A stretch of DNA of 64,000 bases. Origin: Microvirga vignae. Its GTDB lineage: Bacteria > Pseudomonadota > Alphaproteobacteria > Rhizobiales > Beijerinckiaceae. Under the pieces are notes generated by a model. It was not told the DNA's origin, did no database searches, and saw only the letters and a list, made by a program, of their open reading frames with translations. The stretch is taken from positions 1-64,000 of the forward strand of contig NZ_LCYG01000043.1 of the NCBI RefSeq assembly GCF_001017175.1, in the 5' to 3' direction. This document shows positions 1 through 64,000 of this stretch, in pieces. Positions within the stretch are counted from its first letter, which is position 1, and the number at the start of each line of letters is the position of its first letter. A program made the position numbers and the translations under genes.

Positions 1-23
1 TCATCGAGACAGGGGCCGCTGCG

Positions 24-92
24 CTATTCTAGGCTGCGTGTCAGCTCTTGGAGGACCCAGCTTTTGGCTTGGCGTTTCGCGGGCCGCTTCAT
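24..92 (-). CDS. possible 22-residue basic peptide downstream of exonuclease
   Basis: A short reading frame begins with ATG at position 92 behind a strong GGAGG ribosome binding site that overlaps the stop codon of the upstream exonuclease gene. It encodes 22 residues rich in Lys, Arg and Gln and ends in TAG. Good translation signals and coupling to the gene before it are the only support; no family is recognised. It could be a chance frame or a leader of a gene lying beyond the window edge. Confidence 0.2.
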   Translation of the reverse strand: MKRPAKRQAKSWVLQELTRSLE

Positions 93-101
93 GGTGGCCT
101 C

Positions 102-1100
102 CTAGCGTGTTGACCGGAACCTCTCGAAGGCGGTGATCCTCTGGCTGAAGGGCTCGACCTCGCGCCGGTAAACCTCGTGCCGCAGGAAGATGAGCTCGGC
201 CTCAAAGGTCTCCTCGTCGACCTCCACCCACCACGCCTTCGGCCGGCCGTCGGTGCCGTCATTCCAGCGATACCCTCGCGCCTTTAGCACATCCTTCATG
301 TCGAACGGGCTGCCTTCGGCCCAGATCCGCAGGAGCGCCTTCCGCGCCGAAGCCAGCAGATGCCCGAAGGGGAACCCGGCTCCGGAGGGCAGGGGCGCTG
401 CCAGCACCTCGAGCAGGGCATGGCAGTCCTCGACGGCCCGGTGACCTTGGTGGAACCAGCCGCACTGAGTCAGAAGGTACCCGAGCTTCGATCCTTCAAA
501 CCCGAACCCGCTCCAGGCGATCTCGGAATGGGAGCAGGCCCAGGCCCTAACCTGGAAGCCCTCGGACAGGCGCTCACAGAAGGGGCGATCGAAGCGGGCA
601 TTATGCGCGATGATGAGATCCGCCGGCTCAATGAACCGCTCGACCGCCGCAAGATCAAGCACCTGACCTGCAACCATGTCAGGCGTGATGCCGGTCAGAC
701 GGGTGATCTCAGGGCTGATCGGCACGCTCGGCTCGCGCAGGCCATTGAATGTGCCGATCACATCGCCGATCCGGCCGTCGTCATCGTACAGAAAGGCGAC
801 CATCCCGAGTTCGATGACCTCGTCCCTCGTGTGATCGAGGCCCGTGGTTTCGGTATCCACGATGACGGCGATCCTCTCGCCCTGACGAGGCGGACGTGAC
901 GCCACGATGGGGCGGGGCTGCAAGCGGCGAAGGACACGATAGTCACCGGTTGCTTCCAGCATCCGGGCAGCAGTCTCATAGTCGGGAGCTTTGAAGGATT
1001 CGCGACAAGGCTTGGCCTCGACGATGATCTCATCCGCGGACCGCCGGATTGGGCCTAGCGGTGCGTCGTAGTCCAAGAAAAGATCAGCCTGCGCTCGCAT
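102..1100 (-). CDS. DEDDh 3'-5' exonuclease (DNA polymerase III epsilon-like)
   Basis: This 332-residue protein carries an RNase T/DnaQ-type exonuclease domain from about residue 75 to 240. The Exo I motif DTETTGLD contains the metal-binding Asp82 and Glu84, Exo II is the NARFDRPF segment, and Exo III is HRAVEDCHAL with the general-base His and last Asp. The domain hydrolyses single-stranded DNA or RNA from the 3' end. The roughly 90-residue C-terminal extension with several Trp and charged residues is not a polymerase or GIY-YIG domain that I can identify. The gene stands alone ahead of a tyrosine recombinase on the same strand and probably acts in repair or nucleotide turnover. Family assignment is firm; the cellular role is not. 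Confidence 0.87.
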   Translation of the reverse strand: MRAQADLFLDYDAPLGPIRRSADEIIVEAKPCRESFKAPDYETAARMLEATGDYRVLRRLQPRPIVASRPPRQGERIAVIVDTETTGLDHTRDEVIELGMVAFLYDDDGRIGDVIGTFNGLREPSVPISPEITRLTGITPDMVAGQVLDLAAVERFIEPADLIIAHNARFDRPFCERLSEGFQVRAWACSHSEIAWSGFGFEGSKLGYLLTQCGWFHQGHRAVEDCHALLEVLAAPLPSGAGFPFGHLLASARKALLRIWAEGSPFDMKDVLKARGYRWNDGTDGRPKAWWVEVDEETFEAELIFLRHEVYRREVEPFSQRITAFERFRSTR

Positions 1101-1270
1101 TCCCGCACCTTCCGCCCCGCCGATGAGCCAGGCTCACGCCTGAGCCTGGCGGGGAAGACTAGCGAGATGCATGTCGCCAGATCGTTAACGGGCAAGGTCT
1201 AAGAGCTGTCGCTTGGGGGCTGCCGATCGTGCGCGGCTGCCACAACCACGCGCACGCATTGATCCAGCGT

Positions 1271-2227
1271 TCAGACGGCTGTTGTGCGCTCCTCGTCATT
1301 GAGCGGGTGGAGGTCTCGGACCATCTGGTGCAACCGAGAGGTGTCGAGATGGGTGTAGATCTGGGTGGTCTCAATGCCAGCATGCCCCAAGAGCTCCTGC
1401 AGCACGCGCAAGTCGGTGCCGCCGGAATGCATATGGGTGGCAAAGGCATGACGCAGCACGTGGGGCGACACCCGCTCCGGGCTGGAAAGCCCTGCCGCTA
1501 CGGCAGCTTCCTTGATCTCCAGCAGGGCAGCCTGTCTTGTCAAAGCCTTCGTGCCGTTGCGCACGGAGTGGAACAGCCATGGGGAAGGTGCCCCTCCCGA
1601 ATAGGCGGCAGCCAGCTTCTGCCAGTGGGCAATAGCCTCGATCGCGCGATCGTGCAGGGGCACGAGCCGCTGCTTGTCGCCTTTGCCGCGCACCAGCAGC
1701 ATGCGGGTGCCGGCCGGTGCGGCGTCGGACGGCAGCGAAAGCGCCTCGCTGATGCGCATGCCCGAAGCGTAGAGCGTCTCGAACAGAGCAGCCCTTCGGG
1801 CATAACCAGCCTGACGGTAGAGACCAACGGAGGGATCAGCGGCGAGCCTGTGGGCGGTCTCCAGGAGAGCCTCGGTCTCAGCAATCGACAGGACGAACGG
1901 GAGCTTCCTGGGCCGCCGCATGGCCGACATGGTCGAGGTGGGATCGCGTGAGCCGAGCTCCTCAACAATCAGAAAGCGATGAAGCCCCCGGACCACGGTG
2001 ATGCGCCGGGCGATGGTCGATCCGGCATAGCCGCGCTGATCAAGAGCGGCGATGTAGTCTCGGACCTGCTCCAGGCCGACATCGTCCAGGCCGAGGCTGT
2101 TCTCATCAAGCCAGATAAGATAGCAGTTGAGGTCATCGGTGTAGGTGTCGATGGTGCCGGCTGATGCGCCGAGCTCAGTCGCGAGCGCATCGAGCCACAG
2201 CTGTGCCAGTCGTCGATTGGCGCGCAT
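1271..2227 (-). CDS. tyrosine recombinase/integrase (XerC/XerD-like)
   Basis: This 318-residue protein has an N-terminal core-binding (SAM-like) domain at about residues 5-90 and a catalytic domain at about 110-310. The catalytic set is visible: Arg158 in SGMRISEAL, Lys185 in GKGDKQ, His256 and Arg259 in HVLRH, His282 in LGHA and the nucleophile Tyr291 in IYTHL. Length and layout match Xer-type recombinases rather than phage integrases with an arm-binding domain. A sequence resembling a dif core (11-bp arms, 6-bp spacer) lies 49 bases upstream of its start codon and a second copy is found near 23.55 kb. It may resolve replicon dimers or mobilise a dif-flanked module. Confidence 0.9.
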   Translation of the reverse strand: MRANRRLAQLWLDALATELGASAGTIDTYTDDLNCYLIWLDENSLGLDDVGLEQVRDYIAALDQRGYAGSTIARRITVVRGLHRFLIVEELGSRDPTSTMSAMRRPRKLPFVLSIAETEALLETAHRLAADPSVGLYRQAGYARRAALFETLYASGMRISEALSLPSDAAPAGTRMLLVRGKGDKQRLVPLHDRAIEAIAHWQKLAAAYSGGAPSPWLFHSVRNGTKALTRQAALLEIKEAAVAAGLSSPERVSPHVLRHAFATHMHSGGTDLRVLQELLGHAGIETTQIYTHLDTSRLHQMVRDLHPLNDEERTTAV

Positions 2228-2275
2228 GGAATCCTCCTGGACGAGAGGACTTTGCTACGGCACCGGTTACAAACT

Positions 2276-2303
2276 TCTTGTCAAAATGTTTGTTATGCGA
2301 AAT
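2276..2303 (+). repeat. dif-like recombination site, copy 1
   Basis: A left arm TCTTGTCAAAA, a 6-base spacer TGTTTG and a right arm TTATGCGAAAT give the 11-6-11 layout of Xer dif sites. Read on the minus strand the right arm becomes ATTTCGCATAA, close to the XerC-binding half of known dif sites. It sits just upstream of the tyrosine recombinase start. A second copy in the same orientation is at 23545-23572 and keeps both arms largely intact while the spacer differs. This is inference from pattern; function is untested. Confidence 0.45.
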
Positions 2304-2507
2304 GTTATCTCGATACGCGACCGGCAAGGACATTCGCCCGTCGAGCCACAATACACCGTCGTACGATCTCTCTAGTCACCGCAAAGTCTCACCGCGACGG
2401 CAAATTGCGGCTTGAATGTGGCAAGCCTTCATGGGATCTTATGTTCGCGGCACGCCCTCCTGCTGTGCCATAGTTGTTCTTTTCAATCCTAATCAGGACA
2501 GTTCCTC

Positions 2508-2678
2508 ATGAAGCTCCTTACCGCCTTTGCTTTTGGCGCTGCTTTCGTTCTCTCGCCGCTCGCATCCATCTCTTCGGCGAAAGCATGTACAAACTCCTAC
2601 GACACTGCCAAGGATGGTTCCAACTGCGGCGGCCGTGCAGCTGGCTGCAAGCAGGGTGGCCGCAGCGGCTACTGCTAA
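2508..2678 (+). CDS. small secreted four-cysteine protein
   Basis: This 56-residue open frame starts MKLLTAFAFG and has a textbook signal peptide: a short basic start, a hydrophobic stretch to about residue 20, and a likely cleavage after SSAKA at residue 26. The mature part of about 30 residues is rich in Gly, Asn and Arg with Cys at 27, 40, 47 and 56, suggesting two disulphides. A convincing Rho-independent terminator follows about 90 bases downstream. No family is recognised. Signal peptide plus terminator make it a probable real gene despite its size. It lies on the opposite strand to the recombinase and 205 bases from its start. Confidence 0.6.
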   Translation: MKLLTAFAFGAAFVLSPLASISSAKACTNSYDTAKDGSNCGGRAAGCKQGGRSGYC

Positions 2679-2768
2679 TCGCATACGGGACCTCGTCCTA
2701 CAGCTACACTGCGACAGGGATGCCGTAGCGAGTGATTACGGGTGGTTCTCGCTCCCGTCGAACCGATC

Positions 2769-2796
2769 GCCCGTAGGTTTATCCTGCGGGCTTTTT
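2769..2796 (+). terminator. Rho-independent terminator
   Basis: A stem of nine pairs (GCCCGTAGG with CCTGCGGGC, one G-T pair) and a five-base loop is followed by five T residues. It closes the small secreted protein gene upstream. Confidence 0.78.
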
Positions 2797-3131
2797 CATC
2801 TGGGGCTCCAGATTAGTCGCTCAGCACGACATGCGCTGGGGATAGCTTGAAGTAAGAGTCCAAAGGCCTAAGAAAGATGACATCTATGGTAAGAGGTTTG
2901 CTGATCGCGCCAACAGAACCCTCTTAGGCCGCACTCACGGCAACGCCCTCATCGGCTCCTGAGTGACGTCGAACTCCGGGAGTACGGACTTCGCCGCCGA
3001 CCACATTTCAGAGGCATCTTCACGAGTCCTACCAATCTTACCAAGGCCCAAACCCTCAAGAAGCTCACTTTGCTCGTATGGAACGGACCTGCGAAACTCC
3101 TGTCCAGCCTCCTCCGCCTTAAGAGAACCCC
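2797..3131. other. intergenic stretch, no convincing gene
   Basis: These 335 bases separate the terminator from the secreted nuclease. A minus-strand frame (2935-3174) of 79 codons has a reasonable acidic/basic composition but its only start lies inside the nuclease gene and no ribosome binding site is evident, so I do not call it. The promoter of the nuclease is presumably here but no clear -35/-10 pair stands out. Confidence 0.4.
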
Positions 3132-4031
3132 GTGAGACAGCCCAACCACTTCCTTGCTTTCCTCCTCGGGGCATTCCTCATCGTCCCTCATGCCGTAGCA
3201 GCAGCCTGTCCTCAGCATTTCTTCGGCGGCTCCGCGCCGATACTTACCAATCCGAAGCTCGCACCAAAAACCCGGCAGATCTGTTACACGGAATTTGCCC
3301 TTCTCCACTCTGGACTGACCCGTACTCCGCTCTGGGTGGCCGAACATCTTACCCCTAGGCGAGTGAAAGGGGCTCGGGCACTCAACCGATTGAATAACTT
3401 CCACGCCGATCCCAACCTCCCGCCCAACGAGCGGGCGGAACTATCTGACTATGTTCGCAGCGGCTTTGACCGTGGGCATATGGCTCCAGCGGGAGACATG
3501 ACGACGCCCCAAGGCATGAATGAGTCCTTTTCATTGGCCAACATGGTCCCGCAGAACTCCGATAACAACCGGAACCTGTGGGAGAGCATTGAGCGGGCTG
3601 TGCGGGACTACTCGGAGCGCCATGAAGTCTACGTGGTGACCGGTCCTATCTTCCAAGGTGAGAACCTTCAGGCTCTGAAAGGGCGTGTCCTAGTGCCCAC
3701 TCACATAGCAAAGGCAGTCTATGATCCTCAGAGCAACATCGCGGGAGCTTATCTTGTCTCTAACCAGCCCGGGAATGACTACAGGATCATCTCGCTGGCC
3801 GAACTGCAGCAACTCTCGGGCATAGACGCATTCCCTCAGTTGTCTGCATCGGTGAAGCAAACCACGACCGGCCTGCCTGTTCCGCAACTGCGGCGACCGA
3901 GAGGGGGCGGAAGGAGTGTCTCGAGGCCCTCTGTCGAAGAGGAAGCGCCGTTGCACTCCCCTCGCCCCTCAACGGGTGGCTTTGTCGGAGACATTCTTGA
4001 TGCCATCGATCAATTCGGACGCCGCCCATGA
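3132..4031 (+). CDS. secreted DNA/RNA non-specific endonuclease (NUC1/EndoG-like)
   Basis: This 299-residue protein opens with a signal peptide (hydrophobic residues 8-24, likely cleavage after AVAAA) and then a beta-beta-alpha-Me nuclease domain. The diagnostic DRGHMAPAGDM motif is at residues 113-123 with catalytic His116; the metal-binding Asn falls in the following NSDNNRNLWESIE segment. Enzymes of this family cut DNA and RNA without sequence preference, and here the signal peptide places it in the periplasm or outside the cell. The C-terminal 60 residues are Pro/Arg/Ser-rich and probably disordered. The stop overlaps the next start (ATGA), so the two genes are translationally coupled. 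Confidence 0.92.
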   Translation: MRQPNHFLAFLLGAFLIVPHAVAAACPQHFFGGSAPILTNPKLAPKTRQICYTEFALLHSGLTRTPLWVAEHLTPRRVKGARALNRLNNFHADPNLPPNERAELSDYVRSGFDRGHMAPAGDMTTPQGMNESFSLANMVPQNSDNNRNLWESIERAVRDYSERHEVYVVTGPIFQGENLQALKGRVLVPTHIAKAVYDPQSNIAGAYLVSNQPGNDYRIISLAELQQLSGIDAFPQLSASVKQTTTGLPVPQLRRPRGGGRSVSRPSVEEEAPLHSPRPSTGGFVGDILDAIDQFGRRP

Positions 4032-4285
4032 CCAAGAAGTTCCAACCCTTCTCAGACGATAGTGCCTCACTGAGCATTGGCGAGTTCACCATCGAGAACG
4101 GGACTGACAAGATTGCCGTCTACGGTTCCTTGGACGTGACCCGCGATAAGACTGGGCTCAAGAAAGCCAAGGCACTGAAATCGGCTGTCGACGCTATTGT
4201 GAAGGCATTGGAGCAAGACAAGGAATTGCCTGATGAGAGCGGTCCGACAGAGACGCCTCAGCAGGTCAAGAATCCCTTTGCATAG
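4028..4285 (+). CDS. conserved-looking small cytosolic protein, unknown
   Basis: This 85-residue protein has no signal peptide or membrane segment. It begins with a beta-like region (IGEFTIENG, then IAVYGSLDVTRD) and continues into a Lys-rich helix (about residues 45-65) and an acidic, Pro-containing tail. It overlaps the secreted nuclease by four bases in an ATGA arrangement. Nuclease plus small coupled partner suggests an inhibitor or immunity protein, but the nuclease is exported and no family supports this, so that is only an idea. Confidence 0.7.
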   Translation: MTKKFQPFSDDSASLSIGEFTIENGTDKIAVYGSLDVTRDKTGLKKAKALKSAVDAIVKALEQDKELPDESGPTETPQQVKNPFA

Positions 4286-4306
4286 ATCCAATAAAGTGGG
4301 GCACAG

Positions 4307-4606
4307 ATGACACACAAGCTTACAACGCTCGCTCTAGCGGGTTTCATGGCTCTTAGCTCCTTCGAAGCAGCGGGAGCTGTTGGCAGCCCCGATCAAGGCA
4401 CGCCCTCCATGAGCGTGGGACGCGTCAAAGAGACCCTGATGGCTCAGCGCAGAAGCTGCAAGGCGGTCAGCACCTGCGAGGAAGCCGTTGAGATGTGGTG
4501 CGGAGGCTATAGCCGTGCCGATGGCGACGATGACGGAATTCCCTGTGAGAACGTGTGTCGTTCGCTTTCTCAGGTTGAAGCGATCAAGAAGAAGGTAGGC
4601 TGCTAA
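4307..4606 (+). CDS. secreted Excalibur calcium-binding domain protein
   Basis: This 99-residue protein has a signal peptide (hydrophobic to about residue 24, ending EAAGAVG) and a C-terminal Excalibur domain. The hallmark DGDDDGIPCENVC, an extracellular Ca2+-binding loop related to the EF-hand, is at about residues 75-87, and the six cysteines of the mature part can pair. Excalibur domains are often attached to secreted nucleases; here the nuclease is two genes upstream on the same strand, so the two proteins may work together outside the cytoplasm. The gap to the previous gene is 21 bases, consistent with one operon of three. Confidence 0.86.
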   Translation: MTHKLTTLALAGFMALSSFEAAGAVGSPDQGTPSMSVGRVKETLMAQRRSCKAVSTCEEAVEMWCGGYSRADGDDDGIPCENVCRSLSQVEAIKKKVGC

Positions 4607-4895
4607 CAAATGCGGTCTCGGAGAGAGTCTCAGAGGCCATTCAGGATGGAGAGCATAAATGTTGAGCAACGATGTTGTTTACAGTCCTGCGCATGTCAAA
4701 TTTAGGAACTTGGTCATGCCGAAACTACTAAGACAGAGAATCCTGTCCAAGTAGTCCCGTAACATTCGCCGAAAGATCATCTTAAAGGCGAATATAAGTG
4801 GCAGTTCTCATTCTCACGCAAGAACTCCAATACTTTATTAATTGTGCATCGCCGCAATATATCAACTTTCCACCCGCCCAGCGTAGGTTGACGCA

Positions 4896-5234
4896 GTGGT
4901 TTCCGTTCCCATGCCCCTCCCCATTTCTGAGCCCGTTACCGAGACACACGTCATCGAGGTTGACCCAAACGTCCATCCCCGTGAGGCGGTTCTCCGAGCC
5001 TGCTATTGGCTCTCCCACGAAGCCGAGATCGATATTGTCACGATCGATGAGGGTCGCATCCGGCTAACCCTGAAATCCCGCGATGGCCAATCTGAATCAG
5101 GCCTCGCTTGGAGGCTGCGATCGGCGCTTATCGATTTCAGCATTCGCGTGGATATCGAGAGAGAGACTTCCGATCTACGAAGCCGCATCTGGCAAACGGC
5201 ATTCAGCGAAGCCATGGGGACTAAGCCCCGATGA
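4896..5234 (+). CDS. hxsD: His-Xaa-Ser system protein HxsD
   Basis: This 112-residue protein precedes the two hxs radical SAM genes and matches HxsD in place, size and character: a small protein of mixed alpha/beta type with an early HPREAVLRACYWL helix, no metal motif and no membrane segment. In the hxs system HxsD is thought to help present the substrate or couple the maturases; its biochemical job is unknown. I keep the GTG start because an AGG lies nine bases upstream; an ATG 15 bases later is possible. The stop overlaps the hxsB start by four bases. The 289 bases upstream carry no gene and must hold the operon promoter. Confidence 0.85.
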   Translation: MVSVPMPLPISEPVTETHVIEVDPNVHPREAVLRACYWLSHEAEIDIVTIDEGRIRLTLKSRDGQSESGLAWRLRSALIDFSIRVDIERETSDLRSRIWQTAFSEAMGTKPR

Positions 5235-6709
5235 ATGAGCAGCGCGCCATTCAAGCGGCCTCCTCAACTGGGAACTACGGCCAGCTCCCCTTCAGGTTCA
5301 TGCGCCTTGATACCGGACAGGTCCTAGTGACCTCGGAGGCTGGAGATTTCCACGTCCTCGATCCAAGCACCTTTGCGGCGTTCGCTCGCCGAGAGCCACT
5401 CGCTGATGGGAACACTCTGAGAGGACTTGAGGCGAAGCACCTTCTCTACAAGACATCTCCAGAAACTGCGGTTCGCCTCCTGGCAACAAAACTGCGCACA
5501 AGGAAGTCCTTCCTTCGCGGCGGACCGTCTCTGCACATCTTCGTCGTGACGCTTGGCTGTGACCATGGCTGTCACTACTGCCAAGTCTCGCGCCGACTGC
5601 ACTCGGCTGGGCGCTATGACATGTCTCTAGAGACTGCCGCCGCGGCCGTGGATCGACTTTTCGATAGCCCCTCCCCCCACCTTACTGTCGAGTTTCAGGG
5701 TGGGGAGCCGCTTCTCGCCTTCCCTGTCATTCGTCGCATTGTTGAACTCATCCAAGCCCGGAATGTTCAGGAGTGCCGCCAGATCGTCTTCTCAATCACG
5801 TCGACACTGCACCACCTGACTGATGAAATTCTGGAGTTCATGCGCATCCATGATTTCCAGGTTTCAACGTCCTTGGATGGTCCAGCAGACCTTCATGATG
5901 CAAACAGACCGCTTCCGGGTGGAAGCGCCCATGAACTGACCGTCCAGGGCCTTCAACGCGCACGCCAGGCTCTTGGGGACGAAAGTGTATCCGCACTCAC
6001 TACCCTCACCCGCCGCAGCCTCGAGCGGCCGAAGGAGATCGTTGATCAGTATGTGCGGCTCGGCTTCCGATCCATCTTCCTGCGGCCCCTCAGCCCCTAT
6101 GGATTCGCAAACAAGTCAGAGCGACGGCTCGGCTACGCGGTCGAGGATTACCTGCGATTTTACAAGACCGCGCTTAGCCACATCCTCGAGATCAACAGGA
6201 GCGGGTACCTCATTGAAGAGGCTTACGCCAAGATTCTGCTCTCTAGTATCCTGACGCCGTTTCCGACACCTTACGTGGATCTGCGCTCTCCCGTCGGCAG
6301 TGGCTTCGGAACACTCGTCTATAACTACGATGGCGGAGTGTACGCCTCCGACGAGGGACGCATGCTCAAGGAGGTTGGCAACGATACCCTGCGCCTCGGA
6401 TCAGTGACCGATGATTTCCAGACTCTCATGCGGTCCCCCGCGATGGAGCTCCTAGCAGCGTCCGGTCTTGCCGAAACGCTCCCTGGATGTTCCGATTGCG
6501 CCTTCGTACCCTACTGTGGTCCCGATCCGGCAGGTTCGCTTTCCCGTCACGGAGATCCTGTCGGGCACCGAGCCGAGAGTGAACACTGCCAGCGGCATAT
6601 GGGACTCTTTAGAATTCTCTTCAACCATCTTGCCGAAGGCGACCCCGCTACGCTCGGAATCTTTGAAGATTGGGTCCATGGCGTTCCCTCTGTAGCCAAG
6701 GCAGCATAG
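5231..6709 (+). CDS. hxsB: His-Xaa-Ser system radical SAM maturase HxsB
   Basis: This 492-residue enzyme has an N-terminal region of about 100 residues resembling a peptide-recognition domain, then a radical SAM TIM barrel with Cys110, Cys114 and Cys117 in a CxxxCxxC motif that binds the SAM-reducing [4Fe-4S] cluster. The FQGGEP segment is the SAM-binding glycine motif. The C terminus has a SPASM-like set of cysteines (CSDCAFVPYC and a later Cys) for auxiliary clusters, as in peptide-modifying radical SAM enzymes. It should install a modification on the His-Xaa-Ser repeats of HxsA; the chemistry of this system is not known to me. It is coupled to hxsD and followed by hxsC after four bases. 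Confidence 0.93.
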   Translation: MNEQRAIQAASSTGNYGQLPFRFMRLDTGQVLVTSEAGDFHVLDPSTFAAFARREPLADGNTLRGLEAKHLLYKTSPETAVRLLATKLRTRKSFLRGGPSLHIFVVTLGCDHGCHYCQVSRRLHSAGRYDMSLETAAAAVDRLFDSPSPHLTVEFQGGEPLLAFPVIRRIVELIQARNVQECRQIVFSITSTLHHLTDEILEFMRIHDFQVSTSLDGPADLHDANRPLPGGSAHELTVQGLQRARQALGDESVSALTTLTRRSLERPKEIVDQYVRLGFRSIFLRPLSPYGFANKSERRLGYAVEDYLRFYKTALSHILEINRSGYLIEEAYAKILLSSILTPFPTPYVDLRSPVGSGFGTLVYNYDGGVYASDEGRMLKEVGNDTLRLGSVTDDFQTLMRSPAMELLAASGLAETLPGCSDCAFVPYCGPDPAGSLSRHGDPVGHRAESEHCQRHMGLFRILFNHLAEGDPATLGIFEDWVHGVPSVAKAA

Positions 6710-6713
6710 TGTC

Positions 6714-7889
6714 ATGGCCCTTCCGCTTCATACACGAGGCACAGTCGCCGGCCACGGAGCTTCGGCTCTCTACAAGGTGCTCTCCTTAGCCGAGGCGCTC
6801 CGCCAGGATTTTCCACTTCCGCGGGCGATGATTGATCTGCGTGAACTCGACGGGGTTGACCTCAGTGCGCTGGTTGCAATTGGAGCCGGTGCCATTCTTG
6901 ATAAAGACGGCAGCCTTGCATCGCCGCTTCCAACGCTTCACTCGCTCACGATGCCTGCAGTTGTCGCTCCAGGGGATGTGGTGCGGGTCCACCCGTCTGG
7001 ACAAGTAAACGTTCTCTACCGACGTGGTGCGAACGCTAACACGCTGTTCGCAACCGAGCGGTGCAATAGCCAATGTCTCATGTGCAGCCAGCCGCCGCGG
7101 GAGGAGGATGACAGCTGGCGGATTGGCGAGATGATTGACCTGCTTCAGCTTATTGATCGTGACCTGCCAGTTCTCGGAATTACGGGCGGGGAGCCGTGCC
7201 TCCTTGGTGACGGTCTGGTCGAAATCCTGAGAACAGCAAAGCAATATCTGCCAAACACAGTCCTGCACGTACTCACCAACGGACGGCTCTTTGCGGATCG
7301 TGCCTTTGTCCGCTCGTTTGATCAATCAGCAGGTCAGGTGGTGTGGGCGGTCCCAGTGTACGCTGACAATGCAACAGACCACGATTATGTTGTTCAGGCC
7401 GATGGGGCCTTCAATGAAACGGTGAACGGCCTTCATAACCTCGCGGAGCGCGACCATCGTATCGAGATCCGCTGTGTTCTGCATCGTCAGACGGTCCACC
7501 GCCTTCAGGAGTTGGTCGAGTTCCTGTACTGGAACCTACCGTTTGCAGAGCATGTGGCACTCATGGGCCTTGAGCCTATGGGTTATGCACGCTCTAATCG
7601 CGATAAACTCTGGATCGACCCAATTGAGTACGCTGACACACTAAGCCAAGCTGCAGCCTACCTGTGGCGGCGAGGTATCACGGTGTCGATCTACAATATC
7701 CCTCTCTGCCTGCTCCCAGATCAGGCACGGCCATTTGCCCGTCAGAGCATCTCCGATTGGAAGAACGTTTTCGTTCCGGAGTGTCAAAGTTGCACGTTGC
7801 GTGAAGCCTGCTGCGGGTTCTTCAGATCCGCAGGCGACGGCTGGCGTAGCAAGGGCATCCAGGCAATCGAATCTAAGGCAATCGCATGA
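6714..7889 (+). CDS. hxsC: His-Xaa-Ser system radical SAM maturase HxsC
   Basis: This 391-residue second maturase carries its radical SAM motif CNSQCLMC at residues 117-124, followed by the GITGGEP loop for SAM binding. The C terminus ends with a cysteine cluster (CQSCTLREACCGFF), suggesting an extra iron-sulfur site. HxsB and HxsC always occur together in this system and presumably act on the same substrate in sequence or as a complex. The first 100 residues have no cluster motif and may bind the substrate. The start lies four bases after hxsB, and its stop overlaps the hxsA start by four bases, so the whole set is one coupled transcript. Confidence 0.92.
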   Translation: MALPLHTRGTVAGHGASALYKVLSLAEALRQDFPLPRAMIDLRELDGVDLSALVAIGAGAILDKDGSLASPLPTLHSLTMPAVVAPGDVVRVHPSGQVNVLYRRGANANTLFATERCNSQCLMCSQPPREEDDSWRIGEMIDLLQLIDRDLPVLGITGGEPCLLGDGLVEILRTAKQYLPNTVLHVLTNGRLFADRAFVRSFDQSAGQVVWAVPVYADNATDHDYVVQADGAFNETVNGLHNLAERDHRIEIRCVLHRQTVHRLQELVEFLYWNLPFAEHVALMGLEPMGYARSNRDKLWIDPIEYADTLSQAAAYLWRRGITVSIYNIPLCLLPDQARPFARQSISDWKNVFVPECQSCTLREACCGFFRSAGDGWRSKGIQAIESKAIA

Positions 7890-8656
7890 AGCGCAACTGG
7901 ACAGCATTCATCAAGAACGTTCTTGCCTGGGCAATGCCGGCAACAGCAGTAGCAACGGTCTGGTCGCCCGCGGACGCTGCATTGACGGTCTTACCTGAAG
8001 GTGTCGCAGGATCGGATCCAGGATCTCAAGGTCGTCCACTCACGTTCGAGCGTCCGAATTATATTGATGGCCGGCAGCTCTACGCGGGACACCGCAGCCA
8101 TTCGAGCCATCGCAGTCACTCAAGCCACCGCAGTCATAGCAGTCATTATTCGGGCTCTGGAGGAGGCTATAGCTACTCACCTCCGCCCACCTACAGCCCA
8201 CCGCCTGTCTACACCCCTCCGGCTTCAAACCCATATGTTGCGCCTCCCACGAGCAGAGGATATAGGCCATCGATCGGTTCGCCCGAACCAGGGCAGACGA
8301 CTACGGCACCCGGGCTGTACATTCCTAAACCGCCGCCGAGCACAGTGGGCGGAGCTGGGTCCGCGCCCCGCCCCCCGACACCGCCTGTCAGTGGTGTGGC
8401 TCCTTTGCAGCCTGCTCCCGGCAACAGCAATGCTAACTCTCCTGGAACGGTAGCATCGCGACCTGTGGCGGCGGAAGTGATGGTGATGCGTGTCCAAGTC
8501 GAGTTGCGAGCGCGTGGCTATTACTATGGCCCGATCGACGGCCGGCTATCTGCGGATACGCAGTTGGCCATCCGAACATTTCAAACTGCGCAGCATCTTC
8601 GAGCGACTGGTTACATGGACAATGAGACGCTCGCCCGACTCGGAATCGTTTACTAA
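7886..8656 (+). CDS. hxsA: His-Xaa-Ser repeat protein HxsA
   Basis: This 256-residue protein is the expected substrate of the hxs maturases. An N-terminal hydrophobic export signal ends near residue 32 (ADAAL). Residues 69-89 are seven uninterrupted His-Xaa-Ser tripeptides with Xaa alternating Arg and Ser, ending in HYS. A Gly/Tyr patch and a long Pro/Ser/Thr-rich stretch (about 98-185) follow, and residues 193-254 form a peptidoglycan-binding domain of the PG_binding_1 type. This layout predicts a modified repeat held away from the cell wall on a flexible linker. The start overlaps hxsC by four bases; the downstream gene starts after 78 bases. Confidence 0.92.
   Translation: MKRNWTAFIKNVLAWAMPATAVATVWSPADAALTVLPEGVAGSDPGSQGRPLTFERPNYIDGRQLYAGHRSHSSHRSHSSHRSHSSHYSGSGGGYSYSPPPTYSPPPVYTPPASNPYVAPPTSRGYRPSIGSPEPGQTTTAPGLYIPKPPPSTVGGAGSAPRPPTPPVSGVAPLQPAPGNSNANSPGTVASRPVAAEVMVMRVQVELRARGYYYGPIDGRLSADTQLAIRTFQTAQHLRATGYMDNETLARLGIVY
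8090..8152 (+). repeat. tandem His-Xaa-Ser repeat tract in hxsA
   Basis: Seven HxS codon triplets run back to back. Codons for His and Ser vary (CAC/CAT, AGC/AGT/TCG/TCA), so the protein pattern is kept while the DNA has drifted, which argues for selection on the peptide rather than recent DNA slippage. Confidence 0.9.
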
Positions 8657-8734
8657 ACCCATGATCCCCAAGTCACTCACTCGGGCAATAAATATCACAC
8701 ACACTTGTCAACGGTGCTGAGAGGCGCAGATCTT

Positions 8735-9226
8735 ATGAAGTCCGCCCGCCTACTTTTAATACTCACCCTCGCTGCACTCGGTGGGCAGGCCAGAGCACAG
8801 ACCACTTCAGAAGACTTGTCGGCGTTGGATCCGGATAATCGCCGTTGGGTCGAGCAAACCTGCCCCCGCTCCTATGGGCCGTCGCTATGGACGTCGTGCG
8901 TCAGTCGGCAGATTGCTGCCCTCCGAGCGCCGGGATGGCCTGCTGTAAGTGCATTGGCACCCGAAATGCAAATTTGGGTTATGCAATCGTGTCCTGCTAG
9001 CCATGGGCCTCAGCTCTGGAGAAGCTGTGCCGAACGACAAGTGGCAGCCCTCTCTTCATCTCTGCCAAACGTCTCCGATTTGTCTTCCGAGGCCCGTCAA
9101 TGGATTGATCAGACGTGCCCTAGAAGCCATGGCGCCCAACTCTGGAAGTCGTGCGTTGAGCGAGAAGCGGCCGCTGTTAGACGTGCTTTTGGGCAACCCG
9201 GCGTACAACAGAATCGAGAGGCGTAA
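8735..9226 (+). CDS. secreted triple-repeat protein, probably the N-terminal half of a split gene
   Basis: From the ATG at 8735 the product has 163 residues with a signal peptide (cleavage after about QARA, residue 21). Three copies of a roughly 37-residue repeat follow at about 28-64, 70-106 and 113-149; each has a Trp, a CPxSxG turn, an LWxSC motif and an RQxAAL-like end, so two cysteines per copy. I cannot name the repeat family. The frame stops at TAA 9224-9226 but is open beyond it in the same frame through a Pro/Ser/Thr linker into the peptidoglycan-binding protein at 9287-10192, so this looks like half of one gene cut by a nonsense change. It lies 78 bases after hxsA. Confidence 0.7.
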   Translation: MKSARLLLILTLAALGGQARAQTTSEDLSALDPDNRRWVEQTCPRSYGPSLWTSCVSRQIAALRAPGWPAVSALAPEMQIWVMQSCPASHGPQLWRSCAERQVAALSSSLPNVSDLSSEARQWIDQTCPRSHGAQLWKSCVEREAAAVRRAFGQPGVQQNREA

Positions 9227-9286
9227 CCGTCCCAAGCATCCCCGCTGGATAGCCCTGCTACAGCAATTACCCGCCCGTCGACTCCT

Positions 9287-10192
9287 GTGGAAGAACCTCC
9301 AGCGGCGGGAGATGGGTCCAAGACTCAGCCATCATCGTCCCTCCCCTCTAGCTCTCCATTGATGCTCACAGTCAGACCGGCCGGCTCCGTAGAGGCTCCG
9401 CGAGATTTGACACGCCTCGAAGTTGCAGTGGAAGTTCAGCTTCGACTAAGAGAGCGCGGCTTCCTGAAAACGTCGATAATTGATGGGGTCTGGGGGCCGC
9501 GATCACGTATTGCCTTGCGTGATTTCAAAGCAGCTAACGGCCTCCCCAGCACTGACGAATGGGATCTTCCAAGTCAGACCGCACTTTTCGGTAGTATGTC
9601 CGCAACAGCTCCACAATGGTACGCCCCTCCTGATCCAGCAACGGAGGCAGAGGGGTTGTATCGCCCGTTCGCGTCTGTCATGGGAACAACGCTGCACCCT
9701 CTAAATCCGTCTGATGCAAATCTGATTCAGGCAAGACTATCAGAGCTAGGATACTACCGGTATCAGCCTGAGGGGATCTGGGGACTCGTTTCCCGCTCGG
9801 CGCTACAGGATTTTAAAGCTGCAAATGGGCTTTCGGCCGATGATGTATGGGATGGAAGTGTCGAGGCGTCTCTACGTCAAGCACGTCCAACACCAGCGAG
9901 TGATACGCCATTTGGTGAATGGTCCGTTGTGGGCTTCGCCTGCTCTGCTGAGATGAACCCACGAAAGATGGTCGTTTCAGCGAAAGGTATCGTAGTGGGA
10001 TCAATGATATGCGATATGCAGGGACCGTTAGCTCGGTCCAGCGCAGACTGGTCTGGATCTGTCTTATGCCATATAGATGGACGTGATATTGCCTCAAAAA
10101 TCTCCCTTAGAGTTTCTGGCCAAAGACTAGTCGATCGATCTGTCATAGGTACTTCGACGATTGTCCCGACCTCATTTGATCGATGCTCATGA
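9287..10192 (+). CDS. two-domain peptidoglycan-binding protein, probably the C-terminal half of a split gene
   Basis: The 301-residue frame, if started at GTG 9287, has no signal peptide of its own. It carries two PG_binding_1-like domains at about residues 38-100 and 140-200, each with a GIWG/GVWG turn followed by a helix containing RDFKAANGL or QDFKAANGL. The last 90 residues form a small domain with three cysteines that I do not recognise. It is in the same reading frame as the secreted repeat protein upstream, with only a single TAA between them and linker-like codons throughout. A full-length ancestor of about 485 residues, secreted and wall-bound like HxsA, is the simplest reading. Confidence 0.65.
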   Translation: MEEPPAAGDGSKTQPSSSLPSSSPLMLTVRPAGSVEAPRDLTRLEVAVEVQLRLRERGFLKTSIIDGVWGPRSRIALRDFKAANGLPSTDEWDLPSQTALFGSMSATAPQWYAPPDPATEAEGLYRPFASVMGTTLHPLNPSDANLIQARLSELGYYRYQPEGIWGLVSRSALQDFKAANGLSADDVWDGSVEASLRQARPTPASDTPFGEWSVVGFACSAEMNPRKMVVSAKGIVVGSMICDMQGPLARSSADWSGSVLCHIDGRDIASKISLRVSGQRLVDRSVIGTSTIVPTSFDRCS

Positions 10193-10515
10193 CATTTGTC
10201 CAAGCGGTATAGCCCACAATGCTAGCGGTTCGTTGGGATATGACTGTTATAGACGCCGCGCTCGTTGCTTAGGCTCGAACAGCATCTGGCCGAGGCATAC
10301 AAATTGCGCTGCAGAAATGTGCGTGAACTGAGAAACTAAAAAACGAAGCAATATTCCCTGCATGGGTAGGATGTCCCCACACCAATCTAGTTGGAGTCTT
10401 ATCGATTGAGTGCTAATAGCTTGCCAAACCCTAAAGCTCTTTTCTGGATGAAATGGTCGTGACATTGCGTCCTTCCTCCTCGATTGAATCTTTTCTAACG
10501 ATCAGGATTTACTAG
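10193..10515. other. intergenic stretch, nothing recognised
   Basis: These 323 bases lie between the peptidoglycan-binding gene and the 392-residue gene. The stretch is less GC-rich than its flanks. The only sizeable frame is on the minus strand with no ribosome binding site. No terminator with a T run is evident. Confidence 0.4.
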
Positions 10516-11694
10516 ATGCCCGGCATCGCACGTCAGTTCGAGCCGCAGATTACCCGTAGTGGTGGCGCTCCTTCCAAATTCCGCTTCACCATCCGCTGCT
10601 CGGAATGTGTCAGCACAGACTCTTATGAAGCCTCCAGGCCTACCAGCGATGATGCCGTCAAAGCTTACTTCAGCGATCGCGGCTGGCTGCTTGGTCGCGC
10701 TCCCTCCTTCGACATCTGCCCGGCCTGCTTAGCTCACCCTCGCCATGGTCAGGAGATGAAGTCATCTAACATGCCACGGCGCGAGACTGGAGCGTCGAAC
10801 AAGCGCCGCCGGGACACGGCCGAAATCCTGGCTCGGCATCTGGGCAAGCCCGAGGCTCTAGCAGCCGAGGTTTTCCGCCCGAACGCGGCGCCGCCGTCTC
10901 AACCATCCGCCTTACCGGCTCCGCAGCAGCGCGCCCCCTCGCCGGCTCTGTCACCAGAAGTCGAGCACGCCCTGACCGGGATGGCCGCGGATCTGAAAGG
11001 CCTGCGGTCCACCATGGAGCTCATGGCCGAGCAGGTGAGCAAGCTGGTGGCTCTTGGAGGCCAACAGATCGAGGCCATCGCACGTCTGGCGCCTCTGGTG
11101 GTGCAGTCGGCGGAAGGGATTTCCGGTGGTCTGCGGGAGGTTGCCGGTGCGGTTCGATCAATCCCGAGCCCACCTTTTCCCACAGGTGAGGCCACAAAGC
11201 CTGCAACCGAAGACATGAAGGTTGAGGAGCAACCGGCATTAGAGCTTAACCTCATCCAAGAGGTCGACCGTCCGATCGGCTCGGAACCAGGGCCGGCACC
11301 GACTACGACGGAGACGAGAAAGCCATCCAAGCAGCGCCGGCTCCCCAAGGGGAACGAGGCACTCGCGCCCAAAGCGGGCTCTGCGCCAGTCGTGGTGAAG
11401 TCGATTCCCGACGCCAAGCGCCCGGACCGGTACTACACCTCCATCCGCCTGCCGCGGGCGTTGTGGGATAGCGCTGGCTTCGGATCGGAAGACCGCCTCC
11501 TGCTCGACTGGAGCGGGAAGGCCCTGACCATTGAGCGCGCCACGGAGGGCGGCGTGAAGCCGAAGTCGATCGGGGATGCTTCTGTGGTTCTGCAATCCTG
11601 GAAGCTCGGCAACCTCAACTTCGATCAGCCCAAGGTCACAGGCGCTAAGGCTTCTCTGCGCCTGGCCGCTGGGCGCACGCACCGTGAAGTGTGA
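10516..11694 (+). CDS. unknown protein with N-terminal zinc-ribbon-like cysteines
   Basis: This 392-residue protein begins with a segment of about 75 residues containing two CxxC pairs (CSEC near residue 28 and CPAC near 68), which could form a zinc ribbon. A basic, low-complexity linker follows, then a helical region at about 145-210 that could be a coiled coil, another Pro/Lys-rich linker, and a compact C-terminal domain (about 305-360) with an RYYTSIRLP start and a DRLLLDWSGKALTIERA segment resembling swapped-hairpin DNA-binding folds. The whole suggests a DNA-associated protein, but no family is recognised. It stands alone between two gaps of over 200 bases. Confidence 0.7.
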   Translation: MPGIARQFEPQITRSGGAPSKFRFTIRCSECVSTDSYEASRPTSDDAVKAYFSDRGWLLGRAPSFDICPACLAHPRHGQEMKSSNMPRRETGASNKRRRDTAEILARHLGKPEALAAEVFRPNAAPPSQPSALPAPQQRAPSPALSPEVEHALTGMAADLKGLRSTMELMAEQVSKLVALGGQQIEAIARLAPLVVQSAEGISGGLREVAGAVRSIPSPPFPTGEATKPATEDMKVEEQPALELNLIQEVDRPIGSEPGPAPTTTETRKPSKQRRLPKGNEALAPKAGSAPVVVKSIPDAKRPDRYYTSIRLPRALWDSAGFGSEDRLLLDWSGKALTIERATEGGVKPKSIGDASVVLQSWKLGNLNFDQPKVTGAKASLRLAAGRTHREV

Positions 11695-11910
11695 TCATCG
11701 CGCGACACGTGCGGGGCGACGAACCCGAGCCTGATAATCCTGTGCTCCCGAGCAGCAAGTCCTGGCGACTGAGACCTGCTGGTGCGAGCTGCAGGACCTG
11801 AGCTGCCCTGCTGAGGATCCGTCAGACGTTGGTGCGTAATTCGGCCTGCGGCGGTGAAGTAGTTTCGGCATTCCTCGGGCTCGACTAGATCGCAGCAAAG
11901 GAGAAAATGA

Positions 11911-12660
11911 TTGCAGCCTGATCCTGTCGGACAGGCTCAATCCGATCACTCTCTGACGCCAACTGTTCGATCAAGTACCGACTACTGCAGCCGGTACGAA
12001 GTGAAGCTGTTCTGGCGCGGGCCGGACGGGGATGTGCTCGGCTCTTTCAGTCGGCTGAAAGAGACGCCGGAGGGTGCACGCGTTGCTTTCGCGATGAATG
12101 CGGGCATGTACCACGAGGATCGCTCGCCGGTGGGGCTTTATGTCGAGAACGGAAAGGAACTGAAGGCAGCCAACAACAGGAACGGGCCCGGAAACTTCCA
12201 CCTCAAGCCCAACGGCGCCTTCTATGTCAAAGGCAGTCAGGCCGGCGTGTTGGAAACGGATACCTATCTCAAGTGGAAGATCAGGCCGGATCACGCGACG
12301 CAGTCAGGCCCGATGCTCGTCATCAATGGGCGCCTTCATCCCAAGTTTTCGGAGCAGAGCACGTCCTTGAAGATCCGCAACGGTGTCGGGGTGAAAGATC
12401 AACACACGGTCGTGTTCGCGATATCAGACGATCCGGTCACGTTCAGCACATTCGCCCGATTGTTCCGCAATCAGTTGGGCTGCGCCAACACCTTGTTCCT
12501 GGACGGCAGCATTTCCAGCCTTTACGCACCTACATTAGAGCGAATGGATTCGCTGATGCCCATGGGCCCCATATCGAGGCTTTGCGCCGACGTCCATAAT
12601 GCGGAGCCTCGCTGGGGAACAGACGGCAATGAGATCTGTTGGGTTGGGATGACCTGGTAA
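11911..12660 (+). CDS. phosphodiester glycosidase family protein (NAGPA/DUF2233)
   Basis: The 249-residue product matches the NAGPA domain of phosphodiester glycosidases: the LFWRGPDG entry, the FAMNAGMY motif, GPMLVINGRLHP in mid-protein and the ANTLFLDGSISSLYAP motif near the end. Family members hydrolyse sugar-phosphodiester links, and bacterial ones are usually exported. Here the frame opens with TTG and no signal peptide, and an ATG four bases earlier with a better spaced AAGGAG dies after four codons, so the N terminus may have been damaged by a frameshift. Function is assigned by family; activity in this organism is unproven. Confidence 0.8.
   Translation: MQPDPVGQAQSDHSLTPTVRSSTDYCSRYEVKLFWRGPDGDVLGSFSRLKETPEGARVAFAMNAGMYHEDRSPVGLYVENGKELKAANNRNGPGNFHLKPNGAFYVKGSQAGVLETDTYLKWKIRPDHATQSGPMLVINGRLHPKFSEQSTSLKIRNGVGVKDQHTVVFAISDDPVTFSTFARLFRNQLGCANTLFLDGSISSLYAPTLERMDSLMPMGPISRLCADVHNAEPRWGTDGNEICWVGMTW
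12616..12640 (+). promoter_or_regulatory. possible EcfG (general stress) promoter
   Basis: GGAAC at 12616-12620, a 16-base spacer and TGTT at 12637-12640 fit the GGAAC-N16/17-cGTT consensus of alphaproteobacterial EcfG sigma factors with one mismatch. It lies inside the end of the glycosidase gene and 30 bases ahead of the decayed DUF892 gene, a gene type often in the general stress regulon. Confidence 0.35.
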
Positions 12661-12669
12661 GGAGATCCC

Positions 12670-13139
12670 ATACCGGCCAAGCAGAAAACCCTCGACGATC
12701 CTTTCCTGGATACCCTGAAGGACGTGTATACCGGCGACGTGTATCACGCCGAGAAGCAGATTCTGAGAGCCCAGCCGAAAATGGCGAGGGCCGCAGAGTC
12801 CGATTAGCTCCCCGCCAAGCCCTCGAAAAGCATCGTGACGAGACGGAGGTTCAGATCGAACGTCTGGAGCAGGTCTTTGCGATGCTGGACAAGCCTGCCC
12901 GGGGCAAGACGTGCGAGGCCGTTCAGGGCCTCGTCCAGGAGAGCAAGGACCTCATGCAGGACTTCACGGATTTCGAGGCCTTCGATGCTGCCGTCATTGC
13001 CGCTCAACAGTCGGTCGAGCATGACGAGATCTCGCGCTATGGCACGCTGAGGACCTGGGCTGCGCATCTCGGCATGAAAAAGGCGGTCAAACTGCTCGTG
13101 CAGACGCTTCAGGAGGAAAAGAAGACCTACGAGGTTTGA
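12670..13139 (+). pseudogene. decayed YciE/DUF892 ferritin-like gene
   Basis: The reading frame from 12670 encodes a clear DUF892 N terminus (TLDDPFLDTLKDVY, then YHAEKQILRAQPKMARAAESD) but its first codon is ATA where ATG is expected, six bases after a perfect AAGGAG. At 12805 the frame hits TAG, and the rest of the domain (QALEKHRDETEVQIERLEQ, RGKTCEAVQG, HDEISRYGTLRTWA) continues in another frame to 13139. A repeated GACGTGTAT (12721-12729 and 12736-12744) also inserts five codons. Intact relatives are about 165 residues and form helical ferritin-like bundles linked to stress survival. Three separate lesions make this a pseudogene rather than a sequencing slip. Confidence 0.85.
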
Positions 13140-13350
13140 CTCAACTTGCCGAGGAAACAGTCAATCTGAAGGCTGCCTGAGCTGATCTCAGCGAGCTATC
13201 TCGTATCCGGTTCATGGAGCGGCCAGACCCAACTTCGGCCGCTCATACAGCCCTGTGCCTGAGGACTAAAACCTCCAAGCTACAGGCTTGGTCATCGTGG
13301 CCGGCGTTGATCGCACGGCTTGGCCACCTGACCTTTGAGTACAGGCGCTT

Positions 13351-13545
13351 TCAGTACGGCAGCGTGCGACCGGGCTGCTCCGCAAGCCTTTGCTCGCGAT
13401 CGATCAGAGCCAGAGTTGCCTGGATGCGCGGAGGAAGCGGTTGCTTGATGACTTCCGCATAGATCGAGCGGAGATCCTGTCCGATCCGGCGCAGGAGTTC
13501 GGTATCGGAGATTGAAGGTCGCCCGCCATCCGATCCACTCTCCAT
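13351..13545 (-). CDS. nepR: NepR-family anti-sigma factor
   Basis: This 64-residue protein has the NepR core: a helix LLRRIGQDLRSIYAEVI, a KQPLPPRI turn and a second helix QATLALIDREQ. NepR proteins hold the general stress sigma factor EcfG inactive until phosphorylated PhyR draws them away. I start at the ATG at 13545 because GGGAGG lies six bases upstream; an upstream TTG in the same frame lacks such a site. No ecfG or phyR gene is adjacent in this window, so it is an orphan or secondary copy. Its neighbour, the broken DUF892 gene, is of a type usually under EcfG control. Confidence 0.8.
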   Translation of the reverse strand: MESGSDGGRPSISDTELLRRIGQDLRSIYAEVIKQPLPPRIQATLALIDREQRLAEQPGRTLPY

Positions 13546-13822
13546 CCCAACCTCCCGGTCCGCATCCAATCCCGGAGTACGGCATCGTTAGCTGGCTGTT
13601 AACCATCTTTTCTGTTGCCTGTGGAAACCGGGCAGAACCTTCCTCGCACCCGGCTTTTGCCCTTGCCCGTCCAACATTGGAGGCGGCTTCGGGATTCCCA
13701 TGGACGGCGCTGGTGTCAATCCGAATCGCCGCAAAAAAGCCGCGAAACAAACAGAGAACATTTGCCGCTCAGGACGGAGAGCATCCTCGTCAGCGGTGCC
13801 ATCCAGCGATACAGTCGGAGAG

Positions 13823-13841
13823 GCCGGGAACGATTCCCGGC
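13823..13841. repeat. inverted repeat ahead of the RecD2 gene
   Basis: GCCGGGAA and TTCCCGGC form a perfect eight-base inverted repeat around CGA, ending seven bases before the RecD2 start codon. It could act as an operator or as an RNA hairpin hiding the ribosome binding site; no regulator is identified. Confidence 0.4.
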
Positions 13842-13848
13842 AGGCACC

Positions 13849-16047
13849 ATGAACCAGATGATTCGATCCTCACAAGTGGATCAGAGGCCTGCCCTTGAGA
13901 CTCTCGCGGGCTCAGTCGAGCGCGTCACCTTCCACAATCCCGACAACGGCTTCGCTGTTCTGAAAGTCCACACGCGCGGCAAGCGTGATCTTGTGACAGT
14001 CGTCGGCCATACCCCCAGTGTATCCGCAGGGGAATGGATCACCGCCAGCGGGCTGTGGATCAGCGACCGCACGCACGGGCTCCAGTTCAAGGCTGAGGTG
14101 CTCAAGACCACCCCGCCGACCGGAGTGGAAGGCATTGAGAAGTACCTCGCTTCAGGCCAGATGCGCGGCATCGGACCGGCCATGGCCAAGCGGATCGTGG
14201 CAGCCTTTGGCGTGGACACCTTTGAAATCATTGAGGCCCAACCGGAGCGTCTGACTGAGGTAGCGGGCATCGGCCCTTGGCGAGCCTCGAAGATCGTGGC
14301 GGGCTGGGCCGAGCAGAAGGCGGTACGGGAGATTATGATCTTCCTGCACGCGCATGGGGTCGGGACGGCTCGGGCGGTCCGCATCTTCAAGACCTACGGC
14401 TATGAAGCTGTTCAGGTCATGACCGAGGACCCGTACCGTCTCGCGAAGGACGTACGCGGGATCGGCTTCCGGACGGCGGATGCCATCGCGGCCAAGCTCG
14501 GAATGGAAAAGACCGCGCCGCAGCGCATCCGGGCCGGTATCTCGTTTGCGCTCCAGACCGCTACCGACGAAGGTCACTGCGCCTTGCCGGTCGAAGCTCT
14601 CACCCGTCTGGCAGAACAACTGCTTGAGGTGGATGAAGCCATGATCCGCCCGGCAATCCTGGACGAGCTTGCGAAGGGGGAAGTCGTCTCTGACACCATT
14701 GGCGATGAGACCTGCCTTTTCCTGAAGGGCCTTCATCTGGCCGAGCAAGCGATTGCCTCCCGGCTCATCGACAGGGCGTCGGGTCCACCACCCTGGCCCG
14801 AGATCGACCTCGACAAGGCCATTCCTTGGGTCGAGAGCCGGACGGGCAAGACCCTGGCAGCCTCGCAACGCGAGGCTCTGAAACTAGTGCTCGGCTCAAA
14901 GGTAGCGGTGGTGACCGGTGGCCCAGGTGTTGGCAAGACGACCCTCCTCGACGCGATCTTGCGCCTGCTTGTCGCCAAGGGTGTCCGGGTGGCGCTGGCG
15001 GCTCCCACCGGACGCGCGGCCAAGCGGATGACCGAGCAGACCGGGCTGGAGGCCAAGACCATCCACCGGCTGCTGGAGATCGACCCGAAGCATGGTGGCT
15101 TCTCGCGTGATGAGGAGAACCCGCTCGACTGCGATCTGCTGGTGGTGGACGAGACCTCGATGGTCGACGTGCCGCTGATGAATGCGCTCACCAAGGCGGT
15201 TCCGCCCCATGCGGGCTTGCTGCTGGTGGGCGACGTAGACCAGTTGCCCTCAGTCGGATCAGGGCAAGTTCTGGCCGACATCATTGCCTCAGAGCGCATG
15301 CCGGTGGCTCGCCTGACCGAGGTGTTCCGGCAGGCGGCGGAAAGCCGGATTGTGGTGAACGCCCACCGCATCAACAAGGGCCAGATGCCAGAGCCGCCAA
15401 AGGCAGGCGAGGAGAGCGACTTCTACTTCTTGGAGATCAATGATCCTGAGGAGGGCGTACCGAAGATCATCCAGATGATCAAGGAGCGCATGCCGCGCCG
15501 GTTCGGGCTCGATCCAATGAAGGACATTCAGGTGCTGTGCCCGATGAACCGGGGAGTCCTCGGAGCCCGCAACCTTAACATCCAGCTTCAGGAGGTGCTC
15601 AATCCCAGTCCTCCCACCAAGGTGGAACGGTTCGGCTGGCGCTTCTCGCCGGGTGACCGGGTGATGGAGACGCAGAACGACTATGACCGGGAGGTGTTCA
15701 ATGGCGACCTCGGCACGGTGGCTCGGATCGATGATGAGGAGGGAGCGCTAATCGCCTCCTTTGACGGGCGCGAGGTCTCCTATCCCTTCGGTGAACTCGA
15801 CACGCTGGTGCCCGCCTATGCGACCACGATCCACAAGTCGCAAGGCTCGGAGTATCCGGCCGTCATCATTCCTGTCGTCACGCAGCATTTCACAATGCTG
15901 GCCCGCAACCTGCTCTATACCGGCGTGACACGGGGCAAACGCCTGGTCGTATTGGTCGGCCAGAAGAAGGCTGTGGCAATGGCGGTAAGAGGTGGACAGA
16001 CGAAGAGGCGCTGGACGAAACTGCGGGAGTGGATGGCCAGCTCTTGA
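13849..16047 (+). CDS. recD2: SF1B DNA helicase RecD2
   Basis: This 732-residue protein matches RecD2 in length and layout: an N-terminal OB-like region (about 15-95), tandem helix-hairpin-helix segments (GIGPAMAKRI and AGIGPWRASKI), the Walker A motif GGPGVGKTT, a Walker B DETSM, and a C-terminal TTIHKSQGSEYPAV segment typical of UvrD/RecD motif V. RecD2 unwinds DNA 5' to 3' outside the RecBCD complex and takes part in replication-fork and mismatch repair. I choose the ATG at 13849 because the upstream extension of the frame (from 13615) reads through low-quality codons and the family starts here. An eight-base inverted repeat lies just upstream. Confidence 0.92.
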   Translation: MNQMIRSSQVDQRPALETLAGSVERVTFHNPDNGFAVLKVHTRGKRDLVTVVGHTPSVSAGEWITASGLWISDRTHGLQFKAEVLKTTPPTGVEGIEKYLASGQMRGIGPAMAKRIVAAFGVDTFEIIEAQPERLTEVAGIGPWRASKIVAGWAEQKAVREIMIFLHAHGVGTARAVRIFKTYGYEAVQVMTEDPYRLAKDVRGIGFRTADAIAAKLGMEKTAPQRIRAGISFALQTATDEGHCALPVEALTRLAEQLLEVDEAMIRPAILDELAKGEVVSDTIGDETCLFLKGLHLAEQAIASRLIDRASGPPPWPEIDLDKAIPWVESRTGKTLAASQREALKLVLGSKVAVVTGGPGVGKTTLLDAILRLLVAKGVRVALAAPTGRAAKRMTEQTGLEAKTIHRLLEIDPKHGGFSRDEENPLDCDLLVVDETSMVDVPLMNALTKAVPPHAGLLLVGDVDQLPSVGSGQVLADIIASERMPVARLTEVFRQAAESRIVVNAHRINKGQMPEPPKAGEESDFYFLEINDPEEGVPKIIQMIKERMPRRFGLDPMKDIQVLCPMNRGVLGARNLNIQLQEVLNPSPPTKVERFGWRFSPGDRVMETQNDYDREVFNGDLGTVARIDDEEGALIASFDGREVSYPFGELDTLVPAYATTIHKSQGSEYPAVIIPVVTQHFTMLARNLLYTGVTRGKRLVVLVGQKKAVAMAVRGGQTKRRWTKLREWMASS

Positions 16048-16268
16048 CCGGATCCGACCTTCATAGGGCATTGTCCGGCAGCAGAAGGTCAATCAAGCGT
16101 AAAAGGCCGCGTTTCCGGTGCTGTTCGCGCTCACACGCTTCCGCTCTCGGGATTGTATCGGAGGGGAATGTCGGCGGAGGGCGGGGCCGGTACCAGCATG
16201 CTGCCGACGCCTGCGGAGCTTGAAAATCCCATGCGCTACGGACTCCTGGAGGTGGTACAAGCCGCGTC

Positions 16269-17387
16269 ATGCCCCTGCTCGCCTACACCCACTCAGGGGA
16301 GCCGCTTGTTGCTCCTCTGCTATTCGATCATCAATGGGAGCACCTGAGATCGGCGCAAAACCGCGACGCGTGGATGCCCCATGGGAAAGGACGGGCCATT
16401 CCCAAGGTCTCACGCCTCGGGACACGGTTCTTCGCTCATCCTCCCGGACAACCGACGACAGGAGCAAAGGAGAGCGATCTCCATCTCTACATCAAAGCCC
16501 AGAGCCTGATCGGCGCCCGGGCCGCAGGCTGGGATGCTCTCCCGGAGCAATCCGGGACCACGCCTGACGGCCATGACTGGCGGGCGGATGTCCTGTGCCG
16601 CCGGCCCGGAAAAGCCTGGACCGTCGCCGTCGAGGCCCAGGTCCAGCTCCAGGGCGAGGAAGCCTACCGTCAGCGGCAGGAGCGCTATGCCGCTTCAGGC
16701 ATTCGCGCCCTCTGGCTGGTCGCTCACGAGCCCGCGGCCCTGCACCGCTATTGGCGCGAGCCCGATCCGTATCTGCCGGCCTTCAAAACCACGGTCGGGA
16801 AGGATCGGCACGGCCGGCCGGAGGCGCAGGTGCAGATCGACGGCTTATCGCTCGCCATCCCCGAGTTCGTCTCTGGCGCGCTCAGCGGGCAGTTGCACTG
16901 GTCTGGGAACGGCCGGCACGGGATCATCATGCTCGTTCTCCGCAAGGACCAGTGTTGGCACCGCACCTGCCGAAAGACGGTTCTCCTCGCCTACAGGGCC
17001 GAAACGCTGCGGAGGATGCCGCTCGGCCTTGAGGCGGCCCAGGCGATGACGGGCTATGGCGACGCTTATGCCAGGACTCGAGCGGTTCTTCCCGACCTCG
17101 CGGACAATCCATGGCCGCTCAGAAATGCTCTCGCGTCGCGTTGCCCTCACTGCCGGCGGGAGATCCGGTATCACAGCCATGACTGGGCGGGTCAGGATGT
17201 CGTTGAAGTGCCGATCGGCGTCGATGCCGGTGAGCAGGGCCGACGCCTCGGCGTGACCCCACATGCGCAATGGCATTGGGGACCTGAATCCCGTTGGACG
17301 CGCTGGGCTCCGCTCGGGGGCATCGGCCTGATCTCCCATCGCCGTCTCGCGATGCATCCGAGACGCCTCGGCCCCGGGACAGGCTGA
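16269..17387 (+). CDS. competence protein CoiA-like nuclease
   Basis: This 372-residue protein has the CoiA-like layout: an N-terminal region for surface recognition, then a PD-(D/E)XK nuclease core with HLYIKAQSLIGA, the DWRADVLC Asp and the VAVEAQVQ strand in which Glu and Gln stand in the active-site positions, followed by RQERYAASGIRALWL. The C-terminal half has a CPHC pair and a C near 230 that might bind metal. CoiA takes part in DNA uptake in firmicutes; in alphaproteobacteria the role of relatives is not established. It follows RecD2 on the same strand after a 221-base gap. Confidence 0.72.
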   Translation: MPLLAYTHSGEPLVAPLLFDHQWEHLRSAQNRDAWMPHGKGRAIPKVSRLGTRFFAHPPGQPTTGAKESDLHLYIKAQSLIGARAAGWDALPEQSGTTPDGHDWRADVLCRRPGKAWTVAVEAQVQLQGEEAYRQRQERYAASGIRALWLVAHEPAALHRYWREPDPYLPAFKTTVGKDRHGRPEAQVQIDGLSLAIPEFVSGALSGQLHWSGNGRHGIIMLVLRKDQCWHRTCRKTVLLAYRAETLRRMPLGLEAAQAMTGYGDAYARTRAVLPDLADNPWPLRNALASRCPHCRREIRYHSHDWAGQDVVEVPIGVDAGEQGRRLGVTPHAQWHWGPESRWTRWAPLGGIGLISHRRLAMHPRRLGPGTG

Positions 17388-17484
17388 CAAGTTTCGCGGA
17401 CGAAGCACCGGTCGCGGTGGCTTCGGCGGTCCAGATCGGCGACCTGCCAAAGGCTGCGTCCCGTGGCGCGGGCCCTTTGCCGCC

Positions 17485-18954
17485 TCAGGTCCCGCAGAAT
17501 GTCCGATGGACACGCTCGTGCGGCTCCGGCGGTTCGGCGTAGTGAGCAAACGCCGGCTGATCCTCGTAGGGCTGCGAGAGAACCATCAGAAGCTCCTCGA
17601 AGGGAGCAAAGTCGTCCCGCTCCACCGCAGCTTGAATCACTGCCTCCACGCGATGATTGCGAGGGATATAAGCCGGATTGACGGCTCGCATGGCAGCCTG
17701 TCGGCTGGCGCCGTCTTGCGGCTCATGGCTCAACCGCTCCCGCCAGCGGGCGGCCCAGGCATCGTAAGCAAGCGGGTTGATGAAGAGGTTTCGGACAGCC
17801 TCGTCCGCTTCGGGTCCGGCGGCGGCATCGCTCAGCCGCCGGAAGGTCAGGGTGAAGTCGGCTTGGTTCTCGGCCATGGCCCTCAGAAGGTCCCCGGCGA
17901 GCGTCGGGTCCTCCTCGCGCTTCGTCAGCAGCCCGAGCTTGCGCCGGAGCCCTGCATGATAGGCCGCTTCGAATTTGCCTGAATAAGCGCCGAGTGCTTC
18001 ATTCGCCTCGGCGACGGCCTTCTCCTCATCCTCGAACAGGAGCGGCAGAAGCGCCTCGGCCAGCCGCGTCAGGTTCCAGAGGCCGATGCGCGGCTGGTTG
18101 CAATAGGCATAGCGGCCGTGCTGGTCGATGGAGCTGAAGACTGTTGCAGGATCATAGGCGTCCATGAAAGCGCACGGACCATAGTCGATCGTCTCGCCGG
18201 CAATGGACATGTTGTCGGTGTTCATGACCCCATGGATGAAGCCGATGTGCAGCCAGCGGGCAATGAGATCGGCCTGGGCGGCGATCACCTGGTCCAAGAG
18301 CGCGCGATACGGATTGTCACTCTCAGCGGCCTGTGGGTAGTGCCGTCCGATGACGTAGTCCGCGAGGAGGCGCAATCCCTCCACATCCTGCCGGACGGCG
18401 AAGAACTGGAATGTGCCGACTCTGACATGACTCGATGCCACCCGGGTGAGAACCGCTCCGGGAAGCATCATCTCGCGGAGCACCGTCTCGCCGGTCAACA
18501 CGGCGGCGAGCGCACGCGTTGTCGGCAGCCCGAGCGCCGCCATCGCCTCGCTGACAAGATACTCGCGCAGCACAGGCCCGACCGCCGCGCGCCCGTCGCC
18601 GCGGCGCGAGAACGGTGTCGGACCTGAACCTTTGAGCTGAATGTCCCGACGGATGCCGTCTCGATCAACCACTTCGCCGAGGAGGATGGCGCGGCCGTCG
18701 CCGAGTTGCGGCACGAACTGGTGCCCGGCATAGGCCATGGCAATGGGCTCTGCCGCATTCGGAACGCGGTTCCCGCACAGAAGCTCAAGGCCTTCCGGAC
18801 AGGAGAGGCGATCCGGGTCGAGGCGGAGCCGTAACGCGAGATCCCGGTTCAGCCGGATGAGTCTTGGAGCCGTGACCGAGGTGGGCGCTATGCGTGCGAA
18901 GAAGCGTTTCGGCAGGCGGGCGTAGGTGTTGTCGAAGGGAAAATGAATTGTCAT
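17485..18954 (-). CDS. selO: SelO (YdiU/UPF0061) pseudokinase protein AMPylator
   Basis: The 489-residue protein is SelO: it opens with [11 protein letters not shown], has the GHQF segment, the [11 protein letters not shown] loop that binds ATP in inverted orientation, the [21 protein letters not shown] motif and the NTDNM metal-binding segment. SelO transfers AMP rather than phosphate to Ser, Thr or Tyr and helps protect against oxidative stress. I start at 18954 (MTIHF), where homology begins; the frame stays open upstream to 19011. Bacterial SelO proteins lack the selenocysteine of the mitochondrial form, and here the end reads CGT. The gene is convergent with the CoiA-like gene. Confidence 0.93.
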
Positions 18955-19104
18955 CGGACCGGTTTCACCGTCAGGACCCCGTGACATCGGATGGGGTGCT
19001 CCTGAAAACAAGAGCCGGATGTGCCCTCCGGCTGAAGCGGGTCCACGGCGCCCTGTCCCCGATTCTGGACAGCGCTCGGGACCATTCTGTCCCGGAAAAG
19101 ACAG

Positions 19105-19365
19105 TTATTGCTCCCGCTCAATGATGCGGTACTCAACGTCGATAATCTCCCCTGCTCGGCGGGCTTGCGCCATCCTGCGGCGAAGGCGCCACCGCAGGAT
19201 CATGCCGGTGATGATGGCCGCAGGGATGAGGATCAGCGCAAGTCCTGCGGCCAGGACGATCAGCAAAAGGCCCAGCGAGACGGCAGCAATCAGCACCAGG
19301 GCGGCGGCCCAGCGAGGCATCCGGATCAATCTGATGCCCGGATGGGGCGGATAGCGCGGGTCCAT
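19105..19365 (-). CDS. small two-segment membrane protein
   Basis: This 86-residue protein starts at an ATG behind GAGGGG. After a Pro-rich N terminus it has one long hydrophobic stretch (about residues 20-55, LVLIAAVSLGLLLIVLAAG then LALILIPAAIITGMIL), enough for two short membrane helices, and ends in a basic RWRLRRRMAQARR helix and an acidic tail likely facing the cytoplasm. No family is recognised. It lies upstream of selO on the same strand but 150 bases away. Confidence 0.65.
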   Translation of the reverse strand: MDPRYPPHPGIRLIRMPRWAAALVLIAAVSLGLLLIVLAAGLALILIPAAIITGMILRWRLRRRMAQARRAGEIIDVEYRIIEREQ

Positions 19366-19509
19366 ATCCCCTCTGTGCAAAGCTCTGCGTCAATCGTGCT
19401 TCATAGGCTGACGCCAGGAGTCGGATACACGATCGACATGGAGCGCAACATTCCGGCTCATCTCACTTCGCGCCATGATCGTCGGAGTGTCAGGTGCTCG
19501 TCGGAAAGG

Positions 19510-19583
19510 TGGAGGCCTCGCCCGGAATCGAACCGGGGTGCAAGGATTTGCAGTCCTCTGCGTCACCACTCCGCCACGAGGCC
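19510..19583 (-). tRNA. tRNA-Cys (GCA anticodon)
   Basis: The minus strand reads as a 74-base tRNA with all stems: acceptor GGCCTCG/CGAGGCC, anticodon stem GAGGA/TCCTT (four standard pairs plus A-T), anticodon loop CTGCAAA giving GCA, T arm CCCGG/CCGGG with TTCGATT, discriminator T73 as expected for cysteine, and an encoded CCA end. Confidence 0.95.
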
Positions 19584-19919
19584 ATCCGGGCGTATTCGGG
19601 ATGTGGGACATGCTTGATAGTGGAGAGCCTCTCGAAGAGCAACCGCCCGCTTCGACTGGTGCTTTCCGGGCCGGCGGTCAAGCGCGTGAGACGGGCCCGA
19701 ACACGTCGGCGGCAGCCCTGGATGTCCGTGTGGGCGCATTCTTCCGGAGCAATCGTCACTGTGGTTTGCGCGAAGGCAGCGACCTTCACGACCGCCATTC
19801 ATGCGGCCTCGGCTGACCTTCCCCAACCTGAGACAATCCGGATTCGTTGTCCGACTCCAAACGGCAACTTCCAGACGCGGATCCTACGTTCGATCCGGAT
19901 GCCGCCGTTGCTGCGCCTC

Positions 19920-20243
19920 TCAGTGCCTCTGTCCGGCCCGTTCGGCGGCACCGGCAAGCCTGTGCTGGAGGCGAAGGCCTGCGTCACGCAGCAGGCGGAG
20001 CTTTCTTGCCATAGGTTGAGAGTTGCTGTTTCTGTCGGTCACGACGGCCGCCGCAGCCGCGAACAGGTCATCGGCAGCCATCTCGATACCAGGGTCCCGC
20101 CTGCTCCCTCCAGTCACATCAACAAGAAGGGTCTGCAGGTCATGCAGGTCGACTTCAATGCTTCCCCGCTCAATCCGGGACACGACGGCCTGAATTGCCT
20201 CTCGCCGCTTCTCGATCCCTTCAGCGAGTGCCGTCTCCACCAT
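19920..20243 (-). CDS. hypothetical helical protein
   Basis: The frame from ATG 20243 (AGGAG ten bases upstream) gives 107 residues. The first 40 residues form a charged helix (AEGIEKRREAIQAVVSRIE), followed by EVDLHDLQTLL and a second helical half rich in Ala and Arg. No signal peptide, membrane segment or known motif. Amino-acid pattern and codon use look like a real gene; identity unknown. A TTG 21 bases upstream would lengthen it by seven residues. Confidence 0.5.
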   Translation of the reverse strand: MVETALAEGIEKRREAIQAVVSRIERGSIEVDLHDLQTLLVDVTGGSRRDPGIEMAADDLFAAAAAVVTDRNSNSQPMARKLRLLRDAGLRLQHRLAGAAERAGQRH

Positions 20244-20395
20244 CTGTCTTAATCTCCTGAACAAGTTGACCAGCGGGCGCTCTGCCGGCAGCGGGAAAAC
20301 ACTGCGCCCATATGGTTAATCAACGGTTACAGGGGTTGGAGAAACCGGCGTTTCAGGCCCGATGCCACCAAGTGCAATCAGCCCCTTGTCCTGCA

Positions 20396-21019
20396 TCAAT
20401 CCTTGCTCTCGGGGCGGGGTCCGTCGTGCATCGGTGCCTCGGTCGTTCCTGAACCGGATTGCTCACGAAGCATGCTCGCGAGCCCCTCGAGAAAACGAAT
20501 GGACTCCTGCGGATAGGCCTCGCGTTGCGCCACTTTGATGATGTTGTGAAGAATGGCGGCGATATCCTCCAGCTTCGCGACACGCCCGGCCGCAAGAACA
20601 TGAAAGAAGGTCGTGAACGCGACCATGACAGCCTGGTCACGCTCCTCGAGTTGCTGACACCGCATCTTGAGCGCTTTGATGTCCTTCTCCTGAGCCGAAA
20701 CAACCTCAACCAGAGTGAGCATTTGCTCATTCAGGACATCGAGGGAAGCATTCATGCCGGCAGCACGCCTCGGAGGTTCAGATTGGGTGAGAGGCTTGAG
20801 CCTCGCGGCACTCATGTCATCGCCTGAGACTACCTGTGAAGGCGATGAGGCTTCCGCCTTGAGGAAGTTGGCTACACCGCGGTCATTACGTTCCAAAGGC
20901 ATTTCCTCTTGATCTTTTTGCATAGGCCGTGATGCGCCCACGCCTGCATCCTGAGTAGATCCTGGCGCAATCCGCTGGATCAGAGTCCTGGTCTTCTGAA
21001 TGTACCGGACCTGGTTCAC
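20396..21019 (-). CDS. hypothetical coiled-coil protein
   Basis: This protein of up to 207 residues has a disordered N-terminal half and a clear coiled coil at about residues 88-130 (NASLDVLNEQMLTLVEVV, then EKDIKALKMRCQQLEERDQ), followed by a helical segment FFHVLAAGRVAKLEDIAAIL and an acidic, Pro-containing tail. The true start may be an internal Met. No family is recognised. It is co-directional with the cold-shock gene, whose terminator lies upstream of it, so it needs its own promoter. Confidence 0.55.
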   Translation of the reverse strand: MNQVRYIQKTRTLIQRIAPGSTQDAGVGASRPMQKDQEEMPLERNDRGVANFLKAEASSPSQVVSGDDMSAARLKPLTQSEPPRRAAGMNASLDVLNEQMLTLVEVVSAQEKDIKALKMRCQQLEERDQAVMVAFTTFFHVLAAGRVAKLEDIAAILHNIIKVAQREAYPQESIRFLEGLASMLREQSGSGTTEAPMHDGPRPESKD

Positions 21020-21110
21020 ATTCTCGCTCTTTGGCGTGATCGCGGATCGACACGGCGACGACCATTAGGATCCGCGGCGTCGAGAGTCATTTGAGTGGTA
21101 TGTCCCTTGA

Positions 21111-21140
21111 CAACGAAAAGCCGCTCCGTTTCGGAGCGGC
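21111..21140 (-). terminator. Rho-independent terminator of the cold-shock gene
   Basis: Nine-base perfect stem (GCCGCTCCG with CGGAGCGGC) with a three-base loop, followed on the minus strand by TTTTCGTTG. It lies 40 bases after the cold-shock gene stop codon. Confidence 0.9.
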
Positions 21141-21179
21141 TCAGGATGAAGGGCAAGAATGATCCCGCGTCCCGTTCCA

Positions 21180-21389
21180 TCAGGCAGTCCTGAGATCGAC
21201 CGCAGACTCTTTGCCGGTCCGGCGGTCCGCCTGAACCTCGTACGAGATCTTCTGGCCTTCAGCCAAGCCGCGCAATCCGGCGCGCTCGACAGCGCTGATG
21301 TGCACGAACACATCCTTGCCTCCGCCATCCGGCTGGATGAAGCCATAGCCCTTCTGTTCATTGAACCACTTCACAGTTCCTGTCGCCAC
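21180..21389 (-). CDS. cspA: cold-shock protein (CspA family)
   Basis: This 69-residue protein is a single cold-shock OB fold with RNP1-type KGYGFIQPD and RNP2-type DVFVHISAV motifs and the [12 protein letters not shown] start. Such proteins bind single-stranded RNA and DNA and melt RNA secondary structure. The gene has its own strong terminator. Identification is certain at family level; whether it responds to cold is unknown, since these bacteria carry several paralogues. Confidence 0.96.
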
Positions 21390-22278
21390 GAAAGTCTTCC
21401 CTCTGTCTTGCTACTGGGTGGGAGCGTGCAGCGAATCACGTTCCCGCTCGATCCTGGTCCAGAGAAGGAACCTACACCCGGTCGTTCGACGCATGGTGGC
21501 TCCGTCATTCGGTCAGGATCGACCTCACAAGCGTAGATTCAGGCTCTTGTGGTGGCAAGCATCCTGCGCCTGACGTGTCCGAGCCAGACCTAAGTTCCTA
21601 TTTTCCGCAGCATCATGGGAAATTAGACACGGGTCACGCCTGCTATGTCGCCTGCGTCAAGCCGAGTTTGTGGTTGGCATACCGGCGGCCGAACAGGGAG
21701 TCTCATGGCTCCGCCATCAACGCAGAAGCGATCCTCGCAAAGGTTCTGAATGATTTAGTCGCCGGTAAGCCCATGCTGATGAGATTGTTCAACTCGCTGG
21801 AATTGATTGCAGGCATCATCCGCAAGGGCGACCGCAGCCCGGGATCCCCGGCATCGGTGCTGAACTATCTTCTATCGAAGAAACCCTCTTGGCCCAACTC
21901 ACCCCATCATTCGGTGTTCGTTAGGAGGAAATACGGGTGGCACGTTATCGCTCGACAAGCCTGATGCGCACAGCATTGTAGTGAGAACGCCGAGGGGCAG
22001 TCGCTCCTGACACGCAAGCCTATGCTCCGTAGATGATTGCAAAGGAGCTCTCCTTGAGAACACCGGAAAGGCTTGGGATAGAAAGTCGAGCGATGTGGGA
22101 TGGAGCCTTCATGGAACCAGCCCCGGCGATGCAGTGATCCCGACTTGCTCCGAGAGAACCCCCAATAATGGGTATAAGCAGGCGCGGTAGCGGAGGCCAA
22201 CAGCTGTCTTGTCGTTACCGACAAGGAAAAGGACTTCCCTGGTGTCGAGACCGTCAACCCTTTGCGCGAGAGCGCGGC
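21390..22278. other. long stretch without a convincing gene
   Basis: About 890 bases between the cold-shock gene and the restriction-type nuclease. It must hold the cold-shock promoter and its leader on the minus strand. A plus-strand frame at 21575-21964 (129 codons) has no ribosome binding site and no recognisable domain; I leave it uncalled. No repeats or insertion-sequence traces were recognised. Confidence 0.4.
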
Positions 22279-23118
22279 ATGAGCAACATTCGCTCCATCG
22301 ACATGATGTTTCTCGATGACGTGTTCGACATAGGGAGCGGCTACGTCCTCAACTTCTCCGATCGCACCTTCGCGCAGCTTTCCGCCGAAGAGCTCAACAT
22401 CGACATCAATGATCCAATCTATGCACGTGAGGGCGGCTCCAAGGCCAAACGTTTGCGCTCCTTCCTTCGAACCGTCGACACGCCGACCGTCACCCGAACA
22501 CTGAATGCCCTTTGGGAATATCGGGAGGCCTTGCGACAGCGAACTGGCCAGGCCGACAAAGTTCACGATGCCCACGGCCGCCTCTCCCTGATCAATCGGT
22601 CTGAAGGCCGGCCGGATTGCTCCCAGGCGCCGACACTGCCGCCCACGCCAGCGTTCAACTGCGAAAAGCTGGATCAACTTAAGAGCGATCTACTCGCCAT
22701 GACGTCGTCGGAAGCGTATGCCCGAGGCTATGCCTTTGAGAAGTTCCTGCGCGACTTGTTCGACACGTACAGCGCCGCGGGAGCCCTTCCGGCTGAATGG
22801 CGAGCAGATCGGCGGCAGCTTCCAGTTCGGCAACGAGACTTACAGACTTACCTTGTCGAGGCAAAGTGGCATGGCAAACCAATGGGTGTCGCCGAGCTCC
22901 ACACCTTTCATGGCAAGATCGAACAGAAAGCTGCCTGGACGCGTGGCCTGTTCGTTAGCAACAGCGGCTTCACCGACGAAGGACTCGCAGCACTCGGTCG
23001 CGGCAAGTGCGTCATCTGCATGGACGGCTACGACCTCTATGAGACCCTGAACCGCGAAATCCCGCTCAACCACGTCCTCGAGCGAAGTGGCGGCGCTCTG
23101 AAGCTGATCCCGCTCTGA
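22279..23118 (+). pseudogene. restriction-endonuclease-like gene with two compensating frameshifts
   Basis: The 279-codon frame starts MSNIRSIDMMFLDD and has a PD-(D/E)XK-type core near its end. Around residues 165-190 the protein reads nonsense, but the +1 frame encodes the expected REPFRLNGEQIGGSFQFGNE stretch, after which the main frame resumes at TYLVEAKW. The return coincides with an eight-base duplication ACTTACAG at 22838-22845 next to ACTTAC; the first shift is near 22775-22795. In relatives the segment reads GEQIDGSF, so the catalytic Asp is also Gly here. The frame stays open but the active site is destroyed. The downstream part (HTFHGKIEQKAAWTRGLFVS) is normal. Confidence 0.7.
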
Positions 23119-23119
23119 C

Positions 23120-23298
23120 AGGAGCCGCATTTGACCTGCTCGAAGATCGGCAACCTGCTCCCGCAGCTGACGTTCGGTTTCGGCGGCGGAGTGGCCCGTG
23201 ACGGCAAACATGCTCCATCCCGCAGCAGCACCGAGGCCTAAAACGGTCATCATGACCCGCTGCCAGTTGGGGCGCTTGGGTGCAAATGTCTGGATCAT
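23120..23298 (-). pseudogene. truncated membrane-anchored coiled-coil gene (5' part)
   Basis: From an ATG at 23298 with AGGAG seven bases upstream the frame encodes MIQTFAPKRPNWQRVMM, a single hydrophobic segment (TVLGLGAAAGWSMFAV) and the start of a coiled coil (AETERQLREQVADLRAG). It looks like a normal small inner-membrane protein up to about residue 60, then continues only as antisense of the neighbouring nuclease gene to 22840. The natural 3' part seems lost at a junction next to the nuclease stop codon. Identity unknown. Confidence 0.5.
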
Positions 23299-23544
23299 CG
23301 GAACTCCTGCCACAAAACCGCTATGGCTGCGCAACCGACTTTCTGCTCAGAGTGGTCAGGCCGACGTTGCTCACCAGACCGGCCTCAATGAGGCTCAGGA
23401 TATTGCCGCCATGATGACTTAACCGTTAAGGCATCATGGCACGCTCGGAACAGAGACGCGGCTCTGGTAATGGCTTCTCACGAAACCAACCGGTTCGGCA
23501 CCCTCAGCTCATGCGGTGCAGCCTTCAGCGTCAGGTCGCAGACT

Positions 23545-23572
23545 TCTTGCCAAAAGGTTCCTTATGCGATTC
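23545..23572 (+). repeat. dif-like recombination site, copy 2
   Basis: Left arm TCTTGCCAAAA, spacer GGTTCC, right arm TTATGCGATTC. It matches copy 1 at 2276-2303 in both arms (10 of 11 on the left, the first eight bases of the right), has the same orientation and the same six-base spacer length with a different spacer sequence. Confidence 0.42.
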
Positions 23573-23587
23573 CTATAGGTCACGGGG

Positions 23588-23861
23588 GTGGATTCTATTC
23601 TGAAGTGTGAGCTTCAGGCCGTCTGGTCCCCGGAACAGATTGCCGGACGGCTGCAGATCGCGCCTGAGGGCCCGGGCCAGATCACGCACGAGACGATCTA
23701 CGCTTTCATCTTCAGCCCACAGGGCAAGGCGCTAGGGCTTTTTCGCTACCTGCCGATGGCCCGGCGCCAGCGCCGAACCCGGTATGCCCGCAAGCCGCGG
23801 GGCTTCGCCATCCCGGCCGCGCTCGCTTCACCCTTGGATCCCAAATCAGAGTGCCAAATGT
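23588..23861 (+). pseudogene. IS30-family transposase remnant
   Basis: The frame encodes WSPEQIAGRLQI, the ITHETIYAFIFS segment and a basic RRQRRTRYARKPRG patch, all typical of the middle of IS30-family transposases. The N-terminal HTH and most of the C-terminal DDE catalytic part are missing; recognisable similarity fades after about 23820, just before the IS1111-type element. It starts only 15 bases after the second dif-like site. It cannot be active. Confidence 0.7.
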
Positions 23862-23876
23862 ATGGTCCGGCCGTGC
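23862..23876 (+). repeat. inverted repeat of the IS1111-type element (transposase 3' side)
   Basis: ATGGTCCGGCCGTGC, perfect inverted match to 25283-25297. Confidence 0.75.
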
Positions 23877-23879
23877 GTC

Positions 23880-24169
23880 GCAAGATGATGTTGGCAGACT
23901 GACAAACGTGAGAGCTGCATCAATGTATTAGGCCTCTGTGTGGAGCCTCAGCTCCGGGCCAGCATGGAAATCCGCGCGCATCCAGGACTGACTAGTAGTA
24001 AGACCTCTATGGGCCACTTTGGCACCAAGTCTTGTGGTTGCGCCGGGCAGACCGTTCGTCCATCTCCTTCGTCATCTCGCAGACCTCGGCGGGACAGCCG
24101 CTGATTAGATCATCGACTTCATCGTCGTCTCCTCAGGGCTGATGGCTGTCGATTGTGTCTGAAGGGCTC
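23880..24169 (-). ncRNA. candidate bridge-RNA region of the IS element
   Basis: These 290 noncoding bases lie between the transposase stop codon and the inverted repeat. In the IS1111 subgroup the structured bridge RNA that guides target and donor choice is encoded in this 3' end. I have not folded it or found the guide loops, so the call rests on position and family knowledge only. Confidence 0.35.
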
Positions 24170-25225
24170 TTACGCGGCATGAGAGATGCTCCTCGGTTGG
24201 TACGCATGGCCGCGGGCCAGCACGGCCCACGCGATGCGGGCGAGCTTGTTGGCCAGAGCAATCACCAGCATGTTGCGATGCAGCCTCCGGCCTGCGGTCT
24301 CGATCCACGGCCACAGAGAGAGCCTTGCTGCATGCGGGCGACTCACTAACACGATGTGAGCCGCCTGCACGAACAGCGTCCGCAGATACGTGTTGCCGCG
24401 CTTGGACAGGCGGCCCAGGATCGTGCGGTCGCCCGTTGAGGTCTGCTTCGGCACCAACCCAAGCCAAGCCCCGAAGTCGCGCCCCTGTTTGAACCCGGCA
24501 CCCGTGCCGATCGCCGCCACCATGGCGGATGAGATGATCGGCCCCACGCCCGGGACGCTCATCAGGCGCTGACAGTGCTCGTCCTGGGCGGCGAGCGCTT
24601 CGATCTCAGTGGAGACATCGGCGATGCGCTCATCCAGCCGGTGCCAGTCCTCCATCAGGTCAGCGATGAGGCGCACCAGCCGGGGCGAGAGGACGTCAGA
24701 GGACGAACCCAGAATGCCGGGCAGCGCCTGCCGCAAGGGTGCGAAGCCCTGGCGCACGGTGATGCCGCGCTCGAGCAACAGACCACGGATCTGGTTGGTC
24801 ACGCCGGTGCGCTGACCCACCAGGCGCGAGCGCACCCGGTGCAAGGCGAGCAGGTCCATCTGGTCGGGCGTCTTGATCGCCACGAAGGACATGGTGGGCC
24901 GCTGCACCGCCTCCGCAATCGCCTCGGCATCCCGATAGTCATTCTTGTGCCCCTTGAGGAACGGTTTGACGTATTGGGCTGGGATCAGGCGCACGTCATG
25001 GCCGAGCGCTTGGAGCTGGCGGCCGATGTGATGGGCCCCGGCGCAGGCTTCCATGCCGATCAGGCACGGTGGAATGTTGGCCAGGCGCTGCGGGAGTTGG
25101 GTACGGGAGAGCTTGATCCGCAGCACGATGGCGCCGCGCTCGTCCTGCCCGATGAGGTGGAAGCTGTTCTTGCCCAGATCGATGCCCAGGGTGACGATCG
25201 CGGCAGAGAAAGAAGACCGTGACAT
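24170..25225 (-). CDS. IS110-family transposase
   Basis: This 351-residue protein has the N-terminal RuvC-like DEDD domain (GIDLGKNSF, CLIGMEACAGAHH, NDYRDAEAIAEA) and the C-terminal transposase_20 domain with the SVPGVGPIISSAMVAAIG helix-hairpin-helix and the RTILGRLSKRGN segment that carries the catalytic serine region. I start at the ATG at 25225 because AAGGAG lies eight bases upstream; the frame is open to 25258. IS110 enzymes recombine DNA through a serine, guided by a bridge RNA, without making terminal-repeat-bounded target duplications. The gene looks intact. Confidence 0.94.
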   Translation of the reverse strand: MSRSSFSAAIVTLGIDLGKNSFHLIGQDERGAIVLRIKLSRTQLPQRLANIPPCLIGMEACAGAHHIGRQLQALGHDVRLIPAQYVKPFLKGHKNDYRDAEAIAEAVQRPTMSFVAIKTPDQMDLLALHRVRSRLVGQRTGVTNQIRGLLLERGITVRQGFAPLRQALPGILGSSSDVLSPRLVRLIADLMEDWHRLDERIADVSTEIEALAAQDEHCQRLMSVPGVGPIISSAMVAAIGTGAGFKQGRDFGAWLGLVPKQTSTGDRTILGRLSKRGNTYLRTLFVQAAHIVLVSRPHAARLSLWPWIETAGRRLHRNMLVIALANKLARIAWAVLARGHAYQPRSISHAA

Positions 25226-25282
25226 GAGACGTGCTCCTTGCGTGGCTCGAAGCCCCACAGCTTACAGGCAAGCGGGGCAGGA

Positions 25283-25297
25283 GCACGGCCGGACCAT
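25283..25297 (-). repeat. inverted repeat of the IS1111-type element (transposase 5' side)
   Basis: GCACGGCCGGACCAT, perfect inverted match to 23862-23876. Confidence 0.75.
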
Positions 25298-25371
25298 CCC
25301 ATTAGTAGTGCCAGTCTCCCCCATTTCCGGCCTTGCGGCGGGTCACTTGTCCATCTCGACAGGGCGGTTCA

Positions 25372-26292
25372 TCAAATCGGCGGCAGAGCGGCGCGAACCA
25401 AGAGGTCATTAAGCCGAGCCAAACATTCGTGGCGCCGGCGCTCGAGCTCGCGTGCCAGCAGACGATCTCGCACATCGAGATACCCGCGTCGCTGTTCAAG
25501 GCGGCCGTCCTTGATCCCGGCGACCAGTAGTCCGCGCAACTCTGTCAATTCATCGTCCAAATCCTTAAGGCCCGCTTTCCAAGCAGGCTCCTCAAGGTAG
25601 CGCCAACCGCCAACGGCCTTGCGGATCACGTGCCGACTCTGCCGGTCCACAAGTTCGCCAGTCCGAAGAGCAGCCTGCGTATCCTTCAAGGCCTGCAGGA
25701 AGTCGTCGAAGTGCTCCTGCCCCAGCGGGTCGGTGAACGCCGGGCGATGGAAAGCTGTGGCGATCGTCTCGAGGATCAAGCGGTCCTGATCGCGCGCGCT
25801 CCGAATGCCGATGATCTGATCGTAGTACCGCTTCTGGAGATCGGAATAAGCGTTGAGCCAGGTGACGTAGTCGTCCCAAAACCAGAGCAGTACTTGGAAT
25901 CGGCCAGCCGATCGGTGCTCTTCGTCGAGCAGTCGAGCTTGGCGCTGTATTGCAGCGTCACGCTTGGCCGTCGTTGCCAAGACCCAGACATCGAGTTTCG
26001 GCCGAAAGCCGAGCGCCTTTTCCGTTTGCGATCTCAGGAGCTTGCGGTCGATCGGGCCGCCGGGGAGAGGGTCGTTGTTCGCATCCAAGTCGTCGAGTCG
26101 CTTGCATTGGACGCCAATCGCGCCCGCGCGCGTTCGGGCCGCGTAGACATCGACCCCATCCTGGGCCTGTCCGGGCCGCCCGATCTTGTCCGCCATCGCG
26201 ACGCCGTAGGCGAGCTCGACGACCGATTGGGTCAAATCCTCGAACTGTTGCCAATACAGTGGCGGCTGAAAAAACTGAGTGACTTGCCCCAT
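25372..26292 (-). CDS. restriction-endonuclease-like (PD-(D/E)XK) defence protein
   Basis: This 306-residue protein has an Mrr-like nuclease core in its first 110 residues: FEDLTQSVVELAYG helix, GRPGQAQDGVDVYA with the catalytic Asp, and AIGVQCKRL giving the Q-C-K strand. The remainder is helical, with a long Arg/Leu-rich segment near the end (RDRLLARELERRRHECLARL). It is the last gene of a four-gene minus-strand operon; its start overlaps the end of the previous gene by one base. In that setting it probably serves as an extra effector nuclease of a Gabija-like system. Confidence 0.75.
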   Translation of the reverse strand: MGQVTQFFQPPLYWQQFEDLTQSVVELAYGVAMADKIGRPGQAQDGVDVYAARTRAGAIGVQCKRLDDLDANNDPLPGGPIDRKLLRSQTEKALGFRPKLDVWVLATTAKRDAAIQRQARLLDEEHRSAGRFQVLLWFWDDYVTWLNAYSDLQKRYYDQIIGIRSARDQDRLILETIATAFHRPAFTDPLGQEHFDDFLQALKDTQAALRTGELVDRQSRHVIRKAVGGWRYLEEPAWKAGLKDLDDELTELRGLLVAGIKDGRLEQRRGYLDVRDRLLARELERRRHECLARLNDLLVRAALPPI

Positions 26293-27665
26293 TAGCGAGA
26301 TGCCTCCGATCCCACGTGCGGCGGCGCGGCGGTTCCGGTTGAGCCGACTCCATGGAGCTGAAACAAGCGATCGAAGAAGCGTTCGATCAGCGCTTGCGCT
26401 CCGGCCCCTACCAGCTCGTTCGCGCCGAAGCGGTAGATCTCGTAACCCGCCAGCCGCAGGTCACGATCAGCGGACACCATCTCTGCGTAGGCCGGCAGCG
26501 ACGGCCTGTCATTGCGACTGAAGTGATGCTGGCCATCGACCTCGATCACAACCCTTGCGCGATTGGGCAGCAGGAGAAGAAAGTCCATGCGTTGCCGCGG
26601 GAAGGAGGCGCGGTGCTTCAACGCCCGCACTACGGCCGGATCGTAGTGCAGATAGACTTGGGGAACGAGCGCCGGCAGAGCAGATTCCAACATCGGCCGA
26701 TAGCGGCGGAAGTAGGTGTCAAAGAGTCCCTGCTCGCCCAACGATGCCAGCGATGCGCGCAAGCGTAGCCCAAGCGACTTGGCGGCATCCCTTTCATCAG
26801 GCTGCTGCTCACTCCACCAGCCGACGAGCTCCGACCACAACAGCCCATGCCTGGATATGGGACGATCGAAGACCAAGCAGTGCTCGGCCCCCGCGAGAAT
26901 GACAATGTCATTGTTGACGGCGTCAGCGAATCCGAGCTCAGGCTTCGGCCCGGTCGAAGCGAAGATGAGGTTCTTTGGCGCGCCCGCGACACCACGGTGG
27001 AGCCGCGACAGACCATAGCCCGGATAGCCGGAGGCTTCGCCTGAGAATTCGAGCCTGTAGCCATCGCGCCGCAGGATCTCGTTAAGTTCGCTGGCAAGCC
27101 GCTGGGCCTCAGCGCCGCGACGTGCCAGCGGGTGCATCACCGCTTCGAGGAGCCGCGCGAAGCGCGAGCGCGAGCAGGTGAACGCGCCCAACTCGCCGAA
27201 CAGCTGCTCGGCGTCCCAATCCGTCGGATTGAGCACCATGTGCTGAACGATCTGTTGCGTGAGCGAGCGGCCGGAAATGAAGCCGACGCCCATGCTGTCG
27301 ATCGGCCAGAGCGGCTTTAACACCTCATCGATCAGGCGTTCGCCGGCTAGGTCGTGACCGAACGCCTTAGCGATATCGCGCCTTGTGATCTCGGTGATCG
27401 GCGGCTCGCCCTCCTCAAGAACCAAGCAGCCGGTCTCCTCCAGGTTGAAGTCGGCGAACCGGGTGCCGATGCGCTGGGCTATTGCACCGAGGGTCTTGCG
27501 GTCGGCGGTCTTGAGGCCGGCGAGCACGCGGTCGCGCTTGGAGACCGCCTCACCAAGGCTGAACCCTGCGTCCTCGGCAGCGCCGGGCAACGTCTCATGA
27601 GTGCAACGGTTCTTCAGCGTCTCGGCAATGCGAAGCGCGAGCGCATTGTTTCCCGGATTCAGCAT
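26292..27665 (-). CDS. AbiJ-NTD3-like protein with C-terminal DUF559-type nuclease domain
   Basis: The 457-residue product starts MLNPGNNALALRIAE, where the first 70 residues (RCTHETLP, LGEAVSKRDRVLAGL) resemble the AbiJ N-terminal domain 3. The centre is unassigned. The last 110 residues form a Vsr/DUF559-like nuclease: RQRMDFLLLLPN, VVIEVDGQHHFSR with catalytic Glu and Asp, YAEMVSADRDLRLAGYEIYRFG. I place the start at 27665 since the longer frame upstream is antisense-like Arg/Pro-rich. It overlaps the helicase gene by seven bases, so the genes are coupled. Combination with helicase and OLD nuclease suggests a defence effector or sensor. Confidence 0.78.
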   Translation of the reverse strand: MLNPGNNALALRIAETLKNRCTHETLPGAAEDAGFSLGEAVSKRDRVLAGLKTADRKTLGAIAQRIGTRFADFNLEETGCLVLEEGEPPITEITRRDIAKAFGHDLAGERLIDEVLKPLWPIDSMGVGFISGRSLTQQIVQHMVLNPTDWDAEQLFGELGAFTCSRSRFARLLEAVMHPLARRGAEAQRLASELNEILRRDGYRLEFSGEASGYPGYGLSRLHRGVAGAPKNLIFASTGPKPELGFADAVNNDIVILAGAEHCLVFDRPISRHGLLWSELVGWWSEQQPDERDAAKSLGLRLRASLASLGEQGLFDTYFRRYRPMLESALPALVPQVYLHYDPAVVRALKHRASFPRQRMDFLLLLPNRARVVIEVDGQHHFSRNDRPSLPAYAEMVSADRDLRLAGYEIYRFGANELVGAGAQALIERFFDRLFQLHGVGSTGTAAPPHVGSEASR

Positions 27666-29542
27666 GCCACCTCCGGCACACCAGCTGCGGTGAGCAGGCC
27701 ATAGAGGTCCGCGACACGGGTGCGTTGGCCGCGCTCGCGGCAAAAGGTGAAAATCGCCCGCTGCTTGGCGCGCGACAGCGCTACGAAGAAGGTGGCGATC
27801 CCTTCTGGATTGCCCGCGCTGTGGCTCCACCACATCGCGTCGTCGAGCCCGACGAAGAGGATGGTGTCGTATTCGAGACCCTTGCTCTTGTGAACGGTCA
27901 TCAGCGGCACCTGATCGACCCCAGTGAAGCAATCGAGGCAGGTCGCCCAATCGGGGCTGCCGTCCGCACATGCAGCGAGGTGCAGTCGAAAGGCTTCGAG
28001 CGCGATGGCGAGCGTATCACCCGTCGCATATTCGGAAAAAGACCGGGCAAGCGCTTGCGCGTCGACGAAGGTGAGCACCACGTCGGCAAGCGCTTCGGCC
28101 GCGGCCGTCGAGGGCGGCGTTGCTGCCATCGTCGCCCGCAAGCCCTGGAGAAACATGCTCAAACCTTCCTCGGCGCGCAGACACGCCAGCTCGTCATCCG
28201 GGTCGGCGTCGCGCAGTCGGAGCACCGCATCCGACGCGATCTGCCAGGCCGCAGGCGCGCGACGGGCGACGCCGAGGCGCAGCAAGGCCTGCGCGATCTC
28301 GGCATAAGCGTCGACCAGGAGATCCTGCAGCGTCGTTCGGCCGAGCGCGCGGCTCTCGTTGCGCAGACGCAGGTTCACTGCAGCCAACGTTGGCGCAAGC
28401 TGCTCCTCGAACCGATCGGCGGTTTGCCGCACGAGAATGGCATAATCGCGCGGCCGCGTTCCGCGAGCCGCCATGTCCTGGGCCAGCCAGCCCGCCAGAT
28501 GCTGCGCCTCTCCAGCCGCGGTCGGACAGGTCCAGACCTGAGCGACGTCGCCGTCCACGCGCCGGCCCGACTGGGCGACGGTCGGGATCGCACCGGCGTC
28601 CAGCGCCTGTGCCACGACATGCTGGATGCGCACCAGATCCGGCGACGATCGAAAATTGACCAATAGCGGCACACGCTCAGCCGCGAACTCCGCTTCGAAG
28701 CGGTCGAACGCGTCCGTGCGCGCGCCTGCCCAGACCATGATGCGCTGTTTGTCGTCGCCCACCGCCGTTACGGTGATGCGCGGATCTCCAAAGGCGGAGA
28801 GCAGAAAATCATACTGGGCGTGGGTCGTGTCCTGGAACTCGTCGACGAACACGAAGGGATAAGTCGCGTGCAAGGCGCGCGCGATCTGAGGTCGCGCGCG
28901 CAGGAGCAGCTCCGCCAGACGATTGAGCATGGTGAAGGTCACAAGCGAGCGGCCGGGCCGGCGCAGCAGCTCGCTCCACCAGCGCTCGATTACGAACTCC
29001 ACCGCAGTGGCCGGCGCCATGGCCTGAAGCGGCAGCCGAAAGGAGCCGACGATCTTGGATTCAAAGTCGGACGGGCCAAGACCGGCGACGACCGCCTGCC
29101 ACGGCTGCGGGGCCGCCAAGCGCGCGCGCGTCAGGAAATCCTCGACCTGCGGCCGCCTCGAGAAGTCGATCCCATAGGGTCGGGTCGGGCGCCAGTCGGC
29201 TGCAAGCGCCGGTAGGAAGCGGTCGACCAGGCTCTTGGTGAACGCGTCGAAGGTCATTGACACGAAGCGATCGGCCTGAGCGCGCTCGCAGCGCTCGCGA
29301 ACCCGGGCGGCGAGGTTTTCAGCGGCGTCAGTCTTGAAGGAGATGGCCAGCACGCGGTGTGGCTCCGGGCATGCGCCGGTCTCCAGCAGATAGGCAGCGC
29401 GCTGGGCCAGAAATTCAGTCTTGCCGGCGCCGGGGCCGGCGACCACGCAGGTGTTCCCCTGACGGCGCAAGACATGCCAGGCGTTCGGTTCGAGATCGGC
29501 GATGCCGCGCGGTCGCCACGCATCGGGTACGACGAGCGGCAT
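27659..29542 (-). CDS. UvrD/Rep-type DNA helicase (GajB-like)
   Basis: This 627-residue SF1A helicase has Walker A AGPGAGKTEFLA near residue 35, the FVFVDEFQDTTHAQYDFLL motif II, GDDKQRIMVWAGA motif III, NFRSSPDLV motif IV, and TVHKSKGLEYDTILF plus VALSRAKQRAIFTF as motifs V and VI. It lies three bases after an OLD-family ATPase-nuclease gene, the arrangement of GajA-GajB in Gabija anti-phage systems. It is larger than the founding GajB. It is intact with all motifs. Confidence 0.9.
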   Translation of the reverse strand: MPLVVPDAWRPRGIADLEPNAWHVLRRQGNTCVVAGPGAGKTEFLAQRAAYLLETGACPEPHRVLAISFKTDAAENLAARVRERCERAQADRFVSMTFDAFTKSLVDRFLPALAADWRPTRPYGIDFSRRPQVEDFLTRARLAAPQPWQAVVAGLGPSDFESKIVGSFRLPLQAMAPATAVEFVIERWWSELLRRPGRSLVTFTMLNRLAELLLRARPQIARALHATYPFVFVDEFQDTTHAQYDFLLSAFGDPRITVTAVGDDKQRIMVWAGARTDAFDRFEAEFAAERVPLLVNFRSSPDLVRIQHVVAQALDAGAIPTVAQSGRRVDGDVAQVWTCPTAAGEAQHLAGWLAQDMAARGTRPRDYAILVRQTADRFEEQLAPTLAAVNLRLRNESRALGRTTLQDLLVDAYAEIAQALLRLGVARRAPAAWQIASDAVLRLRDADPDDELACLRAEEGLSMFLQGLRATMAATPPSTAAAEALADVVLTFVDAQALARSFSEYATGDTLAIALEAFRLHLAACADGSPDWATCLDCFTGVDQVPLMTVHKSKGLEYDTILFVGLDDAMWWSHSAGNPEGIATFFVALSRAKQRAIFTFCRERGQRTRVADLYGLLTAAGVPEVAC

Positions 29543-29545
29543 GGA

Positions 29546-31510
29546 TCAGCAGGCCCCTTCCGCTGGCGTGAAACTGAGCGCGGCGATGACATAGTCCAGA
29601 AGGGCCTTCAGCTCTTCCGGAATGCCGGCTTTCAGGGTTTCTGCATCGAGCCGCGCCAGAACACGCACATGAGTGCTGGGTTTGCCGCGGCCCAGGAAGA
29701 GATATCGATACCAGACGAGCGCAGCGTCATAGCTCGCGTCGTAGAGCGCCGGCAGACCTTCGTTGCCGAGCACCGCCGGCCGCGGGTCCCCGGCGCGTGG
29801 CCCGCGCATGCCGGGCTCCAGCTGCTGATACGCCGCGAAGAAGGCCGTCAGCATGGAATAGTCGAGATCAAGCGGCGCCGAGAAGAAGACGCCGAAACGG
29901 CGAAGCGCAACGATGGACTGTCGCAAGCCGTCGGTGTCGCTCGGACTGCGCGCCGCGAGCTCGGTCAGATGCGCAGCGATGTCGGCGGCAGAGAGCTCGG
30001 TGCCGAACACCTCCGTCGAGGTTCGGCCGACCGCCAACAACTGCTCGCAGGTCGTCTTAATCCGGCCCCAGCCGCCGCCATCACGGCCCCAATCGAGATC
30101 GAGGAGTGTCGCGTAGGGAATAGCGAGATCGCTCAGCAATCGCCAGAGATGGTTTACATGCCGGCCGCCGAGCGGCACCATCGCGACGAACGATCGGTCG
30201 ATCGGGAGGCCGAGCGCCTCCGCTAGGCGCGGCAGCACCACCTCTTCCGACGCGCCCTCGCCGAGAATTACGAACCGCGCGAAGTAGAGCTCGGGGTAAG
30301 TGCGGACCGCTTCGCGCACAAACTTGGCGGCGTCTTCGTCGTTGTCGGGCAGCCGAATGCCATTGACACGTGCGGTGCGATCGGCTGGTTCGAGCCTGAA
30401 GTGCCGAACCTGGTCGGGATCGACGCGTGCGAGGATGCTCGCCGAGTGGCTCGAGATGAAGGCCTGCGCCCGCCCCGTGCCGGCCAGCTCTTCTATCTGC
30501 CGCACGATCCGCGAAAGATAAAAGGGCGCGAGATTGTTCTCGGGTTCTTCGACCGCGATAAGGGTCAGCACCGGCAAGGGCACGCTGCCAGCCTGGAATG
30601 CGGCGCCGGCCGAGCCGTCGGCGATCCGACCCTCGACGTCGAGGGTCGCGGCGGTCATCGCGAGATGGAACAGTGAACGCTGACCGTCGCTCAGGTCCTC
30701 CAGCCCGCGATCGCGACCCTCCTCGTCGGGATGAAACACGACCTCGACCTTGCGGATGAACTCCTGGAAGCGGAGGTCGACCGGCCGGAACACCGGCTTT
30801 GTGTCGGTGCCGGCGCTGTGCACCTGTTGCCAGCGCCGCTCGACCGCTGTGGAGACGAGATCGACGGCCGCCTCGTCGCCGAAGGCGCCGTTGAGGCGCC
30901 CGCCAGCGTCCAGGAACACGTCCTTCATGCCCTGTGACCAAGTGATCGCGCGCCACAGGCGGCCGCGGAGGAACGCGCTCACCTGCGAGGAGCCGTCCCG
31001 GCTCGTGGGCACGTAAATCATCTGGATGCGCGCACGGTCGGTCGGCCGCAGGTCCGAGCGATCCCCGTCCTCAAAATCTCCGAGCGCGCGAATGGCCTGA
31101 TACTTCTGTTCGATCACGCCTTCGAGCGAGCCATCGTCGGTCCAGCGGCCTTCAAGCCTCAGCCGACATTTCAGTCTTCCGTCCTCCTCGCATGCCATCT
31201 GATGGAAGAATTCGGGGACGGCGGCGTGGCCATCCGCGCCTTCGAGCTCGGGAAAGGACAGGATGGCCTCGACCACGAACTCGCGTTCGAGTGGGGTGCC
31301 CGCCTCGGAACTGAGCACATGGAAATCCTGCCGGCGCACCCGCCGATGCTCGGGCGTGACCCCGAACAGCCGAAGCAGCGCCTGCATCACCGCCGTCTTG
31401 CCCGAACCATTGACGCCGACGAACGCGGTCAGACCCCGCGCCATGTCGATGGTCGTAGTCTGCGGCCCGAAGCACCGGAAATTCGTCAAATGAAGCCGTT
31501 CAAGATACAT
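29546..31510 (-). CDS. OLD-family ATP-dependent endonuclease (GajA-like)
   Basis: This 654-residue protein has an ABC-type ATPase domain with Walker A GVNGSGKTAVMQAL at about 32-45, an LSDGQRSLFHLAM signature and VEEPENNLAPF Walker B, followed from about residue 400 by a TOPRIM domain (VILGEGASEEVVLPRLAEAL, VPLGGRHVNHL, LLDLDWGRDGGG). This is the OLD/GajA layout: ATP sensing controls DNA cleavage by the TOPRIM nuclease. It is the first gene of a minus-strand operon with a UvrD helicase and two nuclease-like proteins. Its promoter must lie in the 260 bases shared with the divergent GHKL gene. Confidence 0.9.
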   Translation of the reverse strand: MYLERLHLTNFRCFGPQTTTIDMARGLTAFVGVNGSGKTAVMQALLRLFGVTPEHRRVRRQDFHVLSSEAGTPLEREFVVEAILSFPELEGADGHAAVPEFFHQMACEEDGRLKCRLRLEGRWTDDGSLEGVIEQKYQAIRALGDFEDGDRSDLRPTDRARIQMIYVPTSRDGSSQVSAFLRGRLWRAITWSQGMKDVFLDAGGRLNGAFGDEAAVDLVSTAVERRWQQVHSAGTDTKPVFRPVDLRFQEFIRKVEVVFHPDEEGRDRGLEDLSDGQRSLFHLAMTAATLDVEGRIADGSAGAAFQAGSVPLPVLTLIAVEEPENNLAPFYLSRIVRQIEELAGTGRAQAFISSHSASILARVDPDQVRHFRLEPADRTARVNGIRLPDNDEDAAKFVREAVRTYPELYFARFVILGEGASEEVVLPRLAEALGLPIDRSFVAMVPLGGRHVNHLWRLLSDLAIPYATLLDLDWGRDGGGWGRIKTTCEQLLAVGRTSTEVFGTELSAADIAAHLTELAARSPSDTDGLRQSIVALRRFGVFFSAPLDLDYSMLTAFFAAYQQLEPGMRGPRAGDPRPAVLGNEGLPALYDASYDAALVWYRYLFLGRGKPSTHVRVLARLDAETLKAGIPEELKALLDYVIAALSFTPAEGAC

Positions 31511-31770
31511 GAGACATCCGCAATATTGGAGCGCACCGGCTATCCCGTTCGACTTGGGAACGCTCGGTCAGATGGTGGGGAAGACTGTTAGAGCTGTTTC
31601 CACTGACGTGGAATCATCTCTTATCTTTGGTCTGTCGCATTTTTTGACGGCGAACCGGAGCCTTTTCGCCGCAAAATGCTCTAGCCGATCTGCTATGAAG
31701 GCGGTTCTGGACCGAGCGCGCGGCCGCGGTGACAATTCGCCGGCGCTGACCGGAGCCAGCACGGGGGGCC

Positions 31771-32619
31771 ATGGAGCGAGAGATAGACGAACCAGGGCAG
31801 AAGGTGGTCGGCGATTTCGACGCCGCCGACGAATTGCTCTTTGCGGCAGCGAATGGCGAGCTGCCAGATCTCGGGCCGGTTCGCGTTCGGCGCTCGGGGC
31901 TGATCGGACCGTTGGTCGAGCTGGTCCGGGGACGACAATGCTACCCTGAAGCGTTCGCGTCCGTGACGCTCGAAGCGCCCTTTGTCATGACCATCGAGGC
32001 CGCAATTGATCGCAACGCGGTGACGGGGGCCGAGAAGGACGCGCGAGCTGGCGTCTTTCCGCTTCGCCGGCTTGGCGCTGACGGCGAACGCTCCGATCTG
32101 TGGCAATTGTGGGCGATCCGCGCCGACCAGGCCGCCCTCAAGGCCGGCTTTCCGGCGCGGATCGCGGCCGAGATCGTCGGCGCGCTCGGAGAACTCCAAG
32201 ACAACGTCTTTCGCCATAGCGAGGCGGCGGGCACGGGCCTTGCCGCGTTCGCCGCGCGTCCGGGCTCGTTCGAGGTCGTGGTCAGCGACGGCGGCGTCGG
32301 CGTGCTGGCGAGCCTCCGTTCGCACCCGGACTATGCCGGTCTCGAGGATGCAGGCGTGGCGTTGAAGGTCGCGGTAGCCGACGGCGAATCCCGCTTCGGT
32401 CGCGACTGCGGCTGCGGGTTTGGGATGGGGCAGATGTTCCGGGCGCTCGCAAACCATGACGGGGACCTAAGATTCCGCAGCGATGACCACGCCCTTGAGG
32501 TCCGCGGGCACAGCCCGAGCCTCCAAGGTCGCGTCCAACTGCGCCAGAAAGCAGCCTTGCCCGGACTGACCGTCAGCGTGCTTTGCCGGTCGGCGAGCGT
32601 GCCGGGCCGGACGTTCTAA
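31771..32619 (+). CDS. GHKL-type ATP-binding protein
   Basis: This 282-residue protein has an unassigned N-terminal half and a histidine-kinase-like ATPase domain at about 140-230: N box ELQDNVFRHS and G1 box VSDGGVGV (DxGxG), with a GFGMGQMF G2-like loop. It lacks a phosphoacceptor domain and a membrane anchor. It converges with and overlaps by 153 bases the Cys-rich gene on the other strand. Two genes further on is a STAS-like protein; STAS plus a GHKL ATPase recalls anti-anti-sigma and anti-sigma kinase pairs, so partner switching is possible. This is inference. Confidence 0.75.
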   Translation: MEREIDEPGQKVVGDFDAADELLFAAANGELPDLGPVRVRRSGLIGPLVELVRGRQCYPEAFASVTLEAPFVMTIEAAIDRNAVTGAEKDARAGVFPLRRLGADGERSDLWQLWAIRADQAALKAGFPARIAAEIVGALGELQDNVFRHSEAAGTGLAAFAARPGSFEVVVSDGGVGVLASLRSHPDYAGLEDAGVALKVAVADGESRFGRDCGCGFGMGQMFRALANHDGDLRFRSDDHALEVRGHSPSLQGRVQLRQKAALPGLTVSVLCRSASVPGRTF

Positions 32620-33744
32620 CCGCGCGGGCGGCGCGAAGTCGGAGAGCAGCAGCGCGGTGCGCTTGGTGGCAATGTTGTGCGTGAGCAGATCGTCGATCGG
32701 CTCACCCTTCGGCGTGGAGATCCGCGGCCAGCGCAGCCGACCGGCCTCGGTGAACTCGGCCCGGCGGCGCTTGAGAGTGCGGGCGAAGGCGACCGTCTCG
32801 ATCAGAATGACCTGGGCAAAATGGCGCTTGAGGCGCTGGAGAACCTTGGTGCCGCCGCGCACGATGAGCGTGAGCGGGCGTCCCGCTGCGTCGGCGATGC
32901 GGCAAAGACGATCGACATGCCAGTCAATCCGGTTCGGCGCGCCGGCGCCCGTGCCGAACTCGAAGGCAACGATCTCAACCTCCCCGCGCTCCCGCACGAA
33001 GTGCATCCAGCGCGCATAGTCCTGATCGGTCCGAGCGTTGAGGTGCAACGCAGCCGGAATCCTGGCTGCCATCAACTCGGCCCAGCCGAGCGCAATGCGC
33101 TTCATGCTGTGCAGATTGTCGGGCCGCGGCACGTTCAGGAACAGGCTGAAATTGGGGACGGTGACGAGCGCGACCTCAAGGTCGCGCAGTGTGGACAGAA
33201 TCAGCTCACGATCGGCGAAGGCCCACCAGGCCTCGAGCTTGATATCGCGATCAACGCCCGAGGCGACGACGGTCGCGGTCTCGGAGATGCGGAAGCGCTC
33301 GGCGAGTTCGGCGCGCGTGCGGACGAGCGGCTGGCCGGTCCCCATGTGGAAGAGCTCATACAAGGGGACAGCGATGACCGGTTCGTCCAGGACCGACTTA
33401 CGGCTGTATTTGTGGCCGATGAGTGGGATCACTGACGGCAAGTCGGTCACCGGCAGCGCGGCCACCCGCGGCGTCGACGCCAGATCGAAGCCGTCGATCT
33501 CCAGACAGCGCTCGAAGAACTGGTCGGGCTTGGTGCGGCAGACGGTGTCGCAGGCGGCGGGGTCGGCGCACGAGCAGAGATCGTTGCAATCGAACACGCC
33601 GGCGTCGGTGTGCAGGCCTCCGCAAGTCTCGTAGTCCGGACAGCCGCCGCAGCCGAGCGATGGCGCATAATGCCCGGCGTCGTCTAGGAGCCGGTAAGAC
33701 GGCTTGAAGTCGCGGGTGGGCTCCTGTGGGGCGCGACGGGTCAT
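32467..33744 (-). CDS. Cys-rich protein, DUF4417-like TIM-barrel candidate
   Basis: The 425-residue product has eight cysteines packed between residues 32 and 70 in the order C-x2-C-x5-C-x11-C-x3-C-x-C-x5-C-x3-C, enough for an iron-sulfur or zinc site. A domain follows (about 85-370) with repeating strand-helix units such as VPNFSLFLNVPRPDNLHSM and IPAALHLNARTDQDYARW, similar in feel to DUF4417. Function is unknown. It is coupled to the 116-residue gene (four-base overlap), and its 3' end lies antisense to the GHKL gene. Low-similarity naming: the DUF label is tentative. Confidence 0.65.
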   Translation of the reverse strand: MTRRAPQEPTRDFKPSYRLLDDAGHYAPSLGCGGCPDYETCGGLHTDAGVFDCNDLCSCADPAACDTVCRTKPDQFFERCLEIDGFDLASTPRVAALPVTDLPSVIPLIGHKYSRKSVLDEPVIAVPLYELFHMGTGQPLVRTRAELAERFRISETATVVASGVDRDIKLEAWWAFADRELILSTLRDLEVALVTVPNFSLFLNVPRPDNLHSMKRIALGWAELMAARIPAALHLNARTDQDYARWMHFVRERGEVEIVAFEFGTGAGAPNRIDWHVDRLCRIADAAGRPLTLIVRGGTKVLQRLKRHFAQVILIETVAFARTLKRRRAEFTEAGRLRWPRISTPKGEPIDDLLTHNIATKRTALLLSDFAPPARLERPARHARRPAKHADGQSGQGCFLAQLDATLEARAVPADLKGVVIAAES

Positions 33745-34091
33745 TTCAGCTTGATCTCCATGGTCGCGCCGAGGACTCCGATCCGCTCGATAACGGCTGG
33801 AGCCATGCCCTGTCGTACCTCAAGCGCAGCGCGCACACTTGTCGGTACATTGGCGATGCTGGCCACCTGCCGCAATCCATCGAGCACGACCAATTCCGGT
33901 CCCTTGAACTGGACCAGAACGGTAGCGCCCTGACGCGCCGCCCCCTTAGGGATCAGCTTCGCCGTGAGCGTCCGGCCCTCTTCCGACAGACAGATATCCA
34001 TCAGGGTCGGCGCCTTGGTACGGTCGAGACCCTTGGCCCACCGCTTGGTATAAGGCGTGCCGCTGGCGTTTCGGATGAAGTCGATGCCCAT
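33741..34091 (-). CDS. small conserved-looking cassette protein, unknown
   Basis: This 116-residue protein starts MGIDFIRNASGTPYTKRW and has a beta-rich middle (TLMDICLSEEG, TVLVQFKGPELVVLDGL) and a terminal MEIKLK. No motif or membrane segment. It is nested between the STAS-like gene (one-base overlap) and the Cys-rich gene (four-base overlap), so the three are made together and probably work together. Confidence 0.65.
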   Translation of the reverse strand: MGIDFIRNASGTPYTKRWAKGLDRTKAPTLMDICLSEEGRTLTAKLIPKGAARQGATVLVQFKGPELVVLDGLRQVASIANVPTSVRAALEVRQGMAPAVIERIGVLGATMEIKLK

Positions 34092-34651
34092 CAGGCGACC
34101 TCCAACACGGGGGCAAAGGTTTTGGTTTTTCCCGACCGGCGCTCGATCAGGAGACCGCGGGCGGCGAGATTGGACAGCCGGTTGTTCCAGGCCGTCGGCG
34201 CCAGGCTCTCTTGGCTCTGCGCCGCGAGGCTCGGCGCGCTTGCCGTACCAAGGCGCGTCACCAAGTCGAAGGTCGAGCGGTGCGCCTCGTCGAGTTCACC
34301 TAGGATCTTGGCCTCGCGCGGCTCGCCAGAGGGTGTCAGACGGCAGGCCCAAAGCGCGTCCTTCCGGTGCCGCAGAAAGAATTCGAGCTCTTCGATCACT
34401 GCTGGAGAGGCATTGGCGATGACTGGGTAGAGGGCTGGCAAGGTGGCGCGCGCATGGTCGCGGAAAGCTATCACCCCCTCGCGCAGGAAGGAGGCGGTCG
34501 CGACGGTAACGCCATCAAAATCCAAATAGACGGGCTCCGGCTCGGCGGGCGGATGGGCGGCGGCAACCAGCTTCCCAAGCAGCTGACGGCCGGCTTGCGC
34601 GCCGCTAAGCACCGGCTGGTCACCGGCCATAGAAAGAATGGATAACCTCAC
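34091..34651 (-). CDS. STAS-like (DUF4325) protein
   Basis: The protein of up to 186 residues has a DUF4325 STAS-like core: VYLDFDGVTVATASFLREGV, with the conserved aspartate-phenylalanine strand and Ser-Phe, followed by a helix. The C-terminal half (NNRLSNLAARGLLIERRSG) resembles a winged-helix DNA-binding wing. STAS folds act as regulatory switches bound by GHKL kinases. The frame can start with GTG 34651 or ATG 34630. It heads the minus-strand operon; its promoter lies in the 170-base region shared with the divergent AbiE operon. Confidence 0.75.
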   Translation of the reverse strand: MRLSILSMAGDQPVLSGAQAGRQLLGKLVAAAHPPAEPEPVYLDFDGVTVATASFLREGVIAFRDHARATLPALYPVIANASPAVIEELEFFLRHRKDALWACRLTPSGEPREAKILGELDEAHRSTFDLVTRLGTASAPSLAAQSQESLAPTAWNNRLSNLAARGLLIERRSGKTKTFAPVLEVA

Positions 34652-34825
34652 TTGCTAATCCTCATTGAATTCAGTGAGGATGGAGAGCCCGCCGTTCGTT
34701 GTCAAGGACCGCCGATCCTACGCCCCTGCTCTCTCCACAGCTGAGCCAGCTGACTAGGAACTCTTGGTAAGGTTGCCACTTGCAGACTGTCAGAAGAAGA
34801 TCTACGTTTCTGACGGAGACAAGCC

Positions 34826-35419
34826 ATGAAACGATTGACCAGTCGGATTCTTGAGGAAGCGCGCCGTCTGCCGGAAGGTGCGGTGCTGACTGCCAAGGCG
34901 CTGCTGCACCTGAGCTCGCGTGCAGCCGTTGATCAGGCTTTGTCCCGGCTGGCGCGGCGCGGCCAGCTGCTGCGCGCGGGCCGCGGCCTTTACGTTCTGC
35001 CCGTTGAAAGCAGGTTTGGCGTTCGCGCGCCTTCAGTCGAGAAGGTGGTCGAGGCGGTGGCCGCGCAGCGCGGCGAAACTATCGCTCCGAACGGCGCCGC
35101 GGCGGCGAATGCGCTCGGCCTCTCCACACAGGTGCCGGTCCGCAGGGTCTATTTGACCTCCGGACCAAGCCGAACCCTCCATCTCGGACGCCAGACCGTC
35201 GAGCTTAAGCATGCGCCGCAATGGCAGCTCGTCCTGCCGGGCCGTCCCGCCGGTCAGGCAGTGCGCGCCCTTGCGTGGCTTGGCCCGGCCAAGGTATACG
35301 AGACGATGCGTCGGCTGAAGCGGACACTGCCCGTGACCGAGTGGGAAGCACTCACAGGCGTCGGAGCGCGGTTGCCTACTTGGCTCGCTGAGCCGGTTAG
35401 CCAAGCCACGCATGGCTGA
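34826..35419 (+). CDS. AbiEi-like antitoxin (DUF6088 family)
   Basis: This 197-residue protein has an N-terminal winged helix (about 1-60: SRILEEARRLPEGAVLT, SSRAAVDQALSRLARRGQLLRAGRGLY) and a C-terminal antitoxin domain with NGAAAANALGLSTQVP and a basic tail. AbiEi proteins bind inverted repeats in their own promoter and neutralise the AbiEii nucleotidyltransferase toxin without direct binding (type IV). ATG follows GGAG by seven bases. The stop lies inside the next gene (eight-base overlap), the usual coupling of these pairs. Confidence 0.82.
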   Translation: MKRLTSRILEEARRLPEGAVLTAKALLHLSSRAAVDQALSRLARRGQLLRAGRGLYVLPVESRFGVRAPSVEKVVEAVAAQRGETIAPNGAAAANALGLSTQVPVRRVYLTSGPSRTLHLGRQTVELKHAPQWQLVLPGRPAGQAVRALAWLGPAKVYETMRRLKRTLPVTEWEALTGVGARLPTWLAEPVSQATHG

Positions 35420-36431
35420 AGCGTTCCTGCAGCTATCGATTGAGGATCGGCGCGACGCGCTGGAGGTCGCGGCATCACGCTCTGGCCGCCCCGCGCACCT
35501 TCTCGAAAAAGATATCTGGGTTGTGTGGTCGCTGGACGCGCTGTTCGCCTCTCCCCTCGGTGCGAAACTCGTCTTCAAGGGCGGCACGTCGCTGTCAAAG
35601 GCCTATCGAGTAATTCGCCGCTTCTCTGAAGACGTGGATCTCACCTACGACATCCGCGCGATCGTCCCCGACCTCGTCGGCGACGCCGAGGATGCACTCC
35701 CCTCGACGCGGAGCGCGGAGAAACGCTGGACTAGCGAGATCAAGAAGCGATTGCCGCAATGGGTTGCCGAACAGGCCTTGCCGGTGATCGTTGCACGCCT
35801 CGCCGACACGCATGCGCCAGCCGAAGCCATCGTCGATGGCGAGAAAATCTTCGTTACCTACGACGCTACCGCAGCGGGTACGGGCTATGTCCGTCCCGCC
35901 GTGATGCTGGAATTCGGCGCCCGCTCGACCGGCGAGCCGTGCGCGCCATTCGATATCGAATGCGACGCGGCCGAACTGGTCGAGGGCTTGATTTTCCCGC
36001 AAGCGGCAGCGCGCGTCATGCGCGCAGAGCGGACCTTTTGGGAGAAGGCGACTGCGGCGCACGTCTATTGCGCGCAAGGGCGGTTGCGCGGGGAGCGTTT
36101 CGCGCGCCACTGGCACGATCTCGCGCGGCTCGACGAGGCCGAGCTTGCGAAAGCAGCGATCGCCGATCGTGGCGTTGCAGACGCGGTTGCTGCGCATAAG
36201 ACGATGTTCTTTTCTGAGCGCGACGCCTCAGGCGCGCCGATCGACTACAAAGCCGCGGTGAGCGGCCACCTGCTGCTGGTTCCCGAAGGCGGCGCCCGGG
36301 ACGCGCTTGCCGAGGATTATGTGCATATGATCGACGACGGATTGCTGCTCGATGCGGGCGAGCCATTTGACGCGCTGATGGAGCGATGCGCTGACATCGC
36401 CGCTCGGGCCAATGCGGCGGCGGGTGCATGA
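35412..36431 (+). CDS. AbiEii/AbiGii-type nucleotidyltransferase toxin
   Basis: This 339-residue protein has the AbiEii nucleotidyltransferase signature: LVFKGGTSLSKAYRVI followed by RRFSEDVDLTYD, with the two catalytic aspartates in DVD, then the LMLEFGARS-like strand and a C-terminal helical region with FWEKATAAHVY. AbiEii toxins add nucleotides (GTP or other NTPs) to cellular targets such as tRNA and halt growth, so phage-infected cells stop. It forms a pair with the gene before it and overlaps the following nuclease-like gene by four bases. Confidence 0.88.
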   Translation: MAEAFLQLSIEDRRDALEVAASRSGRPAHLLEKDIWVVWSLDALFASPLGAKLVFKGGTSLSKAYRVIRRFSEDVDLTYDIRAIVPDLVGDAEDALPSTRSAEKRWTSEIKKRLPQWVAEQALPVIVARLADTHAPAEAIVDGEKIFVTYDATAAGTGYVRPAVMLEFGARSTGEPCAPFDIECDAAELVEGLIFPQAAARVMRAERTFWEKATAAHVYCAQGRLRGERFARHWHDLARLDEAELAKAAIADRGVADAVAAHKTMFFSERDASGAPIDYKAAVSGHLLLVPEGGARDALAEDYVHMIDDGLLLDAGEPFDALMERCADIAARANAAAGA

Positions 36432-37219
36432 TAAACCTCCACGAGCGCCTGTCGGAATTCTCTTACGGCTATGGCGTCACCCGCGAGGTCGAGCGGCGGC
36501 TGGCCGCGCGCGGGCTTCGCGCGACGCCGTTCTTGCCGAGTCTGCTCCACGAAGCGAGCCTTGGTTTCGATGTCGCCTTCTCTGGTCCTGGCCAAGTCGT
36601 GATGCTCCAATTCAAGCTTGGCCAAGAGTTGTCACGCTTCCGCAGGCTCGATCCGAGCGAAACCATCCCAGCGCTCTCCAAACCCTTCTGGCGCTATTAT
36701 GTCGATACGACGGAGCACCAGTTCCTGCGTCTCGAAGAGTTCGAAGCCCATGGCGCAGACGTCTTCTACGTCGCGCCGCGCTTTTCCCATTGGTCGGCCT
36801 ACGACGCAGCATTCCATGGCAATCAGGTTTTGCAGCGTTCCCTACTGTTGCGCCCGTCGGAGATCCAACGCGGTTCCGGCGGAACGCCCGGCGAGCACCG
36901 CATCGTGTATGATCGTATCAGGCGCTACGTCTGCTCCGAGCCCCGCGCGGTCGAAGAGGTCACGCCGGACGAACTGGTCGAAAAACTCGACGTCAGGGCG
37001 AGGTCGCAGGAACCGCTGATCTCAAGACTGGAGCGTCTTGTGTCGAGCGAGAGGGCTCGGGGTACGCCTCAGCTCGCGCGCAGTCGACAGCGAGACATTC
37101 GCTCCCGCGCCCGGACCCCAGCCGATGGTTTGGCGGCGATCGTCGGCCTGGAAGCCTGGCTTCAGGGCACGCAGGTTCTGTTCATCACGCCGTTCGAGAC
37201 GGCCGTGCTTTCCGAATAG
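36428..37219 (+). CDS. nuclease-like protein coupled to AbiE
   Basis: This 263-residue protein is not a standard AbiE component. Residues 25-62 read PFLPSLLHEASLGFDVAFSG then VVMLQFKLGQEL, which fits a PD-(D/E)XK core (Glu in the helix, Asp in FDVAF, Q-F-K strand). The middle has FWRYYVDTTEHQFLRLEEFE, the rest is less clear. It overlaps the toxin by four bases and is followed after 11 bases by an unknown gene, so it is made together with the toxin. The nuclease call is inference from a short motif. Confidence 0.6.
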   Translation: MINLHERLSEFSYGYGVTREVERRLAARGLRATPFLPSLLHEASLGFDVAFSGPGQVVMLQFKLGQELSRFRRLDPSETIPALSKPFWRYYVDTTEHQFLRLEEFEAHGADVFYVAPRFSHWSAYDAAFHGNQVLQRSLLLRPSEIQRGSGGTPGEHRIVYDRIRRYVCSEPRAVEEVTPDELVEKLDVRARSQEPLISRLERLVSSERARGTPQLARSRQRDIRSRARTPADGLAAIVGLEAWLQGTQVLFITPFETAVLSE

Positions 37220-37230
37220 GGACTCATCCA

Positions 37231-37722
37231 ATGACTCTCGTCGCCCGAGCGCAACTCGACTTCGTCCAGCAGACGCTCGCCGAGTTCACGCAGCGCTCTA
37301 GCATTATGCGTCCGATCGCTCTTCTCCAAGCCCAGCATGTCGCCATCGTGGTCTCGCTGCGCGCGATCGGCCATGTGCTGAAGGAAGTCGATGCCGATAC
37401 AACCGCCAAGCGGCAGTGGCTGGCCAACCAATGGCTGCACTGGCAGACTGAACCCATCTTCGCGCACTTTATCAAACCCGACCGCGACAACCTCTTGAAG
37501 GAATTCCGCGGCTTTCTCGACATACGCTCAGGAGCTTTTGGATCGCCTGCGGTAGTCGCAGATCCGATCATGCCCACGAGTGTCGCCCTTCATGTCGATT
37601 TCAATCCAGACGCCTTACTGACGACGGACGGGCGAAAAGCTGTTCCTCTGCTGCGCGAAGCCGTTCACTTTTGGGATCAATGTCTCAAGCTCGCCGAGCA
37701 AGCATTTCTGACTGCGGCATGA
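37231..37722 (+). CDS. unknown helical protein in AbiE-HEPN operon
   Basis: This 163-residue protein is helical through its first 115 residues (LDFVQQTLAEFTQRSSIMRP, VSLRAIGHVLKEVD, FIKPDRDNLLKEFRGFLD) and ends with a helix HFWDQCLKLAEQAFL. No catalytic motif, signal peptide or membrane segment. RDNLLK is reminiscent of, but does not match, the HEPN RxxxxH motif. It lies 11 bases after the nuclease-like gene and 33 bases before the HEPN gene. Confidence 0.6.
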   Translation: MTLVARAQLDFVQQTLAEFTQRSSIMRPIALLQAQHVAIVVSLRAIGHVLKEVDADTTAKRQWLANQWLHWQTEPIFAHFIKPDRDNLLKEFRGFLDIRSGAFGSPAVVADPIMPTSVALHVDFNPDALLTTDGRKAVPLLREAVHFWDQCLKLAEQAFLTAA

Positions 37723-37755
37723 TTCGTCAGTCGTCCGTCCAAACAGGAATATCAC

Positions 37756-38955
37756 ATGACCGCCGATTGGACGCCGGTATTCGTCCTGCCGAATATTCCG
37801 CTGGAAGCTGCGATCGGCTGTGAGATCGCGGCGCTCGCCCCCGCGCACGATCGCCGCGTGGCGGCCCTCAAGCGGGAGCACCCCACGCTCAGGCGTTTCC
37901 TCAACCGCTTCGCTGACAACTTCGGGCAGAAGTTCGAGCCTACCGTCCTGATCCTGAACACGGCCGCGCCGCCGATCTTTCGCGATGTGACAGCGCTGGC
38001 AAGCTTCCGCGACCTCGTCGCGATCTCGGCGGTCACCCACGGTCGCGCGCTGGAACTTCGGCACTCGCGCGGACATCGCGTCCTCTTCGGCGAGGCCTTC
38101 GCTATCTACCCCTGGATGCTTGACCGACACTATGAGGATGTGATCGGCAGCACGCCAGCCATCCTCGGCACGCATGAACTCTCCCGCTTCAAGGGCCAAT
38201 CGTCGCCAGCCCTGTTCCGCACCTCTCTTGGTGAAAGCGATATCGATCAACCGTTGCTTGCCGCGCTCTTGGCGCGCTGGCGTCGACGCTATGAAGCCGC
38301 AGAGCCCACCTGGGAGGACGTTGCGCTAATGCGCTCGCTCAACATGGCGTATCACGCCTCACTCTTGCCGGCTGGGACGGACACGACTTTCTATGACGTC
38401 GGGCGGGTCGTCTCCCTCTGGGTCAGCGCGTTCGAGATCCTCGTGCATCCCGGCGGCAGCGGCCAGGCCAACCGGGACAAGGTTTTCGAGATGATCGAGC
38501 GCACCACCTGGGCGATCCCGGCGAGCGCTCAGCTCGCCCACGACACGGGCAGCAAGACTAAGCTGGTGAAGCGTACACTCGCGTCGTGGCTCTACCAGGT
38601 ACTCTATCAATGCCGGAACGACTTCCTCCACGGCAACCCGGTCGACCGCAGTACTCTCTTTCTTCCCACGCCGCAGCGAACGATTTTCGAGTATGCCGCG
38701 CCGCTCTACCGTATCGCGCTGACAGCGTTCCTTCCGCTCGGACACGACACACCGATGCCCTCGGCCAAGGACCCGAACCCCTTTGGCGCCTACATCGTCG
38801 ATCACATGGACTTTATGGAGCCGCAGAAGAACGCCGAGGAAGCGCTGCTCACGGCGACGCGACCGCCGGCGAAGCGGGGGATGCGCCGAGCCAGCGCTGC
38901 TCGGCCTGTTGCCTCGTCGACGAGTTCGGCGGCTCGACCGGCCAGCTCGGATTAA
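37756..38955 (+). CDS. Apea-like HEPN family protein
   Basis: This 399-residue protein has an unassigned N-terminal half and a C-terminal HEPN domain (about 225-330): VSLWVSAFEILVHPGG helix and the QCRNDFLHGNPV motif, a canonical RNxxxH RNase active site. Proteins with the Apea-like HEPN domain are usually abortive-infection effectors that cut RNA. The tail is a basic, Ser/Ala-rich stretch. It ends a five-gene plus-strand operon with the AbiE pair. Activity has not been shown. Confidence 0.72.
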   Translation: MTADWTPVFVLPNIPLEAAIGCEIAALAPAHDRRVAALKREHPTLRRFLNRFADNFGQKFEPTVLILNTAAPPIFRDVTALASFRDLVAISAVTHGRALELRHSRGHRVLFGEAFAIYPWMLDRHYEDVIGSTPAILGTHELSRFKGQSSPALFRTSLGESDIDQPLLAALLARWRRRYEAAEPTWEDVALMRSLNMAYHASLLPAGTDTTFYDVGRVVSLWVSAFEILVHPGGSGQANRDKVFEMIERTTWAIPASAQLAHDTGSKTKLVKRTLASWLYQVLYQCRNDFLHGNPVDRSTLFLPTPQRTIFEYAAPLYRIALTAFLPLGHDTPMPSAKDPNPFGAYIVDHMDFMEPQKNAEEALLTATRPPAKRGMRRASAARPVASSTSSAARPASSD

Positions 38956-39060
38956 GAGCAGAGGCGAGCGTGACAGAAGTTATCGCGTGCCGTAGACACG
39001 CGACCGCCTGCCCGTCGCCGCGAAGAACGCCCGACCATCAGATCCAAGAGCCCCACCGCG

Positions 39061-39965
39061 ATGGACGAGCCTGACGAATACGACCTCTCTTTGCAAACCT
39101 GGGAGCCGGGAGAGCGGCTGGTCCATGCGAGCCTTTCACAGAACCTCAATGACCCCTTCAGCCGCAAACGGCTCTCTGACGACAGCACCGGTAGCGCCCC
39201 GGTGGCGCGCACGCAGTTCTCTCAGGGTCAAAAGGTTATGGTGAGAGAGGAGCTCATCGCCAGAGCTTATGACTTTCCCAAGATCGACATGCACGATGGG
39301 TCGCGGAATTCAGGGACTATGTGCTGGACAGGAATGTGCCGGAGGACAAGTTCAACGCCTTTGTCACCAGCTTCGCGACGCTATGGATCGACGGGAGGAC
39401 GCGGAGACAGGACTCAGGGGAGATGCGAGCAATCAAGAAGGCTTCCATTCGTGATTTCGATCAGTTGTGTCACCCCGCTCACGCCGGGCGCTTCGTGATC
39501 AACCCAGTCGACAACGGTGTGCCGCCGCTCTTCACGCCGACCGAAATGGCGGCGATCTTCGAGGCGAATAACGGTCTTATCGAGGCTTTACTACCCGACT
39601 ATATAGACCACCTTGGCGACGAAGGCACTGGCTCGCTCGACGACCTGTATGTGCGCCGTGGCGTCTATATGGCCGCCGTTGATACGGTTCGCCGGGAGCT
39701 CCACTATCTCAGCTCCTACTCGCTAACCGTTGGGCCGGTGGAGCAGTTTGTACAGACTTGGACCCCCGCAACACGCGACACCGGCGAGCCCTCCATCATT
39801 TCCGCACCGTTGCCGGCGATCCAACACCGTGTCGTCGCTTTTGCCCCGTTCATTCAGAGCATGGACTTAAGCCAGTTGAAGTTCGTGGTCGCACCGCCGG
39901 TCGAGGAGATACCTCTCCAAGGCGATGGGATCCATGGCGGAATTCACGAGTTCACCTTCCGCTGA
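39061..39965 (+). pseudogene. unknown gene broken by a one-base deletion
   Basis: A frame from ATG 39061 (MDEPDEYDLSLQTWEPGERL) runs to about AYDFPKIDMHD at 39297; the natural continuation (WVAEFRDYVLDRNVPEDKF and on to 39965) is in the -1 frame. Joined, they give a protein of about 301 residues, with a helical second half (TEMAAIFEANNGLIEAL, VDTVRRELHYLSSYSL) and no recognised domain. A missing base near 39296, turning a likely GAC-TGG into GA-TGG, would explain it. It follows the HEPN gene by 105 bases and may once have belonged to that operon. A frame from 39321 alone covers the last 214 residues. Confidence 0.55.
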
Positions 39966-40119
39966 GCACGATCACGCTCGGAAGGCTCCGTTCTCGAGTC
40001 CCCTCAGCCTGCCGGATCCATTGGCCGACCGCCATGGCTGTGCATTCCGCAACAAGCAGATTAAGCACGGCCTCGATCTTGCTCGTGTCAGTTGCATAGG
40101 CCGTGGATTGCATCTGGGA

Positions 40120-41745
40120 TCAGGACAAAACTACTTCTGCATTCATCTCAGAGCGTCGCCTTTCTGCATCGGAAACCAGCCATTTCGCTAGGCAGAGTGC
40201 TTCATCCGCATCATCGACTCGTGCATCTAACATGATGTCTTCAGCTACAATCTGGAAAGCCTCATCCTGATTGCAGCCTCCAAAGCGAATTGCTTGCCGG
40301 TAGCGTTCTCTCGCTTCAACGGCCATCGAACAGTGCTTAAAATAGGCGTCCCACGCCGAGCCCACGGCTGCGTTATTCAAGGCGCGGTTCGCTGCCTCAT
40401 CCCAGTCCACCTCATGTTCGGCGTGAGCCTCAACGGCCAGAAGGCAATCACGGAGGTCATCTATGGTCAGGAATTGATCAGGAATATCTCGCCTGCGCTG
40501 CTTAAGCTGAGTCGCTACGTCCTGACAGCCAGAACATATTAGCACCTTCTTGCTATCGTGCATCACGAAAGCGTTTCGGAACCCTGGCAGCAGTCGGCGT
40601 CGCGCCCAAAGTGCAGTCTCATCCGTTTCCGGAACAGGCTCAAAATGTTCACGAATCCCTCCTGACCATCTGCCAGCCTTGGATTTGCGCACCACCTGCC
40701 GCTTTGAACGTTGGCAGATCGGACATTGCCAATCTTCGGGTATAGCCTCCCATCTGCGCGTTGATACGGGATCTCGGTAACTTAAGTACTCTGCGTCAGT
40801 CGGAGCCTGTACCGTGCGTGGAGCATTAGTGATTTTAGGAGCGATAACGGACGAGTCTTTTTGAACAGATCGGGCTAAGAACTCGTTGAGCAGTCGAAAC
40901 AACTCTCTCTCGCGCTCGTCGCGCTTCGTTTCTGACAAGAATGCTTGATAGAGCTGGGTTTGAGAATCGAATTGCCTCTGAGCCACCTGAAACCATGGTG
41001 TCCCATGCTCATGTCTTAGCCCCCCTGAGTGTATGAGTTTTAGTACCTCGTCAATCAACTTCAGGCGCATTTCGAAGCCTGAATTAGCTTTCTCCCATCT
41101 ATCCTCCACTTTCTTTGGATTGATAGAATGAGACGCGTTTGGCTTCGGCGTAATAAATTCCGCAATTTCAGATGGAGAGAAGGTGAAATATGTATGGGCC
41201 TTCCCCTTCAAAAGAATCTTCGCTTTGCCGTCCGCCGCATTACATTCTGAGCAGACCAATTCGGGCGTGAAATTGGAAACCAGATTTTCCAGCTGATCCG
41301 TCAGATAGGATCCTCCCCTTGGAATTTCTGCCAACCATCTGTCGCCAAAAAGATCACGGGCTCGCTTGCGAACATAATCACGTAGATGATCATGATGCTC
41401 TTCCAGTTTGGCGAGCAGAATCCCACGTGGCGAGAGGCGGAAAATTTCATTCTTGGATCTTCTGCAAACCGGGCAACTCCATCCTTGATCGACTAGAGCC
41501 CAGTTTTGATTAAGGTCCAAACCCTTCGCGGCATGGTGTTGTAGTGCTGCTTTCGTTTGCTCACTCCACCGCCCATCACGGCGCCGGAAGAACAACTCCA
41601 TCTCTGAATCTGATAGCTTTGATGGACGCCAGAAAGCGAGTTCGACAAACCAAGCTTGTTCGGGAGCCCCACCGAATGCGACACCATTCTGGCTTGGCTG
41701 TTCAGGATCAAAGGACTTCACAAGCTGCCTCAATGGTTTTTTCAT
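40120..41745 (-). CDS. double zinc-finger/HNH-like protein behind SIR2-HerA
   Basis: This 541-residue protein has two related cysteine modules. The first has CPVC (about residue 90), then EEHHDHLRDYVR and VCSECNAADGKAK, the layout of an HNH nuclease in a zinc frame; the second has CPICQRSK (about 335), IREHFEPVP and ICSGCQDVATQ. The second looks degenerate in its central histidines. The linking region is a long charged helix. Codon use is more AT-rich than in the neighbouring regions, as in the next two genes. It lies 119 bases after the HerA gene on the same strand, so it may be an accessory nuclease of that system. Confidence 0.65.
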   Translation of the reverse strand: MKKPLRQLVKSFDPEQPSQNGVAFGGAPEQAWFVELAFWRPSKLSDSEMELFFRRRDGRWSEQTKAALQHHAAKGLDLNQNWALVDQGWSCPVCRRSKNEIFRLSPRGILLAKLEEHHDHLRDYVRKRARDLFGDRWLAEIPRGGSYLTDQLENLVSNFTPELVCSECNAADGKAKILLKGKAHTYFTFSPSEIAEFITPKPNASHSINPKKVEDRWEKANSGFEMRLKLIDEVLKLIHSGGLRHEHGTPWFQVAQRQFDSQTQLYQAFLSETKRDERERELFRLLNEFLARSVQKDSSVIAPKITNAPRTVQAPTDAEYLSYRDPVSTRRWEAIPEDWQCPICQRSKRQVVRKSKAGRWSGGIREHFEPVPETDETALWARRRLLPGFRNAFVMHDSKKVLICSGCQDVATQLKQRRRDIPDQFLTIDDLRDCLLAVEAHAEHEVDWDEAANRALNNAAVGSAWDAYFKHCSMAVEARERYRQAIRFGGCNQDEAFQIVAEDIMLDARVDDADEALCLAKWLVSDAERRRSEMNAEVVLS

Positions 41746-41864
41746 TACGGTGTGTCAATTGATCGACTGCGCCGATACCTGCATTTAGGTGGGATCGGGC
41801 TCAGCTAGGGCTCAGTGCGATACACACCTCGCCCTGGAGGTCCGAATCATTGCCACGATGGAAG

Positions 41865-43664
41865 CTAACTCCGTGACTGTCGGCGCATGCTCTCAACAGC
41901 TGCCGCTAGATCAACTGGTCCCTTAGGAGTTCCCCATCTTTCCCAGAACGGGATTGTCGCACTTCGAGGAACACAACGAGGTCGAGTAATTTTGATCCTG
42001 GTCGGTAGCAATGTTGCGTCCCCAACCACAACTGCCTCGCCTACATCCAAAGTCGGTAATATCTCCATTAAGCTCTCTAGGCTCTCGGGCAGTAGCTGCT
42101 TCACTACACTTTGGTCGGTTTTGTTCGCCAAGCGAAGGCTAATGATGTTACTGCATTGGCTCAAGATTGTTGTACTGACATCAGAAGGTCGCTGGCTGAC
42201 CACCATCAGCCCTACTCCGTACTTCCGACCCTCCTTTGCAATTCGCTCGAACGTTTCGAGAGCACGCCGCTCTAGAGGACCTATAGAGCTGCCCTCCCGT
42301 GGCAAGTATAGGTGTGCTTCGTCGCATATCATCACTATTGGGTGACGCCCATCGCCCTCGTTGCCGGGATTGCTCCAAAACTGAATCTGATAAATCAACC
42401 TAGCGACTAGGCCGATAACAACCGGCAGAACGTCGGATGGCACCTCTGAGAAGTCAATAATTTTGATACCTGGGTTTCGCCCGTCTTCTTTTCCCGAGCC
42501 TAAGAGACTCGCCGCAAGTGCATGAAGCGAGTCGTAGGTGCTGTAGCTGCTTGGGGACTGGTACATAAAACCATACCTGCGGTCGTTCATCTTCGTTCTG
42601 AGGCGAATTAGAAACCTTGAGAGCTTTCCATTGAGTGGGCCCTTCTCCATTTTGGGTTGGCCCTTCCGCGCTCCGCTAGCGTAAGTCTCACCCGTATCGA
42701 ACGCCTCATCATTTTTGGCATCCAACGCAGAGATCAAATCCTCAAGCCGATAGGGTATTGGCGTATCAACGGTAAAGCCCTCGAGAAGATGTTCAACACC
42801 GAGATCTTTTATAGCTTTGCGCTTTGTCTCTATAACTGAATCCATCAACGCGAGTGCTTGATTTGGCGCATTCTCACCCGATCTATCAACGAAAACAGAT
42901 TGCATTTCATCATACGTCAGCAGCCAAAATGGCAAGAAAATAGCATCGGGCTTCTCTGTGCCTAGGTCCCCGATGCCAGCAATCCTGAAATGCGACGCGA
43001 ATGTCATACTTGAGTATTCGCCGTGCAAATCGAGAACAATGATATTTGCATGCGGAAGCTCTGCCGCCTGCTCTAGAACAGAGGCGACGGTATACGACTT
43101 GCCAGAGCCAGTACTACCAAGAAGAGCAGCATGCCGCTGGAAGAGTTTATCAGCATCTATGTAGGCGGCCGCTTTCCCGTCCAGTGTATAGGTTCCAATC
43201 ATGAGAGGCATGGTCGTTGCGCTTTTTGATGAGGCACTCAGAATGCCCATGAAGCTCTCGAGAGCTTTCTCTTCTATTGGGAAAACAGCACGACTGATCT
43301 CAGGCAGGGAAAATACAGCTCTCGTAAATGTATCGCGACGTTCGCCGTCACGTTCACGGTAGGTGCCGACGAGATTTACACATACCCCGTTTTCCTCCGT
43401 CGGAATGGTGTTAAAATCAGCTCCCTCATCGCTCGCTTCCTCGCCGAGACTCGGTGATTCGACAGGGTGCCGCCACACACGCTCAATTATTCCAATTAGC
43501 CATTCGTCCCCCATGGACCGAATTGCAACCAGGCGACCGACACGTGCCTTTTGAAGTTTTACGCCATCAGTGACGCGGACCATTATGCGGGAGGTTTCGA
43601 TGCTCCGGACTTCTCCAAGCGACTGCTCTTCGGAAAAGCTGAAAATAGCCATGCTAGATCTCAC
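41865..43664 (-). CDS. HerA-like ATPase (DUF87) of a SIR2-HerA system
   Basis: This 599-residue FtsK/HerA ATPase has an N-terminal HAS-barrel (about 10-130), Walker A LLGSTGSGKSYTVASVL near residue 185, Walker B IVMICDEAHLYLP and the C-terminal SQRPSDVSTTILSQCSN segment. HerA forms hexamers that bind DNA; together with SIR2 NADases it makes an anti-phage complex (SIR2-HerA, also called Nezha). The GTG start overlaps the SIR2 stop by four bases. An ATG 12 bases later is possible. Confidence 0.9.
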   Translation of the reverse strand: MRSSMAIFSFSEEQSLGEVRSIETSRIMVRVTDGVKLQKARVGRLVAIRSMGDEWLIGIIERVWRHPVESPSLGEEASDEGADFNTIPTEENGVCVNLVGTYRERDGERRDTFTRAVFSLPEISRAVFPIEEKALESFMGILSASSKSATTMPLMIGTYTLDGKAAAYIDADKLFQRHAALLGSTGSGKSYTVASVLEQAAELPHANIIVLDLHGEYSSMTFASHFRIAGIGDLGTEKPDAIFLPFWLLTYDEMQSVFVDRSGENAPNQALALMDSVIETKRKAIKDLGVEHLLEGFTVDTPIPYRLEDLISALDAKNDEAFDTGETYASGARKGQPKMEKGPLNGKLSRFLIRLRTKMNDRRYGFMYQSPSSYSTYDSLHALAASLLGSGKEDGRNPGIKIIDFSEVPSDVLPVVIGLVARLIYQIQFWSNPGNEGDGRHPIVMICDEAHLYLPREGSSIGPLERRALETFERIAKEGRKYGVGLMVVSQRPSDVSTTILSQCSNIISLRLANKTDQSVVKQLLPESLESLMEILPTLDVGEAVVVGDATLLPTRIKITRPRCVPRSATIPFWERWGTPKGPVDLAAAVESMRRQSRS

Positions 43665-44740
43665 TCAAGGAATTGGCGAAGGAACGGGTCAAGCTGCCAG
43701 ATGGGGGCTGAGAATCGACATACGTTGCCGTCGTAGTAACAGACCGCCCCATCACCATCTCTGCAGAATGCGAGGACATGAGGGTGCTTGTTGACAATAG
43801 CTTGAGCTGCGTCCGTCAAGTCTCGGGTAATGATAACCGCTGGCATTCCAGCATCTAAGCGACCTCGGATTATCCCCTGCAGGTGCTCGTCGTTAAATCC
43901 GAAGCCGATGCAAACAAGGGCTTGGGTCTGCGAAAGGGTGACGTTCATCTCTCCTCGGACCCTGTCGAAAAGCGTGTTGATCAGTGCGTCCTCGTATTTA
44001 GATGGACCAGGAACGACTATGGCACGCGCCGCCGTGGATTGATCGTTCACCACTTCGATAGGACCAGCCTCGGTTGTGAGCCATGTGATTGAGCCATGCG
44101 GTTTTATAAGCCGCACTGTCGGCTTGGGACGGTGTTCGTAAGTTGAGCCACGCTTCCGATCCGTAGCAATAGAGCGCGTATAATGTGTCTGGAACAACGT
44201 GTGTTCTCGTACACGTCGGCGTCGGAACCCCTCGAAGCCGGTATCTAGTGGCAGACTTGCTAAATCGCAAAATAGCTCCAGCAAGGTGTCATAGTTGGTT
44301 GTGATAACTGAAATGCAGGGAGCGTTTTGAGGCGCCCCCTCATACAGCCGTCTTAATAGTCGGGCTGGAGCATGTGTCTCGGGGTTATCAGAGCTTAGAA
44401 TTCTAGCTTCTGCCTCAGTAGTTCGTTGTATAATGAGACTTGCCGTTTCCTCTCTCAGAAGTCGGATTATCTCGTCTCGACCAGCAGCGCCAATTGGAAT
44501 CGCATTCAACCCTTTTTCCAGATTTGCTCTGATGTCGGACAGAGCGCTGGTCCACAAATCCTTCGGCTCGTGCGTCACTAGTTTTGACCCTAAAGTCGTG
44601 ATTAAGTGATCGCCCAAAGCTCCCATGTGCGGGAGATCGTACGCGCACGAGAAGCCAGATCCTATGAGGAGCGTTGGAGTCAGGCGGAAGATGTCTTGCA
44701 GTCGTCTTGAGACAACGTCCGAACCGGCCATAATGTCCAT
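43661..44740 (-). CDS. SIR2-family NAD-hydrolysing defence protein
   Basis: This protein of about 359 residues has the SIR2 pattern of defence NADases: the NAD-binding LLIGSGFSCAYDLP loop near residue 25, ISVITTNYDTLLE with the conserved Asn and Asp, the catalytic His in LIKPHGSITWL, and VCIGFGFNDEHLQGI at the end. It lacks the zinc-binding Cys set of protein deacetylases, as expected. SIR2 with HerA depletes NAD on infection. I use the ATG at 44740; the frame is open to a GTG at 44752. It is the first gene of the operon. Confidence 0.9.
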   Translation of the reverse strand: MDIMAGSDVVSRRLQDIFRLTPTLLIGSGFSCAYDLPHMGALGDHLITTLGSKLVTHEPKDLWTSALSDIRANLEKGLNAIPIGAAGRDEIIRLLREETASLIIQRTTEAEARILSSDNPETHAPARLLRRLYEGAPQNAPCISVITTNYDTLLELFCDLASLPLDTGFEGFRRRRVREHTLFQTHYTRSIATDRKRGSTYEHRPKPTVRLIKPHGSITWLTTEAGPIEVVNDQSTAARAIVVPGPSKYEDALINTLFDRVRGEMNVTLSQTQALVCIGFGFNDEHLQGIIRGRLDAGMPAVIITRDLTDAAQAIVNKHPHVLAFCRDGDGAVCYYDGNVCRFSAPIWQLDPFLRQFLE

Positions 44741-44752
44741 AGGGGGCCCCAC

Positions 44753-45292
44753 ATTCGGCTTTTGCCGCGTTTTACGGCCAAGCTCTGCATAGGACTTCCC
44801 CGATAAGCAATGTCAAAGGGCAAGCTAGCAAGGCAAATCCACAGGCAGTGGCAGTGTGGCTAGAAGCAGTGATATAGCCTTTTCGCGCTGCAACATAGAA
44901 AGCCTCTGAAGCTCAAGACGAACGAGCAATATCTTTTCGGCTCGATTTACAGAACCAAAAGCCTTGCAGACTCTGGATTTCAGCGCACTCGGATTACTGA
45001 CGAGAAGGATTATTACTAGGAGGGTAAGGGCACGCCCGAACCGTTGCTGCTCGTGAGGCAGGCGGGTCTGGGCGGCATGGACGATCTCTGTTGTGAGATG
45101 CTGGCGCTGACCAAAATGGACCGGAACACTGGCGATCCCTACGATCCTGCCCGTCACGCTTAACTTCGCGGGCACGCTAGCCACAATTGTTAAACGCACG
45201 CCCAAGATTGCCCGCACTCCTATCCGGTAGGTGTGTTCGTGTGACACCGGCTTTCGGAAGGTTACTAACATCATTCTTGCATAATAACAGCA
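44753..45292. other. intergenic stretch between SIR2 and HTH genes
   Basis: About 540 bases that must hold the divergent promoters. A minus-strand frame (44825-45274, 149 codons) ends in a helical, Leu/Arg-rich stretch (LLVRLELQRLSMLQREKA) that looks protein-like, but the first part does not, and no family is recognised. It may be a remnant of an older gene. Confidence 0.35.
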
Positions 45293-46321
45293 TTGAGGTT
45301 AGCGTGCGCCGCAGTGTTAGGAAAACAGCATATCACCCCCGAGGGATCATTCGCCGAGGCGCTGGAACGCTATCTCGGAGACACCCTTCATGACCGCATT
45401 CGAGTTATCAAATTTGAGGGTGCACGCGGACTTCCTTCACTTCTCGGGCGAACCTACCCCCTCTATGAAGCCTGGATAGCCGGAAGACGGTGCGTCTTTC
45501 TTGCGGCCTTGAACAGCGCCGCCACCCCTTCCGACATCGCCAAGCACATCGGCCTGGTCCGCGACTCTGTTGATGCAATCATCGTCTTCGCAACGCCTTC
45601 GCTGAGCGCGCACAACCGGTCACGCCTCATCGGTCAGGGTGTGCCATTCGTTGTACCAGGCAACCAGCTCTATATCCCCGACCTCGCCATGGATCTGCGT
45701 GAGCATTTTCGCGCGCTCAAACAACGGCATGCGGACGGCCTATCGCCGGCGGCTCAAGCCGTTTTGTTCAATCACCTTTTGCGGCACGACGAGAATGCTA
45801 CGACCCCGTCGCTCATCGCGGCGCGACTCCGCTACTCGGCGATGTCGATCGGCCGCGCTTTTGACGATCTTGTTGCGTCGGGCATCGCGCACACCGAAAA
45901 GCACGGCAAGGAAAGACATATCCGGTTCAAGGCAGAAGGACGCCAGCTATTCAAGGCGGCGCGCGATCTCCTCCGCAGCCCGGTACGCTCTGTGAAGTTC
46001 GTCCAAGGCGATCACTTCCGAGTGCCGCTCAAGCAGGCGGGAGAATCAGCGCTTGCCGAGCTGACGGATTTGACCCGGCCCTCGATCCGCACCTTCGCCG
46101 TCGCCGCCAGCGATTGGAAGGCGATCGCACAGACCTCTAGTCTTGTCGAAACCAGCCGGGATCAAGCCGATTTCGTCATCGAAACATGGTCCTACGAACC
46201 TGCCGCCTTGTCCGATACCGATATCGTGGACCCTCTGTCGCTTTACGCGCAGTTCCGGGATCATCGTGACGAGCGTGTTTCCATGGCGGCAGAACAACTC
46301 TTGGAGACCATCCCATGGTAG
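45293..46321 (+). CDS. winged-helix regulator paired with a nucleotidyltransferase
   Basis: This 342-residue protein has an unassigned N-terminal 130 residues and a winged-helix domain at about 150-215 (SPAAQAVLFNHLLRHDENATT, IAARLRYSAMSIGRAFDDLVASGIA, KHGKERHIRFKAEG), as in MarR-like regulators. Its end overlaps the nucleotidyltransferase gene by seven bases. HTH protein plus nucleotidyltransferase in this order is the layout of type IV-like toxin-antitoxin modules. The start is uncertain: TTG at 45293 or GTG at 45314. Confidence 0.7.
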   Translation: MRLACAAVLGKQHITPEGSFAEALERYLGDTLHDRIRVIKFEGARGLPSLLGRTYPLYEAWIAGRRCVFLAALNSAATPSDIAKHIGLVRDSVDAIIVFATPSLSAHNRSRLIGQGVPFVVPGNQLYIPDLAMDLREHFRALKQRHADGLSPAAQAVLFNHLLRHDENATTPSLIAARLRYSAMSIGRAFDDLVASGIAHTEKHGKERHIRFKAEGRQLFKAARDLLRSPVRSVKFVQGDHFRVPLKQAGESALAELTDLTRPSIRTFAVAASDWKAIAQTSSLVETSRDQADFVIETWSYEPAALSDTDIVDPLSLYAQFRDHRDERVSMAAEQLLETIPW

Positions 46322-47085
46322 CCGGCATCGACAAATTCCGTGAGCATTTCGCAGGACATGAGGATCACTACGCGATCATCGGCGGTGCCGCATGTGACTT
46401 GCTGTTCGATGCGGCCGGTCTCCCATTCAGAGCGACCAAGGATATCGACATGGTGCTTTGCGTCGAAGTGGTCGATCCCGTATTTGGAACGGCTTTCAAA
46501 GCATTCCTCGATGCAGGCGGATATCAGGCGCGCGAGCGAAGCGATGGCAAAAAGGAGTTCTATCGCTTCCATCGGCCATCCGACCAAAGCCTCCCTTTCA
46601 TGATCGAGCTCTTTTCGCGCAAACCAGGGGCGCTCGATCTCCCGGAAGATGCGGGCCTGACGCCCATCCCTGTGGAAGAGGATATCGTCGGCCTCTCGGC
46701 GATCCTTCTCGACGAGGGCTACTACGACGCGCTGCAGGCAGCGAAACGCAAACTGGGCAGCGTCAAGATCATCGACGAAACCCTGCTTATTCCCTTCAAG
46801 GCCCGAGCCTTCCTCGATTTGACCGCCCGCTCGGAGGCAGGCGAAACGATCGATAGCAAGACCATCAGGAAACATCGCAACGATGTGTTCCGCCTGGCGC
46901 AGCTGCTGGCTTCGGATACCTCAATTAAGCTCGCCGATCCGATCCGCGAGGATCTCCGAAAGTTCCTCGAATTGGCTCAAGCTGACGAGACCCTCGACCC
47001 CAAGGCGTTCGACGTGCTCCTCACGCGCGACGAAGCCATCGACCTCCTTCGTTCAGCCTATGGACTGCACGGCCGAGCGGGGTGA
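46315..47085 (+). CDS. AbiEii-like nucleotidyltransferase (toxin candidate)
   Basis: This 256-residue protein has a nucleotidyltransferase core: YAIIGGAACDLLF followed by RATKDIDMVLCVE, with the GG motif and the catalytic D-x-D pair, then a long beta/alpha region and a C-terminal helical bundle (TIRKHRNDVFRLAQLLASD). In relatives, the RKHRNDVxRL segment is part of the nucleotide-binding C-terminal domain. It is the second gene of a two-gene operon and the last of the defence island before the mobile-element backbone. Confidence 0.78.
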   Translation: MVAGIDKFREHFAGHEDHYAIIGGAACDLLFDAAGLPFRATKDIDMVLCVEVVDPVFGTAFKAFLDAGGYQARERSDGKKEFYRFHRPSDQSLPFMIELFSRKPGALDLPEDAGLTPIPVEEDIVGLSAILLDEGYYDALQAAKRKLGSVKIIDETLLIPFKARAFLDLTARSEAGETIDSKTIRKHRNDVFRLAQLLASDTSIKLADPIREDLRKFLELAQADETLDPKAFDVLLTRDEAIDLLRSAYGLHGRAG

Positions 47086-47252
47086 CGGGACCGGTAAGAC
47101 GAAAAACACGCCGAGACTGATTTCCGGAAAATCGGCTTTACGTTTCTGAGGGGGTAAGCCTTCCCCTGCGGCCGAGCCTAAGGTCTCGGCCGACCCCTTC
47201 TGCGGGGGACCCCGCAACGCCCCCTGTAGAGTGAGAGTGCGGACCGGCTTTG

Positions 47253-47300
47253 CCGTGACGGGTTGAGGGCTGGGAGAGAGGCTCCCGGCGCCCGTCGCGG
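47253..47300 (+). promoter_or_regulatory. structured 5' leader of ardC (radC-motif-like)
   Basis: A ten-pair outer stem (47253-47262 with 47291-47300, one G-T pair) encloses a seven-pair inner stem (47270-47276 with 47282-47288, one T-G pair) with an AGAGG loop. The Shine-Dalgarno GGAG starts at 47299, within the outer stem, and ATG follows seven bases later. The same fold with compensating base changes occurs before the ParB-like gene. The radC RNA motif is known from leaders of antirestriction and other DNA-acting genes in alphaproteobacteria. Confidence 0.7.
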
Positions 47301-47309
47301 AGACCCGCG

Positions 47310-48269
47310 ATGTCCACAAAGACCGCACCCGCTCGCGCCGGTCAGGATCGGACGAGCCTCTATGACGAAATCACCGGCAAGATCATCGCCGAGCTGGAGG
47401 CCGGCCGCGTGCCCTGGGTCCAGCCTTGGGGAACGGCCGCCGCGAAGGCGCCGCTCGCCATGCCGAGGAACGCCGCCACGGGCCGCCACTATTCCGGGAT
47501 CAATGTGCTGATCCTCTGGGGCGCCGTGATCGAGCACGGCTTTCCCGGCCAGAGCTGGCTCACCTTCCGCCAGGCGCTCGCGCTGGGCGGCAATGTCCGC
47601 AAGGGCGAGCGCGGCACGACCGTCGTCTATGCCGACCGCTTCGTGCCCGAGGACGAGAAGCGGCGCGCCCGCGAGACCAGCGAGGAAGCCCAGGCGATCC
47701 CGTTCCTGAAGCGCTTCACCCTCTTCAACGCCGCACAGTGCGAGAACCTGCCGGAGGACATCGCGATCGTCGCGCCACCCCCGCCGCCCGGCCTGATCGA
47801 GCCCAAGGTCGAGGCTCTGATCCGTGCGGCGGGGATCGACTTCCGCATCGGCGGCAACCGCGCCTTCTATGTCCCGGCGCTCGACTACGTCCAGGTTCCA
47901 CCGCCTCAGGCCTATTTCGAGCCGATCAACTGGCACCGCACGGCGCTTCACGAGATGGGTCACGCCACCGGGCATCCGTCCCGTCTCAGCCGCGACATGA
48001 GCGGCAGCTTCGGCACGAAGAAGTATGCCTTCGAGGAGCTCGTCGCCGAGATGAACGCCGCATTCTGCTGCGCGTCGCTTGGCATCGTGCCGACCGTCCG
48101 GCATGCGGACTACATCGGCTCGTGGCTGGAAGTGCTGCGCGAGGACAATCGCGCGATCGTCCGCGCTGCATCGCAGGCGAGCAAGGCGGCCGACTGGCTT
48201 CTCAGCTTCGCCCCAGCCGACGACGCGGGCCTTCAGGCCGAACCCTCGATCGACAGGAGGGCGGCATGA
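47310..48269 (+). CDS. ardC: ArdC-type antirestriction protein
   Basis: This 319-residue protein has the N-terminal single-stranded DNA-binding domain of ArdC/TraC (about 12-140: YDEITGKIIAELEAGRVPW, GINVLILW, WLTFRQALALGGNVRKGERG) and a C-terminal metallopeptidase-like domain with the zinc motif HEMGHATGH and a downstream Glu in FEELVAEMNAA. ArdC proteins shield incoming conjugative DNA from restriction. Its gene carries the structured leader and is coupled by ATGA to the DUF2958 gene. This is a marker of integrative conjugative elements. Confidence 0.92.
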   Translation: MSTKTAPARAGQDRTSLYDEITGKIIAELEAGRVPWVQPWGTAAAKAPLAMPRNAATGRHYSGINVLILWGAVIEHGFPGQSWLTFRQALALGGNVRKGERGTTVVYADRFVPEDEKRRARETSEEAQAIPFLKRFTLFNAAQCENLPEDIAIVAPPPPPGLIEPKVEALIRAAGIDFRIGGNRAFYVPALDYVQVPPPQAYFEPINWHRTALHEMGHATGHPSRLSRDMSGSFGTKKYAFEELVAEMNAAFCCASLGIVPTVRHADYIGSWLEVLREDNRAIVRAASQASKAADWLLSFAPADDAGLQAEPSIDRRAA

Positions 48270-48637
48270 TCCTTCTCACGCCCGAGTTGCGCGAGCGGCT
48301 GACCGCCAACGGCCGCGAACGGGATGTCGACCATGTTCCCGTGGTCAAGTTCTTCAACCCCCTCGGCGAAGGCGTCTGGCTCGCCACGGAACTCGACGAG
48401 GACGGCGACACCTTGTTCGGCCTGGCCGATCTCAGCCAGCCCGAGCTGGGCTCGTTCAGCCTCGCCGAGATGACCGCTATCCGCCTGCCGCTCGGCCTCG
48501 GCATCGAGCGCGACAACCTGTTCAAAGGCCTGTTTCCAATCTCAGTCTGGGCCGAGGCGGCCCATCGAACCGGCAGCATCCGCGAGGCAGAGCGCGTGCT
48601 CTACGCCGCCCATCGCGCCCAGCGGGAGGATGTGTGA
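48266..48637 (+). CDS. DUF2958 protein
   Basis: The 123-residue product from the ATG at 48266 (AGGAGG seven bases upstream) starts MILLTPELRERLTANGRE and has the FNPLGEGVWLATELDEDGD core of DUF2958, followed by FGLADLSQPELGSFSLAEM. The fold is unknown to me. Members accompany ArdC in mobile elements. It overlaps ardC by four bases. Confidence 0.86.
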   Translation: MILLTPELRERLTANGRERDVDHVPVVKFFNPLGEGVWLATELDEDGDTLFGLADLSQPELGSFSLAEMTAIRLPLGLGIERDNLFKGLFPISVWAEAAHRTGSIREAERVLYAAHRAQREDV

Positions 48638-48995
48638 TGCGCTTCCGTCGCTGGCCACGGTGACCGCCTATCGGGATACGCCGCGCAAGCGCACGGCGTT
48701 CCTTCGTAAGCAGCGCCTCGAACGGGAGGCGCTGCCGCTCTTCGCCGAGGCGATCGCCGCCCGGCAACGTAGCGTCGACGAGGAGATGGCTCGCCGCCAC
48801 GTCTGGTGGAACGAGCGTGAGCGCCCGGCACAGCGCAACGCGCGGGCCGCCCGCCGGCGCGAGGCTCGGGCTCGGCTCTTCGCTCTACCGGATCCGCTGC
48901 GAGGCAAGGTGCGCGATCGCTGGCGCAGCAGTGGCTCTTGCGAATCCATCGATATCGGCACGGCTCTCATCAGAGCACGCCGCTTATATTTCTAG
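48630..48995 (+). CDS. small basic protein of mobile-element backbone, unknown
   Basis: This 121-residue protein starts MCDALPSLATVTAYRD, overlapping DUF2958 by eight bases, and has a GGGAGG site just upstream. It is a charged, Arg/Ala-rich helical protein (RKRTAFLRKQRLEREALPLF, HVWWNERERPAQRNARAARR). No motif is recognised. Layout and coupling suggest it belongs to the ardC operon. Confidence 0.6.
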   Translation: MCDALPSLATVTAYRDTPRKRTAFLRKQRLEREALPLFAEAIAARQRSVDEEMARRHVWWNERERPAQRNARAARRREARARLFALPDPLRGKVRDRWRSSGSCESIDIGTALIRARRLYF

Positions 48996-49202
48996 TTAGT
49001 TGGAGGTTTTTTGCAACGATATCTCGGCCATATTCACCGCGTCGAGCAAGGCTCAGGCGGCGGTGGACTGAAGGCGTGCCTAACGGCTGCATCGCTCCGC
49101 GACCTCTTCGCCAATATGACACTAGTTCCGCTGCGACCAGGCAGGCCGTGATAACGCATCTTATGCGCGCGTTGGTCGTCGTCTTGCTCGTCACTATCTC
49201 GT

Positions 49203-50393
49203 TCATGCCGCACTCGCAGCTTCTGCAGGTGCGGCATCACGCATGAAGGCAAGAGCCAGACTGATGCCGATGAGGCCAATCAGGATGGACGCCGCGGCCA
49301 GGGCTGTGACCCCGCTGATCTCGACGAGGATGCCGCCGAGAAAAGCGCCGGTGGCGATCCCGGCGTAGGTGGTCGAGCTGTTCATGGCCAGGACCAGCTT
49401 CGACCTCTCCCCGGCGAGGCTGAGGAGCCGGTGCTGGATCGGGACGAGATACATGTAGCTCACGTTGCCCCAAAGCAAGGCGATGAGCAGGGTGAGGACG
49501 CCGTGCTGCCCGAATGCAACTAGGCCGACGAGCAAGATGAGTTGGGCCCCCACGGCCGCGATGAGGACCTTGAAGGGGCCAAAACGATCGGTCAGGAACC
49601 CGCAGGCGACGTTTCCGGTCACGGCTCCGAAACCATAGGCAAAGAGCGCGGCCGAGAGCAGCGGGACCCCGGCCAGCAGGGAGCCGGTGATGAAGACGCT
49701 CACATAGGAATAAACGATGAACTCGGAAACGACGACGAAGAGCGTCACGGAAAGGACGCCGTAGATGATCTTGGAGACGTCTTTCGAGGCCGGGCCGTTG
49801 CCGCGCTCCGGCGCCTTGGCAGGGATCCCGGACATCATCGGAGCGAGGATCAGCAATGCGAGAAGGCCGGCAATGACTACGAAAGCGAAGGCGAAGCGCC
49901 AGCCGATCGTAGCTGCAATCCAGCTGGTCGCGGGAACGCCAGCAACCTGTGAAACGGTCATGCCGCCGAAGATGAGGGACAACGCCATCCCTTTGCGTGC
50001 AGGCGGCAGGAGCTCGGCGGCCAGCGCGGTAGCCGCCGGCGTGAACATCGCCGCGCCATAGGCGGAAATGACGCGACCTGCGACAAGGGTTAGGAAATTC
50101 GCTGCGATCGCGCAGATCAGGTTGCCGATGATGAAAATCGCAATGGAGAGGATCTGGACCTTGCGGCGGCTCATGTCCTTAAACATCCAGGCATTCAGCG
50201 GCGCGAAGACCGCGTAGCAGAGTGCGTAGATCGAGATGATCCAGCCCGCCGCGCCGGTTGAGATCGTCAGGTCACGAGAGATCACATCGAGCGCTCCGAT
50301 GACGACAAACGTGTCCAGACCGATCGCGAAGGCACCAACGGTCAGAGCAGCAACGATGAGTTTCGTTCGCGCATCGGGAAGGGATGAGGTCAT
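49203..50393 (-). CDS. MFS efflux transporter (DHA1-like)
   Basis: This 396-residue protein has twelve hydrophobic segments in two halves, the FAPLNAWMFKDMSRRKVQILS loop between segments 2 and 3 (motif A-like), and GRVISAYGAAMFTPAATAL as the next helix. Such transporters of the AraJ/DHA1 group export drugs or sugars with proton exchange. The substrate cannot be told. It sits on the minus strand between backbone genes of the mobile element together with an acetyltransferase gene, so it is probably cargo. Confidence 0.85.
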   Translation of the reverse strand: MTSSLPDARTKLIVAALTVGAFAIGLDTFVVIGALDVISRDLTISTGAAGWIISIYALCYAVFAPLNAWMFKDMSRRKVQILSIAIFIIGNLICAIAANFLTLVAGRVISAYGAAMFTPAATALAAELLPPARKGMALSLIFGGMTVSQVAGVPATSWIAATIGWRFAFAFVVIAGLLALLILAPMMSGIPAKAPERGNGPASKDVSKIIYGVLSVTLFVVVSEFIVYSYVSVFITGSLLAGVPLLSAALFAYGFGAVTGNVACGFLTDRFGPFKVLIAAVGAQLILLVGLVAFGQHGVLTLLIALLWGNVSYMYLVPIQHRLLSLAGERSKLVLAMNSSTTYAGIATGAFLGGILVEISGVTALAAASILIGLIGISLALAFMRDAAPAEAASAA

Positions 50394-50549
50394 GACTGTA
50401 ATTCAGGTTCTCTCGTAGAGTGTCCAGGCCAGCACATCATGCAGGGATAAAGGCGTGACCATGATGTCCCGGACCTGCAACGCCAATTTTCCCGCAAATG
50501 TCGGGAATTCAGTGTCACGGAAGATGGAGGGGCTTCGTGCAAGCTGGCA

Positions 50550-51059
50550 CTATGTCCGCGCCATTTCCATTAGAACAATTTCGATCGGCTCTCCGCCAAC
50601 GCCATGAGAGAAGTATCCTTTCTGCATGGCTTTAAAACCGTGACGCTCACAGAATCCCTGCGCGTTTCGCGTGGATTCTATCTTGATGGACCCCGAATAT
50701 CCCTTGGCCGCATTTTCAACGCCAACTTTGAGCAGTCGCTTACCGAGTCCCCGGCCTGCTGCCTTAGGCAGCACAAAAAGGCGCGTCACCTCGCCAAGAA
50801 TTGAGTCGACGAACCCCAGTACTTCACCATTTTCTTCGGCGATGACCGTATGACCCTTCTCGATAATATCCTCATAATATTCGACAGTACGTTCTCCCAT
50901 CCACCCTGCAAGCTGTTCGCTCTTGTAGTGATTCTTTGCGAGGCCCTGAACGGATTGCGCTGTCACGTCAAACAATGATTGACCATCGCCAGCACGAGCT
51001 GAGCGCAAAACAATTTCGCTGTCATTCTTAGCGCCATTTATGGACGGTCTCTTGCGCAA
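50550..51059 (-). CDS. GNAT-family N-acetyltransferase
   Basis: This 169-residue protein has a GNAT fold: IVLRSARAGDGQSLF at the start, VIAEENGEVLGFVD strand, VTRLFVLPKAAGRGLGKRLLKVG with the acetyl-CoA-binding R-x-x-G-x-G/A loop, and IESTRNAQGFCERHGFKAMQKG at the end. It probably transfers acetyl to a small amine. It lies 156 bases upstream of the MFS gene on the same strand, which suggests a resistance or detoxification pair. Confidence 0.85.
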   Translation of the reverse strand: MRKRPSINGAKNDSEIVLRSARAGDGQSLFDVTAQSVQGLAKNHYKSEQLAGWMGERTVEYYEDIIEKGHTVIAEENGEVLGFVDSILGEVTRLFVLPKAAGRGLGKRLLKVGVENAAKGYSGSIKIESTRNAQGFCERHGFKAMQKGYFSHGVGGEPIEIVLMEMART

Positions 51060-51411
51060 ATCATGAACTGCGAATGACTCTCTCAGAATCTGCTTGCAGA
51101 ATTTCCGCAGACTTTTTCTGTTCTAAGTGCAAAGTGGTAAGATTTCCAACCAATTTCGCCGGATTGCTGCATCAAGGCAGTCGCGTTGTCGACATAATTG
51201 TGATCCGAAGCTGGCTCTGTCACGACTGAACACCACCAACTACTATTCTCAGGAGGACCTCGATCTATAGGTCAGGCGGAACCGACAAATCCGCACAGTT
51301 GGCTTTACGCCTTTACGAGTCCGTGCGGCACGACCTGCTTGCTGAGCATCGGTCCGGTCTGCGCGCGAGAGAGACGCCGAAAGTAGAGAGTAAGGGGGAG
51401 GACGGGATTTT
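51060..51411. other. intergenic stretch before ParB-like gene
   Basis: About 350 bases between the divergently read acetyltransferase and ParB-like genes. The reading frame of the ParB-like gene is open through most of it, but codon quality is poor and the structured leader lies at its end, so I take it as noncoding. No clear promoter stands out. Confidence 0.45.
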
Positions 51412-51458
51412 CGTGACGGGTTGGAGGTCGAGAGAGAGGCTCTCGGCTGCCCGTCACG
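51412..51458 (+). promoter_or_regulatory. structured 5' leader of the ParB-like gene (radC-motif-like)
   Basis: Nine perfect outer pairs (51412-51420 with 51450-51458) enclose seven inner pairs (51428-51434 with 51440-51446) with the same AGAGG loop as the ardC leader. The GGAG Shine-Dalgarno starts on the last base of the outer stem, with ATG eight bases later. Relative to the ardC leader one inner pair changes from G-C to A-T and one outer pair from T-G to T-A, so structure is kept while sequence changes. Confidence 0.72.
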
Positions 51459-51469
51459 GAGTCATCCCG

Positions 51470-53609
51470 ATGGCTACTGCCGTTCAGAAAGTCATCCTGT
51501 CGTCGTCGCGCGACATCCCCTTCAACAAGCTCATTCTCTCCCAGACCAATGTCCGGACCCGAAAGGACGGCGTCTCGATCGAGGACCTAGCGGCCTCGAT
51601 CGCGCGTCGCGGCCTTATCCAGAGTCTCCACGTTCGACCCGTCCTGGATGCCGAGGGCGCCGAGACCGGAATGTTCGACGTCCCTGCCGGTGGCCGTCGC
51701 TACCGCGCGCTCGAACTGCTGGTCAAACAGAAGCGCCTCGCCAAAACCGCACCGGTCCCCTGTGTCGTCGGCGACGCAAACAGTCCCATCCTCGCCGAGG
51801 AGGTCTCGCTCGCCGAGAACGTCGAGCGGCTTCCGCTGACGCCGCTCGAGCAGTTCCGCGCCTTCGCCGCGATGGCGACGAAGGGCATGTCCGAGGAGGA
51901 GATCGCCGCCGCCTTCCTGGTGCAAGTCCAGGTGGTTAAGCAACGTCTGCGCCTGCTCACCGTCTCCCCGACCTTGCTCGACGTCTATGAGGCCGAAGAG
52001 ATGACGCTAGAGCAGCTCATGGCCTTCACCGTCTCCAGCGACCACGCCCGTCAGGAGCAGGTCTGGGACGGCATCAAGAACGCCTGGTCGAAGGAGCCCT
52101 ATCAGATCCGGCGCATGCTCACCGAGACGACAGTGCGTGCCTCGGACAAGCGCGCCGTCTTCGTCGGCGTCGAGGCCTACGAGGCCGCCGGCGGCATCGT
52201 CATGCGCGACCTGTTCCAGTCCGATGACGGCGGTTGGCTGCAGGACCCCGCGCTGCTCGATCGCTTGGTCGCCGAGAAGCTGAAGGCCACAGCCGACGAA
52301 GTCGCGGCCGAAGGCTGGAAGTGGATCGAGGTCGCCGCCAGCTTCCCCTACGACGCCACCCGGGGCCTGCGCGAACTGCAGGGCGAGCCGCTCGACCTGA
52401 CCGCCGAGGAACAGGCGATGATCGATGCGCTCAACGGCGAGCATCAGAAGCTCGAGGCCGAATATGAGGGCGCCGACGAGCTGCCGGACGAAATCGAACA
52501 GCGCCTCGGCGAGATCGAGACCGCGCTGGCGGACTTGGAGACCCGGCCGGTTCGCTTCAAAGCCGACGACATTGTCCGCGCGGGCGTGTTCATCAGCATC
52601 GCCCATGACGGTAGGCTCGACATCGATCGCGGCTATGTCAGGCCTGAGGACGAGGCCCCCCGGCCGGCCGTGGGCGCGGACGCTGGCGACGCCGAGGGCC
52701 AGTCGAGCGATCCGGCCGAGCCCGTCGTGCAGCGGGCCGTTATCACGATCGGCAGCCAGCCGACGGAGTTGGAGGACGACGAGGACGATGCGATCAAGCC
52801 GTTGCCGGATCGTCTCGTCACCGAGCTGACCGCCCATCGCACGCTGGCGCTTCGCGATGCAGTGGCCAGCAACCCGCACGTCGCCATGACGGCGCTGCTG
52901 CACAAGCTGGTCTCCGATACCTTCCAGCATCGCATGTACACCGGCGCGCTGGAGGCCTCGGTCCGCCATGTCTTCTTCCCCGTCCAGGACGAAGCCCTGA
53001 AGGACAGCCCCTCGGCCCGCGCGGTGCATGAGCGGCACGAGGCCTGGGCCGGCGACATCCCCGCCGATGACGACGCGCTGTGGGATTGGCTGGCGGCCCT
53101 CGACGACACCAGCCGCATGGCGCTCCTGGCGCATTGCGTGAGCTACGGCGTCAACGCGCTCTACGACAAGCCCAACCCCTACAGCGGAAGCGGGCTTTCC
53201 CAGCATAGCCTCGACATGCGGCTCGGCCAGGCCGACCGGCTCGCGCGCCACCGGGCTCGACATGGTCGAGGTCGGTTGGCGTCCGACCGTCGGCAACTAT
53301 CTCGGCCGCGTCACCAAGGCACGCATCCTTCAAGCCGTGCGTGAAGGCGCCGGCGAGCAGGCCGCGCAGCTCATCGACCACCTCAAGAAGGGCGACATGG
53401 CGAAGGAGGCGGAGCGCCTGCTGGCCGATTCCGGCTGGCTGCCCGAGCCCCTGCGCATGGTCGAGGCGGCCGAGGCGTCCACGCCAGACGTTGAAGCCGG
53501 CGGCGACGAAGAAGGCGCGGCACTGCCCGCGTTCCTGTCTGGCGACGATGAGGAAGAGGTCGCGGCCGACGCTGAAGACGAGGAACGCCCCCTCGTCGCG
53601 GCGGAATGA
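51470..53609 (+). pseudogene. ParB-like nuclease/partition gene with a 2-base frameshift
   Basis: From ATG 51470 the frame encodes a ParB N-terminal domain (DIPFNKLILSQTNVRTRK, GLIQSLHVRPV, GRRYRALELLVKQKRL, SLAENVERLPLTPLEQFRAF) and a long acidic C-terminal region. At about 53245 the natural sequence ADRLARATGLDMVEVGW is interrupted: the DNA has GCGCGC where GCGCGCGC is expected, and the frame continues from 53262 (VGWRPTVGNYLGRVTK) in another frame to 53609. The joined protein is about 713 residues. ParB-like proteins of this group sit in mobile elements. A two-base loss by GC-run slippage or a sequencing error explains the break. Confidence 0.75.
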
Positions 53610-53667
53610 CCCCGCCGAGGAGCGGCTTCGGCCGCTCCGCCCGTTTCCTCGCACAAGGAGTATCGCC

Positions 53668-53886
53668 ATGACGCGATCTACCCCGTCGCCCCGCCGCGTC
53701 GTCTTCCAATATCTTGTCCCAGTGCATGTCGAGGTCGATGACGGCCTGGTCACCCGCGTGACAATCAGCGACGAGACCCCCGTGCACGATCCCGTCATCG
53801 TCGATGGTGATCCTGCCTACCTCGACGAAGCCGTCCGCGCCGCCGATGACGGCCAGTCCTGGCCATCCTGGCAGTTCGGCTACTAG
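53668..53886 (+). CDS. small backbone protein, unknown
   Basis: This 72-residue protein (ATG 53668, AAGGAG ten bases upstream) reads FQYLVPVHVEVDDGLVTRVT and ends DGQSWPSWQFGY. It is beta-rich and acidic, with no motif. A Rho-independent terminator follows 27 bases after the stop, so the ParB-like transcript ends here. Confidence 0.65.
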   Translation: MTRSTPSPRRVVFQYLVPVHVEVDDGLVTRVTISDETPVHDPVIVDGDPAYLDEAVRAADDGQSWPSWQFGY

Positions 53887-53913
53887 CCGCCTTCACCCGA
53901 CCCCCATTTCCGA

Positions 53914-53939
53914 GCCCGGCCCGAGCGCCGGGCTTTTTT
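53914..53939 (+). terminator. Rho-independent terminator
   Basis: Seven-pair stem GCCCGGC/GCCGGGC with a six-base loop and six T residues, closing the ParB-like operon. Confidence 0.92.
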
Positions 53940-53956
53940 CGTTTCACGAGCCCGAC

Positions 53957-54366
53957 ATGACCGATTTCTTCACCGCTACTCCTGCCTGCTCGACCTTGGC
54001 ACGTCCGCCAATGCCGCGCAGGTCTTCGACATCGACGCGTCGCTGATGGCCGAGAACGGCCGCGAAGACCCGCCGGCCGAGCCCTTTCAGCTCTCGGTGA
54101 CGCCTGAGCACGGCCCAACTCGGCTCTGGCTTCGCGATCCAGGCAGCGCCGACCCACAGCTCCTCATCACCTTCGTCACCAGCTACGCCGAAGCCTTCGG
54201 GCTGACCGGCCGCTGGAGCTTTCAATGAGCCGGCATCGCCTCGAACCCCATCGTGAACGGTTTCTCCGGCGATGCCCACGTCCTCAATCTCGCCACGGGT
54301 CGGACGATCGCATGGATGAGCACCGGCCACTGACTTGCCGATCGCCTTGCCGAGGGAGGCGCGTGA
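53957..54366 (+). pseudogene. broken backbone gene with frameshift and two internal TGA codons
   Basis: Frame from ATG 53957 (MTDFF) shifts by one missing base near 53972 to continue as RYSCLLDLGTSANAAQVF, then MAENGREDPPAEPFQLSVTP and on to SFQ. There a TGA (54226) is followed in the same frame by AGIASNPIVNGFSGDAHVLN and IAWMSTGH, a second TGA (54331), and LADRLAEGGA ending at TGA 54364. Both internal stops fall where Trp would fit (GHW, FQW). Together the pieces make a protein of about 136 residues. A frameshift plus two TGG-to-TGA changes mark clear decay. Family unknown. Confidence 0.6.
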
Positions 54367-54406
54367 TGAGCCGGATTCCGCCCGCGCCAGAGTGAGAGGT
54401 CGGCCG

Positions 54407-54475
54407 GGACGGGTTTGAGCCCGTCCGGTCGAGAGAGAGCGCCGGGCAGGCTCGCCCCTGCCCTGCTCTCTGAGG
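54407..54475 (+). promoter_or_regulatory. possible divergent structured leader of the helicase gene
   Basis: Two hairpins: GGACGGG/CCCGTCC (54407-54413 with 54420-54426) and a longer one of two 7-pair stems (54434-54440 with 54465-54471; 54444-54450 with 54457-54463). A GAGG Shine-Dalgarno follows directly, with ATG eight bases on. It shares GACGGGTTTGAG and GTCGAGAGAGAG with the ParB-like leader but not its nested fold. Confidence 0.45.
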
Positions 54476-54483
54476 TATCCCTC

Positions 54484-57400
54484 ATGCTCCATGCTACGAT
54501 CCCGGCTGCTTCGGCGGCCTTGCTGCCGCTCGCGGGCCGGACGCCACCGGCCTCTGCTGTCCTGGCCACCGCCGAGCGTCTCCTTTCTCATCTCGAACAG
54601 GGCCGCCCCGTCGATGCCGCGATCCTGCGCAGCGCCATGGAGGCCGCCTTCGACGCGTCCGACTCCTCGGGCGCCTGGGACTGGAAGACGGCCTACGACG
54701 CCTGCGAGGCCGCAACGGTCCTGTTCTTGCGCAAATACGGAAAGGCACTTTTCCGCAAAGCTGCGTCTCCGGCTTCACGCCTTTCGGCCCTGACCAGGAT
54801 CGCCGGGCTCCTCCCGACACACACGCGCAGGTCCGAGAAGGCTCAGGCCTTCCAACAATTCTCGACGCCGGTCCCGCTCGGGCTTGCCGCGCTGACGGCG
54901 GCAGCGCTGACCCCGGCCGACCGGGTGCTCGAACCATCGGCCGGCACCGGCCTCTTGGCGATCCTCGCCGAGATCTCCGGCTCGACCCTCATCCTCAACG
55001 AGCTCGCCGAGGCCCGTGCGGACCTTCTTAGCCATCTCTTTCCGGCCGTTCCGCTGACGCGCTTCGACGCAGCCCAGATCGACGACGGTCTCGATCACTC
55101 CGCCATCCCGAGCGTCGTCATCATGAATCCACCGTTTTCGGTGATGGCGAACGTCACTGGCCGGATGGCCAACGCCGCTTACCGCCATGTCGCCTCGGCG
55201 CTGGCTCGCCTTGCCGATGGCGGGCGGCTGGTCGCGATCACCGGCGCGAGCTTCTCGCCCGAGCTGCCGGCCTGGCGCGACGCCTTCGTCCGCCTGCAAG
55301 CGCGCGGACGCGTCGTCTTCACCGCAGCCATCGCAGGCTCGGTCTATGCCAATCATGGCACGACCGTCGAGACGCGTCTGACCGTGATCGACAAAGCGCC
55401 GGCCGACGATCCCGGCAGCTTTCCTGACTCCGCCGGCATCGCGCCGGACGTCGTGACGCTGCTCGAATGGATCGCGCAGCAACTTCCACCTCGCATGCCG
55501 GTCGCGGTTCCGGGCATGACCGCCGCAACTCCTGCCTCGCCCCGCACCGTTCGAGGCAATCTCGCCCGCGCGGCCACCGCACAGCCCGCGCGCCGCATCG
55601 CCCAGATCGAAGGCGTGCCCCTCGCCTATGAGACCATCGACTGGACGCCGCCCGAGGGCGGTCGCCTCTCGGACGCGATCTACGAGCGCTATGTGCTTCA
55701 ATCGATCCGCATCCCCGGCGCGAAACCGCATCCGACCAAGCTGGTGCAGTCGGCCGCCATGGCCTCGGTCGCGCCGCCGAAGCCAAACTATTGCCCGACG
55801 CTGCCGGCCCAGATCGTCACCGACGGCGTCCTCTCCGACGCCCAGCTCGAGACGGTGATCTACGCCGGCGAGGCGCACAGCGAATATCTCGCCGGCGCCT
55901 GGACCGTGGACGAGACCTGCGATCTCGTCACCGCCGCGCCAGACGATGCCCCAAGCGCGGTCCGGTTCCGCCGCGGCTTCATGCTCGGCGACGGCACCGG
56001 CGCCGGCAAGGGCCGCCAGTCGGCCGGGATCATCCTCGACAACTGGCTTCAGGGACGCCGCAAGGCCGTCTGGATTTCCAAGTCCGACAAGCTGCTCGAA
56101 GATGCGCAGCGCGACTGGTCGGCCCTCGGCATGGAGCGACTGCTGGTCACGCCGCTGTCGCGCTTCCCGCAGGGCACATCGATCCGGCTCGCGGAAGGCA
56201 TCCTATTCACCACCTATGCCACGCTCCGGTCCGACGACCGCGGGAGCAAGCTTTCGCGCGTCAAGCAGATCGTCGAATGGTTGGGCTCCGACTTCGACGG
56301 AGTGATCATTTTCGACGAGAGCCATGCGATGCAGAACGCCGGTGGCGGCACGGGAGAGCGGGGCGATGTGGCCCCGTCGCAGCAGGGTCGCGCCGGGCTT
56401 CGGCTCCAGCACGCGCTCGCGAACGCGCGCGTGGTCTATGTCTCGGCGACGGGTGCGACCACCGTCCACAATCTCGCCTACGCCCAGCGGCTCGGCCTGT
56501 GGGGCGGCGAGGATTTCCCCTTCGCCAACCGCGCCGAGTTCGTTGAGGCGGTCGAGAATGGCGGCGTCGCGGCCATGGAGGTGCTGGCGCGCGATCTGCG
56601 CTCACTCGGCCTCTACACGGCCCGGTCGCTTTCCTATGACGGCGTCGAATATGAGCTGGTCGAGCACCAGCTCACGCCCGAGCAGACCCGCATCTACGAC
56701 GCCTATGCGGGCGCCTTCGCCATCATCCACAATCATCTCGACGCGGCGATGCAGGCCGCCAACATCACCGGTGACAACGGCACGCTGAACCGGCAGGCGA
56801 AGTCGGCCGCGCGATCGGCGTTCGAGAGCGCGAAGCAGCGCTTCTTCGGCCACCTGCTGACCAGCATGAAGACCCCGACGCTGATCCGCTCGATCGAGCA
56901 GGACCTGGCCGATGGCCATGCCGCCGTCATCCAGATCGTCTCGACCGGCGAAGCGTTGATGGAACGCCGCCTGGCCGAGATCCCGGCCGAGGAATGGAAT
57001 GACGTGCGTGTCGACATCACGCCGCGCGAATACGTTCTGGATTACCTTGCCCATTCCTTCCCGGTGCAGCTCTACGAACCGTTTTCGGACAGCGAGGGCA
57101 ATCTCTCGTCTCGGCCGGTCTGGCGCGATGGCCAGCCGGTCGAGAGCCGTGAAGCGGTCGCACGCCGGGACGAGCTTATCGAACGGCTCGCTGCGCTGCC
57201 GCCGGTCCCCGGCGCGCTCGACCGGATCGTCCAGCGCTTCGGCACCGACGTCGTGGCCGAAGTGACCGGCCGCTCGCGGCGCGTGGTGCGCAAGTCGGGT
57301 GCCGACGCCATGGGCGATCGCCTTGTCGTCGAGAACCGGGCGGCTTCCGCCAATCTCGCCGAGGCCGCCGCCTTCATGGATGACCAGAAGCGCATCCTCG

Positions 57401-58824
57401 TCTTCTCCGACGCCGGCGGTACCGGCCGCAGCTATCACGCGGACCTCACAGCCAGGAACCAGCGCCTGCGCATCCACTATCTTCTGGAGCCGGGCTGGAA
57501 GGCCGACACCGCGATCCAGGGCCTCGGCCGCACCAACCGGACCAATCAGGCGCAGCCGCCGCTGTTCCGGCCGATCGCCACCGATGTGAAGGCCGAAAAG
57601 CGCTTTCTCTCGACCATCGCACGCCGGCTCGACACGCTCGGCGCCATCACGCGCGGCCAGCGCCAGACCGGCGGCCAGGGTCTCTTCCGGCCCGAGGACA
57701 ATCTGGAAAGCCCTTACGCGCGCGACGCGCTGCGCCAGCTCTATCTGCTGCTCGTCCGCGGCAAGGTCGAGGGCTGCTCGCTCGAGCGCTTCGAGTCCGC
57801 CACCGGACTAAAGCTGATGGACGACAATGGCATCAAGGACGAGCTGCCGCCGATCACCACGTTCCTCAATCGGCTGCTGGCGCTGACGATCGAGCTTCAG
57901 GGCATCCTCTTCACCGCTTTTGAGCAGCTCCTCACCGCCAGGATCGAGGGCGCGATCAGGAGCGGCGTCTATGATGTTGGGCTCGAGACGCTGCAGGCGG
58001 AGAGCTTCGTCGTCACCCAAGCCCAAGTGATCCATACCCATCCGGGCACCGGTGCCGAGACGCGGCTGCTCACCATCACCCGCCGCGAGCGCAATCGCCC
58101 GACCACGTTGGCGGAAGCGCTCGACCATCTCTCCGACCCACGCGCGCGGCTGCTCGTCAACGGTCGCTCCGGCCGTGCCGCCGTGCAGATGCCGGCGCCG
58201 TCGATGATGCTCGATGGCGGCGAGATCGAGCGGCGCGTCTGCCTGATCCGGCCGATGGAGCAGCATTATGCGCCACTGCGGATGATGGACGAGAGCCATT
58301 GGGAAGAAGCCGATCACGACCGCTTCGCGGTGGCATGGAACGCCGAGCTTTCCGAGATCCCGGAGTTCTCCGACAGCACGATTCACATCGTCGCCGGCCT
58401 GCTGCTGCCGATCTGGAAGCGGTTGCCGGAGGAGTCGACGCGGGTCTATCGCCTTCAGACTGATGCGGGCGAGCGCATCATCGGTCGCCGCGTCTCTCAC
58501 GCATGGGCAGCGAACGCGGCGTCGCGCGAGACCACACTGACGTCGGAGCACGCGTTCGCCGCGCTGATGGACGGCACGACGATCCTCGATCTGTCCGAGG
58601 GTCTCCAGCTTCGCCGCGCTCGCGTCATGGGCGCCCATCGGCTGGAGCTGACGGGCTTCACCGAGGCGATGCGCGAGCGGCTGCGGGCCTATGGCCTGTT
58701 CAGCGAGATCATCTCGTGGAAGCTGCGCTTCTTCGTCCCCGCCGACGCCAGCGGCTCGGTGGTGCTCGCGAAGCTGCTCGACACCTACCCGATCGCGCGC
58801 ATCTCCGAGCGGGAGGCCGCGTGA
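54484..58824 (+). CDS. strawberry-notch-like helicase with N-terminal methyltransferase domain
   Basis: This 1446-residue protein has an N-terminal adenine-methyltransferase-like domain (about 130-330: FSTPVPLGLAALTAAAL, LEPSAGTGLLAILAE and the VIMNPPFSV catalytic motif) and a C-terminal strawberry-notch NTPase/helicase (about 490-1100: MLGDGTGAGKGRQSAGIIL Walker A, VIIFDESHAMQNAGG Walker B, GLGRTNRTNQAQPP motif VI). Such giant proteins are a hallmark of alphaproteobacterial conjugative elements; the target is unknown, but acting on incoming DNA is likely. It has its own structured leader. The stop is followed by one-base overlap (TGATG) with the toprim gene. Confidence 0.9.
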   Translation: MLHATIPAASAALLPLAGRTPPASAVLATAERLLSHLEQGRPVDAAILRSAMEAAFDASDSSGAWDWKTAYDACEAATVLFLRKYGKALFRKAASPASRLSALTRIAGLLPTHTRRSEKAQAFQQFSTPVPLGLAALTAAALTPADRVLEPSAGTGLLAILAEISGSTLILNELAEARADLLSHLFPAVPLTRFDAAQIDDGLDHSAIPSVVIMNPPFSVMANVTGRMANAAYRHVASALARLADGGRLVAITGASFSPELPAWRDAFVRLQARGRVVFTAAIAGSVYANHGTTVETRLTVIDKAPADDPGSFPDSAGIAPDVVTLLEWIAQQLPPRMPVAVPGMTAATPASPRTVRGNLARAATAQPARRIAQIEGVPLAYETIDWTPPEGGRLSDAIYERYVLQSIRIPGAKPHPTKLVQSAAMASVAPPKPNYCPTLPAQIVTDGVLSDAQLETVIYAGEAHSEYLAGAWTVDETCDLVTAAPDDAPSAVRFRRGFMLGDGTGAGKGRQSAGIILDNWLQGRRKAVWISKSDKLLEDAQRDWSALGMERLLVTPLSRFPQGTSIRLAEGILFTTYATLRSDDRGSKLSRVKQIVEWLGSDFDGVIIFDESHAMQNAGGGTGERGDVAPSQQGRAGLRLQHALANARVVYVSATGATTVHNLAYAQRLGLWGGEDFPFANRAEFVEAVENGGVAAMEVLARDLRSLGLYTARSLSYDGVEYELVEHQLTPEQTRIYDAYAGAFAIIHNHLDAAMQAANITGDNGTLNRQAKSAARSAFESAKQRFFGHLLTSMKTPTLIRSIEQDLADGHAAVIQIVSTGEALMERRLAEIPAEEWNDVRVDITPREYVLDYLAHSFPVQLYEPFSDSEGNLSSRPVWRDGQPVESREAVARRDELIERLAALPPVPGALDRIVQRFGTDVVAEVTGRSRRVVRKSGADAMGDRLVVENRAASANLAEAAAFMDDQKRILVFSDAGGTGRSYHADLTARNQRLRIHYLLEPGWKADTAIQGLGRTNRTNQAQPPLFRPIATDVKAEKRFLSTIARRLDTLGAITRGQRQTGGQGLFRPEDNLESPYARDALRQLYLLLVRGKVEGCSLERFESATGLKLMDDNGIKDELPPITTFLNRLLALTIELQGILFTAFEQLLTARIEGAIRSGVYDVGLETLQAESFVVTQAQVIHTHPGTGAETRLLTITRRERNRPTTLAEALDHLSDPRARLLVNGRSGRAAVQMPAPSMMLDGGEIERRVCLIRPMEQHYAPLRMMDESHWEEADHDRFAVAWNAELSEIPEFSDSTIHIVAGLLLPIWKRLPEESTRVYRLQTDAGERIIGRRVSHAWAANAASRETTLTSEHAFAALMDGTTILDLSEGLQLRRARVMGAHRLELTGFTEAMRERLRAYGLFSEIISWKLRFFVPADASGSVVLAKLLDTYPIARISEREAA

Positions 58825-59858
58825 TGGCCCGTCATGACGCCTCCGATCTCGCCCATCGTCTCGGCCGACAGGCCGAGGCGGTGTGTCGTCATTACCTGTC
58901 CAGCGGCCGCCGCGAGGGGCGCTACTGGCTGGTGGGCGACGCGCGCAACACGCCCGGCCGCTCCATGTACGTCCGGCTCAAGGACTCAGCCAAGGGCCCG
59001 GCCGGCAAATGGACCGACGCCGCCACTGGCGAGCATGGCGATCTGCTTGACGTGATCCGGGAGAGCTGCGGCCTCGTCGACTTCAAGGACGTCGCCGACG
59101 AGGCGCGGACCTTCCTCAGCATGCCGCCCCCCGAGCCGATGCCGGCTGCCGTGCGCCAGGCCCCAGCACCGCATGGTTCACCCGAGGCGGCTCGGCGTCT
59201 CATCCGCATGTCGCGGCCGATTTTGGGCACGCTCGTGGAAGCGTATCTGCGCCAACGCGGCATTATGGATGTACGCGGAACCCGAAGCCTGCGCTTCCAC
59301 CCGCGCTGCTACTATCGGCCCGACGAGCATTCGCCGACTGAAGTTTGGCCGGCCATGATCGCAGCCGTCACCGACCTCAACGGCAAGATTACTGGCGCGC
59401 ACCGCACCTGGCTCGATCCGCGACGCCGGGACAAGGCGCCTCTCGACACGCCACGCCGGGCAATGGGCGACCTGCTCGGCAATGCGGTCCGCTTTGGCAT
59501 CGGCGGCGACGTCATGGCGGCCGGCGAAGGCGTCGAGACGGTCCTCTCGGTGCAGCAGGTCTTGCCCGACATGCCGATGCTGGCGGCGCTCTCGGCAGCC
59601 CATCTCGCTGCCATCCTGTTCCCGGGCACGCTGCGCCGCCTCTACATCCTGCGCGATAACGACCCAGCCGGCGACAGCGCGCGGGACAGCTTGGTCGAAC
59701 GAGCGAGCGCGGCCGGGATCGAGGCGAGCGTCATCTCGCCCCGACTCGGTGACTTCAACGAGGATCTCCGCACCCTCGGAATCGATGCACTCCGCAGCCA
59801 GACGCGGATGCAGATCGCGCCGCAGGACGTCGCGCGCTTCATGGCGCTGGCGGCATAG
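58824..59858 (+). CDS. toprim domain protein (DUF7146, primase-like)
   Basis: This 344-residue protein has a CHC2-like N-terminal portion without the full cysteine set (GKWTDAATGEHGDLLDVI), a DUF7146 centre (TRSLRFHPRCYYRPDE, HRTWLDP) and a C-terminal Toprim domain (about 225-320) with AAGEGVETVLSVQQV and LYILRDNDPAGD, carrying the catalytic Glu and the D-x-D pair. It resembles plasmid and phage primase-type proteins and probably helps replication of the mobile element after transfer. It overlaps the previous gene by one base. Confidence 0.87.
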   Translation: MARHDASDLAHRLGRQAEAVCRHYLSSGRREGRYWLVGDARNTPGRSMYVRLKDSAKGPAGKWTDAATGEHGDLLDVIRESCGLVDFKDVADEARTFLSMPPPEPMPAAVRQAPAPHGSPEAARRLIRMSRPILGTLVEAYLRQRGIMDVRGTRSLRFHPRCYYRPDEHSPTEVWPAMIAAVTDLNGKITGAHRTWLDPRRRDKAPLDTPRRAMGDLLGNAVRFGIGGDVMAAGEGVETVLSVQQVLPDMPMLAALSAAHLAAILFPGTLRRLYILRDNDPAGDSARDSLVERASAAGIEASVISPRLGDFNEDLRTLGIDALRSQTRMQIAPQDVARFMALAA

Positions 59859-60201
59859 CCGGCAACGAGGAACGGGGTGGCGCTGCCGCCATGCTCGCCT
59901 GGATGCGGGGGCGCGTCGGAGAGGACCGCGCCTTGGCCTTCGAGAGGGCGATCGGCCCACAAGCCGGCCGTCCCGGCAATGGCGGCGGCCGACTATCTTC
60001 CGGCGGCCCTTTCCACCCCTCGCGGCAGGCCGCGCGGGGCCCGGTTCGGGCCTTTCCATCGCGAGGCAAAATAGCCGGACTTCGCCCTCCTCCGCTGACG
60101 CTTCGGCCCTGCGCTCCCGCTCCGGGTGCAGGGCCGGCCCGCCTGTGGGCTTCGTCGCCATGAAGGCCGCGACGGTCGCGGTCCAGCCGACGGAGCATCC
60201 C
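59859..60201. other. GC-rich spacer, no gene called
   Basis: About 343 very GC-rich bases between the toprim and DUF2493 genes. Several frames are open but read as Arg/Pro/Gly-rich noise; none has a ribosome binding site. I see no T-tailed hairpin. Confidence 0.4.
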
Positions 60202-61125
60202 ATGAGCGAGCACGACGACTTCGAACCCCACCACGCTTCCTCACCTACCGACCACGCCCCGACCGAGCTGCAGCTTTACGGCTACCGCCCCTTCGCCGAC
60301 GAGCCCGATCAGCGGCTTCTGCCGGACGGCAACCAGATCGCGGGCGCAGTCGCCGACATCTTCGACGCCGTGATCGGAACGCTGGGTGACACCCGCCTCG
60401 AACCCGACCTCGACGATCTCCTCTGGTCGACCGTCAACGTCTTCCACCGGGCCGCCGAGCGGATCGCCCGCGAGCTGGACGACAACGAGCAGGCCCAGAA
60501 GCGCTCGCAACGGGAACAGGACGGCAGCGAGGTGAAGTCGGTCGAGCTCGAGCGCCTGATCGCCGAGGGCAAGACGCTGATCGAACGCCAGAACGCCTTC
60601 GAGCTGATGCGCGACCAGGCCGCCGAACACTACGAACGCCACGTCGGCAAGCCCTGGTTCCCGCGCAGCGGATCGAAGGTCAACCACCGCAATTTCACTG
60701 CGGCGATGATCGACAGCCGCGACTTCCTCATGGCGAAGAAGCGGGCCGAGCAAGAGGTGCTTCTGCCTCCCGGCCCGAAGATCGTTGTCACCGGCGGGCT
60801 CGATTATGACGATCACCGGCTGATCTGGGCCAAGCTCGACCAAGTCCTCGAGAAGCACCCGGACATGGTGCTGGTCCACGGCAAGTCGCCGAAGGGCGCC
60901 GAGAAGATCGCATCGCTCTGGGCCAAGAACCGCAACGTGCCGCAGATCGGTTTCGCGCCCGACTGGACGAAGCACGGCCGGGCCGCGCCCTTCAAGCGCA
61001 ACGACGAAATCCTGGAGATCGTGCCGAAGGGCGTGATGCACTTCCCGGGCACGGGCATCAACGACAACCTCGCCGACAAGGCGAAGAAGCTCGGCATCCC
61101 GGTCTGGAGGTTCGGCGGCGCGTGA
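60202..61125 (+). CDS. DUF2493 (SLOG-like) protein
   Basis: The 307-residue product (ATG 60202, MSEHDDFEPHHASS) has a helical middle (LERLIAEGKTLIERQNAFELM) and a C-terminal DUF2493 domain (about 190-305): KIVVTGGLDYDDHRLIW, MVLVHGKSPKGAEKIASLW and VMHFPGTGINDNLADKAKKL. DUF2493 belongs to the SLOG superfamily, which binds nucleotides or nucleotide signals. It is standard in this backbone. It converges with the EEP gene with a 13-base gap. Confidence 0.86.
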   Translation: MSEHDDFEPHHASSPTDHAPTELQLYGYRPFADEPDQRLLPDGNQIAGAVADIFDAVIGTLGDTRLEPDLDDLLWSTVNVFHRAAERIARELDDNEQAQKRSQREQDGSEVKSVELERLIAEGKTLIERQNAFELMRDQAAEHYERHVGKPWFPRSGSKVNHRNFTAAMIDSRDFLMAKKRAEQEVLLPPGPKIVVTGGLDYDDHRLIWAKLDQVLEKHPDMVLVHGKSPKGAEKIASLWAKNRNVPQIGFAPDWTKHGRAAPFKRNDEILEIVPKGVMHFPGTGINDNLADKAKKLGIPVWRFGGA

Positions 61126-61138
61126 GCGCCGCCCTTCG

Positions 61139-62212
61139 TTATCCCACGTTTTCCTTCGCGAGATCTGTCAGGTAATCCTTGGCAAAATCCACCTTAAAGG
61201 CCGACCAAAGCACGAGGTGATCTGACATCTGATACGTTTTCCACTCCTTGTATTTCGGCGGCTTGCCAGATTTGGCCAGCTTGATCAGAGGCGCATAAAG
61301 CGGCTCGTCTTCCTCGCGAAAGACGGCATTGTAAAAATCGAAAACGCCGCCACGTGGCGTCTCACCGAAGCGCTTCCCACGCCAGATGGCGATCTGATCG
61401 TAGAACTTGTCCTTTCCCATGTTGCTGCCGCTGCGGTCAGTCAGCACCTTCGGGATCACGAAGCCAGCATCCGTGATCGCCTTGAGCGTCGCATCGCCCG
61501 TGTTGAAAATATTGAAATCCCCGAGCAGGACGAGGGTATCGGGTTCGGGAGGTCGCACCTTAGGCTCTGTGCCTGTCGACGGTGCCGGTTGAGCCGCTTT
61601 CTTCGCACGCTTCGCCAGAAAGTCAGCAAGATTGCGGATTTCCGCAAGCCTCCGTTTGTCGAGCGGCTTGCTGTCACCATAGTAGATGTGCACCGTGCAC
61701 AGATCGATCTTGGCCCAGCCTGACCGAAATCCGCAGACGAAGGGCGTCCGGGCAAATTGGAGAACCTCTGCATCCACTTTCGAGGGCGGCAGGACGATCT
61801 CGCCAGCCAAACCGCCGAAGGTGACCTTCCGGCTGTCGTACAGAAACGCCATGCGCTCGTCATTGCCGCCCAATCCGCGATCGGTGACATCGGTCACAAC
61901 GTATTTCCACCAGCTTCCGAGCAGGCTCTGGACTCGCTCGAGAGCGTATAAGTCTCCTCTGATTTCCTGAAGGGCGATCAAATCAAAATGGCTCAGTATT
62001 TCGGCAATGTAATAGAACGCATCCGTCAGCCGACCGCCAAATTTCCTGCTATCGAACTCGCGAATGTTCCAGCTTGCGATCAGAACGTCTCCCGCAACGG
62101 TCCGCGTCGGCACGCCTTGATCGGCGATTGACTTGCGCAGACGCAGCAAACCGGAGGAGATCCGTTGTCTCGTCTCCGGATCTTCTCTTCTCAGTGCGGC
62201 GTAGTATGGCAT
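61139..62212 (-). CDS. endonuclease/exonuclease/phosphatase family protein
   Basis: This 357-residue protein has the EEP fold: LIASWNIREF near residue 45, LIALQEIRGD with the metal-binding Glu, KIDLCTVHIYYG, LLGDFNIF with Asp and Asn, and the SDHLVLWSAF motif at the end with catalytic Asp and His. Such enzymes cut phosphodiester bonds in DNA, RNA or signalling molecules. It lies on the minus strand inside the mobile backbone and is not part of its usual gene order, so it may be a cargo or defence nuclease. No signal peptide is present. Confidence 0.87.
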   Translation of the reverse strand: MPYYAALRREDPETRQRISSGLLRLRKSIADQGVPTRTVAGDVLIASWNIREFDSRKFGGRLTDAFYYIAEILSHFDLIALQEIRGDLYALERVQSLLGSWWKYVVTDVTDRGLGGNDERMAFLYDSRKVTFGGLAGEIVLPPSKVDAEVLQFARTPFVCGFRSGWAKIDLCTVHIYYGDSKPLDKRRLAEIRNLADFLAKRAKKAAQPAPSTGTEPKVRPPEPDTLVLLGDFNIFNTGDATLKAITDAGFVIPKVLTDRSGSNMGKDKFYDQIAIWRGKRFGETPRGGVFDFYNAVFREEDEPLYAPLIKLAKSGKPPKYKEWKTYQMSDHLVLWSAFKVDFAKDYLTDLAKENVG

Positions 62213-62466
62213 CCCTAAGTCCCCCCACAGCGATTGGCAGTTCCGACATCACTTATACTTATATTCTCAGACGTGGGCGGCGCATGTCCAGGTTGTTCGA
62301 CGACTCGCACCTTGCCGCTCTCGCCGCTCGGATGCGGATTTGGTGCTGCCGTGAGTTGTGATCTCCTGATTTCCGCTCCCGCCGCAGTCGCTTTTCCGCT
62401 ATGGTGCGGTCGCGCCGTGGTGGTGGCAGGCGCAACCGTCAGAGCTTTTGCACGGAGGCCACCATC

Positions 62467-62901
62467 ATGATCATCCTCGCATCCCTCGCGGCCATCGGCG
62501 TGCTGTGCTGGCTGCTGTTCACGCTGGCCGTCTTCGCATTGCCGGCGTTCGTCGGCGTGAGCGCGGGCGCTTGGGCGCACGGGACCGGCGCCGGCGCCCT
62601 CGGCGCGATCTTGGTCGGTGTCGCCACCGCCGCCGCGACCTTCACGATCATCCAGCTCCTGATCACCTTCGCTCGGCCGATATGGCTGAAGCTGGTTGTC
62701 GCGATCGTCTTCGTCGCGCCGGCCGCCATCGCCGGATTCCATGCCACCCATGGCATCGTAAAGCACATCATGCCCTCGGACGCGTGGCAGATTGCGTTCT
62801 CCGTCATCGGGGCCCTCGCCGTCGGCGTCACCGCCTTTGTGCGGGTCGCGGGAATGGTGGCGGCCAATGGCCCCACCGGCCGGGACCTCGCACGGGCCTG
62901 A
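62467..62901 (+). CDS. small polytopic membrane protein
   Basis: This 144-residue protein starts at ATG 62467 and has four hydrophobic segments (IILASLAAIGVLCWLLFTLA, ALGAILVGVATAAATF, LVVAIVFVAPAAIAGF, IAFSVIGALAVGVTAFV). No family is recognised; small integral proteins of this type occur in conjugative backbones. It lies about 560 bases upstream of DUF736. Confidence 0.7.
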   Translation: MIILASLAAIGVLCWLLFTLAVFALPAFVGVSAGAWAHGTGAGALGAILVGVATAAATFTIIQLLITFARPIWLKLVVAIVFVAPAAIAGFHATHGIVKHIMPSDAWQIAFSVIGALAVGVTAFVRVAGMVAANGPTGRDLARA

Positions 62902-63465
62902 CGTCACGCATCCCCTCCGGCTGACCAGGGCAGCGACCACAGCAGGCCATCCCGCTGGTGAGAGCCGTTGCTTGCGAGGCGTGTCACCGCCGGATTGACA
63001 CGCGGCCCGAAGAGCAACCGACGTCGGAGTGCTGAAGGGAGCATCGTCGTCAACGCGAGCGCCGGGATCCGTTGCATGCGGGATCATCCCGGAAGGCAGG
63101 CCGGGTCAGGATGCAGCGATCCCCCGGATAAGGGCCGGACGAAGCCGGTGCGCCTGATGCGATGCCACCTTGCGGCTGCGGAGGGCCGCCATCGCTCCGT
63201 TTCTGACCAGACCTCGACCGCTCCAAACGGCCTCTTCTATGGCCTGATCTGGCCGAAGGTCGGCTGACGCCTCGATCGCCTCTGGCGCAACAGCGGCGTC
63301 AGACTTTCTTCCCCTGGCGGCTCAGGCCGCCATTCCTCGCGAGGCAAGAAAGTCCTCCTTGGCTGTCAGGCCCCTTCGGGGTGCGCCGTCGATCGCCTCC
63401 GGCCTGCCGATCGCCATCGAGGCCGCAATGGTGCGGGCTCGAAAAACAGAAAACGGAGACTTACC
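62902..63465. other. spacer without a convincing gene
   Basis: About 564 bases between the membrane protein and DUF736 genes. A small inverted repeat CGGGAT/ATCCCG with a one-base centre is at 63079-63091. Short frames here have poor composition. A promoter for DUF736 is expected but none is obvious. Confidence 0.4.
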
Positions 63466-63792
63466 ATGGCGACCATCGGCACCTTCAAGAAGACCGGCTC
63501 GAACGAGTTCACCGGCGAAATCGTCACCCTCAGCGTCCAGGCCAGGAACGTGCGCATCGTCCCCGACCAGCGCGCCGCCGGCGAGAACGCCCCCAGCCAC
63601 CGGGTCCTGGTTGGCCGCGTGGAGATCGGCGCCGCCTGGTCCAAGCGCTCCAACGAGGGCCGCGACTATCTGGGCCTCAAGCTCGATGATCCGAGCTTCA
63701 CCGCCCCGATCTACGCCAACCTCTTCGAGGAAGAGGACGGTGAAGGCTTCTCGCTGATCTGGTCCCGCTCCAACGGGCGGCGCGGCGACTGA
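63466..63792 (+). CDS. DUF736 protein
   Basis: This 108-residue protein is a DUF736 member: MATIGTFKKTGSNEFTGEI, VQARNVRIVPD, HRVLVGRVEIGAAWSK, YLGLKLDDPSFTAPIYANL. The family is a small beta-rich fold found in plasmids and conjugative elements of alphaproteobacteria; function unknown. It has a GGAG site nine bases upstream and a strong hairpin downstream. Confidence 0.93.
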   Translation: MATIGTFKKTGSNEFTGEIVTLSVQARNVRIVPDQRAAGENAPSHRVLVGRVEIGAAWSKRSNEGRDYLGLKLDDPSFTAPIYANLFEEEDGEGFSLIWSRSNGRRGD

Positions 63793-63799
63793 GCCACGC

Positions 63800-63828
63800 G
63801 AGGCCCCGGACTGTCGGTCCGGGGCCTC
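63800..63828 (+). terminator. strong hairpin after DUF736, probable terminator
   Basis: Twelve-pair perfect stem GAGGCCCCGGAC/GTCCGGGGCCTC with a five-base loop. The T tract is weak (CTGCCTTCCC), so it may slow rather than fully end transcription. Confidence 0.6.
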
Positions 63829-63915
63829 CTGCCTTCCCGGCGACCGAATCAGTTCGCGCCAAGGCAGGCAAGATGCGGTTCAAAAGGCACTTCCAGCTGG
63901 TCTGGACACGCAAGG

Positions 63916-63932
63916 ACGACTATAATAGTCGT
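63916..63932. promoter_or_regulatory. operator-like palindrome over a -10 box
   Basis: ACGACTAT and ATAGTCGT form a perfect eight-base inverted repeat around one A. It contains TATAAT (63921-63926), a consensus -10 hexamer, so a repressor bound here would block RNA polymerase. The start of a probable XRE regulator lies 43 bases downstream, suggesting autoregulation. No clear -35 was found. Confidence 0.55.
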
Positions 63933-63963
63933 AGTTTTGGCGCGCGCGTAGCTCCGCGTGGGA

Positions 63964-63983
63964 GGTGATCATGCATGATCACC
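63964..63983. repeat. 20-base perfect palindrome over ribosome binding site and start codon
   Basis: Half-site GGTGATCATG and its exact inverse. The left half contains the end of the GGAGGTGATC Shine-Dalgarno, the centre contains two ATG codons. In RNA it would be a ten-pair stem with almost no loop, so a DNA-binding role or partial pairing is more likely. Confidence 0.5.
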
Positions 63984-64000
63984 GCCCGACAGTCGCGGGC
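63975..64000 (+). CDS. start of a probable XRE-type HTH regulator (partial)
   Basis: Only eight codons are in the window: MITARQSR. This opening is characteristic of a common group of small rhizobial helix-turn-helix regulators, and the upstream palindromic promoter and full Shine-Dalgarno match support a gene start. The alternative ATG at 63971 is in another frame (MHDHRPTVAG). The rest lies beyond the window, so the call is tentative. Confidence 0.45.

Follow-up and report, generated by a model that had tools for sequence, protein, structure and literature searches.

The closest described counterparts of the locus reported here are kinase-repressor pairs that govern immune operons, in particular CapK/CapS (Chambers et al., EMBO J 2026, published June 2026; PMC13373217). 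In that paper, CapK is described as carrying an N-terminal HTH plus STAS part and as being activated by ssDNA, with phosphorylation breaking the CapS repressor dimer; capK directly precedes capS, CapS recognizes TTAA palindromes in its own promoter as well as at the operon downstream, and the partners named in section 7 are CBASS, Bub, Bil, Thoeris and DUF4747 systems. The same paper describes VapS, a STAS protein without a winged helix that restrains VapC. Here we describe a four-gene cassette from the window, a 64,000-nt stretch of Microvirga vignae DNA (contig NZ_LCYG01000043.1), that is a conserved unit and that we read as a probable self-regulated phospho-switch of the CapK/CapS kind travelling beside defence operons.

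The four genes and their surroundings are listed in Table 1. On the minus strand the STAS and 116-aa genes overlap by 1 nt and the 116-aa and 8-Cys genes by 4 nt, and the GHKL gene converges on the 8-Cys gene so that the two share 153 nt (32467-32619); this layout, proposed in a first-pass annotation of the same DNA, is correct in every respect, as is the placement of the cassette between Gabija-like and AbiE operons, which PADLOC matches confirm. We could rule out that the GHKL frame is a chance shadow ORF, since its relatives occur in both strand arrangements: in 14 other loci they are convergent, as here, and in eight they share the strand of the other three genes. A search for a named system comprising the four genes gave no candidate: none of the PADLOC models matches any of the four proteins, and the only NCBIfam match is to PaaC, at 17.1 bits against a cut-off of 133.

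Table 1. Features of the cassette and its neighbours (positions within the window)
Feature	Position	Strand	Remarks
GajB, Gabija	27659..29542	-	PADLOC E 1e-216
GajA, Gabija partner operon	29546..31510	-	PADLOC E 1.4e-239
GHKL protein, proposed CapK-like kinase	31771..32619	+	282 aa; N-box E141, N145, H149
DUF4417-like protein, 425 aa	32467..33744	-	N-terminal 8-Cys cluster and predicted TGT-like TIM barrel
116-aa protein	33741..34091	-	HIRAN-like predicted fold at residues 39-116
STAS-winged-helix protein, proposed CapS-like repressor	34091..34651	-	186 aa; Ser54, proposed phospho-acceptor
Palindromic operator candidate	34660..34679	.	CCTCATTGAATTCAGTGAGG (+ strand); overlaps -10 of STAS promoter
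-35 box of STAS promoter	34700..34705	-	TTGACA; 17-nt spacer to CATCCT at 34677-34682
AbiEi and AbiEii, divergent neighbour	34826..36431	+	PADLOC 6.9e-66 and 3.1e-98; cassette membership not implied

The grouping of the four families, originally read from this one stretch, recurs in all 23 distinct loci examined, which range from Hyphomicrobiales to a planctomycete, with protein identities as low as 18-29%; eight of the 23 belong to one close clade. In 22 of the 23 loci the STAS, 116-aa and DUF4417-like genes follow one another in this order and the GHKL gene is either convergent (15 loci) or codirectional and downstream (seven); in the remaining one (L014) it is upstream. Excluded before counting were a distant Streptomyces locus (L015), which encodes a DUF4417-like protein at 26% identity and none of the other three genes, two further Aminobacter plasmids equal in coverage and identity to one already used, and the duplicates L029 and L008 (which coincide with L003 and the window) and L038 (the contig of L037). 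L005 stays among the 23 loci and is omitted, owing to broken STAS and GHKL frames, from the 22-row conservation counts and tree given below. Separate searches converge as well: among 72,556 plasmid records the STAS and GHKL searches match the same eight records and the DUF4417 search nine that include them, and separate STAS and DUF4417 searches retrieved the identical two of 385 genomes and, at order level, the identical nine of 397, two of which (the window's own and that of L003) had fed the query alignments. Misses in these genome searches are soft, as few candidates (four or eight) were scored per genome. No DUF4417-like relative was matched in 50,697 phage records with either the window protein or the Streptomyces protein as query. 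The four genes thus form a conserved unit.

Within this unit, the STAS and GHKL proteins are, with good confidence from profile comparison, a repressor and a kinase of the CapS and CapK type. The STAS protein aligns with CapS (two plasmid sequences) across both its STAS and wHTH parts (hhalign Prob 97.2, E 2.8e-11, 161 columns), and its profile matches 9z71 in the PDB (E 0.003). Ser54, which aligns with Ser54 of CapS (S54 in E. roggenkampii CapS), and the winged-helix segment TAWNNRL..L are both kept in 22 of 22 relatives. The GHKL protein aligns with CapK over the GHKL domain only (Prob 93.9, E 1.6e-7, 112 columns), with no hhalign alignment of its residues 1-136, and has the RsbW kinase as its best PDB profile match (E 0.08); its N-box residues are again conserved throughout (22/22). 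It is important to note that both labels rest on these comparisons, since the window proteins fall under the Pfam cut-offs for DUF4325 (18.3 of 23 bits) and HATPase_c_2 (19.3 of 27.4 bits). Run against the genome that holds the window, the DUF4325 profile gives no match and so overlooks even the window STAS gene; of the original DUF4325 label there remains a sub-threshold match, on a protein that is indeed a STAS domain plus a winged helix. Partner switching, proposed from the co-occurrence of STAS and GHKL, is well founded in the form of a phospho-switch pair, for which CapK/CapS provides the published precedent (PMC13373217) and the profile comparisons the support.

The palindrome that overlaps the -10 element of the STAS promoter conforms to the candidate operator consensus YYTCAC-N8/9-GTGARR. 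With at most one mismatch it lies within 70 nt upstream of the STAS gene in 18 of 23 loci versus 3 of 401 control ORFs, where the pattern had been taken from the very sites later counted and the controls, drawn from the same loci, are mechanically called ORFs of 200 aa or more, shadow ORFs included. A stricter promoter and terminator scan of positions 31400-34900 returned no promoter, the STAS -35 box not being listed, and no terminator. A second operator of the YYTCAC type was sought in the 260 nt preceding the partner system and found in none of 15 loci (best candidates with two to three mismatches), whereas CapS is described in PMC13373217 as having a site at its downstream operon; this observation speaks against control of the neighbour.

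The two remaining proteins resemble known families in predicted fold only, and from shallow models. For the 116-aa protein, the AlphaFold2 model (mean pLDDT 64.3; residues 1-39 below 50) is placed by VIA-align nearest to 3k2y (Z 9.0), the HIRAN domain of HLTF (7.4) and Rad5 (6.9), with the next unrelated structure at 5.1, where Z under 8 may reflect a common arrangement. Foldseek finds nothing at E <= 0.001 with this model, the Pfam HIRAN profile is absent from nine of nine family members scanned, hhalign lends no support (Prob 2.1), and comparison of the family alignment with PDB profiles gives no convincing match. The HIRAN profile itself has no match in 30 genomes from the same bacterial family as the window and eight in 142 of its class, these eight serving only for building a comparison alignment. 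The likeness to HLTF and Rad5 is confined to the predicted fold of residues 39-116.

The clustered eight cysteines singled out by the first-pass annotation in the 425-aa protein are real and conserved: positions 32, 35, 41, 53, 57, 59, 65 and 69 are all kept in 22 of 22 aligned relatives. The metal or redox sensor suggested there would be a possible role for them. RefSeq annotates such relatives as DUF4417, and Pfam PF14386 (DUF4417) gives no match at E <= 1 in nine of nine members scanned; the distant Streptomyces protein matches it below cut-off (22 of 28.9 bits). The predicted model (mean pLDDT 61.4) contains a TIM barrel that matches the tRNA-guanine transglycosylase (TGT) superfamily best, with archaeosine TGT as the top Foldseek match (E 2.9e-5) and Z scores of 14.7-13.5 among the 50 VIA-align matches listed, all of the TGT family. 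This superfamily includes DpdA of 7-deazaguanine DNA modification, and its zinc site is C-terminal; here, in contrast, the cysteine cluster is N-terminal and similarity at the profile level is absent, hhalign against TGT (Prob 0.2) yielding no usable alignment for placing the catalytic aspartates or zinc site and PDB profiles no convincing match. D167, N198, H234, E262 and other polar residues are conserved in 22 of 22 sequences and sit close to the ends of strands in the predicted barrel. Nucleic-acid sensing by the HIRAN-like and DUF4417-like proteins is a tentative and somewhat doubtful possibility.

A named defence system lies 3' of the cassette in 16 of the 23 loci and is oriented as the STAS gene in 15 of these 16, the exception being a convergent Hachiman (L035). 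Eight kinds are represented (Gabija, Kiwa, Mokosh, Hma-like, SIR2-HerA, DISARM, SIR2-pAgo and Hachiman), and on the cassette tree Kiwa belongs to three distinct lineages, Gabija to two; in one Kiwa locus (L033) kwaA begins at the base immediately following the GHKL stop. The other seven loci have no clearly named 3' system. Defence islands by themselves could supply such neighbours, which also tells against control of the neighbour. The cassette had been put forward as a candidate undescribed defence or signalling system. It has no PADLOC or NCBIfam name and brings two extra genes, but immune-operon regulators of the kind represented by its core pair are already known, so that it is not undescribed in kind, and its neighbourhoods suit a regulator paired with varied defence systems better than they suit a defence system acting alone. 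On balance, control of the adjacent defence system by the cassette is the reading we consider probable.

In light of these results, we propose that the STAS-winged-helix dimer would bind the palindrome over its own -10 element and keep the operon nearly silent, the silenced genes comprising STAS, HIRAN-like and DUF4417-like and, in some loci, the GHKL and defence genes too. Upon damage or infection, a nucleic-acid signal would activate the GHKL kinase, leading to phosphorylation of Ser54, dissociation of the STAS dimer and increased transcription that would read through into the codirectional defence genes; no terminator-like site was found between cassette and defence genes in the window. The co-expressed HIRAN-like and TGT-like 8-Cys proteins would probably recognize or process the DNA signal, such as a 3' terminus or an altered base, on behalf of the kinase. 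Where the GHKL gene is convergent, transcription from the induced operon would continue antisense across it and could reset the switch. The cassette would probably turn expression on when cellular DNA is compromised.

Other readings of the same loci differ in what the switch is taken to act upon. That four unrelated small operons were merely gathered by a defence island is extremely improbable: gene order and GHKL orientation do vary, as mere gathering would allow, but the joint presence of all four genes in every locus despite such low identities, and the convergence of reciprocal searches on the same places, strongly disfavour it. A toxin-antitoxin arrangement like VapKSC would have the STAS protein restrain the DUF4417-like or HIRAN-like protein by binding until phosphorylation frees the partner. 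The restraint of VapC by VapS, as described in PMC13373217, and the gene overlaps, which suggest equal dosage, are in keeping with it; yet VapS as described there has no winged helix, whereas the cassette protein has an invariant one and an operator candidate in front of its gene, and none of the four proteins contains a PIN domain at E <= 1, so that we regard this arrangement as quite improbable.

A more serious contender, if still unlikely, is a stand-alone defence or toxin-like system in which the TGT-like 8-Cys and HIRAN-like proteins act on invading DNA or tRNA, STAS and GHKL control these two only, and the neighbours reflect shared islands. The overlap of their genes with STAS under the one operator found would make the two proteins the outputs of the switch, and the lack of that operator at 15 partner starts (at most one mismatch), the L011, L014, L034 and L036 cassettes without a named 3' system, the active-site-like disposition of D167, N198, H234 and E262, and the fusions of DUF4417 to ParB folds in phages (PMC12704722) all agree with it. 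Conversely, 15 of the 16 named neighbours lie on one side, codirectional and within ~1 kb, systems of one kind reappear in distinct lineages of the cassette, and the attempted TGT profile alignment placed no catalytic residue of that family. It is the neighbourhoods with different defence systems that lead us to prefer the plug-in regulator over the stand-alone defence.

Such a plug-in regulator could be taken further, to a new four-component class of controller: the HIRAN-like protein would read DNA ends, the 8-Cys TGT-fold protein would read or exchange bases (possibly in an Fe-S-dependent way), and both would feed a CapK-like kinase that releases the STAS repressor. The mobile cassette would in this way place Gabija, Kiwa, DISARM, Hachiman, SIR2-HerA, SIR2-pAgo and Mokosh under induction by one particular DNA lesion or modified base and not by ssDNA alone; we consider this full form rather unlikely. 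If control of the neighbour holds, the partner systems would be inducible in their natural hosts, but a clone lacking the cassette would leave them either silent or constitutively on, with consequences for the way such systems are tested. Transcriptional control of the damage-responsive type, by a GHKL/STAS phospho-switch, would extend to systems outside the list in the CapK/CapS paper, the seven just named among them, and the circuit would gain two conserved protein families, the DUF4417-like one of no known function, and a precise candidate operator.

Set against known regulators as described in PMC13373217, the cassette shares with SpoIIAA/SpoIIAB and RsbV/RsbW the pairing of a STAS protein with a GHKL serine kinase that, in the cassette too, would phosphorylate it; there the target is a sigma factor, whereas the cassette has no sigma factor and its STAS protein carries its own DNA-binding domain. 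CapW/BrxR and CapH+CapP are likewise small regulators beside interchangeable immune operons and answer DNA damage, but consist of a WYL repressor or an HTH-peptidase pair, without STAS or GHKL. VapKSC combines a GHKL kinase and a STAS protein in an anti-phage setting; the cassette differs in having no VapC/PIN gene and in the winged helix of its STAS protein. CapK/CapS comes closest, with a STAS-winged-helix repressor of matching phospho-serine position, a GHKL kinase domain, a place beside diverse immune operons and a palindrome at the autoregulated capS promoter as at the STAS promoter here. The N-terminus of the GHKL protein gave no alignment with the HTH-STAS part of CapK. Four features are new relative to that pair: the 116-aa and DUF4417-like genes added in all loci examined; an operator of the form YYTCAC-N8/9-GTGARR in place of TTAA half-sites, with none found at the 15 partner starts; a GHKL gene that is convergent or last, directly preceding STAS only in L014; and a set of partners made up of Gabija, Kiwa, DISARM, SIR2-HerA, SIR2-pAgo, Mokosh, Hachiman and Hma-like systems.

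The four genes form a cassette that is best read as a phospho-switch of the CapK/CapS type, the published pairing of a GHKL kinase with a STAS-winged-helix repressor beside immune operons. The first lead was a PDB match of the STAS protein to CapS (9z71), and in profile comparison the protein, with its C-terminal winged helix, aligns with two plasmid CapS sequences (Prob 97.2, E 2.8e-11, 161 columns). Its Ser54 aligns with CapS Ser54, the phosphorylated residue according to the CapS paper (PMC13373217), and is kept in 22/22 loci, as is the SpoIIAB-like N-box of the GHKL protein; the match of the GHKL protein to CapK (E 1.6e-7) is confined to the kinase domain, its residues 1-136 giving no alignment in the same profile comparison.

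The DNA 5' of STAS reads as the anatomy of a self-repressing operon, with a palindrome as candidate operator. Half-sites YYTCAC and GTGARR are spaced 8 or 9 nt apart in 22/23 loci; in L014, where the best match is both weak and out of place, the spacing is 7 nt. In the 70 nt before the STAS start, 18/23 loci carry the palindrome with at most one mismatch (nine none, nine one), against 3/401 control upstreams. A -35 box matches at five or more of six positions in 19/23 loci, 17 with a 17-nt spacer, and the left arm of the palindrome overlaps the -10 element. DNA similarity to the window begins at this promoter, at -70 in L003 and at -64 or -65 in L001, L002 and L004-L007. Because the pattern was read from the same sites in which it was then counted, and eight loci form one clade, the best evidence for it comes from divergent loci in which it recurs, such as L011, L013, L030, L033, L036 and L037.

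In the proposed switch, the STAS repressor would sit on its own promoter until a nucleic-acid signal triggers the GHKL kinase, which would phosphorylate Ser54 and release the repressor, thereby raising expression of the cassette and of the genes after it. In the window, gajA is codirectional with the DUF4417-like gene and starts 957 nt past its stop, and no terminator-like site turned up between the two, so read-through is possible; none of the 15 loci tested showed an operator copy ahead of its partner system, which counts against direct control. The cassette may alternatively be a stand-alone defence whose 116-aa and DUF4417-like proteins are effectors as well as sensors, a reading that rests on both genes themselves lying under the candidate operator. 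The 116-aa protein is predicted to combine a disordered start with a HIRAN-like barrel, and the DUF4417-like protein an N-terminal region bearing eight cysteines (kept in 22/22) with a TIM barrel best matched structurally by tRNA-guanine transglycosylases. We count both folds as leads: the models were built from nine-sequence alignments (mean pLDDT 64 and 61, respectively), and neither profile comparison nor Pfam supports either fold reading.

As the first-pass annotation described, the window genes overlap by 1, 4 and 153 nt. PADLOC identifies their neighbours as a complete Gabija system on one side (GajA E 1.4e-239, GajB E 1e-216) and an AbiE pair on the other. The expectation that the four families co-occur was borne out: STAS, 116-aa and GHKL genes each accompany the DUF4417-like gene in 23/23 distinct loci (7 from a genome collection, 6 plasmids, 8 whole genomes, 1 from a viral collection, and the window), the last gene being universal by construction because it served as query (for L037 together with STAS); in L005 the STAS and GHKL frames are broken. 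Among 72,556 plasmids, DUF4417-like matches nine records, and STAS and GHKL the same eight of these. DUF4417 and STAS match the same 2 of 385 genomes of the class and the same 9 of 397 of the order, the window's own included in both counts, always adjoining. The cassette is rare, yet complete so far as seen. In a Streptomyces plasmid (L015), the DUF4417-like gene stands without the other three beside it. GHKL is convergent in 15/23 loci, with an overlap of 147-159 nt in 14 of them and of 14 nt in the other (L036); in seven it is codirectional and downstream, and in L014 it stands directly upstream of STAS. In L009 and L010 it is missing from the public annotation because a hypothetical protein is annotated on the opposite strand.

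A named defence system follows within about 1 kb 3' in 16/23 loci, oriented as STAS in 15 of the 16. Kiwa spans three cassette lineages in the cassette tree and Gabija two, so partners have been exchanged; L002, L004 and L007, none counted as having a named system, are close relatives that suggest an exchange caught in progress. In L033, the first base of kwaA directly follows the GHKL stop, so there switch and defence genes look like one operon. L011 has a NACHT gene upstream and no named 3' system, and nothing named lies 3' in L014, L034 or L036. The L034 667-aa protein, matching nothing in Pfam or PADLOC, is a candidate defence gene. In the window, the 263-aa gene, for which Pfam, PADLOC, NCBIfam and a phmmer search of the PDB gave no match, is possibly the third gene of the AbiE operon, and the tRNA-Cys gene and low-G+C stretch are possible island edges.

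Features of the cassette and its surroundings (L-numbers denote other loci or records)
Feature	Locus	Position (strand)	Remark
STAS	window	34091-34651 (-)	
116-aa gene	window	33741-34091 (-)	
DUF4417-like	window	32467-33744 (-)	
GHKL	window	31771-32619 (+)	
263-aa gene	window	36428-37219 (+)	4-nt overlap with abiEii stop
tRNA-Cys	window	19510-19583 (-)	about 8 kb from gajB
Low G+C, other side	window	40001-46000	0.52-0.55 vs 0.64-0.67 around cassette
DUF4417-like	L015	7971-9017	directly after ParB gene, before amidoligase genes
Annotated hypothetical protein	L009, L010	9291-10190 in both	opposite strand to GHKL frame
AbiEi/AbiEii	L009 (Rhizobium etli plasmid)	5147-6896	divergent to cassette, GajA/GajB on opposite side; repeats the window's sandwich with other AbiE and GajA subtypes
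Cut GajA	L002	8132-8860	after cassette
First gajA bases only	L004	about 8110-8130	
1046-aa ATPase gene	L007	8098-11238	partial Ppl match; in Gabija's place, opens with gajA-like bases
667-aa protein	L034	4650-6653	after cassette, codirectional
Gabija	window, L001, L003, L005, L006, L009		3' of cassette; GajB runs off contig in L001 and L003; GajA frame broken in L005; another GajA group in L009
Kiwa	L010, L033, L037		3' of cassette
SIR2-HerA	L028		3' of cassette
DISARM DrmD/DrmMI	L030		3' of cassette
SIR2-pAgo	L031, L032		3' of cassette; L032 call from scan of first gene only
Mokosh	L012		3' of cassette
Hma-like	L013		3' of cassette
Hachiman	L035		3' of cassette; convergent

As to known systems, none of the four proteins matched a PADLOC model at E <= 0.1 or reached a Pfam or NCBIfam cut-off, and among the open-access papers listed by our searches none links DUF4417, HIRAN or transglycosylase to such a cassette. 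As described in PMC13373217, CapK+CapS proper is an HTH-STAS-GHKL protein followed directly by CapS, with TTAA palindromes, and CapS has a second operator site at the downstream operon, whereas none was found at the cassette's partners in 15 loci. Because gene order and operator both differ from that definition, we do not file the cassette as CapK/CapS itself but as a related four-gene variant.
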